A DNA stretch of 64,000 bases from NCBI RefSeq assembly GCF_002278135.3, contig NZ_CP029425.2, forward strand, positions 4,440,001 to 4,504,000, read 5' to 3'. The notes below the pieces were generated by a model, which saw only the letters and a list, made by a program, of their open reading frames with translations, did no database searches and was not told where the DNA came from. The translations under genes and the position numbers were made by a program. This DNA comes from Bradyrhizobium ottawaense. GTDB taxonomy: Bacteria > Pseudomonadota > Alphaproteobacteria > Rhizobiales > Xanthobacteraceae. Shown here in pieces: positions 1 through 64,000 of this stretch (its first letter is position 1; each line of letters begins with the position of its first letter).

Positions 1-463
1 CGCCGCATGGCGATCGCAGGAACATCCTCTGTCACATCCATCCCCCGCCGGGCAGATCGAACCGCCGCGCAGCCGGATTAGCCGATTCGCGGCGGGGCAG
101 TCGGGGGGCTTTGGACAACTCGTTCACAGCGGGCGGTGCTTTCTGCGGAACCTCGAAAATCATACTAGCCGTGCGCTGACCAGCGGGACAGTCCCGCAGT
201 TGCGAGATGGCCACGCCAATCAGGTGCGATCGAGCCGATATGAATTCGAAAAGTGACTGTCTCGCAGGGATTTCTCTCATTCTGAAACATTGGGATACGC
301 GATCAAGCTTACCAAGATTTCATGTGTTATTGCTGCCACAGTGGCATCTGAGCCTTTCCATCCGACCGCACCAGCCCCCGCGGCGTCGGTTCAGTCGTGC
401 GCTCCGGCCGCTCCATCTCGCCTGGCCTTCAATTCCCGAAAGGGAGCCATCCCTCGTGCAGAT
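1..463. other. gene-poor left edge
   Basis: I see no convincing gene in this stretch. Open frames here are short, arginine/proline-rich and lack ribosome binding sites. The only structure I noticed is a perfect 15-nt palindrome, GCGGGACAGTCCCGC, at 183-197. It has no obvious partner gene, so it is recorded without a function. Confidence 0.5.
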
Positions 464-534
464 ATGATTTCGGCCATCCAGACCATCCACGTCCCTCGGG
501 TTTCGGCTCATCGCACCCTTGGAAAAAAGCGGTC

Positions 535-651
535 GTGAAGCGGCTGGTGGCGACCGTCATCCTCCGTGCTCTGGCGGAGTTCAGCCATTTCCTCCTATCG
601 ATATCTCGCCGCGTGGCTGAACGCATCATCGCCGGCCTCGCCTCTCGATAA
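535..651 (+). CDS. candidate small protein ahead of cysteine synthase
   Basis: A 38-codon frame starts with GTG and reads VKRLVATVILRALAEF at its N-terminus. It looks like an amphipathic or short membrane helix followed by a basic tail. The GTG overlaps the TGA of a preceding frame (stop at 536-538, GTGA overlap). That frame ends RVSAHRTLGKKRS and could begin at the ATG at 464 (24 aa) or at a TTG at 290 (82 aa). The overlap would fit translational coupling of two tiny genes upstream of cysK. Neither has a clear Shine-Dalgarno and I do not recognise a family, so this could be chance. Confidence 0.28.
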   Translation: MKRLVATVILRALAEFSHFLLSISRRVAERIIAGLASR

Positions 652-772
652 TATCGCTATTTGGACAGGCGTTTCAGCTGGTTTCGCCGCAGCGCAAAAG
701 CCTTCCCCTTTGGCCTCCCAAGCACTAGGTTCTGGCCGACCAGATCAACCCCTTGGTAGCGATTTCCCCGAC

Positions 773-1807
773 ATGACCATTCGAAATGACGTTGTCGAAG
801 CCATCGGCAACACCCCGCTGATCAAGCTGAAGCGCGCCTCGGAACTGACCGGCTGCACCATTCTCGGCAAGGCCGAGTTCATGAATCCCGGCCAGTCGGT
901 CAAGGATCGCGCCGGCAAATGGATGATCCTGGAGGCCGAGAAGCGCGGCGAGCTCAAGCCCGGTGGTCTGGTGGTGGAAGCGACCGCCGGCAATACCGGC
1001 ATTGGCCTTGCGGTCGTCGCGAGCGCCCGCGGCTACCGCACGCTGATCGTGATCCCGGAAACGCAGAGCCAGGAGAAGAAAGACTTCCTGAAGCTGTGCG
1101 GTGCCGAGCTGATCGAGGTGCCGGCCCTGCCCTACGCCAATCCCAACAACTACCAGCATGTCGGTCGCCGTCTTGCTGACGAGCTGCGCAAGACCGAGCC
1201 GAACGGCGTGCTGTTCGCCGATCAGTGGAACAACCTCGACAATGCCAAGGCGCATTACGAGTCCACGGGCCCCGAAATCTGGGAGCAGACCGGCGGTAAG
1301 GTCGACGGCTTCGTCTGCTCGGTCGGCAGCGGGGGCACGCTGGCTGGTGTCAGCCGTTACTTGAAAGAGAAGAACAAGAACGTGCGGATCGCATGCGCCG
1401 ATCCGCACGGCGCCGGCATGTATGAATACTTCAGGACCGGCGATCCCAAGGCGACGCCAGGTGGCTCGATCACCGAAGGCATCGGCCTCAACCGCGCAAC
1501 CGCCATCGTCGAGACCGCGAAGGTCGATGATGCCTATCTCATTCCCGATGCCGAAGCCGTCGGCGTGATCTACGAGCTGCTGCAGCACGAGGGCCTGTGC
1601 CTCGGCGGCTCGACCGGTGTCAACATCGTGGGCGCCATACGCCTCGCCAAGCAGCTCGGGCCCGGCAAGACCATCGTCACCGTGCTGTGCGATTCCGGCA
1701 GCCGTTATCAGTCGAAGCTGTTCAACGCCGACTTCATGCGCGCCAAGAACCTGCCGGTGCCGGAATGGTTGGAGAAGCGCAGCAACATCAAGCCACCCTT
1801 CGTGTGA
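773..1807 (+). CDS. cysK: cysteine synthase (O-acetylserine sulfhydrylase)
   Basis: Cytoplasmic PLP enzyme that makes cysteine from O-acetylserine and sulfide. The 344-aa product starts MTIRNDVVEAIGNTPLIKLK, the normal family start, so I used the ATG at 773 although the frame stays open upstream. The PLP lysine is K44 in NPGQSVKDRAG. The substrate loop reads TAGNTG instead of the usual TSGNTG, and the phosphate-binding GGSTG is near residue 280. It is longer than the roughly 310-aa classical CysK and resembles the 340-350 aa alphaproteobacterial branch. No strong Shine-Dalgarno precedes it. It stands alone, and the next gene runs convergently. A cystathionine beta-synthase-like activity cannot be excluded from sequence alone. 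Confidence 0.88.
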   Translation: MTIRNDVVEAIGNTPLIKLKRASELTGCTILGKAEFMNPGQSVKDRAGKWMILEAEKRGELKPGGLVVEATAGNTGIGLAVVASARGYRTLIVIPETQSQEKKDFLKLCGAELIEVPALPYANPNNYQHVGRRLADELRKTEPNGVLFADQWNNLDNAKAHYESTGPEIWEQTGGKVDGFVCSVGSGGTLAGVSRYLKEKNKNVRIACADPHGAGMYEYFRTGDPKATPGGSITEGIGLNRATAIVETAKVDDAYLIPDAEAVGVIYELLQHEGLCLGGSTGVNIVGAIRLAKQLGPGKTIVTVLCDSGSRYQSKLFNADFMRAKNLPVPEWLEKRSNIKPPFV

Positions 1808-1868
1808 CCGTCACGCGCCCCCTCGGGTCGGGGACGCGGGTCCACAACGTCAGCGCCGTTCGGCCGGT

Positions 1869-4109
1869 TTACGCGACCTCGCCGCGTTCCGAGGCCGCGG
1901 CACAATAGTCGCGCCAGAACTGGCGGTAGCCCTCCTCGACCCTGCGCGTGTAGATCGCGACATTGCCGGCCGCCGAGGCTGCGATCTGAGCCGGCAGGCC
2001 CGCGCGCAATTTCGCGAGATACTCGGGCTGCGAGGCAAATTTGCGGGCGATCTCGACATAGCCGTCGTCATCCTCGGCGACCCAGTCGTCAAGCCCGACC
2101 GCCGCCACGATGGCACCGCCGGCGCGCGAGGAGGCGCCGTGGCCGAGCTTGGCCACGACTGGAACGCCCGCATAAAGGGATTCCCAGGTGCTGACGCCGC
2201 CATTCTGCGGAAATGGATCGAGCGAAATATCGACTCTCGCGAAGGCCTGAAGATGTTCCGCGCGCGCTGACGAGCCCAGGCAGGTGATGTTCTCTTCTGG
2301 GATGCCCTGGTTCACGAGTCGCGCAAGAAGGCCATCGCGTACCAGAGAATCGTCAAGCAGCGTATGTTTGATGATGATCTTCGATCCGACCACCTCGCGC
2401 ATCACTTTCGACCAAACGCGGATCGCCTCGTCCGAGATCTTGTTGACGCGGTTGAACACGCCGAAAGTCACATGGCCGTTGCGGAGCATGGGAAGCTCCG
2501 AAGCGGGCACATCCAGGATCGGATCGATCGTGATCAGGCACGGCAGATCGTAGACCTTTTCGGCCAGCAGATGACGGGCCGATTCCGGAATGAAGATCGG
2601 ATCGGCGAGCACGTAGTCCATGGTCTGAAGGCCCGTGCCTGTGGCGTGTCCGAATCCGGTGGCCTGAATCGGGGCCGGCTTGCGGGCGAAGACCGGAAGC
2701 CTGTTGCCGGTCGTATGCCCGGACACGTCGATCAGGATATCGACCTTGTCGGCCTCGATACGATCGGCCAGCTCATCGTCCGAAAGCTGCGCGGCGTCGA
2801 CCCAGACGTCCGCCAACGACTTGAACTTGGCTGTCATCTCATCTCGTACCGGCGAGCACGAATAGCAGACGATCTCGAACTTGGCGTGATCATGGTGGCG
2901 CAGCACCGGTAAGAGGCCAAACGCCGCCGAGTGGTACCAGAACTCGGCCGCGACATACCCGACCACGATCCGCCTGCCGGGATCGAGCTGCCGGGGTGCG
3001 AGCTTCCTCTGTGGCAATCTGGCGCCGATCGCATCCCACCAGGATTTGCGCGCGGCCTGCTGGACCGCGAAATCGGCCTCGGAGAGAAAGTCGAGAAAGT
3101 AGATCTTCCGCGCGATCAAGTCCGGCTGGTCCGGCGCAATTGCCAGACCGGCGTCGAGATGTTCGATGGCGGCTGCGATCTCTCCCTGGTTGGCAAAGCA
3201 GGAGCTCAGCAGCGCCAGGGCGATCGCCGAGCGCGGATTTTCCTCGAGCAACGCCGTGCAGGCCAGAATCGCCTGCGCCGTATTTCCCATGCTCAGCGCG
3301 ACTTCTGCCTTCCCCCGCAAGGCCACTTCGAGTTTCGGTGAAAGCGCCAGTGCCGCGTCAAAATCCGCAGCTGCCTGTTCGGGCCGCGACAGCGCGAAAC
3401 TGAGCCGTCCGCGGTGCGCGAGGAGCTTTGCCGAACCTGGCCTGATCGCGAGCGCCGCTGCGAGCGCGGCTTCCGCCTCGTCGTAATGCTTGAGCTCGAT
3501 CCCGACCACGCCCTTGCCGATGAGGGCTTCGGCGTGACGCGGCTGAAACAACAGCGCGCGCTCGAAACTCTGTCTGGCGCGGTCAAATCGGCCCAGCGCC
3601 AGCTCGGCCAGACCCCGATTGCAGAGCGCATCGGGGTAGTCGGGCTTCAAGGCGATGGCGCGGTCATACAGTTCGATGGCTTGTTCCGGCAGGTTCATCT
3701 GGAGCAAGGCGTTGCCGAGGCCGGCCAGGGCCGGCGGAAAATTCGGCTTCAGCGCGATCGCTCTTTCCTGACACGCGCGGGCGGCCTCAAATTTCTGAAG
3801 GGACAGGTGGACAGCGGCGAGATTGTGATGCGCCTCGTGCGAACGTGGATCGATTGCGATCGCGCGCTCAATCAGTTGTTGCGCCTCCTCCAGGCGCCCG
3901 CCCTGTTGCACGCTGAGGCCGAGCAAATGCGTGGCGTCAAAATGATCCGGAACGGCTTGCACGATCTGGCGGCAGAGCGCTTCGCTCTCCGCATATCTGC
4001 CCTGGCCATAAGCGCTCGCCGCGGCGGAGATGATGGCGTCCGCCTGCTTCTTCAATTTCTTCTGCAATCGCGCATTCTGGAATGCGCGCGCGCCGGCGCT
4101 GCTCTGCAA
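1869..4109 (-). CDS. TPR plus SPINDLY/OGT-family glycosyltransferase, array copy 1
   Basis: 746 aa. A short basic coil is followed by about nine TPRs (residues 30-340) and then a GT41 catalytic region. The N-lobe carries the OGT-like YVAAEFWYHSAAF, where the family has a conserved histidine. Next comes DILIDVSGHTTGNRL...PAPIQ. The C-lobe nucleotide-sugar motif is DISLDPFPQNGGVSTWESL near residue 627. Family members transfer GlcNAc or fucose to Ser/Thr of cytosolic proteins; donor and acceptor are unknown here. There is no signal peptide. Translation must start at TTG (4109), because no in-frame ATG occurs until the TPRs. A GGAGA sits about 8 nt upstream, and this arrangement is shared by all four copies. 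The tail SERGEVA matches copy 4. Confidence 0.85.
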   Translation of the reverse strand: MQSSAGARAFQNARLQKKLKKQADAIISAAASAYGQGRYAESEALCRQIVQAVPDHFDATHLLGLSVQQGGRLEEAQQLIERAIAIDPRSHEAHHNLAAVHLSLQKFEAARACQERAIALKPNFPPALAGLGNALLQMNLPEQAIELYDRAIALKPDYPDALCNRGLAELALGRFDRARQSFERALLFQPRHAEALIGKGVVGIELKHYDEAEAALAAALAIRPGSAKLLAHRGRLSFALSRPEQAAADFDAALALSPKLEVALRGKAEVALSMGNTAQAILACTALLEENPRSAIALALLSSCFANQGEIAAAIEHLDAGLAIAPDQPDLIARKIYFLDFLSEADFAVQQAARKSWWDAIGARLPQRKLAPRQLDPGRRIVVGYVAAEFWYHSAAFGLLPVLRHHDHAKFEIVCYSCSPVRDEMTAKFKSLADVWVDAAQLSDDELADRIEADKVDILIDVSGHTTGNRLPVFARKPAPIQATGFGHATGTGLQTMDYVLADPIFIPESARHLLAEKVYDLPCLITIDPILDVPASELPMLRNGHVTFGVFNRVNKISDEAIRVWSKVMREVVGSKIIIKHTLLDDSLVRDGLLARLVNQGIPEENITCLGSSARAEHLQAFARVDISLDPFPQNGGVSTWESLYAGVPVVAKLGHGASSRAGGAIVAAVGLDDWVAEDDDGYVEIARKFASQPEYLAKLRAGLPAQIAASAAGNVAIYTRRVEEGYRQFWRDYCAAASERGEVA

Positions 4110-4219
4110 AGTGTCTCTCCGGGAGATGGCCCATTGGCGAGTCTAGCTGATTCGCGCGGCAGGCCAGCCGAACCTGAAATCCCTCCGGGATATCCCGGGC
4201 TCGCCCAGGACTTGCCTGC

Positions 4220-6484
4220 TCAGGAACCGCTGGGTGGGTCTGCCTCGCCTGCTACAGCGTCGCCGCACTCTGCAGCCGCGGCACAATAGTCGCGCCAGAA
4301 CTGGCGGTAGCCCTCCTCGACCCTGTGCGTGTAGATATCGACATTGCCGGCCGCCGAGGCTGCGATCCGAGCCGGCAGGCCCGCGCGCAACTTCGCGAGA
4401 TGCTCGGGCTGCGAGGCATATTTGCGGGCGATCTCGACATAGCCGTCGTCATCCTCGGCGACCCAGTCGTCAAGCCCGACCGCCGCCACGATGGCGCCGC
4501 CGGCGCGCGACGAGGCGCCATGACCGAGCTTGGCCACGACAGGAACCCCCGCATAGAGGGATTCCCAGGTGCTGACGCCGCCATTCTGCGGAAAGGGATC
4601 GAGCGAAATATCGACTCTCGCGAAGGCCTGAAGATGTTCCGCGCGCGCTGACGAGCCCAGGCAGGTGATGTTCTCTTCTGGGATGCCCTGGTTCACGAGT
4701 CGCGCAAGAAGGCCATCGCGCACCATGGGATCGTCAAGCAGCGTATGTTTGATGATGATCTTCGATCCGACCACCTCGCGCATCACTTTCGACCAAACGC
4801 GGATCGCCTCGTCCGAGATCTTGTTGACACGGTTGAACACGCCGAAAGTGACATGGCCGTTGCGGAGCATGGGAAGCTCCGAAGGCGGCACGTCCAGGAT
4901 CGGATCGATGGTGTTGAGACACGGCAGGTCAAAGACCTTTTCGGCGAGCAGATGCCGTGCCGATTGCGGGATGAAGACGGGGTCCGCGAGCACATAGTCC
5001 ATGGTCTGCATGCCCGTGCCCGTCGCGTGTCCGAATCCGGTGGCCTGGATCGGGGCCGGCTTCCGCGCGAAGACCTGCAGCCTGTTGCCGGTCGTGTGGC
5101 CCGAAACGTCGATCAGGATGTCGACCTTGTCGGCCTGGATGCGATCGGCGAGCTCGTCATCCGAAAGCTGCCATGCATCGACCCAGACGTCCGCCAATGA
5201 GTTGAATTTGGCGGTCATCTCGTCTCGTGACGGCGAGCACGAATAGCAGATGATCTTGAAGTTGACGTGATCGTGATGAGCAGCACCGGCAGCAAGGTGA
5301 GTCCCGCCGAGTGTTGTCGGAATTCGTTAGCGACATAGCCGACCACAATCTGCCTTTCCGGATCGAGCGACCGCTTCGGCAGCGTCCTTTGCGGCAGCCT
5401 GGAGCCGATCCGATCCCACCAGGATCTTCGTACCTCCTGCTGGACCGCGAAATCGGCCTCGGCGCGGAAGTCCTGCAAGAAGATCTTTCCCCGGATCGCA
5501 TCTTCATAATCCGGCCGGATCGCCAGCGCGCGATCAAGATATTCGATGGCGGCGTCCATTTCTCCCTGGTTCGAATGAGCAAAGCCCATCAGCGCCAGCC
5601 CCGTCTCCGAGCGCGGATTTCGTTCGATCAGGGCGGCTGCGGCCGCCATCGCCTGCGCTGTCTTTCCCATCACGAGGCAAGCCTGTGCCTTGCCCCGGAG
5701 AGCCAGTTCGAGCTTGGGCGAAATCGCAAGCGCCGCCTCGAAATCGGCAACCGCCGGCTCCAGGCGCTGCAGCTCGTAATTCAGCCGCCCGCGTTGCGCC
5801 AGTATCTTCGCCGAACCGGGCCTGATTGCGAGCGCCGCTGCGAGAGCAGCTTCCGCGTCATCGTAATGCTTGAGCTCGAGGCCGACCACGCCTTTGCCGA
5901 CGAGCGCCTCGGCGTGACGCGGTTGAAACAACAAAGCACGCTCGAAGCTTTGCCTGGCGCGCTCAAACTGGCCCAGCGCCAGCTCGGCCAGACCACGATT
6001 GCAGAGCGCATCGGTATAATCGGGCTTCAGCTTGATGGCGCGATCGTACATTTCGATCGCCTGTTCGGGCAGGTTCATCTGGAGCAAGGTATTGCCGAGG
6101 CCCACCAGGGCCGGCAGAAAATTCGGCTTCAGCGCGATCGCCTTCTCCTGGGACGCACGGGCGGCCTCAAATTTTTGAAGGGCCAAGTGCACAGCCGCGA
6201 GATTGTTATGGGCCTCGTGCGAACGCGGATCGATCGCGATCGCGCGCTCGAGCAGCTGTTGCGCCTCCTCCAGGCGCCCGCCGTGTTGCGCGCTCAGGCC
6301 GAGCAGATGCGCAGCGTCGAAATGATCCGGAACGGCCTGCAGGATCTGACGGCAGAGTGCCTCGTTCTCCGCATATCTGGCCATAGGCATTCGCCGCGGC
6401 AGGGATGATGGCGTCGGCCTGCTTCTTCAATTTCTTCTGCAACCGCGCATTCTGGAATGCGCGCGCGCCGGCGCTGCTCTGCAA
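4220..6484 (-). pseudogene. TPR plus SPINDLY-family glycosyltransferase, array copy 2, two frameshifts
   Basis: Full-length homologue of its neighbours, but broken twice. Near 6378 it lacks 5 nt present in the other copies: they read ctgccctggcc or equivalent, here ctggcc, a loss between short ctg repeats. This shifts frame right after AYGQ. Near 5278 a single base is missing, shifting frame just after LTLLPVL, in the N-lobe of the catalytic domain. The downstream half restarts only at MTAKFNSLADV (5218). Sequence is a mosaic. The first TPRs and most of the C-lobe match copy 1, while the later TPRs, the N-lobe and the C-terminal tail (PPSGS) resemble copy 3. It could still yield a TPR-only or C-lobe fragment, but not an intact enzyme unless the frameshifts are sequencing errors. 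Confidence 0.85.
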
Positions 6485-6600
6485 GATGTCTCTCCGGAAG
6501 ATGGCCCGCGGCGAGTCTAACTGATTCGCGTTCCGGGCCGGCCGGTCGGCGGGACTGGAAATCCTTCCGGGCTATTCCGGGGCTCGCTGCAGGATCCGGC

Positions 6601-8874
6601 TCAGGAACCGCCAGGTGCGTCTGCCCCGCTTGCCGCAGCCTCGTCGCTCTCCGCGGCGGCGGTACAATAGTCGCGCCAGAACTGACGATAACCCGCTTCG
6701 AGCTCGCGCGTGTAGATCTCGACATTACCGGCGGGCGAGGCTGCGATCCGAGCCGGCAATCCCGCGCGCAACTTCGCCAGATGCTCGGGCTGCGACGCAA
6801 ATCTGCGGGCGATCTCGACATAGCCGTCGTCATCCTCGGCGACCCAGTCGCCGAGACCGACGGCGGCCACGATGGAGGCGCCGGCACGCGAAGAGGCTCC
6901 AATGCCGAGCTTGGCGACGACGGGAACGCCCTTGTAGAGGGATTCCCAGGTGCTGATGCCGCCATTCTGCGGGAACGTGTCGAGCGAAATATCGATCTTG
7001 TCGAAGGCCATCAGGTGGTCGTCGCGCGAGGTGGTGCCGAGGCAGGTGATGTCCTCCTCCGCAATGCCCTGCGCGATGAAGCGTGCGATCAGGCTATCGC
7101 GCAGCAGGGCATCATCGAGCAAACCATGCTTGAGGATGATCTTCGATCCCGGCAACTCCCGCATGATGCGCGACCACACACGAATCGCATCATCCGAAAT
7201 CTTGTAGATGCGGTTGAACACGCCGAAGGTGACGTAGCCGTTGCGGAGCATCGGCAGCTCGGAGGGCTGCAGATTAGTGACTGGCTCCATCGTGATCAGG
7301 CACGGCAGATCGTAGATCTTTTCCGGAAACAAATGCCGAGCCGATGGCGGAATGAAGATGGGATCCGCGAGCACATAGTCCATGGTCGGCATGCCCGTGC
7401 CCGTCGCGTGTCCGAATCCCGTGGCCTGGATCGGAGCCGGCTTCCGCGCGAAGGCCTGCAGCCTGTTGCCGGTCGTGTGGCCGGAAACGTCGATCAGAAT
7501 GTCGACGTTGTCGGCCTGAATACGATCGGCGAGCTCGTCGTCCGACATCTGCCAGGCGTCGACCCAGACGTCCGCCATTGACTTGAACTTGGCGGTGTAC
7601 TCGTCCGCTCCCGGCCAGGAATAATAGCAGATGATCTCAAACTTGGCGTGATCGTGGTTGCGCAGCACGGGCAGCAGGGTAAGTCCCGCCGAATGCTGCC
7701 GGAATTCGGCGGCGACGTAGCCGACCACGATCCGCTTGTCCGGATCGAGCGGCCGCTTCGGCAGCGTCCTTTGCGGTATCTTCGAGCCGATCGCATCCCA
7801 CCAGGACTTGCGCACCGCCTGCTGGACCGCGAAATCGGCGTCCGCGAGGTAGTCCAGCAAGAAGATCTTGCCCCTGATCGCGTCTCCATAATCCGGTCGG
7901 AGCGCAAGCGCGCGATCGAGATATTGGATCGCGGAGTCCATGTCTCCCTGGTTGGAATAGGCGAAGCCCAGCAGCGCCAACCCCATCTCGGAGCGCGGAT
8001 TTCGCTCGATCAAGGTCGTCGCCGCCGCCATCGCCTGCGCGGTCCGTCCCATGACGAGGCAGACCTGCGCCTTGCCCCGAAGGGCCAGCTCGAGCTTGGG
8101 CGAAATCGCAAGCGCCGCATCGAAGTCCGCAAGCGCGGGCTCCAGGCGCTGCAGCTCGTAACTGAGCCGCCCGCGCTGGGCCAGGATCCTCGGCGCGCCG
8201 GGCTTGATCGCGAGCGCCATGGCGAGCTTGGCTGCCGCCTCCTCGTGATGCCGCAGTTCCATGCTGACCATGCCGCTGCCGACGATGGCCTCCGCGTGAC
8301 GCGGCTGAAACAGCAGGGCCCGATCGAAACTCTCCTTGGCGCGCATGATCTGCCCAAGCACGAGCTCGACCATGCCGCGATTGCAGAGTGCGTCGGCATA
8401 ATCCGGTTTGATCTTGATGGCGCGCTCGTGCAGCTCGAGCGCCTGTTCGTATAGCCCGAGATGCATCAGCGTGTTGCCAAGATTGGTCAGCGCAACCGCG
8501 AAATTGGGCTTCAGCGCGATCGCCCTCTCCTGGCATCGCCGCGCCTCCTCGTAATTGCCGAGGTCGAAATGCACGGTTGCGAGGTTGTTATGGGCATCGT
8601 GCAGGCGCGGATCGAGCGCAATCACGCGCTCCAGCAGCTCTTTCGCCTCCTCGAGGCGCCGGCCGTCATGGGCGCACATGCCGAGCAGATGCACAGCGTC
8701 GACGTGATCCGGAAGGGCTTTCAGGATTTCGCGGCACAGCGCCTCGGTCTCGGCATAGCGGCCCTGGCCATAGGCGTTCGCCGCAGCGGCGATGACGGCG
8801 TCGGCCTGCTTCATCAACTTCTTCTGCAATCGCGCATTCTGGAATGCGCGCGCGCCGCCGCCGCTGTTCTGCAA
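6601..8874 (-). CDS. TPR plus SPINDLY/OGT-family glycosyltransferase, array copy 3
   Basis: 757 aa from the TTG at 8874, which aligns with the TTG starts of the other copies and has the same GGAGAGACACC leader. The frame stays open to 9024, but that extension has no homology to the other members. TPRs are followed by the GT41 core with YVAAEFRQHSAGL, DILIDVSGHTTGNRL and DISLDTFPQNGGISTWESL. It differs from copy 1 in the donor-proximal stretch (PVTNLQPSELPML versus ILDVPASELPML), so specificity may differ. Its tail ends DAPGGS. It lies 113 nt downstream of copy 4 and 116 nt upstream of the broken copy 2. The four genes are probably co-transcribed on the minus strand. Confidence 0.85.
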   Translation of the reverse strand: MQNSGGGARAFQNARLQKKLMKQADAVIAAAANAYGQGRYAETEALCREILKALPDHVDAVHLLGMCAHDGRRLEEAKELLERVIALDPRLHDAHNNLATVHFDLGNYEEARRCQERAIALKPNFAVALTNLGNTLMHLGLYEQALELHERAIKIKPDYADALCNRGMVELVLGQIMRAKESFDRALLFQPRHAEAIVGSGMVSMELRHHEEAAAKLAMALAIKPGAPRILAQRGRLSYELQRLEPALADFDAALAISPKLELALRGKAQVCLVMGRTAQAMAAATTLIERNPRSEMGLALLGFAYSNQGDMDSAIQYLDRALALRPDYGDAIRGKIFLLDYLADADFAVQQAVRKSWWDAIGSKIPQRTLPKRPLDPDKRIVVGYVAAEFRQHSAGLTLLPVLRNHDHAKFEIICYYSWPGADEYTAKFKSMADVWVDAWQMSDDELADRIQADNVDILIDVSGHTTGNRLQAFARKPAPIQATGFGHATGTGMPTMDYVLADPIFIPPSARHLFPEKIYDLPCLITMEPVTNLQPSELPMLRNGYVTFGVFNRIYKISDDAIRVWSRIMRELPGSKIILKHGLLDDALLRDSLIARFIAQGIAEEDITCLGTTSRDDHLMAFDKIDISLDTFPQNGGISTWESLYKGVPVVAKLGIGASSRAGASIVAAVGLGDWVAEDDDGYVEIARRFASQPEHLAKLRAGLPARIAASPAGNVEIYTRELEAGYRQFWRDYCTAAAESDEAAASGADAPGGS

Positions 8875-8987
8875 GGTGTCTCTCCGGAGGATGCCCTCAG
8901 AGGAGTCTAACTGATTCGCAGGCCCGGCCGGCCGGTCACCCGACCAGCAGCGCCTCCGGGATTTCCCGGGGGCGGCGCAAGGTCGGA

Positions 8988-11228
8988 CTACGCCACCTCG
9001 CCGCGTTCCGAGGCGCCGGCACAATGATCCTGCCAGAACCGGCGATAGGCCGCCTCGACCTCACGCGTATAGAGTTCGACGTTGCCGGCAGGCGAGGCTG
9101 CGATCCGAGCCGGCAGTTCCGCCCGCAACGTCGCCAGATGAGCGGGCTGCGCCGCATATTTGCGCGCGATCGCGGCGTAGCCGTCGTCATCCTCGGCGAC
9201 CCAGTCGTCGAGGCCGACGGCCGCCACGATCGAGCCGCCGGCGCGCGACGAAGAGCCGTTGCCGAGCTTGGCGACGACCGGAACGCCCGCATAGAGGGAT
9301 TCCCAGGTGCTGATGCCGCCATTTTGCGGGAAGGTGTCGAGGGAGATGTCGACTTGCGCAAAGGCCAGCAGATGCTCGTGGCGCGTGGTCGAGCCCAGGC
9401 AGGTGATATTGTCTTCGGCAATGCCCTGGGCTGCGAACCGTGCGATCAGGCCGTCGCGCAGCAAGGGATCGTCGAGCAGCCCGTGCTTGATGATGATCTT
9501 CGAACCCGCCGCCTCGCGCATCACTTTCGACCACACCCGGATCGCCTCATCCGAGATCTTGTAGATGCGGTTGAACACACCGAAGGTCACATGGCCGTTC
9601 CGGAGCATGGGAAGCTCCGAGGGCGGCACGTCCAGGATGGGATCGATCGTGATCAGGCAGGGCAGATCATGGACCTTCTCGACCAGCAAATGGCGCGCCG
9701 AGTGCGGAATGAAGATTGGATCAGCGAGCACGTAATCCATGGTCTGAAGGCCCGTGCCCGTGGCGTGTCCGAAACCCGTGACCTGTATCGGGGCCGGCTT
9801 GCGGGCAAATACGGGGAGCCTGTTGCCAGCCGTATGCCCGGACACGTCGATCAGGATATCGATCTTGTCCGCCTGGATGCGATCGAGGAGCTCGTCGTCC
9901 GAAAGCTGCGCGGCGTCGACCCAGACGTCCGCGAGGGGCTTGAACCTCTCGGTGATCTCATCCTGCAGCGGCCAGCAGGAATAGCAGACGATCTCGAACC
10001 TGGCGTGATCATGATGGCGCAGCACCGGCAACAGCGCGAACGCTGCCGAGTGGTTCCTGAATTCCGACGCGACATAGCCGACGACGATCCGCCTGTCCGG
10101 ATCGAGTTCCCGGGGCGGCAGTGCCCGTTGCGGCAGTCGGGCGCCGATTGCATCCCACCAGGATTTTCGCGCCGCCTGCTGGACCGCGAAATCGGCCTCC
10201 GGCAGATAATCCAGGATGAATATCTTGCGTGCGATCGCATCCGCATAGTCCGGTGAGATCTCGAGCGCCGCGTCGAGATGCTCGAGTGCCGCCGCGACGT
10301 CTCCCTGGTTCGCATAGCAGGCGCCGAGAAGCACGATTGCGTAATCGGACCGCGGATTGTCCTCGAGCAGGATCTTCACGGCCGCGATCGCCTGCGTCGT
10401 GTTCCCCAAGAGAAGGTTGACTTGCGCCTTGCCACGCAGCGCGAGCTCGAGCCGCGGCGATTGCGCCAGTGCCGCATCGAAGTCCGCCGCCGCCTGCTCC
10501 AGGCGGTGCAGATCGAAATTGAGCCGCCCGCGCTGGGCCAGAATCCGCGGTGAACCCGGCTTGATCGCGAGCCCTGCCGCGAGGGCGGCTTCCGCCTCCT
10601 CATAATGCCGGAGCTCGATGCACACCATGCCCTTGCCCGCGATCGCTTCCGCATGACGCGGCTGAAACGACAGGGCGCGATCGAAACTCTCCTTGGCGCG
10701 CTCGGACCGGCCGATCAACAGCTCTGCCATGCCGCGGTTGCAAAATGCATCGGCATAGTCGGGCCGCAGCCCGATCGCGCGTTCGTGCAGCCCGATCGCC
10801 TGTTCGCCGAGGCCGACATTCAGGAGCGTATTGCCGAGATTGGTCAGGGTGATCGGACAATTCGGCTTCAGCGCAATGGCCTTCTCCTGGCATGCGCGGG
10901 CGTCCTGAAATTTCTGGAGATCGAAATACACGGCGCCGAGATTGCCATGGGCATCGGGCGAGCGCGGATCGAGCGCAACCGCGCGTTCGAACAGTCGTTG
11001 CGCCTCCTCCAGCCGCCCGCCCTCATACGCGCGCAGGCCGAGCAGGTGCGTGGCGTGGAAATGATCCGGAACCTCCTCCACAATGCCGCGGCAGAGCGTC
11101 TCGGCCTCGGCAAATCGGCCCTGCCGCAGCGCCTCGACCGCGAGCGACATGACGGCGTCCGCCTGCTTCCTCAACTTCTTTTGCAATCGCGCATTCTGGA
11201 ATGCGCGCGCGCCGACACTGCTCTGCAA
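8988..11228 (-). CDS. TPR plus SPINDLY/OGT-family glycosyltransferase, array copy 4
   Basis: 746 aa, first in transcription order. TTG start at 11228 with a purine-rich GGAGAGA leader. Layout is as in the other copies: coil, about nine TPRs, and a GT41 N-lobe with YVASEFRNHSAAF. Then come DILIDVSGHTAGNRL and the C-lobe DISLDTFPQNGGISTWESL. It ends SERGEVA, as in copy 1. Its TPR region is the most divergent of the four (QGRFAEAETLCRGIVEEV), suggesting a different partner set. The promoter for the array should lie in the 100-nt gap to the aapP stop, or be shared with the aap operon. I do not see a convincing -35/-10 there. Cytosolic; acceptor unknown. Confidence 0.85.
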   Translation of the reverse strand: MQSSVGARAFQNARLQKKLRKQADAVMSLAVEALRQGRFAEAETLCRGIVEEVPDHFHATHLLGLRAYEGGRLEEAQRLFERAVALDPRSPDAHGNLGAVYFDLQKFQDARACQEKAIALKPNCPITLTNLGNTLLNVGLGEQAIGLHERAIGLRPDYADAFCNRGMAELLIGRSERAKESFDRALSFQPRHAEAIAGKGMVCIELRHYEEAEAALAAGLAIKPGSPRILAQRGRLNFDLHRLEQAAADFDAALAQSPRLELALRGKAQVNLLLGNTTQAIAAVKILLEDNPRSDYAIVLLGACYANQGDVAAALEHLDAALEISPDYADAIARKIFILDYLPEADFAVQQAARKSWWDAIGARLPQRALPPRELDPDRRIVVGYVASEFRNHSAAFALLPVLRHHDHARFEIVCYSCWPLQDEITERFKPLADVWVDAAQLSDDELLDRIQADKIDILIDVSGHTAGNRLPVFARKPAPIQVTGFGHATGTGLQTMDYVLADPIFIPHSARHLLVEKVHDLPCLITIDPILDVPPSELPMLRNGHVTFGVFNRIYKISDEAIRVWSKVMREAAGSKIIIKHGLLDDPLLRDGLIARFAAQGIAEDNITCLGSTTRHEHLLAFAQVDISLDTFPQNGGISTWESLYAGVPVVAKLGNGSSSRAGGSIVAAVGLDDWVAEDDDGYAAIARKYAAQPAHLATLRAELPARIAASPAGNVELYTREVEAAYRRFWQDHCAGASERGEVA

Positions 11229-11329
11229 GGTCTCTCTCCGGAAGATGGCCCGGAAAGAGGCACAGCTGATTCGGATGGTGCCAGGCTGGCGGGTCAGTCA
11301 GGCCGGCGCGGGCTCCGGATGGCGAGTGC

Positions 11330-12067
11330 TCAGCGCAGGATCTGGCTCAGGAACAGCTTCGTGCGGGCGTGCTGGGGCGCCGCAAAGAACTCGTTCGGCG
11401 TGTTGGCCTCGATGATCTGGCCGGCGTCCATGAAGACCACGCGGTTGGCGACCTCGCGGGCAAAGCCCATTTCGTGGGTGACGACCAGCATGGTCATGCC
11501 TTCCTCGGCGAGGTCCACCATGGTGTCCAGCACCTCCTTGACCATCTCCGGATCGAGCGCCGAGGTCGGCTCGTCGAACAGCATGACCTTCGGGTTCATG
11601 GTCAGGGCCCGCGCGATCGCGACGCGCTGCTGCTGGCCGCCGGACATCTGACCCGGAAACTTGTTGGCCTGATGCGGGATCTTGACCCGCTCCAGGAACT
11701 TCATCGCGTTGATCTCGGCGTCCTTCTTCGGGATGTTGCGCACCCAGATCGGCGCCAGCGTGCAGTTCTCCAGCACGGTCAGATGCGGGAACAGGTTGAA
11801 GCTCTGGAACACCATGCCGACTTCCCGGCGCACCGCGTCGACGTGCTTGAGGTTGGGGCCGAGCGCGATGCCGTCGACGACGATCTCGCCCTCCTGGAAT
11901 TCCTCCAGCGCGTTGATGCAGCGGATCAGGGTCGACTTGCCGGAGCCCGAGGGTCCGCAGATCACGATGCGCTCTCCCTTCTCGACCGCGAGGTCGATGT
12001 CGCGCAGCACGTGGAAGTCGCCGTACCATTTGTTGAGGCCGGAAATCTTGACGATGGGGTCGGACAT
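11330..12067 (-). CDS. aapP: general L-amino acid ABC transporter, ATP-binding protein
   Basis: Cytoplasmic ATPase of a polar amino-acid importer. 245 aa: Walker [10 protein letters not shown] near residue 40, Q-loop [11 protein letters not shown], signature SGGQQQR, Walker [13 protein letters not shown], and the H-loop histidine in VVTHEM. Length and motifs match AapP/BztD/GlnQ. It is the last gene of aapJQMP, 11 nt after aapM. The next gene on this strand is the first GT41 copy, 101 nt downstream, so readthrough into the array is possible. Confidence 0.93.
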
Positions 12068-12078
12068 GGTGACCTCGA

Positions 12079-13599
12079 TCAGTTGCGACGGTGGGCGTTG
12101 AGGCGGTGCTCGACGAACAGCGAGTAGCGCGACATTCCAAAGCAGAAGATGAAGTAGATGATCCCGGCGAAGGCGAAGCCGGTGAACGCGGTCGAAGGCG
12201 TTGACCATTTCGGGTCCGAGAACGAGGCCCTGAGCGAGCCGAGCAGATCGAACAGCGCCACGATCGAGACCAGCGAGGTGTCCTTGAACAGCGAGATGAA
12301 GCTGTTGACGAGGTTCGGAATGACGTGACGCAGCGCCTGCGGCAGCACGATCAGCGAGGTCGTCTTCCACCAGGACAGGCCGAGGGCCGCGGCGGCCTCG
12401 CCCTGCCCGCGCGGGATCGCGGCGAGCCCGCCGCGGACGTTCTCGGCCTGATAGGCGCCCGTGAACAGCGCGATGCCGATCAGCGCGCGGACGAGGCCGT
12501 CGACGGTGAAATTGCCGGGCAGGAACAGCGGCAGCATGTAGGTGGCGAAGAACAGCACGGTGATCAGCGGCACGCCGCGCCAGAACTCGATGAAGGCGAT
12601 CGAGAAGATCCGGATCAAGGGAATGGTGGAGCGGCGGCCGAGCGCCAGCGCGATGCCGATCGGCAGCGAGGTGACGATGCCGGTGACGGAGACCACCAGC
12701 GTCACCAGAAGGCCGCCCCACAAATTCGTCGTCACGACCGGCAGTCCACCGCGATCGAGCCCCATCAGCTTGATCACGATAGCGATGGCACCGAAGGCAA
12801 CGATGCTCGAGGCCAGAGCGCGCCAGCCGGTGCGCAAGCCGCCGCCGAGACCGAAGGCGATCAACGACACGACCGCGGTGGTGACGGCGAAATCGGCCCA
12901 GATCGACTGACCCGCGCCCTGGATCTGATCGCGCAGCCAGGTCAGCGGAAGGATCAGCCAGGAGATCGCCGTGCCGACCAGCACGATAAAATTCCCGACC
13001 AACCACAACAACGGCGCGGCGGCGGATGTCTTGCTGAGACCGAGCACGGCCTGCCCGGCGCCGATGATGCTGTCGCCGAACAATTCCAGCAGGCCGGCGG
13101 TCCAGCTGAGACCAAAGCCCTTGATGCCGCCACCGTGCAGCAGAAAGAACGCGACCACAGGAAATGCGAAGAAGAACAGACTGGCGTTGAGCCCCTTCGC
13201 CGGCAGACGGGGCACGAGCAGCGGCACCAGCAGGGCCACCGCAAGAATGAAGGTGAGGTTGACCCGCCAGCGCTCGGCCTCGGGATAAAAACCGTAGATC
13301 AATTGCGGCAGCTTGGCCTGGATGTAGGGCCAGCAGGCGCCGACCGCAAAGCCGGCGTTCTCCGCGAGGCATGCCGTGCGGTCCTTGCCGCTCCAGACCG
13401 CATCGACCATCAGGAACCTGACCGAGGGAACGATGGTGAACCACAACAGCAAGGCGCCAACGATCGTGAGCAGGATGTTGGTCGGCGAGTTGAACAGGCG
13501 CGTGCGCATCAGCCCGACAAAGCCCGTGGTCTTCACAGGCGCGGGACGTTCGGTGAGCAGGTCCCGGCGGACGAAGCTGCTCGAGGCGATATCGCTCAT
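12079..13599 (-). CDS. aapM: general L-amino acid ABC transporter, permease
   Basis: 506 aa inner-membrane permease. An extended N-terminal half carries several membrane spans and a periplasmic loop with paired cysteines, as in AapM/BztC. The HisM-type permease domain is in the C-terminal half, with the EAA-loop-like [18 protein letters not shown] near residue 390. The ATG at 13599 overlaps the aapQ stop by 4 nt (ATGA), which fixes the start. The frame is open 9 codons further upstream, but that would only extend into aapQ. It pairs with AapQ to form the translocation pore. Confidence 0.92.
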
Positions 13600-14801
13600 G
13601 CGCCCAGACTCCGGCTGACGCGCCACCCGTAGACGCTCATGATCGCGCTGGTGAGCAGCGAGATCAGGAGATAGATGCCCATGGTCATCGCGATGATCTC
13701 GATCGCCTGCCCGGTCTGGCTCAGCGACGTGCCGGCGAACACCGAGACGAGGTCAGGATAGCCGATCGCGACCGCCAGCGACGAGTTCTTGGTGAGATTG
13801 AGGTACTGGTTGGTCAGCGGCGGCACGATGACGCGCATGGCCTGAGGCACGACGACCAGCCGGAGCGTGGTGCCGCGGCTGAGGCCGAGCGAGGCCCCCG
13901 CCTCCATCTGCCCCTTGTGGACCGACAGGATTCCGGCGCGCACGATCTCGGCGATGAAGGCGGCGGTATAGGTCGACAGCGCCAGCGTCAGCGCCACGAA
14001 CTCCGGAATGATCCGCGATCCGCCGGCGAAATTGAAGCCCTTCAGCTGCGGCAGCTCGAAGGTAAAGGGCAGACCGAACACCAATATCGTGGCGAGCGGC
14101 AGGCCGAACAGCAGGCCAAGCACAGTGGGCCAGATCCGGATCATCCGCCCTTCCTGAAACAGCGCGCGCCGCGCATAGAAGCGCAAGGCCAGGGACGCGA
14201 CGATACCGAGCGCCAGCATCGCCAGAAATGGCTCCAGGCCGCTTCCGCCGACCGGGCTTGGAATGACGAGGCCCCGATTGCTGATGAAGGCAACGCCGAG
14301 CAGCGAGATGCTCTGCCGCGGATTGGGCAAGGCCGCCAGCACCGCGAGGTACCAGAACAGGATCTGGAACAGCAGCGGCAGGTTGCGGATGAGCTCGACA
14401 TAGATCTCGCCGACGCGGGACAACAGCCAATTGGGTGACAGCCGGCACAGCGCGACGATGAAGCCGATCAAGGTGGCGAAGACGATGCCCACCACCGAGA
14501 CCACGAGCGTGTTCAGGAGCCCGACCACGAACACGCGCAGGAACGTGTCCGAGCCGGTATAGGAGATCAGGGTCTGGTTGACGTCGAAGCCGGCATTATT
14601 CCTGAGGAAGCCGAAGCCGGCGGCAATGTGCTGGTTTTCGAGGTTGGCGCGGGCATTGGAGACGATCTCATAGCCGATCCAGCCCAGGATCGCCGCGAAG
14701 GCAAACTGGACGGCAACGCCGTTCCAGCCTGCCTTGCCACCCAGAACGCGCCTGATCTTCAGCGCGATCTGGGGTGGCGGTTTTCGGGCCTCGGTGCTCA
14801 T
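13596..14801 (-). CDS. aapQ: general L-amino acid ABC transporter, permease
   Basis: 401 aa inner-membrane protein. The first span ([14 protein letters not shown]) is followed by a periplasmic segment. The permease core starts around residue 90 ([20 protein letters not shown]), and the coupling helix lies around [23 protein letters not shown] long insert between core helices (residues 175-255) is typical of AapQ/BztB. It overlaps aapM by 4 nt and begins 24 nt after the aapJ stop. Partner of AapM. Confidence 0.92.
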
Positions 14802-14825
14802 GCCGCAGCCAGCGGATCAGGATGA

Positions 14826-15842
14826 TCAGCGGATCGGCGGCGCGTACTGAAGACCGCCCTTGTTCCAGAGATTGTTGAGACCGCGATTGATGGCGAGCGG
14901 CGAGCCCGCGCCGACATTGCGATCGAACACCTCGCCGTAATTGCCGACCGCCTTCACGATCCGCACCACCCAGTCCTTGGTCAGGCCGAGCTGTTCGCCG
15001 AAATTGCCGTCGGTGCCGAGGACGCGCTTCAACTCGGGATTTTCCAGCTTTGCTTTCTCGTCTACGTTCTTCGAGCTCACGCCAAGCTCTTCGGCGGTGA
15101 CCATCGCGAACAGCGTCCACTTCACGATGTCGAACCACTGATCGTCGCCGTGGCGCACCATGGGGCCGAGCGGCTCCTTCGAGATGATTTCGGGAAGCAC
15201 CATGTGGTCGTTGGGATTGGCAAGCTTCAGGCGATTGGCGTACAGGCCCGACTGATCGGTGGTGAAGACGTCGCAGCGTCCGGCCTCATAGGCCTTGACC
15301 GTTTCGTCGTTGGTGCCGAACGCGATCACCTCGTACTTCATGTTATTGGCCTTGAAGTAGTCGGCCAGATTCTGCTCGGTGGTAGTGCCGGTCTGCACGC
15401 AGACCGAGGCGCTGTTGAGCTCGAGCGCCGAATTCACCTTGAGCGACTTCTTCACCATGAAGCCCTGCCCGTCATAATAGGTCACGCCGGTAAAATTGGC
15501 GCCGAGCGAGGTATCACGCGAGATGGTCCAGGTGGTGTTGCGCGAGAGCACGTCGATTTCGCCGGATTGCAGCGCGGTGAAGCGGTCCTTGGCGGACAGC
15601 GGCACGTATTTGACCTTGGTCGCATCGTTGAAGATCGCCCCGGCGATCGCCTTGCAGACGTCGACGTCGAGGCCGGTCCAATTGCCCTTGTCGTCGGGCG
15701 AGGAGAATCCCGGCAGGCCCTGGCTGACGCCGCAGGACAGCATGCCCCGGTCCTTGACCGTCTTGAGCGTTTGCGCATCGGCGGCCTGGGCGGAGAGGCC
15801 GGCGGCGAGAGCAAGGGTGAGAGCCAGGGTTACGCGTTTCAT
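14826..15842 (-). CDS. aapJ: general L-amino acid ABC transporter, periplasmic binding protein
   Basis: 338 aa. The signal peptide is MKRVTLALTLALAAGLSAQAADA, with cleavage probably after ADA. The SBP_bac_3 fold follows: TLKTVKDRGMLSCGVSQGLP at the mature N-terminus, then GLDVDVCKAIAGAIF and ALQSGEIDVLSRNTTWTISRD. A cysteine pair (C in MLSCGV and C in VDVCKA) resembles other AapJ proteins. I chose the ATG at 15842 because it starts the signal peptide; the frame is open 46 codons upstream without one. First gene of aapJQMP, it captures broad-range polar and other L-amino acids in the periplasm. Confidence 0.93.
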   Translation of the reverse strand: MKRVTLALTLALAAGLSAQAADAQTLKTVKDRGMLSCGVSQGLPGFSSPDDKGNWTGLDVDVCKAIAGAIFNDATKVKYVPLSAKDRFTALQSGEIDVLSRNTTWTISRDTSLGANFTGVTYYDGQGFMVKKSLKVNSALELNSASVCVQTGTTTEQNLADYFKANNMKYEVIAFGTNDETVKAYEAGRCDVFTTDQSGLYANRLKLANPNDHMVLPEIISKEPLGPMVRHGDDQWFDIVKWTLFAMVTAEELGVSSKNVDEKAKLENPELKRVLGTDGNFGEQLGLTKDWVVRIVKAVGNYGEVFDRNVGAGSPLAINRGLNNLWNKGGLQYAPPIR

Positions 15843-16129
15843 GGGCTTTGGGCCTTTCAAAGTCGTATCAAGGAACGTTGTCTCAGGATCATCCCTGCCA
15901 GGGCCAGGCGTATCAAGGCCAGCCCTGCAAGAGTCATGCTGGAAAACCTTGCCGAACACCCGCCGATCCCGAAAGGCCATACCTTAATCCCCGCCGCAGC
16001 GCCGGCCGATATGGCTGTGACACAAGGTCCGGTCAGACGATGGATCGAAGGTCGCGGCAGGCCCCTCAACATGCGGCGACTGAATAGCACCTGCGCATCA
16101 CAGAACGACTGGCGTGCCGGGTCAAGGGG
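15843..16129. other. divergent intergenic region, aapJ and metC leaders
   Basis: There are 388 nt between the divergent aapJ and metC starts, and no coding frame I trust. The aapJ promoter should lie here. I see no clear sigma-54 -24/-12 pair and no riboswitch that I recognise. Confidence 0.5.
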
Positions 16130-16157
16130 TTGACGGGACTCTTCTGTGTTCTGTTAT
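16130..16157 (+). promoter_or_regulatory. probable sigma-70 promoter of the cystathionine beta-lyase gene
   Basis: TTGACG at 16130-16135 and TGTTAT at 16152-16157, separated by 16 nt, in an otherwise GC-rich region. Transcription would start near 16165. A small GGCC-tttc-GGCC hairpin follows at 16168-16179, leaving a leader of about 65 nt before the ATG at 16231. Inference from consensus only. Confidence 0.45.
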
Positions 16158-16230
16158 TAACGACAGCGGCCTTTCGGCCAGCCCGTCAGGCGCCAAGCCC
16201 GAGCGGAAACGCGGTTTTGAAAGCAGACGC

Positions 16231-17415
16231 ATGGATTCCTCGCACCCCCAAGAGCAGCAGGCCGAGACCCGGCTGGTCACCTCCGGCCGCGACACCAAGG
16301 CGCAGAAGGGGTTCGTCAATCCGCCGGTCTTTCACGGCTCGACCGTGCTCTACCCGACTGCGGAGGACCTGCACGCCCATCGCGGCGAGTTCACGTATGG
16401 CCGCCACGGTTCCCCTACCACCAAGGCGTTCCAGGAGACGCTGATGGCGCTGGAGGGACCACAATGCGCCGGCGTCGGCATCGTCCCGTCCGGGCTGTCG
16501 GCGATCTCGACCACCCTGCTCTCGGTGCTCAAGGCCGGAGACCATCTCCTGGTCTGCGACAACGTCTATCGGCCCTCGCGCAATTTCTGCAACGGCATGC
16601 TCACCCGCCTTGGCGTCGAGACCACCTATTTCGATCCGATGATCGGCGCCGGCATCGACAAGCTGTTCAAGCCCAACACCCGGGCCGTTCTGGTGGAGGC
16701 CCCGGGCTCGCAATCGTTCGAGATGCCGGACATTCGCGCCATCGCCGAGGTCACGCATGGGCACGGCGCGCTCGTCATCGACGACAATACCTGGGCGACG
16801 CCGCTCTATCACCGCTCGCTCGAACAGGGCGTCGACATCAGCATGCAGGCCGCCACCAAATATATCGGCGGCCATTCCGACATCATGTTCGGCACGATCT
16901 CGGCCAACGCCAAGGCGTGGCCGATGGTCACTGAAGGCATCCGCCTGCTCGGCGTCTGCGCCGGACCCGACGACGTCTTCCTGGCGCTGCGCGGCCTGCG
17001 CACGCTGTCGGTGCGGCTGGCACAGCATCACCGCTCCGGGCTCGACATGGCGCGTTGGCTCGCTGCTAGACCCGAGGTCGCGCGCGTGCTGCATCCCGGC
17101 TTGGAGACCGATCCCGGTCACGCGATCTGGAAGCGGGACTTCACCGGCGCCTCCGGCCTGTTCAGCATCGTGCTGAAGCCGGCCCCGCAGAAGGCCGTCG
17201 ACACCATGCTCAACACGCTCAAACTGTTCGGCATGGGCTTCTCCTGGGGCGGCTTCGAGAGCCTTGCAATTCCCTTCGACTGCGACGCCTATCGCACCGC
17301 GACCAAGTGGTCGCCGGGCGGCCCGACGCTGCGTCTCCACATTGGCCTCGAGAGCGTCGACGACCTCAAGGCCGATCTCGACCGCGGCTTCGCTGCCCTC
17401 AAAGCGGCAATGTGA
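16231..17415 (+). CDS. metC: cystathionine beta-lyase
   Basis: PLP enzyme cleaving cystathionine to homocysteine, ammonia and pyruvate in methionine synthesis. 394 aa. Cys/Met-metabolism PLP family: FTYGRHGSPTTKAFQETL near residue 55, the cofactor-stacking region IVPSGLSAI, and Schiff-base lysine K210 in AATKYIGGHSD. The C-terminal FSWGGFESLAIPF is typical of MetC. The ATG at 16231 gives the normal family N-terminus; the open frame upstream is non-homologous. Monocistronic, divergent from aapJ. Other members of this family (cystathionine gamma-synthase, O-acetylhomoserine sulfhydrylase) are possible, but FSWGG favours beta-lyase. Confidence 0.88.
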   Translation: MDSSHPQEQQAETRLVTSGRDTKAQKGFVNPPVFHGSTVLYPTAEDLHAHRGEFTYGRHGSPTTKAFQETLMALEGPQCAGVGIVPSGLSAISTTLLSVLKAGDHLLVCDNVYRPSRNFCNGMLTRLGVETTYFDPMIGAGIDKLFKPNTRAVLVEAPGSQSFEMPDIRAIAEVTHGHGALVIDDNTWATPLYHRSLEQGVDISMQAATKYIGGHSDIMFGTISANAKAWPMVTEGIRLLGVCAGPDDVFLALRGLRTLSVRLAQHHRSGLDMARWLAARPEVARVLHPGLETDPGHAIWKRDFTGASGLFSIVLKPAPQKAVDTMLNTLKLFGMGFSWGGFESLAIPFDCDAYRTATKWSPGGPTLRLHIGLESVDDLKADLDRGFAALKAAM

Positions 17416-17499
17416 GCCTGCTCACAAGGCATCTCGACCGCGGACGCGCCAACGCGCGCCGCGACGGACGCGCAATGCGCGCCGTGGGAACGTGCAGCT

Positions 17500-17557
17500 G
17501 GCGTAAACGTTAACGCCGACGCGCCAACAAAAGGTTTGAACCTCAAGCATTTGGCGC
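17500..17557 (+). promoter_or_regulatory. nested palindromes ahead of the phosphate transporter
   Basis: Two palindromes lie close together. The first is GGCGTAAACGTTAACGCC at 17500-17517, with eight of nine base pairs symmetric. The second is an arm pair, GCGCCAA at 17521-17527 and TTGGCGC at 17551-17557, enclosing GGTTTGAACC. They lie 37-94 nt before the transporter start, where operators would be expected. No Pho box (CTGTCAT repeats) is evident. Confidence 0.35.
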
Positions 17558-17593
17558 TAGCCTCACAAATCGACTCCAATCCGGACACGGAGC

Positions 17594-19285
17594 ATGGGAA
17601 CGTTGGTTCTGCTCGATCTGATGGGCGGCGTTGCGCTGTTGCTGTGGGGCCTGCACATGGTCCACAGCGGGATCTTGCGCGCCTTCGGTCCTGACCTCAG
17701 GCGGCTGCTCGGCAAGGCGCTGAGCAACCGCGGCAGCGCTTTCGCCGCCGGCCTCGGCCTCACCGCGCTGCTCCAGAGCAGCACCGCGACCGCCCTGATC
17801 ACGAGCTCGTTCGCAGCCGAGGGGCTCGTCAGCCTTGCCGCGGCGCTTGCCATCATGCTCGGGGCCAATGTCGGCACGACGCTGATCGTGCAGGTGCTGT
17901 CGTTCAACATCGCAGCCGTCGCGCCGGTCCTGTTCGTGCTTGGCCTCGTCGCCTTCCGCTCCGGCCCGCGATCGCGGATCAAGGACATCGGCCGCGTCTG
18001 CATCGGCCTTGGCCTGATGCTGCTCTCGCTGCATATCCTGCTCGACACGCTGGCGCCGGCGGAGAACGCACCGGGCGTCCGCATCGTGATGTCGGCCATC
18101 ACGGGCGATCCCATATTGTGCATCATCATCGCCGCCCTTGTCACCTGGGCCGTGCATTCAAGCGTCGCCAGCGTGCTGCTGATCATGTCGCTGGCCTATT
18201 CGCAGTTCATCACGCCCTACGCGGCGCTGGCGCTGGTGCTCGGGGCCAATCTCGGCAGTGCCATCAATCCCGTGTTCGAGGGCGCCAGGCGTGACGATCC
18301 CGCGAGCTACCGCCTGCCGGTCGGCAATCTCGTCAACCGCGTGATCGGGATTGCGCTCGTCCTGCCCTTCCTCGGCACGATCGCCGAGCACATGCACGCC
18401 TGGCAGCCTGATCTGGCCAAGATGACGGCGGCTTTCCACATCACCTTCAATGTCGGCACGGCCGTCGTCTTCATCGGCCTGCTCGACACCATGTCGCGCC
18501 TGTTGACACGCCTTCTGCCGGATCGCGTGCAGGAGGCCGATCCGGCCCGCCCGCGCTATCTCGACGAGACTGCGCTGGAGACGCCATCACTGGCGCTCGC
18601 CGACGCCGCTCGCGAGACGTTGCGGATGGGAGATCTCGTCGAGGTCATGCTGCGGAAGGTGATGGCGGCGATGATGACCGGCGACCGTGCGCTGGTCGAC
18701 CAGGTCTCCAAGATGGACAATTTCGTCGACGGTCTCGACGAGGCCATCAAGCTCTACGTGACCAAGCTGATGCGGGGCAGCCTCGACGAGAGCGAAGGGC
18801 GGCGCGCGATGGAGATCATCTCCTTCGCCATCAACCTCGAACATATCGGCGACATCATCGACAAGAGCCTGAGCGAGCTCGCCACCAAGAAGATCAAGCG
18901 GCGCTTCCAGTTCTCGGCGGAAGGGGCCGACGAGCTCGCCGCCTTCCACAAGCGCACCATGGACTCGCTGCGGATCGCCTTCGGCGTCTTCATGTCCGGC
19001 GACGCCAACGAGGCGCGCAAGCTGCTGGTGGAGAAAACTGCACTGCGCAACACCGAGCTTGCCGCAGTCGAGCGCCACCTCGACCGCCTGCGCGAGGGCC
19101 GCCCCGAGACCATCGAGACGACCTCGCTGCATCTGGACGTGCTGCGCGACCTCAGGCGTATCCACTCGCACATCTGCTCGGTCGCCTATCCCGTGCTCGA
19201 CGCGGCCGGCGTGCCTTATCGCAGGACCGAGGCGGAGACAGCGGCCCTGCCAGCCTCAGGCGCGGCCTCGGTGCTACCGCGTTAG
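17594..19285 (+). CDS. Na+/phosphate cotransporter family protein with PhoU-like tail
   Basis: 563 aa inner-membrane protein. Residues 1-310 form the Na/Pi cotransporter fold with two inverted repeats. Each repeat has the family serine motif: LLQSSTATALITSSF near residue 60 and WAVHSSVASVLLIMSL near 195, followed by GANVGTT and GANLGSA. Residues 330-540 are helical and PhoU-like (DLVEVMLRKVMAAMM, INLEHIGDIIDKSLSEL). Homologues (YjbB/NptA) move phosphate with sodium, some of them outward. Monocistronic, with a 178-nt leader containing palindromes. The direction of transport cannot be told from sequence. Confidence 0.88.
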   Translation: MGTLVLLDLMGGVALLLWGLHMVHSGILRAFGPDLRRLLGKALSNRGSAFAAGLGLTALLQSSTATALITSSFAAEGLVSLAAALAIMLGANVGTTLIVQVLSFNIAAVAPVLFVLGLVAFRSGPRSRIKDIGRVCIGLGLMLLSLHILLDTLAPAENAPGVRIVMSAITGDPILCIIIAALVTWAVHSSVASVLLIMSLAYSQFITPYAALALVLGANLGSAINPVFEGARRDDPASYRLPVGNLVNRVIGIALVLPFLGTIAEHMHAWQPDLAKMTAAFHITFNVGTAVVFIGLLDTMSRLLTRLLPDRVQEADPARPRYLDETALETPSLALADAARETLRMGDLVEVMLRKVMAAMMTGDRALVDQVSKMDNFVDGLDEAIKLYVTKLMRGSLDESEGRRAMEIISFAINLEHIGDIIDKSLSELATKKIKRRFQFSAEGADELAAFHKRTMDSLRIAFGVFMSGDANEARKLLVEKTALRNTELAAVERHLDRLREGRPETIETTSLHLDVLRDLRRIHSHICSVAYPVLDAAGVPYRRTEAETAALPASGAASVLPR

Positions 19286-19302
19286 AAGGCCGGGTGGGAA
19301 TG

Positions 19303-20208
19303 TCACGACGGACCAATCCGGGAAGTCGACACGACACGAGGTCGAGCGGTCAAACCTGTCGAGCGCGCAGGCACCTGTGTCAGGGCGACGCCTGAGATCG
19401 CGAGTATCCCGCCAACGATCAGCTTTGGGCTCAAGCGTTCGTCGAGGAACAGAATGCTTGAAATCAATGCGAACACCGGAAGCAACAGACCGAAGGGCGC
19501 GACCCGCACCATCGAGCAACGGGCGATCAGCCAGAACCAAAGGCTAAACCCAACAATTCCTCCGATGAAGATCGTATAGGCGAGCGCCAGCCAGCCCCGT
19601 TCGTCCGCCGTGACAAGGCTTGCCATTTGTCCGGATTCCAGCAGCAACGACATCAACACGACCTGCGGGACCGTGAGCAGGGACGACCAGCCGATCAACA
19701 TCAAGGGATCGAAGGGGCCGTAGCGCTTCGTCAAGACGTTGGACACCGCAAATGCGAAGGCTGCCCCGACCACGAGCAGCAAGGGAAGCGCATTTGCCGT
19801 CAGGCCTGGCCCCGCTGCCAACACAACCACCCCGACGAATGCCAGCACCACGCCGGCCGACGTGGCGAGAGACGGCCTCTCCGCGAGCAGTGGCCAGGCG
19901 AGCAGGACGGTGAAGGGCGCGGCGAGTTGATATGCGACGGCCGACATGCTTCCCGAGCCGAGCCCGAGACCAACGTAGAAGAGCCCGAAGTTCAATCCGC
20001 CAAGGAAAAGCGAAATGGCTGCAACAGGTCCGAGCTGCTGACGCGTGGGCCTTTCGACGAACGGAACGAGCAGCAGCGCGATCGCCAGGAAGCGCAGCGC
20101 GAGGAAGAAAAGCGGCGGAAACTCCGCAACGCCCACCTTGATGACCACGAATTGATACCCCCAGAGCAAGGGAACCGCCACCGCGCAGACGATCTGGATG
20201 GCAGACAT
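19303..20208 (-). CDS. EamA/DMT-family transporter
   Basis: 301 aa with about ten hydrophobic spans in two EamA repeats: AVAVPLLWGYQFVVIKVGV at the N-terminus and LGWSSLL/VGFSLWFWLIARCSMVRVAPF in the second half. This family exports or imports small metabolites (amino acids, amines, drugs). ATG at 20208 with AAAGGA six bases upstream. It lies 69 nt downstream of the TetR gene on the same strand, with an inverted repeat GACC-GTTT-GGTC in the gap. It is probably the regulator's target; substrate unknown. Confidence 0.85.
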   Translation of the reverse strand: MSAIQIVCAVAVPLLWGYQFVVIKVGVAEFPPLFFLALRFLAIALLLVPFVERPTRQQLGPVAAISLFLGGLNFGLFYVGLGLGSGSMSAVAYQLAAPFTVLLAWPLLAERPSLATSAGVVLAFVGVVVLAAGPGLTANALPLLLVVGAAFAFAVSNVLTKRYGPFDPLMLIGWSSLLTVPQVVLMSLLLESGQMASLVTADERGWLALAYTIFIGGIVGFSLWFWLIARCSMVRVAPFGLLLPVFALISSILFLDERLSPKLIVGGILAISGVALTQVPARSTGLTARPRVVSTSRIGPS

Positions 20209-20223
20209 GGCATGTCCTTTCAC

Positions 20224-20235
20224 GACCAAACGGTC
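20224..20235 (-). promoter_or_regulatory. probable TetR operator ahead of the EamA exporter
   Basis: On the minus strand the site reads GACCGTTTGGTC, a perfect 4+4 inverted repeat with a 4-nt spacer, 16-27 nt upstream of the exporter ATG. It matches the element before the TetR gene (AGACCGATTGGTTC) and resembles the GACCNNNNGGTC core bound by NemR-type TetR regulators. Function inferred. Confidence 0.5.
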
Positions 20236-20277
20236 CAAATATCGTCACGTCGATGGGCGGAGACGTCCATGGGATAC

Positions 20278-20898
20278 CTACCTGACGAAACGATCGAGAA
20301 GAGCGACGACGGTGGCTTCTGATGTCGTCCGCGCCGGTGCCGTCTTGCCGACCACTCGCAGCCCCTCGACGAAACAGACGAGGATCCGGGCGGCACTCGC
20401 AGGCTCGACCCTGTCGCCTAACTTGCCCGCAGCCTGCGCGCGGGAAAGTGCATCCGCCACCCTGGCCTCCATCGCCTTGAAAAAGCTCGCAACGCGCCGA
20501 GCGACCTCGGCGTCCTGGCCAGCCAGCTCCATGGCTGTAGCCACCAGCAGGCACCCGCGCCGACCATTCATCCCGCTGGTGCGCTCAACGTAGCCGGCAA
20601 GGTAGGTCCGCAAGCCCTCGACCGGATCCTTGCGGGAGTCGAATTCGATATCCATCCGCGCCAGGGCATCGGCGATGTAGCGGTCAAGCGCGCGCAGGAA
20701 GAGCGAGTGCTTGTCGCCGAAAGCGGCGTAGAGGCTGCCCCGCGACAGTTTCGTCGCGCGAAGAAGGTCCGGCAGCGCCGTGGCGTGGTAGCCACGGGAC
20801 CAGAACACACCCATCGCGCTTTCGACCGCGGCGTCCACGTCGAAACTTCGGGGCCGCCCACGGGGCAATTGCATGCGGGATCGAGGGCTCATCGCCAT
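20278..20898 (-). CDS. TetR/AcrR-family transcriptional regulator
   Basis: 206 aa. The N-terminal helix-turn-helix (about residues 18-62) reads AVESAMGVFWSRGYHATALP, then DLLRATKLSRGSLYAAFGDK, a clear TetR recognition region. The remainder is a helical ligand and dimer domain (GCLLVATAMELAGQD). The start is one of ATG 20898, 20892 or 20874; none has a good Shine-Dalgarno and I took the first. It is followed by the EamA transporter, and matching inverted repeats precede both genes. This suggests an autoregulated repressor and exporter pair responding to an unknown, possibly electrophilic, compound. Confidence 0.85.
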   Translation of the reverse strand: MAMSPRSRMQLPRGRPRSFDVDAAVESAMGVFWSRGYHATALPDLLRATKLSRGSLYAAFGDKHSLFLRALDRYIADALARMDIEFDSRKDPVEGLRTYLAGYVERTSGMNGRRGCLLVATAMELAGQDAEVARRVASFFKAMEARVADALSRAQAAGKLGDRVEPASAARILVCFVEGLRVVGKTAPARTTSEATVVALLDRFVR

Positions 20899-20902
20899 AT
20901 AT

Positions 20903-20916
20903 GAACCAATCGGTCT
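20903..20916 (-). promoter_or_regulatory. probable TetR auto-operator
   Basis: On the minus strand AGACCGATTGGTTC lies just before the TetR start codon. It has imperfect half-sites AGACC/GGTTC with the same 4-nt spacing as the site in front of the exporter. Two matched sites around a regulator-transporter pair support specific binding. Inferred. Confidence 0.45.
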
Positions 20917-20972
20917 TAAAATGGCAACCGAATTCGGATCAGTTCCAGCGGCGCAGCCGCGGGGAGCCCTGC

Positions 20973-21311
20973 TCAGCGCTCCAGCGTCTTCGACGCCTTG
21001 CCGCGGTTCTTGATGATCAGCATGATGTTGCGGATATAGATGATGGTCGCGAGCGATTGTCCCAGGATGATGACCGGCTCGCGCTTCACGACGCCGTAGA
21101 CCAGCGTCATCAGTCCGCCGCCCATCGAGCAGAACCAGAACGCCATCGGCACCACGCTGTTGCCGGCGCGCTCGCTCGCGATCCACTGCACCAGGAAGCG
21201 CGCGGTGAAGAACAGCTGCGCGACAAGGCCGAACGCCAGCCAGAAATCGAACTTGGCGACGAAGACGTCGTAGAGATAGTTGCTCAGCGCCTGACCGTAT
21301 TGAATGATCAT
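20973..21311 (-). CDS. LAB_N-domain small membrane protein (RgtF-like)
   Basis: 112 aa with three hydrophobic helices: FDFWLAFGLVAQLFFTARFL, MAFWFCSMGGGLMTLVYGVV and VIILGQSLATIIYIRNIMLI. This is the 'lipid A biosynthesis N-terminal' domain. In rhizobia a partner of this type (RgtF) works with a GT2 enzyme to make polyprenyl-phosphate galacturonic acid, the donor for lipid A and core modification. Its ATG overlaps the GT2 stop by 4 nt, supporting the pairing. Last gene of the four-gene envelope cluster. The sugar identity is inferred, not read. Confidence 0.82.
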   Translation of the reverse strand: MIIQYGQALSNYLYDVFVAKFDFWLAFGLVAQLFFTARFLVQWIASERAGNSVVPMAFWFCSMGGGLMTLVYGVVKREPVIILGQSLATIIYIRNIMLIIKNRGKASKTLER

Positions 21312-22060
21312 GCGTTCACCTCAGTCACATCTGGTGTCGGCTTCTTGCGGCGGATCAGCCACCATACGCCGGCGAGATCCATGATGCCGATCCAGAGCCG
21401 GTCGAAGAAGCCGTAGTTGGACACGCCGGAATGGCGCGGCCGGTCGATCACGTCGACATAGGCGATGTCGTAGCCTTCACGCCGGACCAGCGCCGGCAGG
21501 AAGCGATGCAGCCCGTCGAAATAGGGCATCATCAGGAAGACCTCGCGCCGGAATGCCTTCAGCCCGCAGCCGGTATCCCGCGTGCCGTCCTTCAGGATGG
21601 AGTTGCGGACGCCGTTGGCCACGCGCGACTGGAATTTCTTGAAACCGGTATCCTTGCGCCCGACACGCTGCCCCGCGGCGAGGCCGACGCGCCCTGCTCC
21701 CTTCTCGACCGCCGCGATCAGGTCGGGCAGAAAGGCCGGATTGTTCTGGCCGTCGCCATCGAGGGTCGCCACGATCGCCCCGCGCGCCGCGCGCACGCCG
21801 CTGCGCACGGCCGCGGATTGGCCACCTGATCTGGCATGGCGAAGCTGGCGCAGATTGCTCCGCTGCGCCATGATCGCCGCGAGCCGCTCGCCGGTCGCAT
21901 CGGTCGAGCCGTCGTTGACGTAGATGATCTCATAGGCCCAGCGGCCATCGAGCGCCGCGCCGATCTCCGCGATCAGCGGCGCGATGTTGTCGGCTTCGTT
22001 ACGCACGGGAACGACGATGGAAACCGAGGGCTGGGAAACCGAAGGCTGGGACGACGACAA
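21308..22060 (-). CDS. GT2-family polyprenyl-phosphate glycosyltransferase (DPM1/RgtE-like)
   Basis: 250 aa. GT-A fold: SIVVPVRNEADNIAPLIAEI at the N-terminus, ATLDGDGQNNPAFLP (DxD-type region, DGDGQ) near 90-105, and SGVSNYGFFDRLWIG near 215. No C-terminal multi-span domain, so the LAB_N partner probably supplies membrane anchoring. It likely moves a sugar from a nucleotide donor onto polyprenyl phosphate at the cytoplasmic face. The frame offers no ATG; a TTG at 22060 is the likely start. The first residues contain a repeated QPSVS (a 15-nt duplication), so the exact N-terminus is uncertain. Confidence 0.82.
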   Translation of the reverse strand: MSSSQPSVSQPSVSIVVPVRNEADNIAPLIAEIGAALDGRWAYEIIYVNDGSTDATGERLAAIMAQRSNLRQLRHARSGGQSAAVRSGVRAARGAIVATLDGDGQNNPAFLPDLIAAVEKGAGRVGLAAGQRVGRKDTGFKKFQSRVANGVRNSILKDGTRDTGCGLKAFRREVFLMMPYFDGLHRFLPALVRREGYDIAYVDVIDRPRHSGVSNYGFFDRLWIGIMDLAGVWWLIRRKKPTPDVTEVNA

Positions 22061-22123
22061 ATCGAGGCTCGTGGTTGGAATGGGCCTTCCCGGGGAACCG
22101 GCGGCCCCGACAGGCAGCCGCTT

Positions 22124-22969
22124 TTATGGGGCGGATGCCCCGCGGGCAACCCTTTTGAGATGGCCCGAAACCGCCCCGGCAAGGGGCACAATGGTGCCAT
22201 CGGCGCAGATGGCAAAGCCCAGCCGCCTGGCCGCGAACCAATAGCGGACCGCCATGGCGCCGACCGTGCCGACCAGGGCGCCGGCCACGACGTCGCTCGG
22301 GTGATGCGCGACCAGCACCAGACGCGTCAACAGGATCACGATTGCGTAAGTGAACATGAACACGCGCAAGCGCGGCCACAATGCCGATACTGCAAATGCC
22401 AGAGCGAACGCCGCCACGGTATGGCCCGACGGCAGGCTGGCATAAGCCCCCGTCCCCTCGAACGGCACGAAGTTGAACGGATTGGCCTTGCCGCCGACAA
22501 ACGGACGTCCGCGGCCGATGATATATTTCAGGACCTCGGCAACGAATGCCGACACGGCAATCGACAGAAATACAAACTGCAGCCGTGTGCCGAGACCGAG
22601 GAGCAGCGCGCGGCTTGTGCCGTGAAGCCCGGCCGCAACGAACGCCAACACCACCAGCAAGCCCCCGAGGACCGAGAGCAGATACTCGTCCTTGCCGAAA
22701 TCGGTGAGGATGCGGATCGGCCACAGGCTTGGCGTGCCGCGAGCCGGCATCAGCTGGATCTCGGTCTGGTCGAACGCGAGCATCAGCGCGATGACGAGAG
22801 CCGCGCCCGCCGCACTAAGCCACAGCGAATGCCGCGCCAGTTTTCGCGCGGCCTCTGCGCGGCGTGAATGCGAGGGCGTGCGGACGAGCTGCGCCAGCGC
22901 GCTCCGGGACACGGCGAGCAATTGCGCGGGATAGCCCGGACGGGGCGCGGGGCTGGTCGTAACAGGCAT
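22124..22969 (-). CDS. PAP2-family membrane phosphatase
   Basis: 281 aa with about six membrane spans and the three PAP2 catalytic motifs: KYIIGRGRP near 148, SLPSGHTVAAF near 178, and RLVLVAHHPSDVVAG near 225. Such enzymes act on the periplasmic face on lipid phosphates, for example LpxE/LpxF-type lipid A phosphatases or undecaprenyl-pyrophosphate phosphatases. It starts 1 nt after the GT39 stop and lies 63 nt before the GT2 gene. Removing a lipid A phosphate so that a sugar can take its place would fit, but is inference. Confidence 0.85.
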   Translation of the reverse strand: MPVTTSPAPRPGYPAQLLAVSRSALAQLVRTPSHSRRAEAARKLARHSLWLSAAGAALVIALMLAFDQTEIQLMPARGTPSLWPIRILTDFGKDEYLLSVLGGLLVVLAFVAAGLHGTSRALLLGLGTRLQFVFLSIAVSAFVAEVLKYIIGRGRPFVGGKANPFNFVPFEGTGAYASLPSGHTVAAFALAFAVSALWPRLRVFMFTYAIVILLTRLVLVAHHPSDVVAGALVGTVGAMAVRYWFAARRLGFAICADGTIVPLAGAVSGHLKRVARGASAP

Positions 22970-22970
22970 C

Positions 22971-24713
22971 CTATTCGGTGCCTTCCGAGCGGAAGATCGA
23001 GATCGAGATCGCGCGCCCTTGCGAGAAATTGTAGCCGTCGATGCGGGTGCCGACCTTGTAGCGCAGCCCGATCGCCTCGGCGCGCTGCACGAAGCTCCGC
23101 TCCGAACGCTGCTCGATCAGCGCAAAGCGGCAGCTCCCCTGCCTCAGGAAGTCGGCCGCGCCCGACCCGTCCGTGAGCAGGGTCTGGGTGCCCGTCAGGA
23201 AGACGAGGCTCGGCTCGTGATAGCCGGCAGCAGCCGCCTTCGGCCCGACGCAGGTGACGTTGCGCAGCGCGCGCGCGATCTCGATGCTCGGAAACAGGGG
23301 CGTCAAGGACGGCAGCACGATGCCATACACCACCACCGCCAGCATCAGGGCCGCGACCAGCGCGTTGAGCAGCGAGCGCTCGGCGCGGTTGTTGTCGTAG
23401 AGCCACCAGGCGAACAGGCCGAAGATCAGCGATGCCGCGATGAACGGCCAGGCCACAAAAGCCGGCTGCCGCGTCAGCATCACCGCACCGACCACCGCGA
23501 TGATTGAGGCGGCCGCGGGGATCGCGAACCACCAGGCCGAACCGCGCATCAGCCAGGAGCGCGACAGCACGCGCCGCTCCACCGCACCGGCGGTGAGAAT
23601 GGCGATCGCCGGATACAGCGGCAATACGTAATGCGGCAGCTTGGTCAGCACCGCCTCGAACACGATCCAGGACGGGATCAGCCAGGCCAGCAGAAACTGC
23701 GCGCCGGGCTCACGCCGCGCCCGCCACACCGCGGGTGCCGCCATCGCCGCGAGCGGCGCGCCCGGCCAGAACGTGATCCAGAACAGCGCCAGATACATAC
23801 CGGGCGGCGCGCCGTGGGATTCCTGGGCGCCGATCTTGCTCAGCATGTCGCCGCCGACGGAATCGGCGAAGAAGGCATCGCCCGCGCGCCAGAAGATCGC
23901 GACGAACCAGGGCAGCACCAGCACCAGCATCCACATCAGGCCCCAGACCGGGCGCAGCTTCCACAGCCAGGAGGCATCGCGGTCCTGGATCGCGAGGGCG
24001 ACGATGGTCAACCCCGCGAACATCAGGATCAGCGGACCCTTGATCAGGATGCCCACCGCAAGCGCGGTCCAGAAGATCGCAGGCCAGCTCCACGGCGGAT
24101 GCGTCTCGTCCTCGGCGCGCTGCCAGGACAGATAGGCGCGCGCCATCGCACCCATCGCGGCGGTCACGCAAAACAGCAGCATCGCGTCGGTCTTGGCCAG
24201 CCGCGCCTCGACGCCGAGCAGCACCGAAGCGCACATCATCAACGCCGCCAGCACCGCGGCGCGCCGCGTGACGAATCCGAGCGCCGCCCAATAGGTCATG
24301 AGCACGGCGCCGATCGCTCCGAACAGCGACGGCAGCCGGTAGACCCAGATCCGCAATTCGGCCTTCGGCAGCTTGAGCATCGAGGCGGCTTCGACCGTCG
24401 CCGATTGCAACCAGTAGATGCCGACCGGCTTCTTATAGCGGACGTCCTCCTGGAAGCGGATATCGACATAGTCGCCGCTCTCGACCATCTGCTTGGTGGC
24501 CTGGGCGAACCGCGCCTCGTCGCGATCGATCGGCGGGATCGTGAAGAAGCCCGGCAGGAACAACAGCAGCGCGCACAGCACCAGGAAGGCGACGGCGCGG
24601 GCATGGCTGGCCGTGGCGACATCGAGCATGCTCACGAGCCGGCTGCCCGGATTTGCGGGCGATTTCGGCTCGCGGGGCGCTCCAAAACGGGGAGTAGGAT
24701 AGGTCTCGGCCAT
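22971..24713 (-). CDS. GT39-family lipid-linked sugar transferase (ArnT/Rgt-like)
   Basis: 580 aa, many membrane spans. The first periplasmic loop has FFTIPPIDRDEARFAQATKQ, the DE-containing catalytic loop of ArnT/PMT-C proteins, and YKKPVGIYWLQ a little further on. C-terminal residues 430-580 form a periplasmic domain. This family transfers a sugar from polyprenyl phosphate onto lipid A or core (ArnT for aminoarabinose, RgtA-D for galacturonic acid). It leads a same-strand run GT39-PAP2-GT2-LAB_N, 50 nt after pbpC. The donor is probably made by the GT2/LAB_N pair. Confidence 0.87.
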   Translation of the reverse strand: MAETYPTPRFGAPREPKSPANPGSRLVSMLDVATASHARAVAFLVLCALLLFLPGFFTIPPIDRDEARFAQATKQMVESGDYVDIRFQEDVRYKKPVGIYWLQSATVEAASMLKLPKAELRIWVYRLPSLFGAIGAVLMTYWAALGFVTRRAAVLAALMMCASVLLGVEARLAKTDAMLLFCVTAAMGAMARAYLSWQRAEDETHPPWSWPAIFWTALAVGILIKGPLILMFAGLTIVALAIQDRDASWLWKLRPVWGLMWMLVLVLPWFVAIFWRAGDAFFADSVGGDMLSKIGAQESHGAPPGMYLALFWITFWPGAPLAAMAAPAVWRARREPGAQFLLAWLIPSWIVFEAVLTKLPHYVLPLYPAIAILTAGAVERRVLSRSWLMRGSAWWFAIPAAASIIAVVGAVMLTRQPAFVAWPFIAASLIFGLFAWWLYDNNRAERSLLNALVAALMLAVVVYGIVLPSLTPLFPSIEIARALRNVTCVGPKAAAAGYHEPSLVFLTGTQTLLTDGSGAADFLRQGSCRFALIEQRSERSFVQRAEAIGLRYKVGTRIDGYNFSQGRAISISIFRSEGTE

Positions 24714-24763
24714 TGGTTCCGCTTACGCTGAAACCGCCATCGCCACAACCGCTTGAGGCAGGG

Positions 24764-27010
24764 TCATTGAATTCGAATGACGACTGTGTCCGCGGCGCCC
24801 GTGGCGTCGATCACGGTGAGCCGCGCAAAGCCCGGACCGGGCGGATCGATCAGGCGCTGGCGGCGGCCATCGATCTCGCCGAGCGCCGTGCCGTTAACCA
24901 TGACGGTCATGGGCAGCACGCCGCCAGCGACCTTGACCGGCATCGCGGCGCTCTCCTGGCCCCCGGACCGATCGACGTCGATCCGCGAGCCGTTCAGCGG
25001 AAACTGGATATGCAGCGCCTGCTCACGGCCGGTCCGCACCAGTTCCCCCACCGGGCGGAACCGCTTCAGCGGCAGCGGCAGCTTGGCGTTGCTGGCAACC
25101 AGGGTTCCCCTTGGCGGCTTCGGCAAGGCGGCCAGCGTCTTGCCGGTGCGGGCGAAGGCATCGAACAGGATCGGAGCGGCGGCGACGCGCCCGATCAGGC
25201 CCGGAACCGGCGCACCATCGGGCCGGCCGACCCAGACGCCGACGGTCATCCGGCCGTCGAACCCGACCGACCAAGCGTCGCGATAGCCATAGGAGGTGCC
25301 GGTCTTGAAGGCGATACGGTTGTGAGCGGCGTTCTCCGGCGGCGGCGTGCCCAGCAGCACGTTGCCGACCTGCCAGGCCGCGACCTGGTCCAGCAGCCGG
25401 AGCGGCTCGCGGTCGTCCTTGTCAGCCATCACCTCGCGCAGCGGCTTGGTGGTGCCGAGGCGGGCAAAGCCCGTATAGAGCTGGGCGAGATCCTGCAGCG
25501 TCACGCCGACGCCGCCGAGCCCCATGGCGAGCCCCGGCGCTTCGTCCTTAGGCAGAACCAGATTCCCGCCGGCCTGCCGGAGCCGCGAGGCCAGTCGGCT
25601 GGAGCCGACGCGGTCGAGCAGCACGATCGCGGGCACGTTCAGCGAGAGTTGCAGCGCCTTCCTCACGGGCACCGTGCCCTGGAAGGTCATGTCGAAATTT
25701 TCCGGCGCGTAGGAGCCGAAGCGGACCGGCCGGTCGTCGATCAGGCTCTCCGGATGGACGAAACCGTCCTCGAAGGCGAGCCCGTAGATGAAGGGTTTTA
25801 GCGTCGAGCCCGGCGAGCGGATCGCGCGGGTCATGTCGACCTGCCCTGCCCGGCTCTCGTCGAAGTAATCGGCCGACCCTACGCGTGCGAGCACGTCGCC
25901 GCTCTCGTTGTCGACCACGATGATGCCGACGGAGATGTTCGGCCCGAGCGCAATGGCGCGGTCGCGCGCCAATGGCTCCAGCACCTTCTGCAAATTCGCA
26001 TCCAGCGTCAGCTTGATGACCGGCGTATCCTTGACCGTCGACAGCGCAGTGTCGGACGCATGCGGCGCCAGGATCGGCATCGGCCTTCGCAGTCTTGGCA
26101 CGGGCACGGCCTTGGCCTGCCTTGCGTCGTCGGCGCTGACCACATGCTCCTCGACCATGCGGTCGAGCACGCGATCGCGCGCCTTGCGCGCGGCCTCCGG
26201 ATGGCGATCGAGGCGGCGCGTCTCCGGCGATTGCGGCAGCGCGACCAGCAGCGCGGCTTCGGCCAGCGACAGGCGCTTCGGCTCCTTGCCGAGATAGCCG
26301 ATCGAGGCGGCGCGGATGCCCTCGAGATTGCCGCCATAAGGCGCCAGCGCGAGATAGAGGTCGAGGATCTGCTCCTTGCTCATGCTGCGCTCGATCTCGA
26401 TCGCGCGCACCATCTGCCGCAGCTTGGCGTAGAGCGAGCGCTGCCGCCGCGGCTCCATCAGCCGCGCCAGCTGCATACTGATGGTCGAGCCGCCTGAGAC
26501 GATGTGGCCGCGCGTTGCCAGCTGCAAGGCGGCGCGCCCGAGTGCGAGCGGGTCGAGCCCGTTGTGGGCGTAGAAGCGCTGGTCCTCATAGGCGAACAGC
26601 AGCTTCAGATAGGTCGGGTCGACGCTGGATTTGGCATCGACCGGCAACCGCCAGCGGCCGTCGGCCATGGCGTAGGCCCGCAGCAGCTTGCCGTTGCGGT
26701 CGACGATGGTAGTGGACACGTGCCGGGCCTCGTCGAGCGGGAGAGGTCCGAGCGAATAGACCCAGGTCACGAAGCCGACGATGGCGAGGATGAGGGTGAG
26801 AGCAGCGCCGGAGAGGATACGAAGGCCCCTGCCCCGGACTCCGTCATGGCCGGGCTTGTCCCGGCCATCCACGCTCTTGCCGGCCGCGCCGCAGTTCGTG
26901 GATGCCCGGGCCTTCGCCGCGCCGAAGCGGCTTCGGCCGCGCAGGCGGGACAAGCCCGGGCATGACGACTGAGTATGTGGCTCCGCTGCGCTCATCCCAT
27001 CAGCACTCAC
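24764..27010 (-). CDS. pbpC: penicillin-binding protein 1C
   Basis: Bifunctional peptidoglycan synthase. Residues 66-85 form the membrane anchor (LSGAALTLILAIVGFVTWVY). The GT51 domain has EDQRFYAHNGLDPLALGRA and GGSTISMQLARL. The transpeptidase has SPGSTLKPFIYG (SxxK serine), SLN, and KTGTSYGYRD. The last 90 residues are the PBP1C BiPBP_C domain. Start: GTG at 27010 overlaps the alpha-2-macroglobulin TGA (GTGA); ATG at 26995 is an alternative. Between start and anchor about 40 residues (for example SRLRGRSRFGAAKARAS) are encoded by a palindromic intergenic repeat. No start codon lies between the repeat and the anchor, so the repeat seems to be translated. Confidence 0.92.
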   Translation of the reverse strand: MSADGMSAAEPHTQSSCPGLSRLRGRSRFGAAKARASTNCGAAGKSVDGRDKPGHDGVRGRGLRILSGAALTLILAIVGFVTWVYSLGPLPLDEARHVSTTIVDRNGKLLRAYAMADGRWRLPVDAKSSVDPTYLKLLFAYEDQRFYAHNGLDPLALGRAALQLATRGHIVSGGSTISMQLARLMEPRRQRSLYAKLRQMVRAIEIERSMSKEQILDLYLALAPYGGNLEGIRAASIGYLGKEPKRLSLAEAALLVALPQSPETRRLDRHPEAARKARDRVLDRMVEEHVVSADDARQAKAVPVPRLRRPMPILAPHASDTALSTVKDTPVIKLTLDANLQKVLEPLARDRAIALGPNISVGIIVVDNESGDVLARVGSADYFDESRAGQVDMTRAIRSPGSTLKPFIYGLAFEDGFVHPESLIDDRPVRFGSYAPENFDMTFQGTVPVRKALQLSLNVPAIVLLDRVGSSRLASRLRQAGGNLVLPKDEAPGLAMGLGGVGVTLQDLAQLYTGFARLGTTKPLREVMADKDDREPLRLLDQVAAWQVGNVLLGTPPPENAAHNRIAFKTGTSYGYRDAWSVGFDGRMTVGVWVGRPDGAPVPGLIGRVAAAPILFDAFARTGKTLAALPKPPRGTLVASNAKLPLPLKRFRPVGELVRTGREQALHIQFPLNGSRIDVDRSGGQESAAMPVKVAGGVLPMTVMVNGTALGEIDGRRQRLIDPPGPGFARLTVIDATGAADTVVIRIQ
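26842..26967. repeat. palindromic intergenic-type repeat, copy inside pbpC
   Basis: A 126-nt element bounded by inverted ends (cgtcatggccgggcttgtcc and its counterpart acaagcccgggcatgacg). The inner hairpin gccgaagcggcttcggc is shared with the element at 55395-55513. Elements of this style are usually intergenic in Bradyrhizobium and Rhodopseudomonas; here it lies within the 5' coding part of pbpC. Confidence 0.8.
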
Positions 27011-30000
27011 TTCGCCGGCCGCACCTCGACCGTTCCCGTGCCCGTCCGCCCATAGCGCGAGGGATTGTACATGTCCTCGACATAGGCTTGCGGCAGCACG
27101 TATTTGCCGGGCGAGACCACGCGCACGATATAGGCGACGGTGAAGACCGACTTCGAATCCGAGGCGCGATCGACCGCCGCAGTGAAGCGGTCGTCGCGGA
27201 ACTCGGTATCTTCAGGCTCCTCGCCGTCCTCGATCCAGTCCAGCGTGCCGCTGTCGCCCGACGACACCAGCTTCGGGTTGTCGATCTCAAGGCCCGCCGG
27301 CAGATAGTCGGACACCATGATGTGGCCGTACTCAGGCTTGGCCTCGGTGATCTTCAGTACCACCGCGAAGCGCTGGTTCTGCTTGACCTTGCTGATGTCG
27401 GCCGGCTTGCCGTCGAGCGTGAAGTAGTTGCGCTCGATCTTGAAGCCGTTGGACGCAGCCGGCTCCGGCGTCACCGGCGAGCCCGACACCGAGACCACCG
27501 CCTGCACGGGCGCATCGCCGGTATTGGTGATCTTCAGCGGCTTGCCCTCCAGCGTCGCGGCCTTATAGCTGCGGTACAGCGCGGTCTTGACCGGCTGACC
27601 GTCCACTTCCATGGACAGGTTCTCCTTGGCCAGCGCCCGCGCCGCCAGCACCAGCCAAGCATTCTCCTGCGTGGAGGTGTAGGGCGTGAGCCCGCGCGCG
27701 GTCTCGACCCGCGACACCGCCTGGGTCAGCGTCGCCTTCGGCGCGTTGCCTTCGCTCGCGAGCGACACCAGAGCTGCGGCATCGCGAAGCTGCGAGCCGT
27801 AGTCGGTGCGGCCGAACTCCAGCACGGGCTTCGGCGCGAGGCTGTCGAGCGCGGCGCCGTACACGCGTTCGGCGCGGTTGCGATCGCCGACCAGAGCGAG
27901 CGCCGCCGCGAGCTGCGACTTCGCGATCGGGGTTGCGAGGTTGCTGAGCTTGGTGTCGGCGAGATAGCGGAGATCGCCGATCGGCGCCGCACCGTTACGT
28001 GCGAGCACATAGAGGCCGTAAGCGAGATCGCGCCCGCCGTCCTTCTCCGGCTCGTTGCCGTTGACGACGGAGTTTCTGACACGGTCGAGCGCGTTCTTGA
28101 ACAGGACGTCCGGCACCGCAAAACCCTTTTCGCGGGCGCGGGTCAGGAAGTCCGTCACGTAGGCGTCGAGCCAGGCGTCGTCGCCGCCGGCCGACCACAG
28201 GCCGAACGAGCCGTTCGAACCCTGACGGGCCAAGAGCCGCTCAATCGCATCGCGGATGCGCTGATCGACCTCGGTGTCCATGGCCAGATGCGCACCGGCA
28301 GCAAGGTCGTTGACATAGAGCAACGGCATCGCGCGGCTCGTGATCTGCTCCGAGCAGCCATACGGATAACGGTCGAGCGCTTTCAGGATCGTCGCCGCAT
28401 CGAGCGCGGTCGACAGGCTGGCCGAAACGGAGACGCTGCCGGTGCCCGGCACGAGGTCGGAGAACATGTCCGAGGTCAGCGTCAGGCTCTCGCCTTTCGC
28501 CAGCGTCCGGATCGAACGGCGTGCCAGGACCTGCGTCGCCGCCTTGACGTCGAACGCGTAATGGCGCGCCAGCGTCAGCCCGTTCGGCCCCCTGATGTCG
28601 ACGTCCAGCGTCGCCTGCCCGGCCGCGGTCGCGTCGATCGCCAGCGCAAACGAGTTGCGCTGCTTGGCGGCGAGCTTGACCGTGGTGGCGGGATTGCCCG
28701 TCATCTTCACGGGGCCGCCGGTCTTCACGTTGATGACGTAGTCGCCGGCCTGTCCCTCGACATTGTCGATCTCGAGGTTGACCGTGCCGTGGTCGCCATT
28801 GAGCAGGAAGCGCGGCAGGGTCGTGGTGAGCACGACAGGATCGCGGATCACGACGTCGGTGTTGGCGCGGCCAAGCTTGGTCGCGGTCCACGCCACCGCC
28901 ATCACGCGCGCGGTGCCGGCGAACTCCGGGATGTCGAAGCCGACTTCCGCGCTGCCATCGGAGCCAACCGTGACGATGCCGGAATAGAGCGCCAGCGGCT
29001 TCTGCGCGGGCGGCGAACCCTGCAGCTCGGCAGCCCCAGCGTCACCACCGGACTTGATCTGGCCTCGCGTGCCGGACATGCCGTCGATGAGCTGCCCATA
29101 GAGGTCGCGGATCTCGGCGCTCAGGCGGCGCTGGCCGAGATAGTAATCGTCCGGCGCCGGCGGCTTGTAATTGGTGAGGTTGAGGATGCCGACATCGACC
29201 GCGGCGATGACGATCTTGGCGTCCTCGCCCGGATTGAGCCCGTCGAGCTTGACCGGGATCTTCAACGTTGCGTTGGGCCGGATCAGCGCCGGCGGCGACA
29301 GCTTGACCTGCAAGGTGCGGGCCTGCTTGTCGATGCCGAACCATTTCAGCCCGATCGCCCGGCCCGGCATGCGCTGGGCAGCGGCATCGAGCGGGCGGCG
29401 CAGCGTCGCCACCACGTAAGCACCTGTGCCCCAGTCCTTACCAACCGGGAGCTTCACCTGGGCAGTGCCTTCCTTGACGTCGATCGTCTGCGTCGTCAGC
29501 AGGCGGTCGCCGAGCACGTTGACGGTCAGCTTGCCGGCGCTGCGGACGTTGACCGACACCGTCATGGTGTCGCCGGAGGAATATTGCGGCTTGTCGATCG
29601 AGGTCTCCAGGAGGTCCGGCGTGTCGGCGCTGCCGTCGGAATACCAGCCGACGTCGAACTGCACCGAGGTCACCGGGCCATCGGCGTCGTTCGACTTCAC
29701 ATCGAGACGGTAGCGGCCGGGCTGGGGAGTGAGCGAAATCCGCGCCGGCTTGTCGGCCGTAACGGTCACATCACCGTCGGCAACGCGCGAGGTCGACTTG
29801 ACCGGCTCGTACTCCCAGTAATTGTTCTGGCGATACCACTGGTAGCGCGACTCCATCTTCAGGAGCTCGTAGCGCAGGCCGTCGCGGCGCAACCTCTCGC
29901 CCTCGGGCGAGACGAACAGGACATCGAACTCGGCCTTGTCGCCCTCGGCGACGTTCTTGTCACCGAATAGCGGCTTGACGCCGATCAGGGCGGTCGCGGG

Positions 30001-32211
30001 CGCCACCGGCAGCACGATCTTGCGCTCGACGGCGCGGCCGCCGGTCTCCACCATGCGGACGAAGATCTGGGCTTCCTGCGGACGGGTCGAAGCCGGCTGC
30101 TTGTCCAGCGTCACCGGGAAGGTCGCAACGCCATTGGCGTCGGCCTCGGGCAGATTCTCGAGCGGCGTGCGCTCGTTGGAGGTGGTCTCCTCGTCGGCGA
30201 CGCCGAACTGGTAGCCGGCAAAGCCCGGACGTTCGCTCGCGGTCGCGACCAGCATGTCGCCTTCAAGCTGCAGGCCGGACGCGGGCGCGCCATAGAGGAA
30301 ATGGCCGTCCGCCTTAAGCTCCACTGGAGCGTTAGCTTTGATCAGCTTGTCCTTGGCGGACAAGTCGAATTCGATCCGATCAGGAACGTAGTCCTCGACC
30401 ATGAAAGTGGTCTCACCGACCGAGGAGCCTTTCGGGTCGGTGAAGGCGCGCACCCGCCACGTCCCGGTCGGAACGGCCGAGTTGAGCGGCACGGACAGCG
30501 TACGGCCGCCGGCGCCCTGGTCGGCGAGCACGGCACGTCGGTATTCGACGCCATCAGGGCGCTCGATCACCAGCGTCAGCGGCCCGCCGCTGACGGCATT
30601 GCCCTGCCCGTCGCGCAACAGCGCGGTGAGATAGACGGTCTCGCTGGAGCGGTACACACCACGCTCGGCATAGACGAAGGCGTCGGCGCCTGCAGGCACC
30701 ACGCGGCCTGAGACGCCGCGATCGGACAAATCGAAGGCGGAGGACTTCAGGCTGAGGAAGGCATAATCGGCCTTCTCGCCCGTGACCGTCAGCATCGCCG
30801 GCGACAGGCCGCCCTCGCCGCGCGCAAGGCCCGCCTCGAACAGCACATGGCCGCTGTCGTCGGTCTTGCGCGTCGCCAGGATCTCGTTGTTGCGGGCAAC
30901 GAGCCGCACCTCGGCCTTGCCGACCGGATCGGTCGAGGCCAGCGAGTTCACGAACACGTGGATACCGTCATTGCCGGAATAGGCTGACACCCCGAGATCG
31001 GAGACGATGAACCATTGGGTGGCGAGCTGGTAATCGTCGTCCGAGCCCGGACCCTTGGCGGCGGCCGTCATCACGTAGACGCCCGGCTGAAGCTCGCCGA
31101 GCGCCTGGTCAACCGGAAAGGCCGTGGTGACGTCCTGGTTCAGCGTCATCGCGGTTGCGAGCTCGCCGGTCCAGACCTTCACGCCGCGCTCGCCGCCGAG
31201 ATCGGAGAGCTGGTATTTCGACAGCGTCTTCTGGAAATCGCTGTCGACCACAGTGTTGATCAGATTGCGGTCGCCGATCCGGAACACGTTGATGTTGACC
31301 GCGGGCGTGTTGACGCTGACCACGGGAATGCCGCGCTGGCCGGTCCGCGGCAGCACATAGGCCCGGCTGGTGAAGCGCACGAACGGCTTGCGGTCGCGCA
31401 CATAGACGTTGAACTCGGCCGATTTCGGCAGCCCCTCCTTCACGGTGGACGGCAGGCCGGCGCGCAGACTGATGTTGTAGCGCTCGCCGTGCTTCAGCCC
31501 GTCGACGCAGAGCTGCTTGCCTTCGGCCGACAGCGCCGGCTTGTCCTGGCCCGCCAACGCCAGGAACGGCGCAAAGTCGGTGCGTTTTGCCAATTCCTCG
31601 GAGAACTGGAAGCAGGCGCGCGGGCTCGCCGAATCCGAGTCCACGGTATAGTCGAGCAGCCGGAAGCCGTGCTCGTCGCGCATCTTCTCATATTGGCCGC
31701 GGACGTCGGCGACCTCGCGCATGTCGAGCGACAGCCGCAGCGAATCCAGCGCCGGCCGCCACAGCTTGCGTTCCGACAGCGACTTGCCGAGCACGGCGAG
31801 GGCGTCGGCCTCCTCGCCGGGATTGCCGGCGCGCTGGTAGGCGATGTAGGCCGCGGTCGAGGCGCGTTCCAGCAGGAAGGTCTGCTCGCTCGAGCTCTTC
31901 GGCGATATCTGGAAGATGACCTTGGCGAGCCGTAGCCAGTTGGCGGCGTCCTCCGGCGTGGTCGCGGCGATCTGGCCGAGCACCGACAGGCCGGTGCGAT
32001 AATCATTGCGCCGGAAGGCGGCGTCCGCGTCGGTGCGCAGCGTCGCGTTGGACTTGGCGACCGGCCCGGCCTCGCTCTTGATCTGGGCCTCCAGCTTGAT
32101 CGCGGAATCGGCGAGGTCGTCGCGCTTGAACGCCTTGTCCGCGGCATGCGCGGCGGCGAGGCCGAGCGCCAGCGTGGCGCAGAGTGTGACGGCGCGAACA
32201 AGACCGATCAT
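27007..32211 (-). CDS. bacterial alpha-2-macroglobulin, thioester type
   Basis: 1734 aa. Signal peptide MIGLVRAVTLCATLALGLAAAHA. It then has an N-terminal helical and apple-like region, a string of MG beta-sandwich domains, and the bait region. The thioester motif YGCSEQ is near residue 1287, followed by an alpha/alpha toroid (ARQGSNGSFGLWSAGG) and a C-terminal receptor-like domain. It traps attacking proteases in the periplasm. The pairing with pbpC (4-nt overlap) is the classic arrangement, in which PBP1C repairs the wall while the macroglobulin disarms the protease. ATG at 32211 has GGGAG 8 nt upstream. There is no lipobox, so it is probably soluble, unlike E. coli YfhM/ECAM. Confidence 0.93.
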   Translation of the reverse strand: MIGLVRAVTLCATLALGLAAAHAADKAFKRDDLADSAIKLEAQIKSEAGPVAKSNATLRTDADAAFRRNDYRTGLSVLGQIAATTPEDAANWLRLAKVIFQISPKSSSEQTFLLERASTAAYIAYQRAGNPGEEADALAVLGKSLSERKLWRPALDSLRLSLDMREVADVRGQYEKMRDEHGFRLLDYTVDSDSASPRACFQFSEELAKRTDFAPFLALAGQDKPALSAEGKQLCVDGLKHGERYNISLRAGLPSTVKEGLPKSAEFNVYVRDRKPFVRFTSRAYVLPRTGQRGIPVVSVNTPAVNINVFRIGDRNLINTVVDSDFQKTLSKYQLSDLGGERGVKVWTGELATAMTLNQDVTTAFPVDQALGELQPGVYVMTAAAKGPGSDDDYQLATQWFIVSDLGVSAYSGNDGIHVFVNSLASTDPVGKAEVRLVARNNEILATRKTDDSGHVLFEAGLARGEGGLSPAMLTVTGEKADYAFLSLKSSAFDLSDRGVSGRVVPAGADAFVYAERGVYRSSETVYLTALLRDGQGNAVSGGPLTLVIERPDGVEYRRAVLADQGAGGRTLSVPLNSAVPTGTWRVRAFTDPKGSSVGETTFMVEDYVPDRIEFDLSAKDKLIKANAPVELKADGHFLYGAPASGLQLEGDMLVATASERPGFAGYQFGVADEETTSNERTPLENLPEADANGVATFPVTLDKQPASTRPQEAQIFVRMVETGGRAVERKIVLPVAPATALIGVKPLFGDKNVAEGDKAEFDVLFVSPEGERLRRDGLRYELLKMESRYQWYRQNNYWEYEPVKSTSRVADGDVTVTADKPARISLTPQPGRYRLDVKSNDADGPVTSVQFDVGWYSDGSADTPDLLETSIDKPQYSSGDTMTVSVNVRSAGKLTVNVLGDRLLTTQTIDVKEGTAQVKLPVGKDWGTGAYVVATLRRPLDAAAQRMPGRAIGLKWFGIDKQARTLQVKLSPPALIRPNATLKIPVKLDGLNPGEDAKIVIAAVDVGILNLTNYKPPAPDDYYLGQRRLSAEIRDLYGQLIDGMSGTRGQIKSGGDAGAAELQGSPPAQKPLALYSGIVTVGSDGSAEVGFDIPEFAGTARVMAVAWTATKLGRANTDVVIRDPVVLTTTLPRFLLNGDHGTVNLEIDNVEGQAGDYVINVKTGGPVKMTGNPATTVKLAAKQRNSFALAIDATAAGQATLDVDIRGPNGLTLARHYAFDVKAATQVLARRSIRTLAKGESLTLTSDMFSDLVPGTGSVSVSASLSTALDAATILKALDRYPYGCSEQITSRAMPLLYVNDLAAGAHLAMDTEVDQRIRDAIERLLARQGSNGSFGLWSAGGDDAWLDAYVTDFLTRAREKGFAVPDVLFKNALDRVRNSVVNGNEPEKDGGRDLAYGLYVLARNGAAPIGDLRYLADTKLSNLATPIAKSQLAAALALVGDRNRAERVYGAALDSLAPKPVLEFGRTDYGSQLRDAAALVSLASEGNAPKATLTQAVSRVETARGLTPYTSTQENAWLVLAARALAKENLSMEVDGQPVKTALYRSYKAATLEGKPLKITNTGDAPVQAVVSVSGSPVTPEPAASNGFKIERNYFTLDGKPADISKVKQNQRFAVVLKITEAKPEYGHIMVSDYLPAGLEIDNPKLVSSGDSGTLDWIEDGEEPEDTEFRDDRFTAAVDRASDSKSVFTVAYIVRVVSPGKYVLPQAYVEDMYNPSRYGRTGTGTVEVRPAK

Positions 32212-32619
32212 GATGGACTCCCGGAAATCGCGGACAGCCGCCCGCGGGCAGCATGAAATGCGCGGAAAGGTGACGGACTCAAGGCGATGGAACCAAAGGT
32301 GCAATTCGTCGCATTCGCCATGGAAAGGCAAGCCCAGAGGAGACCGATCAAGATACCGCCGCTCACACCGTCCTGATGGCGCAGCGATACCCGACCCGTC
32401 GACCGGCGGCCACATCCCGGAAGCTGGCCAGCGTTCCCGGCGATGTGATCCATCGTCCAGTCCGCTGCCGCTCAACCCGGCACCCTGACATGCCACCGTC
32501 TCGCTTTGTCGCGGCTCTGAGGAAAACGGTTCGGTTCAGACTTGGCGAAAGACGATATTTTTCATATTTGGCATGGTAGATGAACCAGCCGGCCTCCAAA
32601 CGGAGGCTGGCGCAGCGAC
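32212..32619. other. intergenic region before tRNA-Arg
   Basis: There are 408 nt without a credible protein gene. An AT-rich stretch at 32555-32580 may hold the tRNA promoter. A GC hairpin (GCC-TCC...GGAGGC) lies just before the tRNA at about 32587-32611. Confidence 0.5.
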
Positions 32620-32696
32620 GGTCCCATAGCTCAACTGGATAGAGTAGCGGATTTCTACTCCGCGGGTTGCAGGTTCGAGTCCTGCTGGGATCGCCA
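32620..32696 (+). tRNA. tRNA-Arg (anticodon UCU)
   Basis: 77 nt with encoded CCA. Acceptor GGTCCCA pairs with TGGGATC (one G-T). The D stem is GCTC/GAGT. The anticodon stem GCGGA/TCCGC holds the loop TTTCTAC, giving anticodon TCT. The T arm is GCAGG-TTCGAGT-CCTGC, and the discriminator is G. It reads AGA, a rare codon in this GC-rich genome. Confidence 0.95.
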
Positions 32697-32816
32697 GTCT
32701 CATTTCTAAATCCACCGCCCTTCACGAACGCGTGGGTAACCATACGCGGGCCTTTGAACCGTGCCGATCAGCCCTATGTAAGCGGCGGGCGAATTGCGCC
32801 CGCGTTAAGGACTCCG

Positions 32817-33068
32817 ATGCTTCCTGCCGAATGGACGAGAATGGCCATCGCATCTGCGGTGGCGATCGTCGCGATGTCGTTTTTGGCAATCGACGCAGGC
32901 GTCGTGAACACCAGTGTGGTCACCAGGCCCATCAAGGTGGCTCAAGCATCGATCATTGGCGCCGCCATGGGCCAGCATCACCTTTCCTTCGCCGTTCAGG
33001 AGTGGGCGCGTCCCAGCCGCGACAACAGCGAAAAGCCGGCCTTGGAGCACTGCCTGGCGATCGACTGA
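32817..33068 (+). CDS. small hypothetical exported or membrane protein
   Basis: 83 aa from ATG 32817, preceded by AAGG seven bases upstream. The N-terminus MLPAEWTRMAIASAVAIVAMSFLAIDAG looks like a signal peptide or anchor. The rest has no motif that I recognise. A hairpin GCGGGCG-aattg-CGCCCGC lies just upstream, at about 32785-32803. The 3' end is convergent with the PLP-fold gene, 33 nt away. Coding status is supported by the ribosome site and hydrophobic start only. Confidence 0.5.
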   Translation: MLPAEWTRMAIASAVAIVAMSFLAIDAGVVNTSVVTRPIKVAQASIIGAAMGQHHLSFAVQEWARPSRDNSEKPALEHCLAID

Positions 33069-33101
33069 TCGAGGCGCCCTCTTCCGCGCAAGCGACGACA
33101 T

Positions 33102-34388
33102 TCATCCTCGGCCACCTGTCGACTGACGAACGTGCCACCATCGCGCAATCGCCGCGGTGAGATCATCCCAGACCTCCGTCGGCAAGTCCGAGACCGCCAC
33201 CCGCACGCTGTATTGGTCCGTGGTCGCGTCGTGAAACCACTCGGTCGCGGCGAAGTCGAAACCGAAGCTGCCGGCATGGCGAATCGGGAGGCCCTCGGCG
33301 CGCAGTTCGTTGCTCATGTCCTCGGCGGCCTGCCGCGCGCTCGCCTCGTCGAGAGGGCTCCTGCCCCGCAAGGTGACATAGAGACCGTGGGCGAAATGGA
33401 GTTCGGCAGAGAGCGCCGGGAGTGTTGCAGCAAAATGGCGGGCCATGCTGCGGCCGTTGCGCAGGATCGCCGCAACGCGCCTCTTTGTGAGGGCCCAGTA
33501 GACCGCGCTGCCGACAAAGGGCGGGAAGTGCGCCGGCAACGCCGCGCCGCCGAGCAATCGCACCGCGTTGCGGGTTTCGGCCGCGAGACGTGTCCATTCA
33601 GGCCGCCCTGCCCGCTGCAGGTCATCATTCCCCTGCACGAAAACCGCCGAGCCCAGGCGGCCATATTCCGCCCCGAGCGAATCGAGCTTGTTGTGGCTTC
33701 GCACCAGCACCAGTGGAATTCCGTATCGCCGGGCCCAACTCAGGACGCGCCGGATCCGGCCCGAGCTGCCCGCGAAGCATGTCGTATCGAAAATCACGAG
33801 ATCGAGACTCGAGCCGTCGCTTCGGATCGCCGCCTCAAAAGCGCCGGCGCGGGAGCAGGAATCCAAAAGCAGAATTTTCGGCGAATTCGCCGAAGCAAAC
33901 GCATCACCCAACGGCGGCCTCAAAGCCACGAGCCGCAAATGAGGAACAAGGCCCCGGATCAGCTCCAGCGTCTCGCCATAGGAGCCGGGAAGCACCAGCA
34001 AATCAGCCCTCTCGACGATTTGCGCGGAGGCCAGCAGGACGGCGGAGATCGCAGCCATGCCCGAGGCAGTATAGATCGCCGCGCTCATGCAGCCGCATTC
34101 GAACTCATAGAAGGAAGGACCGCGCACCGTAAGATCGGCCCGCTGGTAATCGTAACTGAACTTGAACGGCCCGCTGACGGGATCGGCGCTGTGCGACCAG
34201 GCTGTTTCCGTTGCCTTCCACTCGTGCAGCTCGTGCTCTGCCCTGAGCGCCGCAGTGATCTGGAATTTGGACCTGACGACCTCGTCGACCGATCGCGGAC
34301 GCGTCAGATCGAGCCGATGGCTCAGGCAGTCATTCAACAGCCCGAGTTCCCTGTGCTTCCGTTCCAGATAGGCCTGAATAGTCTCCAT
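33102..34388 (-). CDS. PLP-dependent transferase-fold protein, unknown substrate
   Basis: 428 aa. It reads as a fold-type I PLP enzyme. YTASGMAAISAVLLAS near residue 125 corresponds to the cofactor phosphate and ring-stacking loop. LDLVIFDTTCFAGSSGRI near 215-232 would supply the aspartate that contacts the pyridine nitrogen. RSHNKLDSLGAEYG near 248 has the candidate Schiff-base lysine. It is distant from MetC and from known aminotransferases, and there is no biosynthetic neighbour. I took ATG 34388 (METIQAYLERKHRELG); a TTG at 34445 would add 19 residues. The role is unknown, and gamma-lyase-like or aminotransferase activity are equal guesses. Confidence 0.75.
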   Translation of the reverse strand: METIQAYLERKHRELGLLNDCLSHRLDLTRPRSVDEVVRSKFQITAALRAEHELHEWKATETAWSHSADPVSGPFKFSYDYQRADLTVRGPSFYEFECGCMSAAIYTASGMAAISAVLLASAQIVERADLLVLPGSYGETLELIRGLVPHLRLVALRPPLGDAFASANSPKILLLDSCSRAGAFEAAIRSDGSSLDLVIFDTTCFAGSSGRIRRVLSWARRYGIPLVLVRSHNKLDSLGAEYGRLGSAVFVQGNDDLQRAGRPEWTRLAAETRNAVRLLGGAALPAHFPPFVGSAVYWALTKRRVAAILRNGRSMARHFAATLPALSAELHFAHGLYVTLRGRSPLDEASARQAAEDMSNELRAEGLPIRHAGSFGFDFAATEWFHDATTDQYSVRVAVSDLPTEVWDDLTAAIARWWHVRQSTGGRG

Positions 34389-34504
34389 GCGCGTCTTGGG
34401 CAGATCCGATCGGACGTCAACGTGCGGAAATCGCCTTGGGTCCAACGCACGCCTGCTGCAACGAACAACGATCCTGGCCGTTGAGACGGTGCAAGGAGGA
34501 CAAC

Positions 34505-34732
34505 ATGTCTGAGATCAGAGAGCACATGAAAATCATCGGCAAGGACGGCGCACATGTCGGCACCGTCGACCGCGTCGAGGGCAACCGCATCAAGCTGACG
34601 CGCAAGGACAGCCCGGAAGGTCACAAGGACCATCATCACTACATCGACATGAAATATGTCGGTGCCGTCGAAGGCGATGTCGTCAAGCTTTCAATGAATG
34701 CCGACGCCGTACCGAAGACGGAAGCCGCCTGA
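34505..34732 (+). CDS. DUF2171-domain protein
   Basis: 75 aa cytoplasmic protein. MSEIREHMKIIGKDGAHVGT is followed by a histidine patch (HKDHHHYIDMKYV), matching the DUF2171 / PRC-barrel-like stress-protein family. A strong AAGGAGG sits six bases before ATG 34505. It is followed closely by a terminator. The stop codon lies in a 16-nt tandem duplication (34724-34755). Function unknown; in this family it is often linked to general stress. Confidence 0.85.
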   Translation: MSEIREHMKIIGKDGAHVGTVDRVEGNRIKLTRKDSPEGHKDHHHYIDMKYVGAVEGDVVKLSMNADAVPKTEAA

Positions 34733-34755
34733 ACATTGAGCCGCCTGAACATTGA
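34724..34755 (+). repeat. 16-nt tandem duplication across the DUF2171 stop codon
   Basis: GCCGCCTGAACATTGA occurs twice without a gap, at 34724-34739 and 34740-34755. The first copy contains the functional TGA. It is a recent slip-type duplication; because of the stop, the protein is unaffected. Confidence 0.9.
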
Positions 34756-34779
34756 GCCCCTTCGGGGGCTTTTTGTTTG
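34754..34779 (+). terminator. Rho-independent terminator after DUF2171
   Basis: The hairpin AGCCCC-TTCG-GGGGCT is followed by TTTTGTTTGTT. It has a stable tetraloop and ends 22 nt after the DUF2171 stop. Confidence 0.85.
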
Positions 34780-34884
34780 TTCACGATCCGACTCCGCTTC
34801 GTTCCAAAAGCACGAATCGTAATCGTAATGTCGGCGCCGCGCATTTCTTAACGTCGCGTTTCGTCGGATCGATCACGTCGCCAT

Positions 34885-35103
34885 TCACGTATCCATGGGC
34901 ACGAGCGTCGGCCGCAGCAGGTAGGCGTCGATCGCAGCGTTCGACAACAACAGCCTGCGGCGCTCTCCTCGCAGCATCAACCGATCGATCCTGTTCAGGA
35001 TGAAGCGAGCGGAGTCCTCGTGCTCGCCTGTGAGCAAGCCGGATCGGTCGAGATATTTCCAGGCAATGTCGAAGGACTGTGCGCGTAACTCGGGGTCGGT
35101 CAT
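34885..35103 (-). CDS. small conserved-looking hypothetical protein
   Basis: 72 aa: MTDPELRAQSFDIAWKYLDR, then GEHEDSARFILNRIDRLMLRGERRRLLLSNAAIDAYL. The amphipathic helical pattern and charge spacing look like real protein. I took ATG 35103; the open frame extends upstream to 35319 without plausible sequence. No strong ribosome site. The family is unnamed to me. Confidence 0.6.
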   Translation of the reverse strand: MTDPELRAQSFDIAWKYLDRSGLLTGEHEDSARFILNRIDRLMLRGERRRLLLSNAAIDAYLLRPTLVPMDT

Positions 35104-35202
35104 GGACGGCCAACGTCCGCGGGGAATGGAGGTTCCTGTTCGAGCGCGAGCGAGGCGGGTCGCCTTGCGCAACGCCAGGCGTATCGAACACGGCACAACA
35201 AA

Positions 35203-35292
35203 ATGAGCAGCGGCATGGAACGAGATCACGACCGGCACGTTGAATGGCTTGAAATCAAGTGGTGCCGACCTGCCAGCCCCGGTCGGCTTTGA
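35203..35292 (+). CDS. candidate 29-aa ORF directly before a terminator
   Basis: ATG at 35203 encodes MSSGMERDHDRHVEWLEIKW, then CRPASPGRL. Its TGA is 3 nt before a strong terminator hairpin that otherwise has no gene upstream on this strand. No Shine-Dalgarno is visible. The alternative is that the terminator ends a non-coding RNA. Confidence 0.3.
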   Translation: MSSGMERDHDRHVEWLEIKWCRPASPGRL

Positions 35293-35295
35293 AGG

Positions 35296-35329
35296 GCCCC
35301 GTGCTTGTCCCCCGAGCACGGGGCTTTCT
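35296..35329 (+). terminator. orphan terminator hairpin
   Basis: A perfect 10-bp stem GCCCCGTGCT/AGCACGGGGC with a 9-nt loop, then TTTCT. The plus-strand polarity fits no annotated gene except the 29-aa candidate just upstream. Confidence 0.65.
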
Positions 35330-35386
35330 CATGCAGATCAGCCGGCCGGCCGAGTTCGGCCCGTCATCGTCTGACGCGAAATTCCC

Positions 35387-35548
35387 CTAAGAATGCCCGC
35401 AGTCCGCCCGCTCATCGCGCCGGTCGCGGGCCAGCTCGTGCCAGGCCAGAGCCAATTGGATCAGCCTTTGCCGGTCGGCACCTTCCGATGCCGCGGCCCG
35501 CTTCATCGCGGCCTCCGCTTCGTGCTGTGGATCGTACTTGGTATACAT
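35387..35548 (-). CDS. small hypothetical protein
   Basis: 53 aa, MYTKYDPQHEAEAAMKRAAA followed by a helical segment (RQRLIQLALAWHELARDRRD). Soluble and alanine/arginine-rich. ATG 35548 was chosen because residues before it do not look like the same protein. No motif recognised. It reads like a helical adaptor or small regulator, but that is only an impression. Confidence 0.5.
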   Translation of the reverse strand: MYTKYDPQHEAEAAMKRAAASEGADRQRLIQLALAWHELARDRRDERADCGHS

Positions 35549-35794
35549 GCGACCGACTCTAGCCGGCCATCTGGACAAGCCCATGGCAATTTCGTCCGTA
35601 TGATTGCGGGGTAACGTCCGCGTCTCCCGGACCGAGGCAAACGCTCCGGCACGATTGCCTCACTGCACGCATGCGCTGATTGCGAAGCTATTTGGCTGGG
35701 CTTCATCCAGGCGATCTGTGAATTGTGTCACAGTCCGCGACCTGCATCTCGGTTAAACCATGTTTCGACGCTCCAGCAGCACGCGGAGGCATCG

Positions 35795-35968
35795 ATGGTA
35801 TTTCCCGTCATGAAACAAGAAGCAGCAGCTCCGGCCAACGTCCCGACGCGACGACAGAGGACCGACCTGCTCGGCATCGCCTATCTCGGGACCATCGGCA
35901 TCGTGATGCTGACCTGGATCGCCGGCCTGGTCTGGGGCGCAATTGCGTTCTTCAACTGGCTCGTGTGA
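35795..35968 (+). CDS. small single-span membrane protein
   Basis: 57 aa from ATG 35795 with GGAGG six bases upstream. A polar N-terminus (EAAAPANVPTRRQRTDLL) is followed by one long hydrophobic helix, GTIGIVMLTWIAGLVWGAIA. Family unknown. Convergent with the candidate 30-aa membrane peptide downstream. Confidence 0.6.
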   Translation: MVFPVMKQEAAAPANVPTRRQRTDLLGIAYLGTIGIVMLTWIAGLVWGAIAFFNWLV

Positions 35969-36020
35969 CGCAGAACGATCCGTCGCGTTGGCGAGTAAGG
36001 CTCGCGGCCGGCTTCGTTCG

Positions 36021-36113
36021 CTAAACCAGGCAGTGCAGCATCTGCCCCAGCTTGATCCCGCCGCAAACGATCATGGCCCAAAGCGCCAAGCTGATCTGGA
36101 TTGCATCCAGCAT
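36021..36113 (-). CDS. candidate 30-aa membrane peptide
   Basis: ATG 36113 encodes MLDAIQISLALWAMIVCGGI, then KLGQMLHCLV, a compact hydrophobic helix with polar ends typical of bacterial small membrane proteins. The ribosome site is weak (GGGGACGTGGGAC). The rest of the 354-nt gap (35969-36322) contains only the terminator noted next. Confidence 0.38.
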   Translation of the reverse strand: MLDAIQISLALWAMIVCGGIKLGQMLHCLV

Positions 36114-36267
36114 GTCCCACGTCCCCGCGAATCGTTTTCCCAACGTTTTTTCTTTTGAGAATCGCGTGAAGCGGCACCGGGAGCCAGTGCTATTTTGAGG
36201 CAGTTGTTGTGCGCCGCCGAACGTCGCGCCGACATACGCATCGAGACAATCGGTTGACGGCACCAGA

Positions 36268-36299
36268 ACAAAAAGAGGTGGGCGTTCGCCCGCCTCTTT
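36268..36299 (-). terminator. Rho-independent terminator of the glycine-zipper gene
   Basis: On the minus strand AAAGAGGCGGGCG pairs with CGCCCACCTCTTT around a short loop, then TTTGTTC. It ends about 50 nt after the stop of the gene at 36323. Confidence 0.8.
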
Positions 36300-36322
36300 C
36301 AGGTCAGGATGCGACCAGTGCC

Positions 36323-37114
36323 TTAGCGGCACGCTCGCGGATCGGTCGCCACGTACTGCCCGTCCGGATAGCGGTAGTAGCAATTGCCCTGCGCCCAGTA
36401 GTAGCCCGGCTGGGATGCGGCGGTGGCACCGGCGATGGCTCCGGTCGCGCCGCCGAGGACCGCGCCCGCGGCAGCCCCTGTTGCGTTGCCCGAGATCAGT
36501 CCGCCCAGCACGCCGCCGACGATGGCGCCGCCAAGTGCGCTCGCGCCGGGATCAGCCGGCGGCGGCGGAGGTGGCGGTGCATAGGCGACCGGAGGCGGCG
36601 GCGGGGCATAGGCCACCGGCACGTCGTCGTAATATTCCTCGGAGATGTAGGCCGGCGGGCCGGCCATCCGCTGCGGATAATAATACCAGACGCCGCCAAC
36701 GTCCCACCACCAGCCGGAGCGGCCGTTGTGGACTTCGTGGCGCCAGCGCCCGCCATCCCAGGAGCGATTGCCACGATAGGCATGTCCGCCCCAGTCGCGC
36801 GTCGGAGCGGGACCACGGGCGACATAGCGTCCCGGCGGCGGGCCGCCGGCGCTGTGCTGGCCGGGACCAGCATGGGGCTGGCCACCGGGCTGCGGCGCGG
36901 GTCGGGCCGCCTGCTGCGGGGGCGGGCCCCTGCGCATGTTCTGACTGTCCGGAGCCGGTGCTCCAGCGCCCGGGCGGGCCGGAGGCTGGCCGGCGTCCCT
37001 CGACGGCCCCGCGTCCCTGGACGGCCTGGCGTCCTGGGCCTGTGCCGAAAGCGCGAGCAACGACATGGCCGAAACCAAGGAAATGATGATCTTCATGCGG
37101 CTGGACGCACTCAT
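36323..37114 (-). CDS. secreted proline-rich, glycine-zipper envelope protein
   Basis: 263 aa. The signal peptide is MKIIISLVSAMSLLALSAQA, beginning 6 residues after the first ATG (37114); ATG 37096 is an alternative. A Pro/Gly/Arg-rich disordered stretch (residues 27-100) contains a DAGPSRDAG repeat. A WWWDVGGVWYYYP segment near 140 and poly-proline blocks (VAYAPPPPP) follow. A glycine zipper (GGAIVGGVLGGLISGNATGA) and a C-terminal YYWAQGNCYYRYPDGQY complete it. Glycine zippers of this kind associate with the outer membrane. Specific role unknown. A terminator follows. Confidence 0.75.
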   Translation of the reverse strand: MSASSRMKIIISLVSAMSLLALSAQAQDARPSRDAGPSRDAGQPPARPGAGAPAPDSQNMRRGPPPQQAARPAPQPGGQPHAGPGQHSAGGPPPGRYVARGPAPTRDWGGHAYRGNRSWDGGRWRHEVHNGRSGWWWDVGGVWYYYPQRMAGPPAYISEEYYDDVPVAYAPPPPPVAYAPPPPPPPADPGASALGGAIVGGVLGGLISGNATGAAAGAVLGGATGAIAGATAASQPGYYWAQGNCYYRYPDGQYVATDPRACR

Positions 37115-37301
37115 GCGTGCTTAACCCCTACTCTTTCGATTGCTCTCGCAATTGCCGTGGTGCCTGGCGCGATAGACGATTCGGATCGCGCTCGGCTTGA
37201 TGCCGGCTGACATAGCTGACCTGCTTTGTTCGGCTAAGTCGCGTTACAAATGATTAAGATCACGGCAATTTTTCGGCTCGACGGGCCGCGCTGGAGCGCT
37301 T

Positions 37302-37532
37302 CTAGCGGGCCGGCTCGATCACGTTGCAATTGCTCCGCCCGGACATCAGGCAGTCTTGCATCTTGCTGGCCGCGGTAAGGTCCCGCGCGAGCCACCAGCC
37401 GACACCGAGGATCAGGATCGCGATGATCAAGCCGGCGATCGCGCCGCGGCGGTTATCGCCGGATTGAGGCTTCGGCCGGGATTTCGGCTTCTCGCCCGGT
37501 TCGGGCTTGGACTCGAGTTTGGACGTGGACAT
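37302..37532 (-). CDS. small single-span membrane protein
   Basis: 76 aa. A Lys/Pro-rich cytoplasmic tail (KPEPGEKPKSRPKPQ) is followed by the membrane helix GAIAGLIIAILILGVGWWLA. A short periplasmic tail has two cysteines (MQDCLMSGRSNC), which may form a disulfide. Conserved-looking, but I cannot name a family. Confidence 0.65.
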   Translation of the reverse strand: MSTSKLESKPEPGEKPKSRPKPQSGDNRRGAIAGLIIAILILGVGWWLARDLTAASKMQDCLMSGRSNCNVIEPAR

Positions 37533-37609
37533 GGCTACCTACCGTGCGGGCGCCGGCTTACCACCTCTGCGACGTCCCGTCACATCCCGATCGGTCCAGT
37601 TCGTCAGGT

Positions 37610-37846
37610 TCAGCCTCGGGTCGCCCGGATCGCATCCTTGCGCGAGGTTTCGACCGCCGGGATCGCCTGCTGGAGCCGCGGTGCACAGGTCGTGAGCACG
37701 AACGCGGTCTGCGTGCATTCCCAGTCGGCCCCCAGGACGGCGCTCTCGATGGGCTGGGGACGAGCGAGCAGCAGCGCGGCGCCGGCCACGGCTATCAGAG
37801 CCAAGGCGATTGCCAGCGCCTTCTGGCGGAAGCGGAAGATCGTCAT
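37610..37846 (-). CDS. small anchored periplasmic protein
   Basis: 78 aa. The N-terminal helix ALAIALALIAVAGAALLLA is followed by a short periplasmic domain with two cysteines (WECTQTAFVLTTCAPRL). Similar in design to the preceding small gene. Function unknown. Confidence 0.6.
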   Translation of the reverse strand: MTIFRFRQKALAIALALIAVAGAALLLARPQPIESAVLGADWECTQTAFVLTTCAPRLQQAIPAVETSRKDAIRATRG

Positions 37847-38112
37847 GCCCGTGCTCCGTCTCGTATCGGGGCGGACGCTAGGCGTCGCCCCTCGTGCTCC
37901 CTTATGAGGGACATCACAATTCGGCAGTTTTTCCGGGCTACGAGATCGTCGGGGCGACGATTTTTCGTCTACCTGATCGGCTGCGATTATGGGTGGCTTC
38001 GCGACGCGCGCCGATGTACACGCTTCTGCGTCGCGTGGCGCCCGCTATGCCCAGCCGACGTACCAACACGCAGTGATGTAGGGCTGAAAGTGAGGAAGAC
38101 AAGGTTCGTTCG

Positions 38113-38460
38113 ATGAGTGGATTCAGGGAACCAGGCTTCTCCGACCGACAAAAGGCGGCGCAGGAAGCACGCAAAAATCTTTTGAACAAATTCAAGTCGC
38201 AACCGGGTCATGACGATCCGGCGGTCGCGGCACGACGCGCCGAGCGCGAGGCCCTCGCGGCCAAGCGCGCCGAGACAAAGGCAGCGCGCGAGGCCGAAAA
38301 GGCCGAGCAGAAGCGTATCGCCGAAGAAGCCGCAGCCGCGGAGGCAGCCCGGATCGCCCGCGAGGCGGAGGAGGCGGTCGCCAAGCAGGCTGAAGTCGAG
38401 GCCGAGCAGAAGGCCAAGCGCGACGCCCGCTACGCCGCCCGCAAGGCCAAGCGCAAGTAG
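38113..38460 (+). CDS. DUF6481-family coiled-coil protein
   Basis: 115 aa. MSGFREPGFSDRQKAAQEAR is the usual family start. The rest is a long Ala/Glu/Lys/Arg helix (AEKAEQKRIAEEAAAAEAAR) ending in a basic tail (AARKAKRK). Soluble coiled coil, possibly nucleic-acid associated; function not established. The 266-nt gap upstream has no convincing gene. Confidence 0.8.
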   Translation: MSGFREPGFSDRQKAAQEARKNLLNKFKSQPGHDDPAVAARRAEREALAAKRAETKAAREAEKAEQKRIAEEAAAAEAARIAREAEEAVAKQAEVEAEQKAKRDARYAARKAKRK

Positions 38461-38568
38461 CATTCACGGTCGCGTTCAACTGAATTTGAACTGACTATCC
38501 GGGGCGGTCCACGTGACCGCCCCTGGATTTTCGACGCACGTCCGTCTGCTGCGGACCACAGTCGAAGA

Positions 38569-38814
38569 TCAGTTCTTCTTCATCATCCCGTCGTCCTTCT
38601 TCATCCCGTCCTTCGACATGTGATCCTTCTTCATGCCGTCGTCCTTGGACATGGTGTCCTTCTTCATCATGCCGTCCTTGGACATCGTGTCCTTTTTCAT
38701 CATGCCGTCATCCTTGCCCATCTTGTCCTGAGCAAAGGCGGCCGGCGCGAGCGCGAGGCCGAGCGAGAGAGCGGCAGCGGAGACGCCGAGCACGATACGG
38801 GTGCGAATGGTCAT
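38569..38814 (-). CDS. pentapeptide MXKDX repeat protein
   Basis: 81 aa. Signal peptide MTIRTRIVLGVSAAALSLGLALAPAAFA would be cut after AFA. The mature part is made of repeats of the form M-K-K-D-(T/G)-M-S-K-D (DGMMKKDTMSKDGMMKKD). It is highly charged and Met/Lys/Asp-rich, matching the TIGR-type MXKDX family. Likely periplasmic; possible metal or polyanion interaction is speculation. The repeat shows at DNA level as tcatgccgtc/cttcttcat units, a site for slip expansion. Confidence 0.88.
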   Translation of the reverse strand: MTIRTRIVLGVSAAALSLGLALAPAAFAQDKMGKDDGMMKKDTMSKDGMMKKDTMSKDDGMKKDHMSKDGMKKDDGMMKKN

Positions 38815-39146
38815 GGATCATCTTCCCTTCAAGATGGTGTTTGTCAGCGACGGACGCCGCTATTCAATCTCGACGGATGCGAGTCCCGCGTTGTTACCCC
38901 GCCGCCGATAAATTTTTGACGAGCCCGCTGCGATCCGACGTTCGGGGGAGTCCAGAGCCTGCGGCGGGAAGAGGATGTGTGCAGCGCAGCACGGCCACCC
39001 CCTTGCCGTGGCATTCGGTCTCGAACTATCAGATGAGAGAATATCGGGTGAAAGACCGGCTAGGATGGGCCTACGTGCCGGTCACATGACCCGCCCAAAT
39101 CACGCCAACAAGAACCGTTCGAAGAAACGTTCAGAGGGATCACACC
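38815..39146. other. intergenic region before the first TRAP operon
   Basis: There are 332 nt with no credible gene. The region should contain divergent promoters for the MXKDX gene and the TRAP operon. No operator or riboswitch recognised. Confidence 0.5.
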
Positions 39147-40169
39147 ATGCTCACGCGCCGCCATCTGCTCGCGACCGCGGTCGCCGCACCCGCCATTCTC
39201 CGCTTCGGCACCGGCACCGCGCAGGCCGCGACCACGCTGAAAATCTCGCACCAGTTCCCGGGCGGCACCATCGACAAAGGTGATTTCCGGGACCGGCTCT
39301 GCCGCATGTTCGCTGCCGAAGTCAGCAAGCGCAGCAACGGCGACATCGCCGCCGAGATCTATCCGAACTCTTCGCTGATCAAGACCAACGCGCAGTTCTC
39401 CGCGATGCGCAAGGGCGCGCTCGACATCAGCCTCTACCCGATGCCGTACGCTGGCGGTGAGCTGCCGGAGACCAATATCGGCCTGATGCCCGGCCTCGTG
39501 ACCACCTACGACCAGGGCCTGCGCTGGAAGAAGGAGCCGGTCGGCAAGGCGCTGACCGACTTCCTCGCCGACAAGGGCATCATCCTGCTCTCCTGGGTCT
39601 GGCAGGCCGGCGGAGTCGCCAGCCGCTCCAAGCCGATCGTCGCGCCGGAAGACGCCAAGGGCCTGAAGGTGCGCGGCGGCTCGCGCGAGATGGACATGGT
39701 GCTCCAGACCGCCGGCGCCTCGGTGCTGTCCGTGCCCTCGAACGAAATCTACGCGGCGATGCAGACCGGCGCCTGCGATGCCGGCATCACCTCCTCGACC
39801 AGCCTGATCTCGTTCCGTCTGGAAGAGGTCGCCAAGTCCCTGACCTCGGGCGCAGGCGCCTCCTACTGGTTCATGCTCGAGCCGCTGATGATGTCGAAGG
39901 CGATCTTCGACAAGCTGCCGAACAACCAGCAGGACATCCTGCTCGCGGTCGGCACCGAGCTCGAGGCCTTCGGCCGCAAGGGCGCGCAGGACGACGACGT
40001 CGAGGTCGCCAAGGTCTACGAGAAGGCCGGCGCCAAGGTCTCGGTGCTCGACGCCGCGACCGTCGGCAAGTGGCGTGACATCGCCCGCGACACCGCCTGG
40101 AAGGACTACAGCGCCAAGACCGCGACCTCGGCGAACCTGCTCAAGCTCGCCACCGACGTCGCCGCATGA
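39147..40169 (+). CDS. TRAP transporter substrate-binding protein (DctP family), system 1
   Basis: 340 aa periplasmic protein. Tat-like signal MLTRRHLLATAVAAPAILRF, cleavage near AQA. The DctP fold includes KISHQFPGGTIDKGDFRDRL, GALDISLYPMPYAGGELPE and DAKGLKVRGGSREMDMVLQT. The arginine of KVRGG corresponds to the carboxylate-binding arginine of the family. GAGGGA precedes ATG 39147. It captures an organic acid for the DctQM membrane pair that follows (4-nt overlap). Substrate unknown. Confidence 0.9.
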   Translation: MLTRRHLLATAVAAPAILRFGTGTAQAATTLKISHQFPGGTIDKGDFRDRLCRMFAAEVSKRSNGDIAAEIYPNSSLIKTNAQFSAMRKGALDISLYPMPYAGGELPETNIGLMPGLVTTYDQGLRWKKEPVGKALTDFLADKGIILLSWVWQAGGVASRSKPIVAPEDAKGLKVRGGSREMDMVLQTAGASVLSVPSNEIYAAMQTGACDAGITSSTSLISFRLEEVAKSLTSGAGASYWFMLEPLMMSKAIFDKLPNNQQDILLAVGTELEAFGRKGAQDDDVEVAKVYEKAGAKVSVLDAATVGKWRDIARDTAWKDYSAKTATSANLLKLATDVAA

Positions 40170-40720
40170 GCCACGGTCCGCTTCCGGATCGTGACGATCA
40201 AACCAGCGCGGCCGCAAGGACAGGCCTTGCGGCAGCGGTCGATCGTGGTCTCGCCATCCTCAACAGCATCATCGTGGTGTTCGCCGCGATCGCGCTGGTC
40301 GCGGCCTGCGCCATCCTGAGCTACAGCGTGCTCAGCCGCGCCTTGTTCAAGGCCGCCAATTACTGGCAGGACGAGGCCGCCGTGTTCCTGCTGGTCGGCG
40401 CGACCTTCATGACGGCCGCCTACGTGCAGCAGAACCGCGGCCATATCGGCATCGAGGCCTTTGTCGGCCTGCTCTCGCCGCTCGCGAACCGGATCAGGCT
40501 CTGGCTGGTCGATGCCGCCACGTTTCTGTTCTGCGCCTTCTTCACCTGGAAGTCCTGGACACTGGCCCACGAGGCCTATGTCGACGGCCAGGTCTCGAAC
40601 TCGATGTGGTCGCCGCCGCTCGCCATTCCCTATTCGCTGATGGCGTTCGGCATGAGCCTGCTCTGCATCCAGATCCTCGTGCAGCTTGCGCTGCCGTTTA
40701 CCGGAGCCAAGCGTCCATGA
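40166..40720 (+). CDS. TRAP transporter small permease (DctQ), system 1
   Basis: 184 aa with four membrane helices (LNSIIVVFAAIALVAACAIL, DEAAVFLLVGATFMTAAYVQ, and two more). The conserved YWQDEAA and NRGHIGIEAF sequences are typical DctQ features. The ATG overlaps the dctP stop (ATGA), and its own stop overlaps dctM. It scaffolds the large permease in the inner membrane. Confidence 0.88.
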   Translation: MSHGPLPDRDDQTSAAARTGLAAAVDRGLAILNSIIVVFAAIALVAACAILSYSVLSRALFKAANYWQDEAAVFLLVGATFMTAAYVQQNRGHIGIEAFVGLLSPLANRIRLWLVDAATFLFCAFFTWKSWTLAHEAYVDGQVSNSMWSPPLAIPYSLMAFGMSLLCIQILVQLALPFTGAKRP

Positions 40721-42075
40721 GCGTGTTCGGTATCGGCGTTGCCTACGGTGTTGCGACGCTGCTCGTGATGTTCTCGGGCATGCCCATTGCGTTCGCGCTC
40801 GGCGCGGTCGCGGTCGTGTTCATGGGCATCTACATGCCGGCGGCGTCCCTCGATACGGTGACGCAAAACGTCTACGAGGAAATGGCCTCGATCACGCTGT
40901 TGTCGATCCCGCTCTTCATCCTGAAGGGCGCCGCGATCGGCAAGTCGCGCGCCGGCCAGGATCTCTATTCGGCCCTGCATGCCTGGCTGCATCGCGTTCC
41001 CGGCGGGCTCGGCGTTGCCAACGTGTTCGCATGCGCGCTGTTCGCGGCGATGGCGGGCTCCTCGCCTGCGACCTGCTCGGCGATCGGCTCGGCCGGCATT
41101 CCCGAGATGCGCAAGCGCGGCTATTCCGGCGGCTTTGCCGCAGGGATCATCGCTGCCGGCGGCACGCTCGGCATCCTGCTGCCGCCCTCGATCACCATGA
41201 TCCTGTTCGCGGTCGCAGCCGAAAAATCGCTCGGACGGCTCTTCCTCGCCGGCATCGGCCCCGGCCTGCTGCTGGTCTCGCTGTTCGGCGCCTACGCCGT
41301 GATCCGCTTCCGCCAGGAATATGCCGCCGCAGAAGCGATCTACAAGAACGGCGGCCCGGAAGCAGCGATCCTCGCCCGCGACGAATACACGCTCGCCGAA
41401 CGCTTCAGCGTGCTGCCGCGCGTGATCCCGTTCGTGCTGCTGCTCACCGGCGTGATGATCGCGCTCTATGGCGGCTACGCCACGCCGTCAGAGACCGCCG
41501 GCCTCGGTGGCCTGCTGGCACTGGCGCTGATCGCGGCGATCTACAGCGTGTGGCGGCCGAGCGACCTTGCGCCCATCATGAAGTCGACGATCCGGGAATC
41601 GACCATGCTGATGATGATCATCGGCATGTCGCTGCTCTATTCCTACGTGATGAGCTATCTGCACATCTCGCAATCGGTCGCCGAATCCATCGTCGCGATG
41701 CACCTGCCGCGCTGGGAGCTGCTGTTCGCGATCCTCGTCATGGTCGTCGTGCTCGGCTTCTTCCTGCCGCCGGTCTCGATCATCCTGATGACGGCACCGA
41801 TCATCCTGCCGCCGCTCCGTGCCGCAAACTTCGACATCATCTGGTTCGGCGTGGTCATGACCATCGTGATGGAGATGGGGCTGATCCATCCGCCCGTCGG
41901 CCTCAACATCTTCGTCATCCGCAACGTCGCGCCGGACATCCCCTTGCGCGAGGTGATCTGGGGCACGCTACCCTTCGTGCTGCTGATGATGCTGGCAGTG
42001 CTGCTGCTGTGCTTCTTCCCGGCGATTTCGACCGGGCTGCCGGATCTGGTGATGGGGCCGGACGGGAGCAGGTAA
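40717..42075 (+). CDS. TRAP transporter large permease (DctM), system 1
   Basis: 452 aa sodium-coupled permease with about 12 helices. Family landmarks: SIPLFILKGAAIGKSRAG, then MAGSSPATCSAIGSAGIPEM, then GTLGILLPPSITMILF. GLIHPPVGLNIFVI is at the C-terminus. It overlaps dctQ by 4 nt. A central loop of about 45 residues (AEAIYKNGGPEAAILARDEY) is longer than in system 2. Operon end; a strong inverted repeat follows. Confidence 0.9.
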   Translation: MSVFGIGVAYGVATLLVMFSGMPIAFALGAVAVVFMGIYMPAASLDTVTQNVYEEMASITLLSIPLFILKGAAIGKSRAGQDLYSALHAWLHRVPGGLGVANVFACALFAAMAGSSPATCSAIGSAGIPEMRKRGYSGGFAAGIIAAGGTLGILLPPSITMILFAVAAEKSLGRLFLAGIGPGLLLVSLFGAYAVIRFRQEYAAAEAIYKNGGPEAAILARDEYTLAERFSVLPRVIPFVLLLTGVMIALYGGYATPSETAGLGGLLALALIAAIYSVWRPSDLAPIMKSTIRESTMLMMIIGMSLLYSYVMSYLHISQSVAESIVAMHLPRWELLFAILVMVVVLGFFLPPVSIILMTAPIILPPLRAANFDIIWFGVVMTIVMEMGLIHPPVGLNIFVIRNVAPDIPLREVIWGTLPFVLLMMLAVLLLCFFPAISTGLPDLVMGPDGSR

Positions 42076-42137
42076 CGGCAATCACGACTGCCGTAGACTG
42101 GGTCAGACCTGAGGTCGCGCAAGGCGCGGTCCGCAGG

Positions 42138-42233
42138 GCGTAACCCACCTCTTCTGTTTTTCCGGAGACGAGCAGCGGTGGGTTACGCCTTCCGACTGCG
42201 CTTTGCGCAGGCGCAAGGCTAACCCACCCTACG
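42138..42233. repeat. GGTGGGTTACGC inverted repeat with extra half-site
   Basis: GCGTAACCCACC at 42138-42149 and GGTGGGTTACGC at 42177-42188 form a perfect 12-bp inverted repeat. A third related piece, taacccaccctacg (about 42220-42233), continues into the gntR stop codon. It lies between convergent genes and is of the same sequence family as the element near 47046. It may serve as terminator for both. Confidence 0.75.
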
Positions 42234-42921
42234 ACTTCTCTTTGCGCCGCACCTTCGGCGCGACCACGCTACCGGCCACCACCTGCAACAGATCTTTGCG
42301 CACGGCTTCGATGTGCCGCTCCAGGAAGCGGCAGGCCTCCTCGACCTTCTGCGCGCGGCAGAGCGCGATCATATGGGCGTGCTCCTTTTCGGCCGTCCCC
42401 ATCGCTTTGGTGTTGGAGAGCTGCAGCCGCGTGTAGCGGTCGCTGGTCTGGAGCAGCGACAGCACGATCGCGCGCGTGCGCGGCTGCGGGGCGTGAACAT
42501 AGAGCGCCAGGTGGAAGTCGGCGTTGAGCTGGCCCCATTCGCTGACATTGCGCGCCTTGATCGCCTTCTCGAAACTCTTGTGGATGTCGTCGAGCCCGTC
42601 GAAATCGTCAGCAGTGAAATGCGGCGCCGACTGCGCCAGGAGGCGCGGCTCCAGAATGCGCCGCAGATCGAAGACGTCGTTGATCTCGTCCAGTGACAGC
42701 TCGGAGACGATGGCGCCTTTCTGCGGAACAATCCGCACCAGGCCTTCGGCCTCGAGCTGAAACAGCGCCTCGCGCACCGGGATGCGGCTGACGCCATAGG
42801 CCTCGCCAAGGGCATCCTGCCGCAACTGCGATCCGGCCGGATAGGTACCGTCGAGGATCGCCTGCCTGAGCTGGTCGACGATCGCGGCCGACAGGGTGCG
42901 ATGCTTCAGAGGCTGTTTCAT
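42229..42921 (-). CDS. GntR-family regulator, FCD (FadR) subfamily
   Basis: 230 aa. The N-terminal winged helix-turn-helix (residues 10-70) reads LRQAILDGTYPAGSQLRQDA, then LGEAYGVSRIPVREALFQLE, a textbook GntR pattern. The C-terminal FCD ligand domain follows, with metal-binding-type residues in DLRRILEPRLL, NADFHLALY and EKEHAHMIAL. ATG 42921 is the family start. Divergent from the second TRAP operon with a 15-nt palindrome between them, so probably its repressor, with a carboxylate or its catabolite as effector. Confidence 0.88.
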   Translation of the reverse strand: MKQPLKHRTLSAAIVDQLRQAILDGTYPAGSQLRQDALGEAYGVSRIPVREALFQLEAEGLVRIVPQKGAIVSELSLDEINDVFDLRRILEPRLLAQSAPHFTADDFDGLDDIHKSFEKAIKARNVSEWGQLNADFHLALYVHAPQPRTRAIVLSLLQTSDRYTRLQLSNTKAMGTAEKEHAHMIALCRAQKVEEACRFLERHIEAVRKDLLQVVAGSVVAPKVRRKEKS

Positions 42922-43079
42922 CTGACCTTCTGTTGTCCTTCCCGACTCGTCCGGCCGAAGCGGTCTCTCTCTTGCATGTCGGGCGCTCCAGCAAAAGCCG
43001 GGTGCCCCGCAAAGCGGCGTGCCCAGCAAAAGCGCGGCCTGCCGCCGAAATGACCCCAATCTCCGTTTGACACCCAAAT

Positions 43080-43094
43080 TGTATAAATTATACA
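43080..43094 (+). promoter_or_regulatory. palindromic operator for the GntR regulator
   Basis: TGTATAAATTATACA is a perfect 15-nt palindrome (odd centre) in an AT-rich island between gntR and the second TRAP operon, 44 nt before the dctQ start. FCD-type GntR proteins bind short TNGTNNNACNA-like palindromes, and this fits the general style. The island may also hold the -10 element. Confidence 0.6.
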
Positions 43095-43137
43095 TTTGTC
43101 GATAGCACGACAATTTTCGGGGTGTGGGGCCTCTTTC

Positions 43138-43761
43138 ATGATCGAGCAGACGATCCCGGCCAACCGCGCGTTCAGCGTTCGACGGATGGTCATTCGCGCC
43201 TCCAGCGCCCTGCTCGCCGTGGAGCGCCTTGCGCTGATGGGCCTGATGTACGTGCTGACCGGCCTGATCCTGGTGAACGTCGTCACCCGCTACGCGCGCT
43301 TTCCGATCTACTGGATCGACGAATCCGCTGTTTATTGCGTGGTCTGGCTGACCTTCATCGGCGCCTCCGCGATGACGCGCCTGCGGCTCGACTTCGCGGT
43401 GACCATGCTGACGGAACGTCTTTCGCCGCAGCACCAGAAGATCGCGAAGGTGATCTCGACCGGCCTCGTCGTCGTGTTCGGTGCCGCCCTGATCGTCACC
43501 TGCATGCTCTGGATGGATCCGGTTGGCCTCGCCCGCGCCGGCTTCGACGGGCGCAAGCTCGCGGCCGAAACCTTCAACTTCCTCTACACCGAGCACACGC
43601 AGACGCTGAACTGGCCGACCTGGGTGCTCTACCTGACGCTGCCGATCTTCGCGGTGTCGATGACCGTTCACGGCCTCGCCAATTTGCTGGAAGATCTCGG
43701 GCTGGTGCCGCGCGTGCCGCCAAAGGGCTTCCAGCTCTCCGAGCTCGACGGGGTCAACTGA
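43138..43761 (+). CDS. TRAP transporter small permease (DctQ), system 2
   Basis: 207 aa, four helices: LMGLMYVLTGLILVNVVTRY, AVYCVVWLTFIGASAMTRLR, VVVFGAALIVTCMLW and WVLYLTLPIFAVSMTVHGLA. YWIDESAVY is the DctQ signature-like stretch. I took ATG 43138; a TTG at 43096 is an alternative. First gene of the operon dctQMP-dapA-like, unlike system 1 where dctP comes first. Its stop overlaps the dctM start by one base (TGATG). Confidence 0.85.
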   Translation: MIEQTIPANRAFSVRRMVIRASSALLAVERLALMGLMYVLTGLILVNVVTRYARFPIYWIDESAVYCVVWLTFIGASAMTRLRLDFAVTMLTERLSPQHQKIAKVISTGLVVVFGAALIVTCMLWMDPVGLARAGFDGRKLAAETFNFLYTEHTQTLNWPTWVLYLTLPIFAVSMTVHGLANLLEDLGLVPRVPPKGFQLSELDGVN

Positions 43762-45026
43762 TGATCACGTCAGCGGCCTTTATGGTTTTCATGCTGGTCG
43801 GCGTGCCGATCGGCCTCTGCCTGTGCCTCGCCGGGCTCGTCTACATCGCGGCATCCGGCAATCCCGTGCTGTTCCAGTCCTATCCGCTGCAGCTGTTCGG
43901 CGGCGTCGACAGCTACGGCCTGATCGCCATCCCGCTCTTCATCCTGATCGGCGAGATCATGAACGGCGGCGGCATCACACGGCGCATCGTCGACATGGCG
44001 ATGGCCTTCGTCGGCTCGCTCAAAGGCGGGCTCGCCTACGTCAACATCCTCGCCAACATGTTCATCTCCTCGATCCTGGGATCGGCGACCGCACAGGTCG
44101 CGATCATGGCCCAGATCATGGTGCCGGAGATGGAGAAGAAGGGTTACGACAAGACGTTTGCGGCGGGACTGACCGCCTATGGCGGCATGCTCGGACCGAT
44201 CATACCGCCCTCGGTGATGTTCGTGGTCTACAGCGTGCTCGCACAGGTCTCGGTCAGCGACATGCTGATCGCCGGCATCGTGCCGGGCGTCATCCTCACC
44301 GTGATGTTCTGCCTCGTCATCGCGCTGATGGGCTATGTCTACAACTATCCGCGTGCGGACTATCAGACACCGCGCCAGCGCGTCATGACGATCCTGCGGA
44401 CGTCGCCGACGCTGCTGATCCCGGTCGTCATCGTCGGCACGATTTTGAGCGGCCTTGCCAATGCGACGGAATCCGCCGCCGTCGGCGCGGTGGCTGCCGC
44501 ACTCGTCGGAAAATACTGGACCAGGGAGTTCGAGTTCTCGCAGCTGCCGCAGATGATGCTGCGCAGCGCGATCTATTCGGCGATCGTGCTGTTCCTGGTT
44601 GCGGCCGCCGCCGTGTTCTCCTGGGTCCTGATCTTCGGCAAGGTGCCGCAGGAGACGGCTGCCTGGATCCAGACGGCTGCCAAAGACCCGGTCAGCTTCA
44701 TGCTGATCTGCAACGTCATCTTGTTGGTGATCGGCACGGTCATCGACGGCATTCCCGGCCTGATCATGACGGTGCCGATCCTGCTGCCTGTTGCAACCGA
44801 GGTCTATCACATCGATCCCCGGCATTTCGGCGTCGTGGTGGTCATCAATCTCGTGCTCGGCCTGCTGTCGCCGCCGGTCGGGCTCTGCTTCTTCGTCGCG
44901 GCCGCCGTCACCGGCGCCAAGCCCGGCAAGATGTTCATGGTGACGCTGCCCTTCTTCGTCATCTCCTGCGTCCTCCTCGTGCTGCTCTCGCTCTATCCGT
45001 CGCTCTCGCTGATCCTCATCAAATAG
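43761..45026 (+). CDS. TRAP transporter large permease (DctM), system 2
   Basis: 421 aa with about 12 helices. Landmarks: LIAIPLFILIGEIMNGGGIT, then SSILGSATAQVAIMAQIMVP, then YGGMLGPIIPPSVMFVVYS. The C-terminal LGLLSPPVGLCFFVAAAVTG completes the family pattern. A slightly shorter central loop than system 1. Translationally coupled to dctQ. Sodium-driven uptake of the ligand delivered by the DctP that follows. Confidence 0.9.
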   Translation: MITSAAFMVFMLVGVPIGLCLCLAGLVYIAASGNPVLFQSYPLQLFGGVDSYGLIAIPLFILIGEIMNGGGITRRIVDMAMAFVGSLKGGLAYVNILANMFISSILGSATAQVAIMAQIMVPEMEKKGYDKTFAAGLTAYGGMLGPIIPPSVMFVVYSVLAQVSVSDMLIAGIVPGVILTVMFCLVIALMGYVYNYPRADYQTPRQRVMTILRTSPTLLIPVVIVGTILSGLANATESAAVGAVAAALVGKYWTREFEFSQLPQMMLRSAIYSAIVLFLVAAAAVFSWVLIFGKVPQETAAWIQTAAKDPVSFMLICNVILLVIGTVIDGIPGLIMTVPILLPVATEVYHIDPRHFGVVVVINLVLGLLSPPVGLCFFVAAAVTGAKPGKMFMVTLPFFVISCVLLVLLSLYPSLSLILIK

Positions 45027-45050
45027 GCCCGTCCAAAAGGAAGCCCGACC

Positions 45051-46034
45051 ATGCCGCTTACACGCCGCCGCTTTCTCGCCGCCAGTGCCGCCACATCGGT
45101 GTTCGCACCGTCGTTGGCGCTCGCCCAGACCAAGGAATTCCGCCTCGGCCTGATCACGCCGAACGGCCATTCCTGGAATAAGGCCGCGCTCAAATTCGGC
45201 GACGATCTCAAGGCCGCAACCAACGGCCGCCTGACCTTGACCGTGTTCCATTCCGGCCAGCTCGGCAACGAGCCCGCGATGATGCAGCAATTGCAGTCCG
45301 GAGCGCTCGACATGGGCTTCATCCAGGCCGCCGAGCTCGGCTCGCGCGTGCCGCACATCGCCGCGATCAACGCGCCCTACATCGTGCGCTCGACGCCGGC
45401 GGTGGCGAAATTCGTGCGGCATCCGGCGGCCGTCAAACTGTTCGACGTGCTGCCGCAGGAAACCGGAACGATCGGGCTTGGCTGGGGCATCACCGGCATG
45501 CGCGCGGTGTTCTCGTCGAAGGATTTGACGACGCTCGCCGACATCAAGGGCATGAAGCTGCGCATCAACCCGACGCCGGTCTATCGCGACTTCTACTCGT
45601 CCCTCGGCGCTGCGCCGACGCCGATCCCCACGCCACAGGTGTTCGACGCCATGGCCAACGGTCAGGTCGACGGCCTCGAGGCCGATCTCGAATTCTCCTG
45701 GAACCAGCGTTTCGACAAGGTCTCCAAGGTGATCCTGCAGATGAATGCCGTCTTCATGCCGATGGCGGCCGTCGTCTCCGGACGGGTCTGGCAGTCGCTC
45801 CCCGCTGCCGACCGCGAGCTGATCGCCAAGACGGTCAAGGCGACGCTGGATGCGCAGATCGACGAACTCGCCGGCAACGAGCCCGCGCTGATCGAGAATT
45901 TCAAGAACGCGCCGATCCCGATCCGCCAGGTCCCCGCCGGCGACACCGAAGCCGTCATTGCCGAGTTCGACAAGATCTGGCTGCCCAAGGCACCGGTTCT
46001 CGCCGAGCTGCGCAAGGTCGGCGCGACGCTCTGA
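45051..46034 (+). CDS. TRAP transporter substrate-binding protein (DctP family), system 2
   Basis: 327 aa. Tat-type signal MPLTRRRFLAASAATSVFAP, cleavage near LALAQ. DctP landmarks: EFRLGLITPNGHSWNKAALK, QLQSGALDMGFIQAAELGSR, and ADIKGMKLRINPTPVYRDFY with the ligand-binding arginine in KLRIN. AAAGGA precedes ATG 45051 by about ten bases. It lies in an operon between dctM and the DapA-family enzyme, which probably degrades the imported compound. Confidence 0.9.
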   Translation: MPLTRRRFLAASAATSVFAPSLALAQTKEFRLGLITPNGHSWNKAALKFGDDLKAATNGRLTLTVFHSGQLGNEPAMMQQLQSGALDMGFIQAAELGSRVPHIAAINAPYIVRSTPAVAKFVRHPAAVKLFDVLPQETGTIGLGWGITGMRAVFSSKDLTTLADIKGMKLRINPTPVYRDFYSSLGAAPTPIPTPQVFDAMANGQVDGLEADLEFSWNQRFDKVSKVILQMNAVFMPMAAVVSGRVWQSLPAADRELIAKTVKATLDAQIDELAGNEPALIENFKNAPIPIRQVPAGDTEAVIAEFDKIWLPKAPVLAELRKVGATL

Positions 46035-46108
46035 TCCCACCCGTCAGCCTCTTCACCACGCCCGGCGGATCCAGCCCCCCGCCGTCAATCTTACTTGGAG
46101 TCAAATCA

Positions 46109-47035
46109 ATGAGCCGCCGCGTTTCCTGGGAAGGCGTCTTCCCGGCCGTCACCACGCAATTCCACGACGATCTCTCGCTCGACATCGATGCAACCGCGAA
46201 GGTGATGGACGGTCTGATCCGCGACGGCGTCTCCGGACTGATCGTCTGCGGCTCGGTCGGCGAGAACACCTCGCTGGAGCGCAAGGAGAAGGTCGCGATC
46301 ATGGAGACGGCCAAGTCGGTCGCCGCCGGCCGCGTGCCCGTATTGTGCGGCATCGCCGAATTCACCACGGCATTTGCGGTCGAGACGGCGAAGGAAGCCG
46401 CGCGCGTCGGCATCGACGGGGTGATGGTGATGCCGGCGCTGGTCTATTCGTCCAAGCCGCACGAGACTGCCGCGCATTTCCGCGCCGTTGCCTCCGCGAC
46501 CGACCTGCCCGTGATGCTCTACAACAATCCGCCGATCTACAAGAACGACGTCACCCCGGACATTCTCGCCACGCTCGCCGACGTCGAGACCGTCGTCTGC
46601 TTCAAGGATTCGTCCGGAGACACGCGGCGCTTCATCGATACCCGCAACATGGTCGGCGACCGCTTCGTGCTGTTCGCAGGCCTCGACGACGTCATCGTCG
46701 AGAGCATCGCCATGGGCGCCGTGGGCTGGGTCTCCGGCATGTCGAACGCCTTCCCGCGCGAGGGCGAGACGCTGTTCCGTCTGGCCAAGGCGGGGCGCTT
46801 CGCCGAGGCGATGCCGCTCTACGAATGGTTCATGCCGCTCTTGCACCTCGATGCGCGCCCCGATCTCGTCCAGTGCATCAAGCTGTGCGAGCACATCATG
46901 GGCCGTGGTACCGCGCTGACCCGCCCGCCGCGCCTCGCGCTGCTGCCGCAGGAGAAGGCCGAGGTCGAGGCGATGATGGCCAAGGCGCTGAAGAGCCGGC
47001 CGCGTTTGCCGGATGTCGGCCTGAAGGCCGCCTGA
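46109..47035 (+). CDS. DapA/NAL-superfamily aldolase or deaminase
   Basis: 308 aa TIM-barrel enzyme of the dihydrodipicolinate synthase / N-acetylneuraminate lyase superfamily. Phosphate or carboxylate loop GSVGENTSL near residue 50, YNNPPIY with the proton-relay tyrosine near 138, and Schiff-base lysine K166 in CFKDSSGD. Being in a TRAP and GntR operon rather than a lysine operon argues for a catabolic role. Candidates are pyrroline-4-hydroxy-2-carboxylate deaminase of hydroxyproline breakdown, or a keto-acid lyase; I lean to the former on general resemblance only. GGAG lies upstream of ATG 46109. Confidence 0.82.
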   Translation: MSRRVSWEGVFPAVTTQFHDDLSLDIDATAKVMDGLIRDGVSGLIVCGSVGENTSLERKEKVAIMETAKSVAAGRVPVLCGIAEFTTAFAVETAKEAARVGIDGVMVMPALVYSSKPHETAAHFRAVASATDLPVMLYNNPPIYKNDVTPDILATLADVETVVCFKDSSGDTRRFIDTRNMVGDRFVLFAGLDDVIVESIAMGAVGWVSGMSNAFPREGETLFRLAKAGRFAEAMPLYEWFMPLLHLDARPDLVQCIKLCEHIMGRGTALTRPPRLALLPQEKAEVEAMMAKALKSRPRLPDVGLKAA

Positions 47036-47045
47036 GCGCAAATCT

Positions 47046-47130
47046 CGTAGGGTGGGCAAAGCGCAGCGTGCCCACCGTTCGAGGCCAGTGATCGCGGAGA
47101 GATGGTGGGCACAGCGCTACGCGCCTTTGC
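47046..47130. repeat. degenerate GTAGGGTGGGC-type repeat
   Basis: cgtagggtgggcaaagcgca is followed by an inverted tgcccacc (47069-47076), then a second ggtgggcacagcgctacgcg (47104-47123). It is the same family as the repeat at 42138-42233. It lies directly before the 80-nt palindrome, so two repeat families are stacked in one convergent gap. Confidence 0.6.
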
Positions 47131-47135
47131 TCCGC

Positions 47136-47215
47136 CGTCATTGCGAGTGCAGCGAAGCAATCCAGAGTCCCTCCGCGGGGACAGCCTGGATTGCTTCGCT
47201 GCGCTCACAATGACG
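47136..47215. repeat. 80-nt palindromic repeat element between convergent genes
   Basis: Two 30-nt arms, 47136-47165 and 47186-47215, differ from perfect inversion at only two positions; the loop is 20 nt. Arms start CGTCATTG and end with AGCGAAGCAATCCAG next to the loop. It ends 5 nt before the mvaB stop. Elements of this wording recur in Bradyrhizobium genomes (from memory), and it could act as a two-way terminator. Confidence 0.85.
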
Positions 47216-47220
47216 GAACA

Positions 47221-48132
47221 TTAGGAAGCCGCCCGCTTCTTCTTCGCATTCAGTGCGGACGCGACCCGGCTCACCGGCGGCTTGCCCAGCACGCCGCTCA
47301 TCTCGTTGGTCGCTGCCAGCAGCTTCTCCATGTCGACGCCGGTCCTGACACCCATGCCCTCGAGCATGTAGACGACGTCCTCGGTCGCGACGTTGCCGGT
47401 GGCGCCCGGCGCGTAGGGGCAGCCGCCGAGGCCGCCGGCCGCGGCGTCGATGACGCGGACGCCCTCCTCCAGGCCGGCATAGAGATTGGCGAGCGCCTGG
47501 CCGTAGGTGTCGTGGAAATGCATTGCAAGCTTGGCGGCGGGAATGTTGGCGGCAACCGCGCGCAGCATCTCCTTGGCCTTATCAGGCGTGCCGACGCCGA
47601 TGGTGTCGCCGAGCGAGATCTCGTAGCAGCCGAGCTCCGACAACGTGCTCGCAAGATCGGCGACGGCCTTCGGCTTGATCTCACCGTCGAACGGACAGCC
47701 CAGCACGCAGGAGATATAGCCGCGCACCCTGACGCCGTCAGCCTTGGCACGAGCCAGCACCGGCCTGAACCGCTCAATGGACTCCGCAACGGTGCAATTG
47801 ATGTTGGCGCGCGAAAAGCCCTCGGACGCCGCCGCGAACACCGAGACCACTTTCGCGCCCGCGGCGCGCGCGGCGTCATAGCCCTTCTCGTTGGGCACCA
47901 GCACGTGGAATTCGGCGCCCTTGATGCCGCTCACGCCGCGCAGCACGGCATCCGAGCTTGCCATTTGCGGGATCGCCTTGGGTGAGACGAACGCCCCGAC
48001 CTCGACCGTATCGAGGCCGGCCGCGACCAGCGCCTCGACGAAGGCGATACGGGCTTCGACGCTGACGGGCGTCTTCTCGTTCTGGAGGCCGTCGCGCGGC
48101 CCCATTTCGATGATGCGGACGGGGTCGCTCAT
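47221..48132 (-). CDS. mvaB: hydroxymethylglutaryl-CoA lyase
   Basis: 303 aa TIM-barrel enzyme splitting HMG-CoA into acetyl-CoA and acetoacetate, the last step of leucine breakdown. N-terminal MGPRDGLQNEK (catalytic R and metal D), metal-site HFHDTYGQ near 205, and the flexible cysteine loop GGLGGCPYAPGATGN near 235-250. It is 1 nt downstream of mccA in ivd-mccB-mccA-mvaB. Full length for the family. Confidence 0.93.
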   Translation of the reverse strand: MSDPVRIIEMGPRDGLQNEKTPVSVEARIAFVEALVAAGLDTVEVGAFVSPKAIPQMASSDAVLRGVSGIKGAEFHVLVPNEKGYDAARAAGAKVVSVFAAASEGFSRANINCTVAESIERFRPVLARAKADGVRVRGYISCVLGCPFDGEIKPKAVADLASTLSELGCYEISLGDTIGVGTPDKAKEMLRAVAANIPAAKLAMHFHDTYGQALANLYAGLEEGVRVIDAAAGGLGGCPYAPGATGNVATEDVVYMLEGMGVRTGVDMEKLLAATNEMSGVLGKPPVSRVASALNAKKKRAAS

Positions 48133-48133
48133 G

Positions 48134-50137
<2,004 letters not shown>

Positions 50138-50141
50138 CGCA

Positions 50142-51746
50142 TCACATCCTGAACAGGCCGAATTTCGTCGGCTCGATCGGCGCATTCGACGCCGCCGAGA
50201 GGCCAAGGCCGAGCACGAGGCGCGTGTCAGCGGGGTCGATCACGCCGTCGTCCCACAGCCGCGCGGTCGCGTAGTACGGGTGTCCCTGGCTCTCGTATTG
50301 TGCGCGGATGGGCTCGCGGAATTTGTCTTCCTCTTCCTTCGACCAGCTATCGCCCTTGGCCTCGATATTGTCGCGCCGGACCTGGCTCAGCACCATCGAG
50401 GCCTGCTCGCCGCCCATCACCGAGATGCGCGCGTTCGGCCACATCCAGAGGAAGCGCGGCGAGTAGGCGCGGCCGCACATGCCGTAATTGCCGGCGCCAT
50501 AGGAGCCGCCGATCACGACGGTGAACTTTGGCACCGAGGCAGTCGCAACCGCGGTCACGAGCTTGGCGCCGTCGCGCGCGATGCCGCCGGCCTCGTATTT
50601 CTTGCCGACCATGAAGCCGGTGATGTTCTGCAGGAACACCAGGGGAATGCCGCGCTGGCAGCACAGCTCGATGAAATGGGCGCCCTTCAGTGAACTCTCA
50701 CTGAAGAGAATGCCGTTGTTGGCGATGATGCCGACCGGATAGCCCCAGATATGGGCGAAGCCGCAGACCAGCGTCGTGCCGTAGAGCTTCTTGAACTCGT
50801 CGAACTCGGAGCCATCCACGACGCGGGCGATGATGTCGCGCACGTCGAACGGCCTTCTGCCGTCGACCGGCACCACGCCGTAGATCTCCTCGGCCGCGAA
50901 CAGCGGATCGCGCGGCTTGTGCATGTTGAGGTTCGGCCGCACCGACGGCTTCAGCGTGCCGACGATGCGCCGCGCGATGCCGATCGCATGGGCATCGTTC
51001 TGGGCATAGTGGTCCGTGACGCCCGACTGGCGCGAATGCACGTCGGCGCCGCCGAGCTCCTCGGCGCTGACGACCTCGCCGGTCGCGGCCTTCACCAGCG
51101 GCGGGCCGCCGAGAAAGATGGTGCCTTGATTGCGCACGATGATGCTCTCGTCCGACATCGCGGGGACATAGGCACCGCCGGCGGTGCAGGAGCCCATCAC
51201 GATGGCGATCTGCGGAATGCCCTGGGACGACATCTGCGCCTGGTTATAGAAGATGCGGCCGAAATGCCGCTCGTCCGGGAAGATCTCGTCCTGCAGCGGC
51301 AGGAAGGCGCCGCCGGAATCGACCATGTAGACGCAGGGCAGATTGTTCTGCCGCGCCACGTCCTGCGCGCGCAGATGCTTCTTCACCGTCATGGGGTAGT
51401 AAGTGCCGCCCTTGATGGTGGCGTCGTTGGCGACGATCATGCATTCGCGCCCCGAAATACGACCCACCCCCGTCACGACGCTCGCCGAATGCACGTCGCC
51501 GCCATAGAGGCCATAGGCCGCGAGCGGCGACAGCTCCAGAAACGAGGTGCCGGGATCGACCAGCAGGTCGACGCGCTCGCGTGCCAGCATCTTGCCGCGC
51601 GAGGTGTGGCGGTTGCGCGAGGCCTCGCCGCCACCGCCAGCGACTTGGGCGAGCTTTTCGCGCAAGTCGGCGACAAGCGTGCGCATGGCTTCTGCATTGC
51701 GCGAAAAGTCTGATGAAGATGGATCGATGCTGGAATGGAGCGGCAT
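50142..51746 (-). CDS. methylcrotonyl-CoA carboxylase, carboxyltransferase beta subunit
   Basis: 534 aa. Crotonase-fold carboxyltransferase with two domains: [20 protein letters not shown] near the start, [16 protein letters not shown] near 190, and [20 protein letters not shown] near 430. These are the oxyanion-hole glycine stretches of the family. Four nt upstream of the alpha subunit and 24 nt after ivd. It transfers CO2 from carboxybiotin to methylcrotonyl-Co[21 protein letters not shown] is typical of MCC beta. Confidence 0.93.
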
Positions 51747-51770
51747 GTTGATTCCAATGAGGTGAAGGTT

Positions 51771-52943
51771 TTAAGCCGTCTCGGACATCAGTTCGCGGCC
51801 GATCAGCATGCGGCGAACTTCGGACGTCCCCGCGCCGATCTCGTAGAGCTTGGCGTCGCGCCAGAGACGCCCCACGGGGAATTCGCTGGTGTAGCCGACG
51901 CCGCCAAGCGCCTGGATCGCCTCGCCGGCCATCCACGTTGCCTTCTCCGCGGAATAGAGGATCGCCGCCGCCGCATCCTTGCGCAAGCTGCGGGCGTGGT
52001 CGGCGCGGTCGCAAGCGCGTCCCACCGCATAGACATAGGCGCGAGTGGCCTGCCACGTCGCATACATGTCGGCGAGCTTGCCCTGCATCAGCTGGAAATC
52101 GCCGATCGGCTGGCCGAACTGCTTGCGCTCGTGCATGTAGGGCACGACCGCGTCCATGCAGGCCGCCATGATCCCGAGCGGACCGCCCGACAGCACCGTG
52201 CGCTCATAGTCGAGGCCGGACATCAGCACCTTGACGCCCTCGCCCACCTTGCCGAGCACGTTCTCCTCCGGCACCTCGCACTCGTCGAAGAATAAGGGAT
52301 AGGTGTTGGAGCCGCGCATGCCGAGCTTGTCGAGATGCTGGCCGTGGGTAAAACCCTTGAAGCCCTTCTCGATCAGGAAAGCGGTCATGCCACGCGGGCC
52401 GGCCGCCGGATCGGTCTTGGCGTAGACGACGAGCACGTCAGCGTCGCCGCCATTGGTGATCCACATCTTCGAGCCGTTGAGGACGTAGCGGTCGCCGCGC
52501 TTGTCGGCGCGCAACTTCATCGAGACGACGTCGGAGCCGGCGCCCGGCTCGGACATGGCGAGCGCGCCGACATAGTCGCCGGAGATCAGCTTCGGCAAAT
52601 AGCGCTGGCGCTGCGCGTCATTGCCGTTGCGCCGGATCTGGTTGACGCAGAGGTTGGAATGGGCGCCGTAGGACAGCCCCACGGCAGCGGAGCCGCGCGA
52701 AATCTCCTCCATGGCGACGATGTGGGCGAGATAGCCCATGTTCGAGCCGCCATATTGCTCCGGCGCGGTCATGCCGAGCAGGCCAAGGTCGCCGAAGCGC
52801 TTCCAGAGGTCTGCGGGGAATAGATTGGCCTTCTCGATGTCGGCCGCGCGCGGGGTGATCTCCGCCTCCACGAAGGCGCGAAGCGTGTCGCGCAGCATGC
52901 CGACGTCTTCGCCCAGTTCGAAGTCGATGCTCGGGATGTTCAA
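51771..52943 (-). CDS. ivd: isovaleryl-CoA dehydrogenase
   Basis: 390 aa flavoprotein of the acyl-CoA dehydrogenase family; oxidises isovaleryl-CoA to methylcrotonyl-CoA, passing electrons to [20 protein letters not shown] and [15 protein letters not shown] are the flavin and substrate stretches. [11 protein letters not shown] carries the glutamate that is the base in [23 protein letters not shown] is in the C-terminus. It starts at TTG 52943 with GGAGG seven bases upstream ([10 protein letters not shown]; homologues start at this point). The open frame continues to 53066 only as non-homologous sequence. First gene of the leucine operon. Confidence 0.92.
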
Positions 52944-53017
52944 GGCGATTCCTCCGTATTTGACCTTCGAACCTAGCCGGATCGAAGCCCTCTTGCGGTC
53001 GAAAAGGTTGCATTTTC

Positions 53018-53031
53018 CGCCAAACTTGGCG
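53018..53031. promoter_or_regulatory. palindrome in the ivd/araC divergent spacer
   Basis: CGCCAAACTTGGCG, two 6-bp arms around AC, sits midway in the 122-nt spacer between ivd and the AraC-type regulator. It is a plausible binding site or promoter-overlapping operator. AraC proteins more often use direct repeats, so another regulator (for example a LiuR-type) could bind it. Confidence 0.4.
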
Positions 53032-53065
53032 AGGATTTTCGAGAGGAATTCCCAAAGGTTCCGCA

Positions 53066-54094
53066 ATGCCTTTTCAAGCCGCCACCGCGACCTCGCGCCG
53101 CGCCGTGACCCCCACCGCCTTCGTGCGGGGCGTGGTTGCCGCCTATGCGCGATACGGACGGGATCCGGCCGAAGCGCTGCAGCGGGGACAGGTAGCGCCA
53201 GACCTTGTCAATTCTCCGGGTGGGCGGATCACCGCCGCCCAGTTCGAGGCGTTGGCGGGCCATGCCATGCGGGAGCTCGACGACGAGGCGCTCGGCTGGT
53301 TCTCGCGCCGCCTGCCCTTCGGTACCTACGGCATGCTGTGCCGCGCCTCGATCACGGCGCCGACGCTGGAGGTCGCGCTCAAGCGCTGGTGCCGGCATCA
53401 TCGTCTGCTCACCGAGGACGTGCTGCTCGATCTCGAGCTCAGTGAGGAGACCGCGGTCGTCTCGATCCGGGAACTGCGCGACCTCGGGCCCTTGCGCGAA
53501 TTCTGCCTCGTCACTCTGCTCCGCTACGCCCTCGGCTTCTCCTGCTGGGCGGTCGATTCCGCGATTGCGCTACGCGCGGCGGAATTCCCTTATCCTGAGC
53601 CGGGACACGTTTCGGTCTACCCGACCATCTTCTGCAAAAGCGTCCGCTTCGACGCGGACTGCGCTCGGATCGTCTTCGACAAGCATTATCTATCGCTGCC
53701 GCTGACGCGCAGTCCGGCCGATCTCGACAACATGCTCAAGGGCGCGCTGCGGTTGACCGTGCTGCCCTATCGGCGCGACCGGCTGCTGGTCGAGCGTGTC
53801 CGCCGCGTGCTCCGCAATGCGCGCGGACGCAGTCTCGGTGCCGAGGATGTCGCAAGCGAGCTTGCGCTCTCCACTCGCACCATGCATCGGCGCCTGCGCG
53901 AGGAGGCCACCTCGTTGCGCGACCTCAAGGAAGAGGCAAAATTCGAACTGGCAAAACAGGAGCTGATGCGAGGCCGCACGCCGATCAAACGCATCGCGGA
54001 GATCGCCGGCTTCCGCAACGAGAAGAGTTTTTCGCGCGCCTTCCGCAACTGGAGCGGCGCCAGTCCCCGCGAGTTTCGCGGGCGGTATCGCTAA
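53066..54094 (+). CDS. AraC-family regulator of the divergent leucine operon
   Basis: 342 aa. The N-terminal ligand region of the OruR/ArgR 'arabinose-binding-like' AraC class (residues 15-200; [20 protein letters not shown]) is followed by two helix-turn-helix motifs. The first is [19 protein letters not shown] near 272-290. The second is [20 protein letters not shown], then [10 protein letters not shown]. Divergent from ivd-mccBA-mvaB, so presumably its activator responding to a leucine-derived acid. ATG 53066. Confidence 0.87.
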
Positions 54095-54237
54095 GACATC
54101 ATCCGGAAAGCACGTCGCGGTCTTCCGTGCGTGCCGAGAGGGCGAGCACCCTGAGGCGCCGTACTCCTCAGACGTTTGCGGCCCCCGGGATCACTCCCGA
54201 AGGCCGTAAAGGTCGAAACCACCAGTCCTACCTCTGA

Positions 54238-54534
54238 TCAATTCGAGTTGGTCTGCGCGCCGCTCCGAAGCTTGCTGCGCGACTGCGAATGCTTCGGCTG
54301 ATAGGCGAGAGAGTCGGTCGCGCTCTTCCCGCCGCTCTGCGCGCACGTTCCGCCGATACCGCCGGCAGCGGCGCGGCAGGCTTCCATCGTCGGATAGCCG
54401 CAGCCGTGAGCGGCCTGGGCACCGTTCGTGATGCAATAATCTTCCGCTTTCGCAGTCGGTGCCGTCAGCACCAGAAACGCGGACGCAAACAGCGTCGCGG
54501 CGGAAACTGCGAACGTCTTCGAAACCGAGGTCAT
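54238..54534 (-). CDS. DUF3551-family secreted small protein
   Basis: 98 aa. The signal peptide runs to AKA (FAVSAATLFASAFLVLTAPT). The mature part has DYCITNGAQAAHGCGYPTME, then ACRAAAGGIGGTC. This is the DUF3551 pattern with three or four cysteines and the aromatic-glycine spacing. Periplasmic or secreted, function unknown; very common in Bradyrhizobium. Confidence 0.85.
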   Translation of the reverse strand: MTSVSKTFAVSAATLFASAFLVLTAPTAKAEDYCITNGAQAAHGCGYPTMEACRAAAGGIGGTCAQSGGKSATDSLAYQPKHSQSRSKLRSGAQTNSN

Positions 54535-54658
54535 GATGTCTTTTCCTGCTTAAGAAGTCCCACATGCGAGCCCTCGACTCGCAACGCGCGCTGAGGCTCA
54601 CACCTCGCATGTAGGCCAACCACGGGAACCATCAATCACGGCTCAGCGCATTGCTGGG

Positions 54659-54673
54659 ATGTGATAATCACAT
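54659..54673. promoter_or_regulatory. perfect 15-nt palindrome upstream of DUF3551
   Basis: ATGTGATAATCACAT is palindromic about its central A. It lies about 125 nt upstream of the DUF3551 start, in an AT-rich patch. Half-sites are those of CRP/FNR (TGTGA/TCACA), but the spacer is 3 rather than 6 nt, so a different factor is expected. Confidence 0.4.
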
Positions 54674-54784
54674 TTCTCAATTAGGTGAGTTGATAAGCAT
54701 TATAGTGCCACCAGGGCGATCGCCTCCAACTCTTTCGCAATTGATGCAAGTGCAGTGCAGGCTGCCCTCGGGCGTGGCCTGCCG

Positions 54785-55276
54785 CTAGCCCGCAGATGCC
54801 GCCGCGACGTTCTGCAACGGCAGTGGCACATCCTTCGCGACACCCAGCACGGGGAAGCTCCGAACGTTCTTCACGTCAGGCATCGCCGCGAAATGCAGCA
54901 GCTGCTGGCGCATGCTCTCGACGCTCGGCGCCACGCATCTCAGGAGATAGTCGGTGTCGCCCGAGATCCGCCAGCACTGCTGGATGCGCGGGATCGCGGC
55001 GATCGAGCTCTCGAACGCCTCCAGCACCGGCTGGGCCTGGCTGCCGAGCTGGATCGAGACGAACGAGACCACCTCATAGCCGAGCCGCCGCTCGTCGATG
55101 ACCGCGCGCACCGCCCGGATCACGCCACGGCTGAACAGCGATTTTAGCCGCCGCAGGCAGTTCGGCGCGGATACGCCGACGCGCAGCGCCAGCTCGTTGT
55201 TGCGGATACGCCCGTCCTGCTGCAGCTCGGACAGTATTTTTAGATCGACGCCGTCGAGCTGGTCACGCCCGGCCAT
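54785..55276 (-). CDS. Lrp/AsnC-family transcriptional regulator
   Basis: 163 aa. The N-terminal helix-turn-helix reads LDGVDLKILSELQQDGRIRN, then ELALRVGVSAPNCLRRLKSL. The C-terminal RAM ligand domain includes GYEVVSFVSIQLGSQAQ and CWRISGDTDYLLRC. Typical amino-acid-responsive regulator. No divergent partner lies close by: the gene upstream is separated by a repeat element, so the target is unknown. Confidence 0.9.
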   Translation of the reverse strand: MAGRDQLDGVDLKILSELQQDGRIRNNELALRVGVSAPNCLRRLKSLFSRGVIRAVRAVIDERRLGYEVVSFVSIQLGSQAQPVLEAFESSIAAIPRIQQCWRISGDTDYLLRCVAPSVESMRQQLLHFAAMPDVKNVRSFPVLGVAKDVPLPLQNVAAASAG

Positions 55277-55394
55277 AGCCGTACCCTCGTCATGGTCGTG
55301 TCATGCGGGGCAGCGAAGCACGCGGCGGAATTGGTGCCAAGGGTCCGAACCCGGGGCGCGACGCCATCGCGTTCGGGAGGAATGCCTCCCCCAC

Positions 55395-55513
55395 CGTCAT
55401 GGCGGCCTGTCCCGGCCACGCATGTTCGTTCACGCGCCCAAAACGTCGATGCCCGGGCCTTCGCCTCGCCGAAGCGGCTTCGGCCGCGCAGGCGGGACGG
55501 GCCCGGCATGACG
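55395..55513. repeat. palindromic repeat, second copy
   Basis: Inverted outer ends (cgtcatggcggcctgtccc and acgggcccggcatgacg) and the shared inner sequence gccgaagcggcttcggccgc define the same family as the element inside pbpC. Here it sits in the ordinary place, between genes. Confidence 0.8.
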
Positions 55514-55550
55514 AGTACATCACGTCGATTAACGTCGCAGCAGCCGCCCC

Positions 55551-55856
55551 TCAATGCGTCCAAGGCTCGCCGCGGCGGAAGGAGAAATTATCGGCATAGG
55601 CGGCCGGGCGGCGGATCGAATCCTGCGGCTCGATCACCTGGTACGCGATGCCCTTGCGCTCACAATAGGCGATCGCCTCTTCCTTGCTGTGGAAGCGCAG
55701 CGTGATCTGCTGCTTCATGTCGCCCGACGAGGTCCAGCCCATCAGCGGCTCGACCGAGCGGGGCTGCTCCGGCTCGTAGTCGAGCTGCCATTCCTTCGTC
55801 TTGGACCGGCCGGATTGCATCGCGTTCTTGGCGGGCTTGAAAATGCGTGCGGTCAT
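55551..55856 (-). CDS. ETC complex I subunit, NDUFS4-like
   Basis: 101 aa. MTARIFKPAKNAMQSGRSKT, then WQLDYEPEQPRSVEPLMGWT and YCERKGIAYQVIEP, matches the bacterial NDUFS4-like (18 kDa) accessory subunit of NADH:ubiquinone oxidoreductase seen in alphaproteobacteria. It is not in the nuo operon, as is usual for this orphan subunit. Soluble, peripheral to complex I. Confidence 0.87.
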   Translation of the reverse strand: MTARIFKPAKNAMQSGRSKTKEWQLDYEPEQPRSVEPLMGWTSSGDMKQQITLRFHSKEEAIAYCERKGIAYQVIEPQDSIRRPAAYADNFSFRRGEPWTH

Positions 55857-56109
55857 TGGCGGTCCGGCCTCTTCGTCTTTTCGCTCGATTTCGATGCGTC
55901 ACGGTAGCAGTTGGTGGAAACCTCAGGGATAGTATACAGACACCGATTGGGAACTGATCGGTGATTCCGGCCCCGGGCAACCTTCTCCGACGGTATAGTC
56001 ATTATGCTGCACCGTGACAATTGCGTACCCGCCGTTCGCGCTGGGGTCCCGCCCGGCGGCACTGCTTCGCCGACATCAGCGTAACCGCCCCTCCGAGAGC
56101 TTCCGTCGC

Positions 56110-57285
56110 ATGGCCTTCCTGAACATCAACGCCACGCTCCCTGAAAAAGGCCGTGACCTCAGGCTCGACCTGTTTCGCGGGGTCGCGAACTGGGCGATCT
56201 TCCTCGACCACATCCCCGACAACGTCGTGAACTGGGTCACGACCCGCAATTACGGCTTTTCCGACGCCGCCGACCTGTTCGTGTTCATCTCCGGTTATAC
56301 CGCCTCGTTCGTCTATGCGCGGATGATGCTGGAGCGCGGTTTCCTGGTCGGCGCCACCCGGCTGACCAAGCGGGTCTGGCAGCTCTACGTCGCCCACATC
56401 ATCCTGTTCGTGATCTATATCGCCTCGATCAGCTATCTGGCGCTGCGCTTCGGCGATAGCGAGATGATCAACGAGTTCAACGTCGCCGGCCTCGTCGACA
56501 ACGCCACCGAGACGCTACGCCAGGGCCTGTTCCTGCGCTTCAAGCCGCTCAATCTCGACGTGCTGCCGCTCTACATCGTGCTGATGGGCCTGTTCCCGCC
56601 GGTGCTGTGGTTCATGCTGCGCAAGCCCGATTTGACGATGGTGCTGGCGATCGTGCTGTGGCTGGCGGCGCGTCACTTCGGCTGGAATCTGAATGCCTAT
56701 CCGGCCGGCCAGTGGTACTTCAACCCGTATTGCTGGCAGGTGCTGTTCGTGTTCGGCGCCTGGTGCGCGATGGGCGGCGCGCGGCGCTCGATGACGCTGA
56801 TCAACGCGCCGATCACGCTCTATCTCTGTCTCGGCTATCTCCTGTTCGCGCTGGTCATGACCATGGCCGGCCGCTTCCCCACGTTCGGCGGCATGTTCCC
56901 GGAGTGGCTGTTCTCGGCCTTCAACCCGAACGACAAGACCAACCTTGCGCCCTACCGCTTCCTCCACTTCGTCGTGATCGTGATCCTGGTGATCCGCTTC
57001 GTGCCGAAGGAATGGCCGGGGCTGGAATGGAAAGTGTTCGATCCCCTGATCGTCTGCGGCCAGCAGTCGCTCGCCGTGTTCTGTGTCGGCGTGTTCCTGT
57101 CGTTCGTCGGCCATTTCGAGCTGTCGATGAGCTCGGGCTCGCTGCTCGCACAGATCTTCGTCAGCGTCGCCGGCATCGCGATCATGACGACGGTGGCCTA
57201 TTACATCTCGTGGTCGAAGAAGCAGGACAAGCCGCTGAAGCCACCGCCACCCAAGCCGGCGGCAGCCGCGGCGAAGGCGGCCTGA
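56110..57285 (+). CDS. opgC: OpgC-family membrane acyltransferase
   Basis: 391 aa with about ten membrane helices. DLRLDLFRGVANWAIFLDHI near residue 16 is the OpgC start with the conserved histidine, and FSDAADLFVFISGYTASFVY follows. OpgC proteins add succinyl groups to osmoregulated periplasmic glucans. The C-terminal tail is Pro/Ala/Lys-rich (KPPPPKPAAAAAK) and cytoplasmic. ATG 56110 gives the family N-terminus. No opgG/H neighbour is visible. Confidence 0.87.
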   Translation: MAFLNINATLPEKGRDLRLDLFRGVANWAIFLDHIPDNVVNWVTTRNYGFSDAADLFVFISGYTASFVYARMMLERGFLVGATRLTKRVWQLYVAHIILFVIYIASISYLALRFGDSEMINEFNVAGLVDNATETLRQGLFLRFKPLNLDVLPLYIVLMGLFPPVLWFMLRKPDLTMVLAIVLWLAARHFGWNLNAYPAGQWYFNPYCWQVLFVFGAWCAMGGARRSMTLINAPITLYLCLGYLLFALVMTMAGRFPTFGGMFPEWLFSAFNPNDKTNLAPYRFLHFVVIVILVIRFVPKEWPGLEWKVFDPLIVCGQQSLAVFCVGVFLSFVGHFELSMSSGSLLAQIFVSVAGIAIMTTVAYYISWSKKQDKPLKPPPPKPAAAAAKAA

Positions 57286-57384
57286 TCCGGCAACGCCTGG
57301 CGGTTGAAGCGCGGCCTTCCACCGCCATGGGCCAAGATCGATGGCTCAGCAATGGCCCAAGGCGCGACGATGGTTCGGCGCGCT

Positions 57385-57579
57385 TCAGGCGGCTTCTTCG
57401 CCGTCGAACTCGGTGAATTTCTTGTAGATCCAGTCGCGGCCGTCATGGCGGCGCCAGACCTTGCCGACCACGAGCTGCCCGTTGATCGAGCGGCGGGGCA
57501 CGATCACGGTCCAGAGGTGCCAGATCTCGCTCCAGCTCGATTGCGGACCGACGGTTTTGAAGTTGCGATCGAAAGACAT
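57385..57579 (-). CDS. small hypothetical protein, aromatic-rich
   Basis: 64 aa: MSFDRNFKTVGPQSSWSEIW, then HLWTVIVPRRSINGQLVVGKVWRR. Looks like one small beta-rich domain. It recalls a family repeated in Bradyrhizobium, but I cannot name it. Convergent with opgC, 99 nt away. Confidence 0.65.
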   Translation of the reverse strand: MSFDRNFKTVGPQSSWSEIWHLWTVIVPRRSINGQLVVGKVWRRHDGRDWIYKKFTEFDGEEAA

Positions 57580-57899
57580 GACGCAGAACTCACAGGATAC
57601 GCGCGCTGCGACGAACCGTGACCTTGTGTGAGCACGAATTGCAGGCAGCCCATCGCGAGCCGGAATCGATCTGATAACGATCGCCGAAGCGGCCGCAACA
57701 ACCGCTCATCCTTAACCTAACCGGTCAACCTTACTTCTCCCGGCCTGGGGCCGAGATCGGTTGAAAGCCGGCGCCGACTTATCTACAATACGCGCACGAT
57801 TTGAGAATGACCGCGCCATCTTGGGCGCGTGGCGATTTGATTGAGCTGACGTCCAATTTTGTGAATTGAAATTTCGAGAATCTCGTCAGGGCGACCACA

Positions 57900-58139
57900 A
57901 TGAATTTGCAGTGTGAACGTCTGCGCCTGGCGCTGCGATCGACACCTCCTGTGCCAATCGCAAGGACGCCGGCGCAAGAACTGACGAAAGCCGCCAACGA
58001 CAACCACGGGATATGGCCGCTGCTGCCGTTTCCGCTCGGCTGGTACGCCTCGAGCTGATTGGCCGGATCCGAAAAGGCGGCAGCCGAAAAGCGCAACGCC
58101 GCGCAAGCGGAATATCATCGCTTGGCGGCGTCCGTTTAG
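57900..58139 (+). CDS. small protein reading frame interrupted by one in-frame TGA
   Basis: ATG 57900 encodes 52 residues. The second half, QELTKAANDNHGIWPLLPFP, then LGWYASS, reads like a real small-protein C-terminus. The stop TGA (58056-58058) is followed without any gap by TTG and 26 more codons in the same frame (LAGSEKAAAEKRNAAQAEYH...), ending at TAG 58137. Options: two coupled mini-genes, a truncated 79-codon gene, or chance. Weak ribosome site. The rest of the 752-nt gap (57580-58331) contains nothing else that I can support, apart from the repeat motif at 58146-58159. Confidence 0.42.
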
Positions 58140-58331
58140 ACATTGGGCGCTGAAATCCCCAACACACATATGTCTGTGGCGACAGCCAAAGGTTCGATGC
58201 GGCATCGGGAATTCTGTCCCGGTCAGCGCGCCGCAACCGCTTGAAACATCGCGCAGAAGTCGCGGAAACGCCGCCTGTCAGATCGCGTCGGAGGTCGGAG
58301 GGAAAAGGTCCAGGAGATTCACCCTCGGGAC

Positions 58332-58408
58332 TGGTCGGGGCAGCTGGATTCGAACCAACGACCTGCAGTACCCAAAACTGCCGCGCTACCAGGCTGCGCT
58401 ATACCCCG
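58332..58408 (-). tRNA. tRNA-Pro (anticodon UGG)
   Basis: 77 nt with encoded CCA on the minus strand. Acceptor CGGGGTA/TGCCCCG (one G-T pair). D arm GCGCAGCCTGGTAGCGC. Anticodon stem GCAGT/ACTGC around TTTGGGT gives TGG. The T arm contains GGTTCGAATCC. Discriminator A. Confidence 0.95.
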
Positions 58409-58437
58409 AATGTCCGGCGAGCCCCGTCGATACACGC

Positions 58438-58498
58438 TTCCCAAGGCGCCAGCAAGGCTTCCAAGGCGCCAGCAAGGCTTCCAAAGCGCCGGCAAGCT
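58438..58498. repeat. 20-nt tandem repeat, three copies, upstream of tRNA-Pro
   Basis: The unit TTCCAAGGCGCCAGCAAGGC is present three times. The first copy has an extra C and the third has three changes. The array lies between tRNA-Pro and the DUF192 gene (stop at 58530), outside both. A slip-generated micro-array. Confidence 0.85.
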
Positions 58499-58529
58499 TC
58501 CAGGGTCCGGCAGGCGCTCGCCCGCCCGC

Positions 58530-59015
58530 CTATTTGCTGCCGAACAGCGGATGGCCGACGCGGTCGCCGGGGCGGATGCCGTATTTCTGCGCCGTTCCCG
58601 CCACCACCTCCAGCACGGCCCGGGCGGGCCCCCGGGACGAGATGATCTTGGTCGACATCGGTTCGGTATTCTCGGCGATGCGCAGGATGCGGCCGTCGGC
58701 GCGGATGAAGATCATGTCGAGCGAGACATAGGTGTTCTTCATCCACATCGACACCTCCTGCTCGGGGTTGAAGTCGAACAGCATGCCTTTGCCGTCCGCC
58801 AGCTCCTTGCGGTACATCAGGCCGGTCTGCTTCTCCTCCTCGGTCGTCGCCACTTCCACCGAGAACACCTGCACGCCGTTCTTGGTGACGATCTCGAGCG
58901 GCTGGAAGCTGGCGGCGCCGGCGGGCGCGCCGGCAACAGCACAGCCGGCGATGACGAGGATGGCGGCAAGCCAGCCCTTCAGGGCGGACCAGACAGCCTT
59001 TCGATCAGGATTCAT
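58530..59015 (-). CDS. DUF192-family exported protein
   Basis: 161 aa. Signal peptide WLAAILVIAGCAVAGAPAGA, then the DUF192 domain: EVATTEEEKQTGLMYRKELA, MLFDFNPEQEVSMWMKNTYV, SLDMIFIRADGRI and VAGTAQKYGIRPGD. Periplasmic small beta-barrel; biochemical function not established. Full length. The cysteine in the signal peptide lacks a lipobox. Confidence 0.88.
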   Translation of the reverse strand: MNPDRKAVWSALKGWLAAILVIAGCAVAGAPAGAASFQPLEIVTKNGVQVFSVEVATTEEEKQTGLMYRKELADGKGMLFDFNPEQEVSMWMKNTYVSLDMIFIRADGRILRIAENTEPMSTKIISSRGPARAVLEVVAGTAQKYGIRPGDRVGHPLFGSK

Positions 59016-59184
59016 GGGGGCACTCGAGGCGTGGGACTGGACCAGTCCTTACGCGGCGGTCGCCGGAAAAGCCAGAGGCGCACCGGTCTGCCGACGCGGC
59101 CCTGCTCACGATTGCGGGAAATGAAGCTTGGGGGATTTGAAAGCTTGCAGGGACTTGGACGCCAGAGCGCGAGTCTCCTCGCGC

Positions 59185-59847
59185 TTAGTGCGACTGCAAT
59201 CCCGGCGATCCGGTCTCGGGATGGATCTCGGCCGCCATCATGCCCTTGGAGCCGGGCCCGAAGCGGACCAGGACATACTGGCCGGGCCTGAGCTCGGTCA
59301 TGCCGAAGCGGCGCAGCGTCTCCATGTGCACGAAGATGTCGGGCGTGCCCTCGCCGCAGGTCAGGAAGCCGAAGCCGCGCAGCCGGTTGAACCATTTGAC
59401 CTGGGCCCGTTCCAGCCCGCTGGTCGCGGTGACCGTGACATGGGTGCGCGGCGGCAGCATCTGCGCCGGATGGATCGCGGTCGACTCGTCCATCGAAACC
59501 ACGCGGAACGCCTGGTAACCCTTGGCGCGCTGGATGCACTCGACGACGATGCGGGCGCCTTCATAGGCGGTCTGGAAGCCGTCGCGCCTAAGCACGGTAA
59601 CGTGTAGGAGCACGTCCGGCCAACCATTGTCGGGAACGATGAAGCCATAGCCCTTGGAGGCGTCGAACCATTTGATGACGCCGTGGACTTCAACGAGATT
59701 GGCGCTGGTCTCGCCGAGCCCGCTGAACGGACTGAGCCCGCTCTCGCGACCGGCACTGCCGTGCTCGCCCGGCGTGATCCGCCCGGGCGATGCCCCCTGC
59801 CCGGGAACCCCGAGCTTCTTGGACTCAAATCCGTCCGACGACCCCAT
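59185..59847 (-). CDS. two-domain cold-shock protein
   Basis: 220 aa. A 50-residue disordered Gly/Ser/Pro N-terminus is followed by two cold-shock domains. CSD1 (about 55-125) has VIKWFDASKGYGFIVPD, with the second RNP motif replaced by DVLLHVT. CSD2 (about 145-215) has QVKWFNRLRGFGFLTC and DIFVHMETL, nearer the canonical RNA-binding surface. Nucleic-acid chaperone. ATG 59847 preferred; GTG 59862 possible. Duplicated-domain CspA proteins are usual in Bradyrhizobium and relatives. Confidence 0.88.
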   Translation of the reverse strand: MGSSDGFESKKLGVPGQGASPGRITPGEHGSAGRESGLSPFSGLGETSANLVEVHGVIKWFDASKGYGFIVPDNGWPDVLLHVTVLRRDGFQTAYEGARIVVECIQRAKGYQAFRVVSMDESTAIHPAQMLPPRTHVTVTATSGLERAQVKWFNRLRGFGFLTCGEGTPDIFVHMETLRRFGMTELRPGQYVLVRFGPGSKGMMAAEIHPETGSPGLQSH

Positions 59848-60044
59848 AACCCCGGACCCCACACTGTCATGCGACCCGCCTCAGCAGCGGTATCGAATCA
59901 CGCGTCTTTCGAGAACCTTCTCAACTGGACGCGACGCGAATCTTTCGACTCAAAAGATAACACTCCCGGTTGCGAGGCATAGATAAAAAAGAGATTCGCC
60001 GGAACCTATGAACAGCTTGCACAGCCGCGAATCAAATTGATGCC

Positions 60045-60806
60045 TCAATTGCCGACAAAGGGCCCGAGTGCTTCGCCGATGTCGTGGTGGATGACGAGAT
60101 CGGCAATGTCGTCCTGCTCGGTCGGCTCGCGGTTGATGATCACCAGACGTGCACCGGCGTTCTTCGCCATCATCGGAAAGCCCGCCGCGGGCCACACCAC
60201 GAGCGAGGAACCGATCGCGATGAAGAGGTCGCAGGCCTGCGACAATGCGGTCGCGCGCTGCATTTCATCATCGGGCATCATCTGGCCGAAGGAGATCGTG
60301 GCGGTTTTCACCGGCTCACCGCACGCGGTGCAGTTTGGCGCGAGGCCGTCGCCGTCGAAGCGACGCTTCACCCAGTCGAGCGGATAGGCCTGCCCGCATC
60401 CGATACAACGCGCATAAGTGGTATTGCCGTGAAGTTCAATCACGTGCTCGCCGGCGAAGCCGGAGGCCTGGTGCAGATTGTCGATGTTCTGGGTGATGAT
60501 GGCGGGAACCTTGCCGGCGCGGTAGAGCGAGGCCAGCGCCCGATGGCCGCGGCCGGGTTTTGCCGCCGCGAAGACCTCCTCCATCGCAAAACGGCGGCGC
60601 CAGGACTCGTCCCGCGCTGACTGGCTCGCGACGAATTCGTCGAACGGGATCGGACGGTTGCGCGTCCAAATTCCGCCCGGCGAGCGGAAGTCGGGAATGC
60701 CGCATTCGGTCGAGATGCCGGCGCCGGTGAACGGCACGATGACCCTTGCCTCGGCGATCATGTCGCCGAGCCGTTCAACGCCGCTCTGAAGATCCGATGC
60801 AATCAA
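60045..60806 (-). CDS. cobB: Sir2-family NAD-dependent protein deacylase
   Basis: 253 aa. VPFTGAGISTECGIPDFRSP is the NAD-binding loop; TQNIDNLHQ and catalytic histidine ELHGNTT follow. Two CxxC pairs (ARCIGCGQ and PNCTACGE) hold zinc. IGSSLVVWPAAGF is also typical. It starts at TTG 60806 with GGAGG eight bases upstream; ATG 60761 would remove 15 residues before the glycine loop. Removes acetyl or other acyl groups from lysine, for example on acetyl-CoA synthetase. Confidence 0.92.
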   Translation of the reverse strand: MIASDLQSGVERLGDMIAEARVIVPFTGAGISTECGIPDFRSPGGIWTRNRPIPFDEFVASQSARDESWRRRFAMEEVFAAAKPGRGHRALASLYRAGKVPAIITQNIDNLHQASGFAGEHVIELHGNTTYARCIGCGQAYPLDWVKRRFDGDGLAPNCTACGEPVKTATISFGQMMPDDEMQRATALSQACDLFIAIGSSLVVWPAAGFPMMAKNAGARLVIINREPTEQDDIADLVIHHDIGEALGPFVGN

Positions 60807-61048
60807 TCGCGGGCCTCCGATTCGTTTCGCCTGCCAGCATCATGCACAAGCGGCAAGATTGTTGACGCTCTTATCAAGCGCTAACGCGAGACGCTCGGCA
60901 ATTTTTTCCGACCTTCGCATATCACAATCCTGCAATGCCTCCTCCCCATTGACGCCCCATTCAGGAGCCCCAATGGATGGGTCAATGCGACTCAAGATGA
61001 TGCGGCGGCAGTGCTTGAGTTGAGTTAAGTAAACCCGAGGGGATGGTC

Positions 61049-61213
61049 ATGACCGAAGACGAAGAACGCAAAGCTCGTGAGCGCGATGAAATCGCCGCCC
61101 GTGTCGCCGCCTTCCGTGCCACGCAGGAAAAATTCAAGCGCGAGCGCGAAGAGTATTTCGTGTCGACCCTGGAGAACGCCCGCAAGGTCGAACGGCCCTC
61201 GCTCTGGCCGTAA
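61049..61213 (+). CDS. small charged coiled-coil protein
   Basis: 54 aa from ATG 61049 with GAGGGG six bases upstream (ATG 61043 would add two residues). MTEDEERKARERDEIAARVA, then AFRATQEKFKREREEYFVST, is a continuous charged helix. A terminator follows after 25 nt. Compact gene with ribosome site and terminator, so very probably real. Family unknown to me. Confidence 0.65.
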   Translation: MTEDEERKARERDEIAARVAAFRATQEKFKREREEYFVSTLENARKVERPSLWP

Positions 61214-61238
61214 TTCACGTCCCGATCAATGCACGTGA

Positions 61239-61268
61239 AAAAAGCCCGGAGCATCGCTCCGGGCTTTT
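61239..61268. terminator. bidirectional terminator
   Basis: AAAAGCCCGGAGC and GCTCCGGGCTTTT flank a 4-nt loop. It has A-tract and T-tract on both sides. It serves the 54-aa gene on the plus strand and the tyrosine/glycine-rich gene (stop 61282) on the minus strand. Confidence 0.88.
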
Positions 61269-61281
61269 CGCTTGAAAGAGA

Positions 61282-61572
61282 CTACCAGTGGCGCCAGTGG
61301 TGATGGTGCCGGTAGTACGGTCCGCCGCCGTAATAGCCGTAGGAGCCCGGCCCGTAATAATAGTCGGGGCCGTCGTAATAGCCGTAGCGCGGGCCGTAAT
61401 AGCCGTACGGATGGGACGCTGCGACCGCACCCGCGGTGATCGCGCCGGCGGCGAGGCCGAATGCGAGGCCCGGGCCAATGCCGCGCCCGCGCGCCTCGGC
61501 AGGCGCAGGGGCCGCAACCGCGGTCACGCCAACGGCTGCGACGGTGGCCAGAACTGCCAGTGTTTTTTTCAT
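61282..61572 (-). CDS. secreted Gly/Tyr-rich small protein
   Basis: 96 aa from ATG 61572 with AAGGAGG eight bases before. Signal peptide MKKTLAVLATVAAVGVTAVA, cleaved near AEA. A small glycine-alanine helix (GPGLAFGLAAGAITAGAVAA) follows, then a Tyr/Gly/His tail (YGYYGPRYGYYDGPDYYYGP). Exported, low complexity; this type is abundant in Bradyrhizobium. Function unknown. Confidence 0.78.
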   Translation of the reverse strand: MKKTLAVLATVAAVGVTAVAAPAPAEARGRGIGPGLAFGLAAGAITAGAVAASHPYGYYGPRYGYYDGPDYYYGPGSYGYYGGGPYYRHHHHWRHW

Positions 61573-61747
61573 GCTCTCCTCCTTCGCGTCTCGCGGAGAT
61601 AACGACGAGCGCCTGCGATGGTTGCGCGCAGGGCGCGGAACCGGCCACAGCAAAAAAGGTCGATCCAGCCGGAACGAAATCGCCGGCCGGGGATTGCCTC
61701 CTCAAGTGCGGGAGCCTCCGCCATCCGGGTCGAGGCGACAGCACGAA

Positions 61748-61784
61748 GCCCCGTCAGCATCTCCGCGATGCTGGCGGGGTTTTC
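61748..61784 (+). terminator. orphan terminator on the plus strand
   Basis: CCCCGTCAGCAT pairs with ATGCTGGCGGGG (one wobble) and is followed by TTTT. All plus-strand frames read straight through it, so it does not follow a small ORF. It may end a non-coding RNA from about 61600-61784. Confidence 0.65.
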
Positions 61785-61853
61785 AGTTTCACGGGAGCAG
61801 ATGGCAGCAGACCACTATTGCTGCCAGCGGGGCGAACGACCGAGGAGGAGAGT

Positions 61854-62084
61854 TTGCCGTTATCCGCTTTGCTGGCCCGAATCCGCAGGCTGGTTCCCAG
61901 ATCCGACGATCAGCACTACGATGAGATCGTTCGCAGCTTCGGTGTCGGGACGCTGCACCCCCCGCCGACGCCGATGAGCGACGGCGAGCTGGCGCGGGCG
62001 ATCGCCGAGTTCCTGAAAGAGCAGCCGTCGAGCGAATCCGTCGCGACCCTCGGCCGCCGGCTCGACCCCTCTTCTCCGCTTTGA
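61854..62084 (+). CDS. small hypothetical protein
   Basis: 76 aa from TTG 61854 with GAGGAGGAG just upstream. LPLSALLARIRRLVPRSDDQ, then HYDEIVRSFGVGTLHPPPTP and MSDGELARAIAEFLKEQPSS. The last part is a clear amphipathic helix. An internal ATG (MSDGELARAI) is an alternative start. No family recognised. Confidence 0.5.
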   Translation: MPLSALLARIRRLVPRSDDQHYDEIVRSFGVGTLHPPPTPMSDGELARAIAEFLKEQPSSESVATLGRRLDPSSPL

Positions 62085-62186
62085 GTTTCCTTCGAATTTC
62101 TTCCGCATTTCTTGGCAAGAGCACGGAACCAGAAATGCGCGCGGACGTTGAATCCCCCTTCACGCAGAGAGCGGAAGAGGCCCGAC

Positions 62187-62312
62187 ATGCCCGCGTGGCT
62201 CGAAGTTTTGCTCAATTTGTCCGGCTATGCCGGTTTCGTGGCGCTCGCCTCGCGCGGCACCGCGAGCCCGCAGTTGCCGGCAGACGATCGCATGTACAGC
62301 GACGATCGCTAG
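62187..62312 (+). CDS. 41-aa single-span membrane peptide
   Basis: ATG 62187, with a purine-rich GGAAGAGG upstream, gives MPAWLEVLLNLSGYAGFVAL, then a polar tail ASPQLPADDRMYSDDR. One membrane helix or signal-like start. Convergent with the next gene, with 7 nt between the stops. Confidence 0.5.
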   Translation: MPAWLEVLLNLSGYAGFVALASRGTASPQLPADDRMYSDDR

Positions 62313-62319
62313 CGCCGCT

Positions 62320-62517
62320 TTAATTGGCGTGCGCCGCCTGGCCCGCCGTGCGCACCAGCCGGTCGGCCTTGACCGCGACGCGCGTGTCCTCGAGCTGCGG
62401 CCGCAGCGAGAAGCTGATCACCAGGAAAGCGAGACAGAACAGCGCGCCGACGATGGCGACGCGCCGGTAGGTCTGTCGGTCGCCTTGGTAAAAGGACGGC
62501 TCTGAAAAAGGTGTCAT
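62320..62517 (-). CDS. small single-span membrane protein
   Basis: 65 aa. Polar N-terminus TPFSEPSFYQGDRQTYRR, membrane helix VAIVGALFCLAFLVISFSL, and periplasmic tail. ATG 62517 chosen; GTG 62568 would add 17 residues. Sequence composition looks coding. Function unknown. Confidence 0.6.
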   Translation of the reverse strand: MTPFSEPSFYQGDRQTYRRVAIVGALFCLAFLVISFSLRPQLEDTRVAVKADRLVRTAGQAAHAN

Positions 62518-62738
62518 GATAAAATGCTTCTTGGCAAAGGTCGTTTCTTGCTTGTCCTTGCCAGACACCTACCGCAACGAGCGACAAGCGCAACGCGATT
62601 GGGCTTTTAACCTAACCGAATAGGGTTATCGGCTTCCGCGCAAATGATCGTTAGGAGTTTGCGGAGCGCCTGCGATTTCCAGCGAGCCGCTTGCCATATC
62701 GCAGGAAGCCGAAGCGACCGCAGCCTGGCGACCGGCTT

Positions 62739-62816
62739 TGTTCCAGCTTCGACACCATTTCGTTCTCGAAGAACGAATCGGAATTGAAGAAATCGGCGCG
62801 GAGCAACTCTTAACAA
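62739..62816. repeat. dispersed hairpin repeat, copy A
   Basis: A 78-nt segment that aligns without gaps to 63103-63180. The shared core is CCATTTCGTTCTC followed by GAACGAATCGGA. In this copy the hairpin arms have decayed (about 14 of 19 pairs). It lies in a 326-nt gap (62518-62843) that otherwise shows nothing I can support. Confidence 0.7.
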
Positions 62817-62843
62817 AACGTGCGCGCAGGCACGACGATCGGC

Positions 62844-62990
62844 TCACGTCGCATCGGGAGACGAGGCCTCGGGAGATTTCGATCCCGGCGGCGGCACTTG
62901 CGGCACCGACGGCTTGCCGTTGCGCAAGCGTGGGTGTCGATCGTACCAGAACACTTTCGCGATCTCGGCGAGAAACCAGCACGCATTCAT
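62844..62990 (-). CDS. candidate 48-aa protein
   Basis: ATG 62990 with GGGAGAG upstream encodes MNACWFLAEIAKVFWYDRHP, then RLRNGKPSVPQVPPPGSKSP. Aromatic N-terminal helix and a proline-rich tail. Plausible small gene between the two hairpin repeats; family unknown. Confidence 0.4.
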   Translation of the reverse strand: MNACWFLAEIAKVFWYDRHPRLRNGKPSVPQVPPPGSKSPEASSPDAT

Positions 62991-63102
62991 GTCGCTCTCC
63001 CTCGCCTCACTCCTTACGGAGGAGGCGCGGGCGGGACTGTGCGAAGCATCACGTTGTCTCGTCTTGATGTGTGTGGCCGCATCGCGCGCGGCAGGCGCAA
63101 CA

Positions 63103-63180
63103 TGTTCTGCATCCGACTCCATTTCGTTCTCAAGGAACGAATCGGAGTCGGAAAAATCAGTGCGAAGCGATTCCTAACGA
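63103..63180. repeat. dispersed hairpin repeat, copy B
   Basis: Second copy of the 78-nt element. Here the hairpin is well kept: the arms at 63113-63129 and 63135-63151 are 17 nt each and match at 15 positions, with loop tcaag. The outer end reads GACTCC/GGAGTC. Palindromic dispersed repeat. Confidence 0.75.
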
Positions 63181-63356
63181 TCGATGAAAGCGCGCGACGC
63201 AACCTCTTCAGCGGCGTGACTCGCCGTCGGCACAATCTTCGGCGGCAGGAATTTCGAGACGACCGCAAACACGATGACGATCTCGCGGCAAGGTTCGCAT
63301 CGAAAGCTGTTGGCGGACGTTGCCATCATCGGCTTGGCGCATCGCGGGCATGTCAT
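63174..63356 (-). CDS. candidate zinc-ribbon small protein
   Basis: 60 aa from ATG 63356. MTCPRCAKPMMATSANSFRC is followed by EPCREIVIVFAVVSKF. The two cysteine pairs, CPRC and CEPC, are 15 residues apart as in a zinc ribbon, and the rest may be a hydrophobic helix. The frame extends upstream to 63428. The 3' end overlaps repeat copy B by a few bases. Function unknown. Confidence 0.5.
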   Translation of the reverse strand: MTCPRCAKPMMATSANSFRCEPCREIVIVFAVVSKFLPPKIVPTASHAAEEVASRAFIDR

Positions 63357-63553
63357 GCAGCCTAACGCTGACGGCACATATTCGTTTCCTGAAGCATCAG
63401 CGGCGAATGCTCGCGCCGGCAACCACACCCGCTGAGACGAACTTCAAGTTGATCGCCTCGTCGCCCCTGCGAAAGCCGCCGATCAAGCGCGAGCCGTCAG
63501 ACCAGACGGCGCTTGCCGGGTCCCCTGGTGTCGTCGGCGTCCGCCAGAACAGA

Positions 63554-63691
63554 TCAAGCCGCCCGCTTCACTTTCTCCTTTTCCGAGAAGCATTCCAGGA
63601 TCTGGATGCGGAGCTCTTCCGCAGCCGGGCCCTCGAGCTTCCTGAGCTCGTTCCAGAGCCTGATCACTTCGCGCTGTTTTTCGACGGTCAT
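63554..63691 (-). CDS. small helical hypothetical protein
   Basis: 45 aa from ATG 63691 with GGAGG nine bases upstream. MTVEKQREVIRLWNELRKLE, then GPAAEELRIQILECFSEKEK, two predicted helices. Strong ribosome site and coding-like composition. Family unnamed to me. Confidence 0.6.
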   Translation of the reverse strand: MTVEKQREVIRLWNELRKLEGPAAEELRIQILECFSEKEKVKRAA

Positions 63692-63823
63692 GAGTCCACC
63701 TCCCAAGCGGTCCTTAAGGCGGCTCACTAGAACAAAATGAGAACAAAAAGTCCAGTCCCTCGCGCGCGATTTCCGGCATGTCGCGTTGAACCTTTTCAAC
63801 GCCGCGTGGACCCATGGAAGCTG

Positions 63824-63952
63824 GGGATTTCAGCGCCCAGTCATATGGCAGCGCTGCGGTGAACGAACATATTCCGTCATCGCGGCGCTGTTGCTTTTTG
63901 GGTTTTCAACTTTAAGTTAGAAGCACGGCTGGCGGCCAGGCGCTGAAATCCC
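63824..63952. repeat. 129-nt element with 14-bp inverted ends
   Basis: GGGATTTCAGCGCC at 63824-63837 and its exact inverse GGCGCTGAAATCCC at 63939-63952 bound an ORF-poor interior. A 17-nt form, GGGGATTTCAGCGCCCA, occurs here and again, inverted, around 58145-58161. No target-site duplication is obvious. Confidence 0.6.
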
Positions 63953-63969
63953 AATGCCGTCAGCCAAGA

Positions 63970-64000
63970 AGAGCCCCGTGCGAAAGCGCGGGGTTTTTCT
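63970..64000 (+). terminator. terminator at the right edge
   Basis: AGCCCCGTGCGAAAGCGCGG closes a GC hairpin and is followed by GGTTTTTCT. I see no convincing plus-strand gene before it. A 33-codon frame at 63814-63915 exists, but overlaps the inverted-repeat element and is unconvincing. Confidence 0.75.

Follow-up and report, generated by a model that had tools for sequence, protein, structure and literature searches.

What could a bacterium do with four glycosyltransferase genes of one family standing side by side, and what would their products transfer, and to what? The question is raised by the 64,000 nucleotides that I will call the window, bases 4440001-4504000 of an 8.59-Mb, one-contig Bradyrhizobium genome whose nearest relative is Bradyrhizobium sp. 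Rc3b. According to the ORF list and Pfam, four genes that combine TPR repeats with a GT41 domain (PF13844) lie head to tail on its minus strand (positions 1869-11228). From what is directly observed (gene structure, conservation, selection, pocket residues, and groove bias) I infer the activity, location, donor, Ser/Thr linkage, founder, and different acceptors of the encoded proteins, and so arrive at a reading with about an even chance of holding as a whole: the array would encode soluble cytosolic GT41 protein O-glycosyltransferases that have one common GDP-sugar donor and differing acceptors. Papers are cited by PMC number.

The Array and Its Surroundings

The array, its leaders, and its neighbors are listed in Table 1. 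A chance match to GT41 is excluded, since the three intact copies (A, B, and D) score 138-144 bits against a Pfam cut-off of 25; the C-terminal ORF of copy C scores 115 bits. Sequence and model agree in placing the TPR repeats N-terminal of the GT-B domain. All four copies share a TTG start (11228, 8874, 6484, and 4109, for A through D) with GGAGAGA four bases ahead of it, and the listed ORF of copy B (6601-9024, 807 aa) is over-long, the conserved start being at 8874. The repeat unit measures about 2.36-2.38 kb, and the spacers calculated from the coordinates are 101, 113, 116, and 110 bases from the ABC ATPase onwards, with 61 bases to the PALP gene. Upstream, on the same strand, is a polar amino-acid ABC operon, which from its gene order I take to be aapJQMP; downstream is the PALP gene, convergent with the array. 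Matches of the PALP protein to relatives often start only near residue 61-67. The layout is thus as the original prediction had it: four same-strand, head-to-tail GT41 genes with TPRs and conserved leaders, behind an amino-acid transporter operon.

Table 1. Features of the GT41 array and its borders (positions within the window).
Feature	Positions	Strand	Remarks
Amino-acid ABC substrate-binding protein, aapJ-like	14826-15980	-	start may be downstream
Amino-acid ABC permease, aapQ-like	13596-14801	-	ORF and family match
Amino-acid ABC permease, aapM-like	12079-13626	-	ORF and family match
ABC ATPase of the amino-acid operon, aapP-like	11330-12103	-	start approximate
Leader of copy A	11229-11329	-	conserved block with GGAGAGA end, then TTG
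Copy A	8988-11228	-	intact TPR-GT41, 746 aa, TTG start
Leader of copy B	8875-8987	-	resembles leader of copy A
Copy B	6601-8874	-	intact TPR-GT41, 757 aa counted from the conserved TTG
Leader of copy C	6485-6600	-	resembles leader of copy A
Copy C	4220-6484	-	broken TPR-GT41, two ORFs, two frameshifting deletions
Leader of copy D	4110-4219	-	resembles leader of copy A
Copy D	1869-4109	-	intact TPR-GT41, 746 aa; type of single-copy genomes
PALP-family enzyme, cysteine-synthase-like (my label)	566-1807	+	other border of the slot

Scans for promoters and terminators found no more than in shuffled sequence, and Rfam at its gathering threshold found two tRNAs in the window and nothing else. A role in phage defense was considered and set aside, PADLOC giving the array only a weak TPR match for copy B (E 8e-4). 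Elsewhere on the minus strand of the window, penicillin-binding protein 1C (24764-27010) is preceded by an 1829-aa protein (27007-32496) that finds no NCBIfam match at 1e-20, and biotin carboxylase-like and carboxyltransferase-like genes (48134-51746) are probably an acyl-CoA carboxylase pair.

Bacterial GT41 genes had been expected to be mostly single, and a tandem special to this place. Neither expectation is well supported: at least two GT41 ORFs occur in 9 of 39 other alphaproteobacterial loci (hand-picked), and tandem arrays are found in sister loci as well. In those nine (L193, L200, L206, L208, L211, L223, L226, L227, and L228), two to four GT41 ORFs lie within 20 kb, and the pocket is mostly of the OGT type. 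The window genome has a fifth GT41 gene (L041:9069-11198, that is C1:3335068-3337197), 43% identical to copy A. It adjoins genes that by eye are groES-groEL (see also L041:6205-8202), and its relative in Bradyrhizobium DOA9 (L079, 83%) is also near groEL genes.

The Broken Third Copy

The sequence does not support four functional copies. Copy C reads as two ORFs (5215-6390 and 4220-5218) and, compared with its ortholog in Rc3b, has a 5-bp and a 1-bp deletion. Both are frameshifting; one lies close to the start, the other early in the catalytic domain. Assembly error is an unlikely cause, because the deletions are separate and one is of 5 bp, the genome is in one contig, and the three neighboring copies are open. 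Identity to the Rc3b ortholog is 83-97% per 150-column block. In three blocks of its catalytic region, copy C shares 95-97% identity with copy D, and in two of these it is closer to D than to its own ortholog, a sign of C/D gene conversion. Six intact orthologs of copy C exist elsewhere.

Over 63 loci, 154 gene copies are open for more than 690 codons and three are broken; two entries are cut by contig ends. These counts reject a decaying array, the state of the relatives that the original prediction had named as speaking against a functional system. Besides copy C, the broken copies are a first copy in B. vignae that matches only the two ends of copy A (L096:7001-8609) and an A/D fusion-like copy in B. 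canariense BTA-1 (L129:8001-11194); both are probably products of recombination between array copies. One of the contig-end entries is a short metagenome contig (L132), the pieces of which were merged in the count; there, copy B is split over two pieces and could be a further broken copy.

Distribution and Age of the Array

The array is found in the same slot in 32 of 98 Bradyrhizobium genomes, the window genome included. The ABC operon borders it in all 32 and the PALP gene in 31, the contig ending first in the remaining case, whose size of three is a minimum. A comparison of array size across relatives, proposed at the outset, gives four copies in 5 genomes, three in 12, two in 10, and one in 5 (broken copy C counted). 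A second, overlapping set of named genomes contains 51 aap-linked loci. Fifteen array-less genomes consist of one or two contigs; in 13 of them the gap from permease to PALP is 0.77-1.5 kb, which amounts to an empty slot, since the ATPase alone needs about 0.75 kb. In the other two, the gap is 3.5 kb (no GT41 match there) or the genes lie apart. On starred branches the array label changes at least three times; the best tree, which covers 50 genomes, has seven changes. Single-copy genomes hold the D type, which suggests D as the founder of the array.

A search at 1e-60 of 121 genomes of the order returned only three Bradyrhizobium matches and three distant ones (32-35%), and the 73 plasmid records with a match are all less than 60% identical, so that no close relative of the array was found outside the genus in the sampled order genomes or plasmid records. 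Two sequences titled Frankia sp. RB7 (L127 and L137) have a Bradyrhizobium-like GT41, the former with transporter genes as well (ATPase 94% identical); the organism name is probably wrong.

The copies within an array are not recent duplicates. A protein tree was built from 154 intact copies, 136 of them aap-linked, and the groEL-linked GT41. It resolves groups A (39 copies, support 0.996, all first in their arrays), A2 (8 copies, 0.86, all second), B (39 copies, 0.94), C (6 copies, 0.999), and D (44 copies, 0.99, mostly last), while deeper forks are partly unsupported (0.10, 0.24). The order of groups along the arrays is largely conserved but not fully fixed, D being first in L114 and L131. 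Copies group by type and not by strain, which rejects a recent amplification or concerted evolution of the array, the exception being the C/D conversion tract of the window strain. Median dN/dS within groups is 0.09-0.27 in TPR and catalytic domains both, as estimated from randomly drawn pairs (at most 150 per comparison within groups and 100 between them). The array is an old paralog family under purifying selection.

Divergence of the TPR Groove

In most groups the TPR domains diverge faster than the catalytic domains in any case, which tells against the preferred reading; dN between groups is 0.17-0.29 for the former and 0.09-0.16 for the latter. The TPR domain of copy B differs little among orthologs (dN 0.055) and by about 0.27 from that of A or D; that of A2 is as tight (0.053), but this group has only eight members. 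The repeats follow a 34-residue register from residue 21, and the TPR helices are confidently predicted in the AF2 model. Positions 2, 5, 9, 12, and 13 of helix A, which I take from the TPR literature to face the concave side, carry the excess of divergence. For A, B, and D, divergence between minus within groups is 0.330 at these positions and 0.208 at other non-core positions (permutation p = 0.0003, one of 35 tests at positions not independent of ancestry, so that p-values here serve as guides). The initial set, which also contained position 6, gives p = 0.0044 and 0.0027 in two runs, and including 33 and 34 weakens the bias (p = 0.04); the control positions show nothing (helix B p = 0.75, loops p = 0.71). 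Pairs A/B, A/D, B/D, A/A2, and B/C each show the concave excess with the five-position set (p = 0.002-0.015). The pair C/D has no such bias (p 0.31-0.75 over the sets, 0.38 with five positions), an absence that would fit sequence exchange between C and D. That the TPRs differ was part of the original prediction; their divergence is concentrated in the groove.

Might the copies nevertheless be redundant, active on the same acceptor and kept for dosage, with groove differences that drifted after duplication? The variation in copy number, the loss and breakage of copies, and the occurrence of gene conversion would all be natural under this explanation. It is unlikely, if still to be taken seriously, given that ortholog groups persist over many species, that the TPR domain of copy B is nearly frozen while so distant from A and D, and that within groups divergence is not raised on the concave side (0.20 vs 0.195). 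The rival explanations considered here and below overlap, and their probabilities need not sum to one with that of the preferred reading. The predicted diversified family thus stands, on the old A, B, and D groups, purifying selection, invariant key active-site residues (below), and groove-biased divergence; the cytosolic place assigned to it is presumed.

The Nucleotide End of the Pocket

Active-site residues were mapped by aligning the array with Arabidopsis SPINDLY (SPY) and taking roles from PMC10027727 and PMC9715652. Residues H393, S394, K557, K581, H619, A622, and E643 of the array correspond to SPINDLY H495, S496, K665, K689, H728, A731, and E752. All but A622 are invariant in the 136 intact aap-linked copies; A622 is present in 132 (V, D, or T in the rest) and N553, the equivalent of N661, in 135. 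The guanine contact K689 is therefore lysine in 136 of 136, with no Arg at A731. Three residues set SPY-like proteins apart from OGT-like ones, K689 and Ala at 731 among them, and a prokaryotic group in which the key residues are mixed is reported to lie in between (PMC10027727). The K/A/Q set of the array could belong to that group, and those residues do not settle the donor. Nineteen other Bradyrhizobium copies (from sister arrays, single genes, and the groEL-linked gene) all have K581, E643, and the Q-N-G-G block discussed below, with H619 in 17 and A622 in only 4.

For comparison, 39 GT41 regions from other Alphaproteobacteria were picked from the strongest matches among 85 positive of 240 genomes. 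They contain 53 GT41 ORFs. In the 52 that cover every key column, the combinations are non-K/R/D (41), K/non-R/E (6), non-K/non-R/E (3), and non-K/R/E (2). None of the 52 pairs K with R or D, and none has Q at the sugar position. By its residues, then, the array falls into the small GDP-type class. The 39 control loci have no match at 1e-15 to NeuB, GDP-mannose, or GDP-fucose genes, and short text patterns for flagellin genes, a coarse search, brought up no candidates in them.

A GDP-type pocket bears on the possibility that these are flagellin glycosyltransferases using a CMP-nonulosonic acid (pseudaminic or legionaminic) made by NeuB. The Caulobacter protein FlmG is of this kind, a TPR-plus-GT protein that acts on six flagellins and depends on pseudaminic acid (PMC7591256). 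The window genome has eight Flagellin_N matches, of which those listed lie near 2.1 Mb, and two NeuB matches near 2.94-2.96 Mb, compared with 4.44-4.45 Mb for the array. The two NeuB genes (L155 and L172, near C1:2943098 and 2960673) are about 18 kb apart, and L155 by eye resembles a legionaminic-acid and surface-glycan locus. Within the clade that shares at least 84% aapM identity, NeuB occurs in 25 of the 29 genomes with an array and in 2 of the 14 without one (p = 8e-6, with only three independent pairs on the tree, too few for phylogenetic control), an enrichment that would fit a nonulosonate donor. Seven of the 32 array genomes have no NeuB match, six of them 100% and one 99% complete. 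Array genomes average 7.7 Flagellin_N matches compared with 4.3 overall, but inside the clade the numbers do not differ (7.7 vs 7.1, p = 0.34). With these exceptions, and a pocket that looks like a GDP type when set against SPINDLY and O-GlcNAc transferases, I regard a FlmG-like role as unlikely.

The Sugar End of the Pocket

Could the array then be a bacterial SPINDLY, fucosylating proteins from GDP-fucose? SPINDLY is its best PDB match, both by sequence and by Foldseek, and the guanine-contact residues agree. The fucose contact Y744, however, is Q635 in 136 of 136 copies, and further contacts are changed: T747 to G638, V497 to A395, and I592 to F486. Exchange of SPY Y744 for Ala or Cys abolishes or strongly reduces activity (PMC10027727, PMC9715652), and the residue at this site has been proposed to drive donor choice (PMC9715652). 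Azospirillum GT41 proteins encoded near a fucose synthase, described below, retain Y and T. O-fucosylation by the array is accordingly improbable.

What replaces the fucose contacts is itself conserved. Q635, N636, G637, and G638 never vary among the 136 copies. A search with the DNA pattern for FPQNGGx[ST]TWE hits just 2 of 385 alphaproteobacterial genomes, each a Bradyrhizobium; across the genus it hits 36 of 98 genomes, and the window genome has it five times with the broken copy included. The reading of the pocket comes from sequence alignment, as the AF2 model has low confidence there (pLDDT is 64 for block 631-640 in the pocket loop and under 50 in much of 487-527).

A hint of the donor comes from independent sister arrays of the same clade, 56-62% identical and of three to four copies, in B. 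aeschynomenes (L133), SSBR45G (L134), SRS-191 (L136), and STM 3843 (L139), which I take to be photosynthetic-type strains. All four start about 70-85 bases behind a mannose-1-phosphate guanylyltransferase/mannose-6-phosphate isomerase (GMP_PMI) gene, identified in three scanned loci by TIGR01479 (617-627 bits against a cut-off of 373) and in L136 90% identical to that of L139. Upstream of it are nucleotide-sugar dehydrogenase and epimerase genes. The gene sits in a larger polysaccharide locus, to which its link may be instead of to the GT41 genes. A fifth sister array (G082, L153) has no GMP_PMI within 11 kb upstream, and there is no GDP-sugar gene beside the aap-linked array itself. The association with GDP-mannose is thus guilt by association, through sister genes only. 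Mannose is favored as the transferred sugar by the GMP_PMI linkage and the lost fucose and GlcNAc contacts, and I offer it tentatively.

The polysaccharide locus around those four sister arrays might also be taken to mean that the acceptor is a glycan or lipid, or that the proteins are scaffolds. Against this, catalytic residues are invariant in the array copies, and a TPR superhelix joined to a GT41 catalytic domain is typical of enzymes that act on proteins; I consider such a function quite improbable. Very improbable is the O-GlcNAc transferase suggested by the OGT-like label of the original prediction and by the source-given names of many among 120 listed relatives, for in place of the Leu866, Arg904, and Cys917 of that enzyme, a member of the same family, the array has K, A, and Q, from which one would predict that those names are wrong for many of the Bradyrhizobium relatives listed.

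A Proposed Mechanism

In the preferred reading, of cytosolic O-glycosyltransferases with a common donor, about ten TPRs per protein would form a superhelix holding the acceptor polypeptide in its groove, and the GT-B catalytic domain, with a GDP-sugar bound in the C-lobe, would transfer one sugar to an acceptor Ser/Thr, as SPY does. The invariant pocket argues for one donor for all copies, presumably a GDP-sugar other than GDP-fucose, and not a UDP-sugar; the leading candidate would be GDP-mannose or a sugar derived from it. Groove bias and long retention argue for different acceptors, possibly flagellins, chaperone clients, or transporter parts. A D-like founder may have entered the slot bordered by the ABC operon and the PALP gene and then duplicated in place, duplicates being retained because their grooves accepted different acceptors. 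The more specific proposal, that the Q-N-G-G clade carries out cytosolic O-glycosylation from a GDP-hexose, probably GDP-mannose, with tandem paralogs dividing acceptors through the groove, is possible but doubtful.

If the reading is true, Bradyrhizobium offers a natural bacterial set of acceptor-specificity variants of a SPINDLY-like enzyme. How glycosyltransferases choose acceptors is poorly understood, above all in O-linked systems (PMC7591256). Here, two to four enzymes with one active site and different grooves stand side by side in many genomes, and deleting them one at a time could show how acceptors are chosen. The array also offers a test of the proposal that the site of SPY Y744 drives donor choice (PMC9715652). 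Among the titles and abstracts listed from CC-licensed PMC papers, none concerns a Bradyrhizobium GT41 array.

Comparison with Known Systems

The Foldseek and VIA matches listed are GT41-related and TPR proteins only. Closest is Arabidopsis SPINDLY, a GDP-fucose protein O-fucosyltransferase (PDB 7Y4I, 8DTF-8DTI), about 27% identical, which shares with the array the TPR and GT41 domains, the catalytic H, S, and K, the guanine-contact K689, H728, and A731, and the ribose-contact E752. It differs in having Y744/T747/V497/I592 where the array has Q/G/A/F, and the array is bacterial and tandem. The OGT-like protein of Thermobaculum terrenum (PDB 5DJS), which has no O-GlcNAc activity in vitro (PMC9715652), has Y at the sugar position, unlike the Q of the array. 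Human and Drosophila O-GlcNAc transferase and XcOGT have the same fold and family, with lower Z; in the human enzyme Leu/Arg/Cys occupy the three key sites, where the array has K/A/Q, and the E752 position is Asp, where the array has E.

HMW1C/NGT N-glucosyltransferases use UDP-glucose and make an Asn linkage; their model NF049992, with a cut-off of 1000 bits, scores copy D at only 21.3 and copy B at 22.8, and A is not listed. Caulobacter FlmG, likened by description only, is alphaproteobacterial, soluble, and composed of TPR and GT domains, as is proposed for the array, but has pseudaminic acid as donor and flagellins as acceptors. Its TPR part gives acceptor specificity (PMC7591256).

TPR-GT41 proteins on five Azospirillum plasmids of one lineage (L156, L157, and L166-L168), 31-32% identical to copy A and likewise of GDP type, have the full fucose set Y-N-G-T-T-T-T with K, H, A, and E that the array is without. 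A GDP-L-fucose synthase gene lies 0.06 to 7.4 kb from the GT41 gene, along with type I secretion genes, making these five candidates for bacterial O-fucosylation of a secreted protein. In the other three of the eight plasmid regions viewed, two from Azospirillum and one from Nostoc, the pockets differ and the (incomplete) gene table lists no GDP-L-fucose synthase. A second Azospirillum GT41 type (L169 and L171), near flaF and lptF, has F at the Y744 position. The Bradyrhizobium array belongs to a known enzyme family. Its pocket is unusual and its arrangement lends itself to tests, but it does not amount to a system of a new kind.
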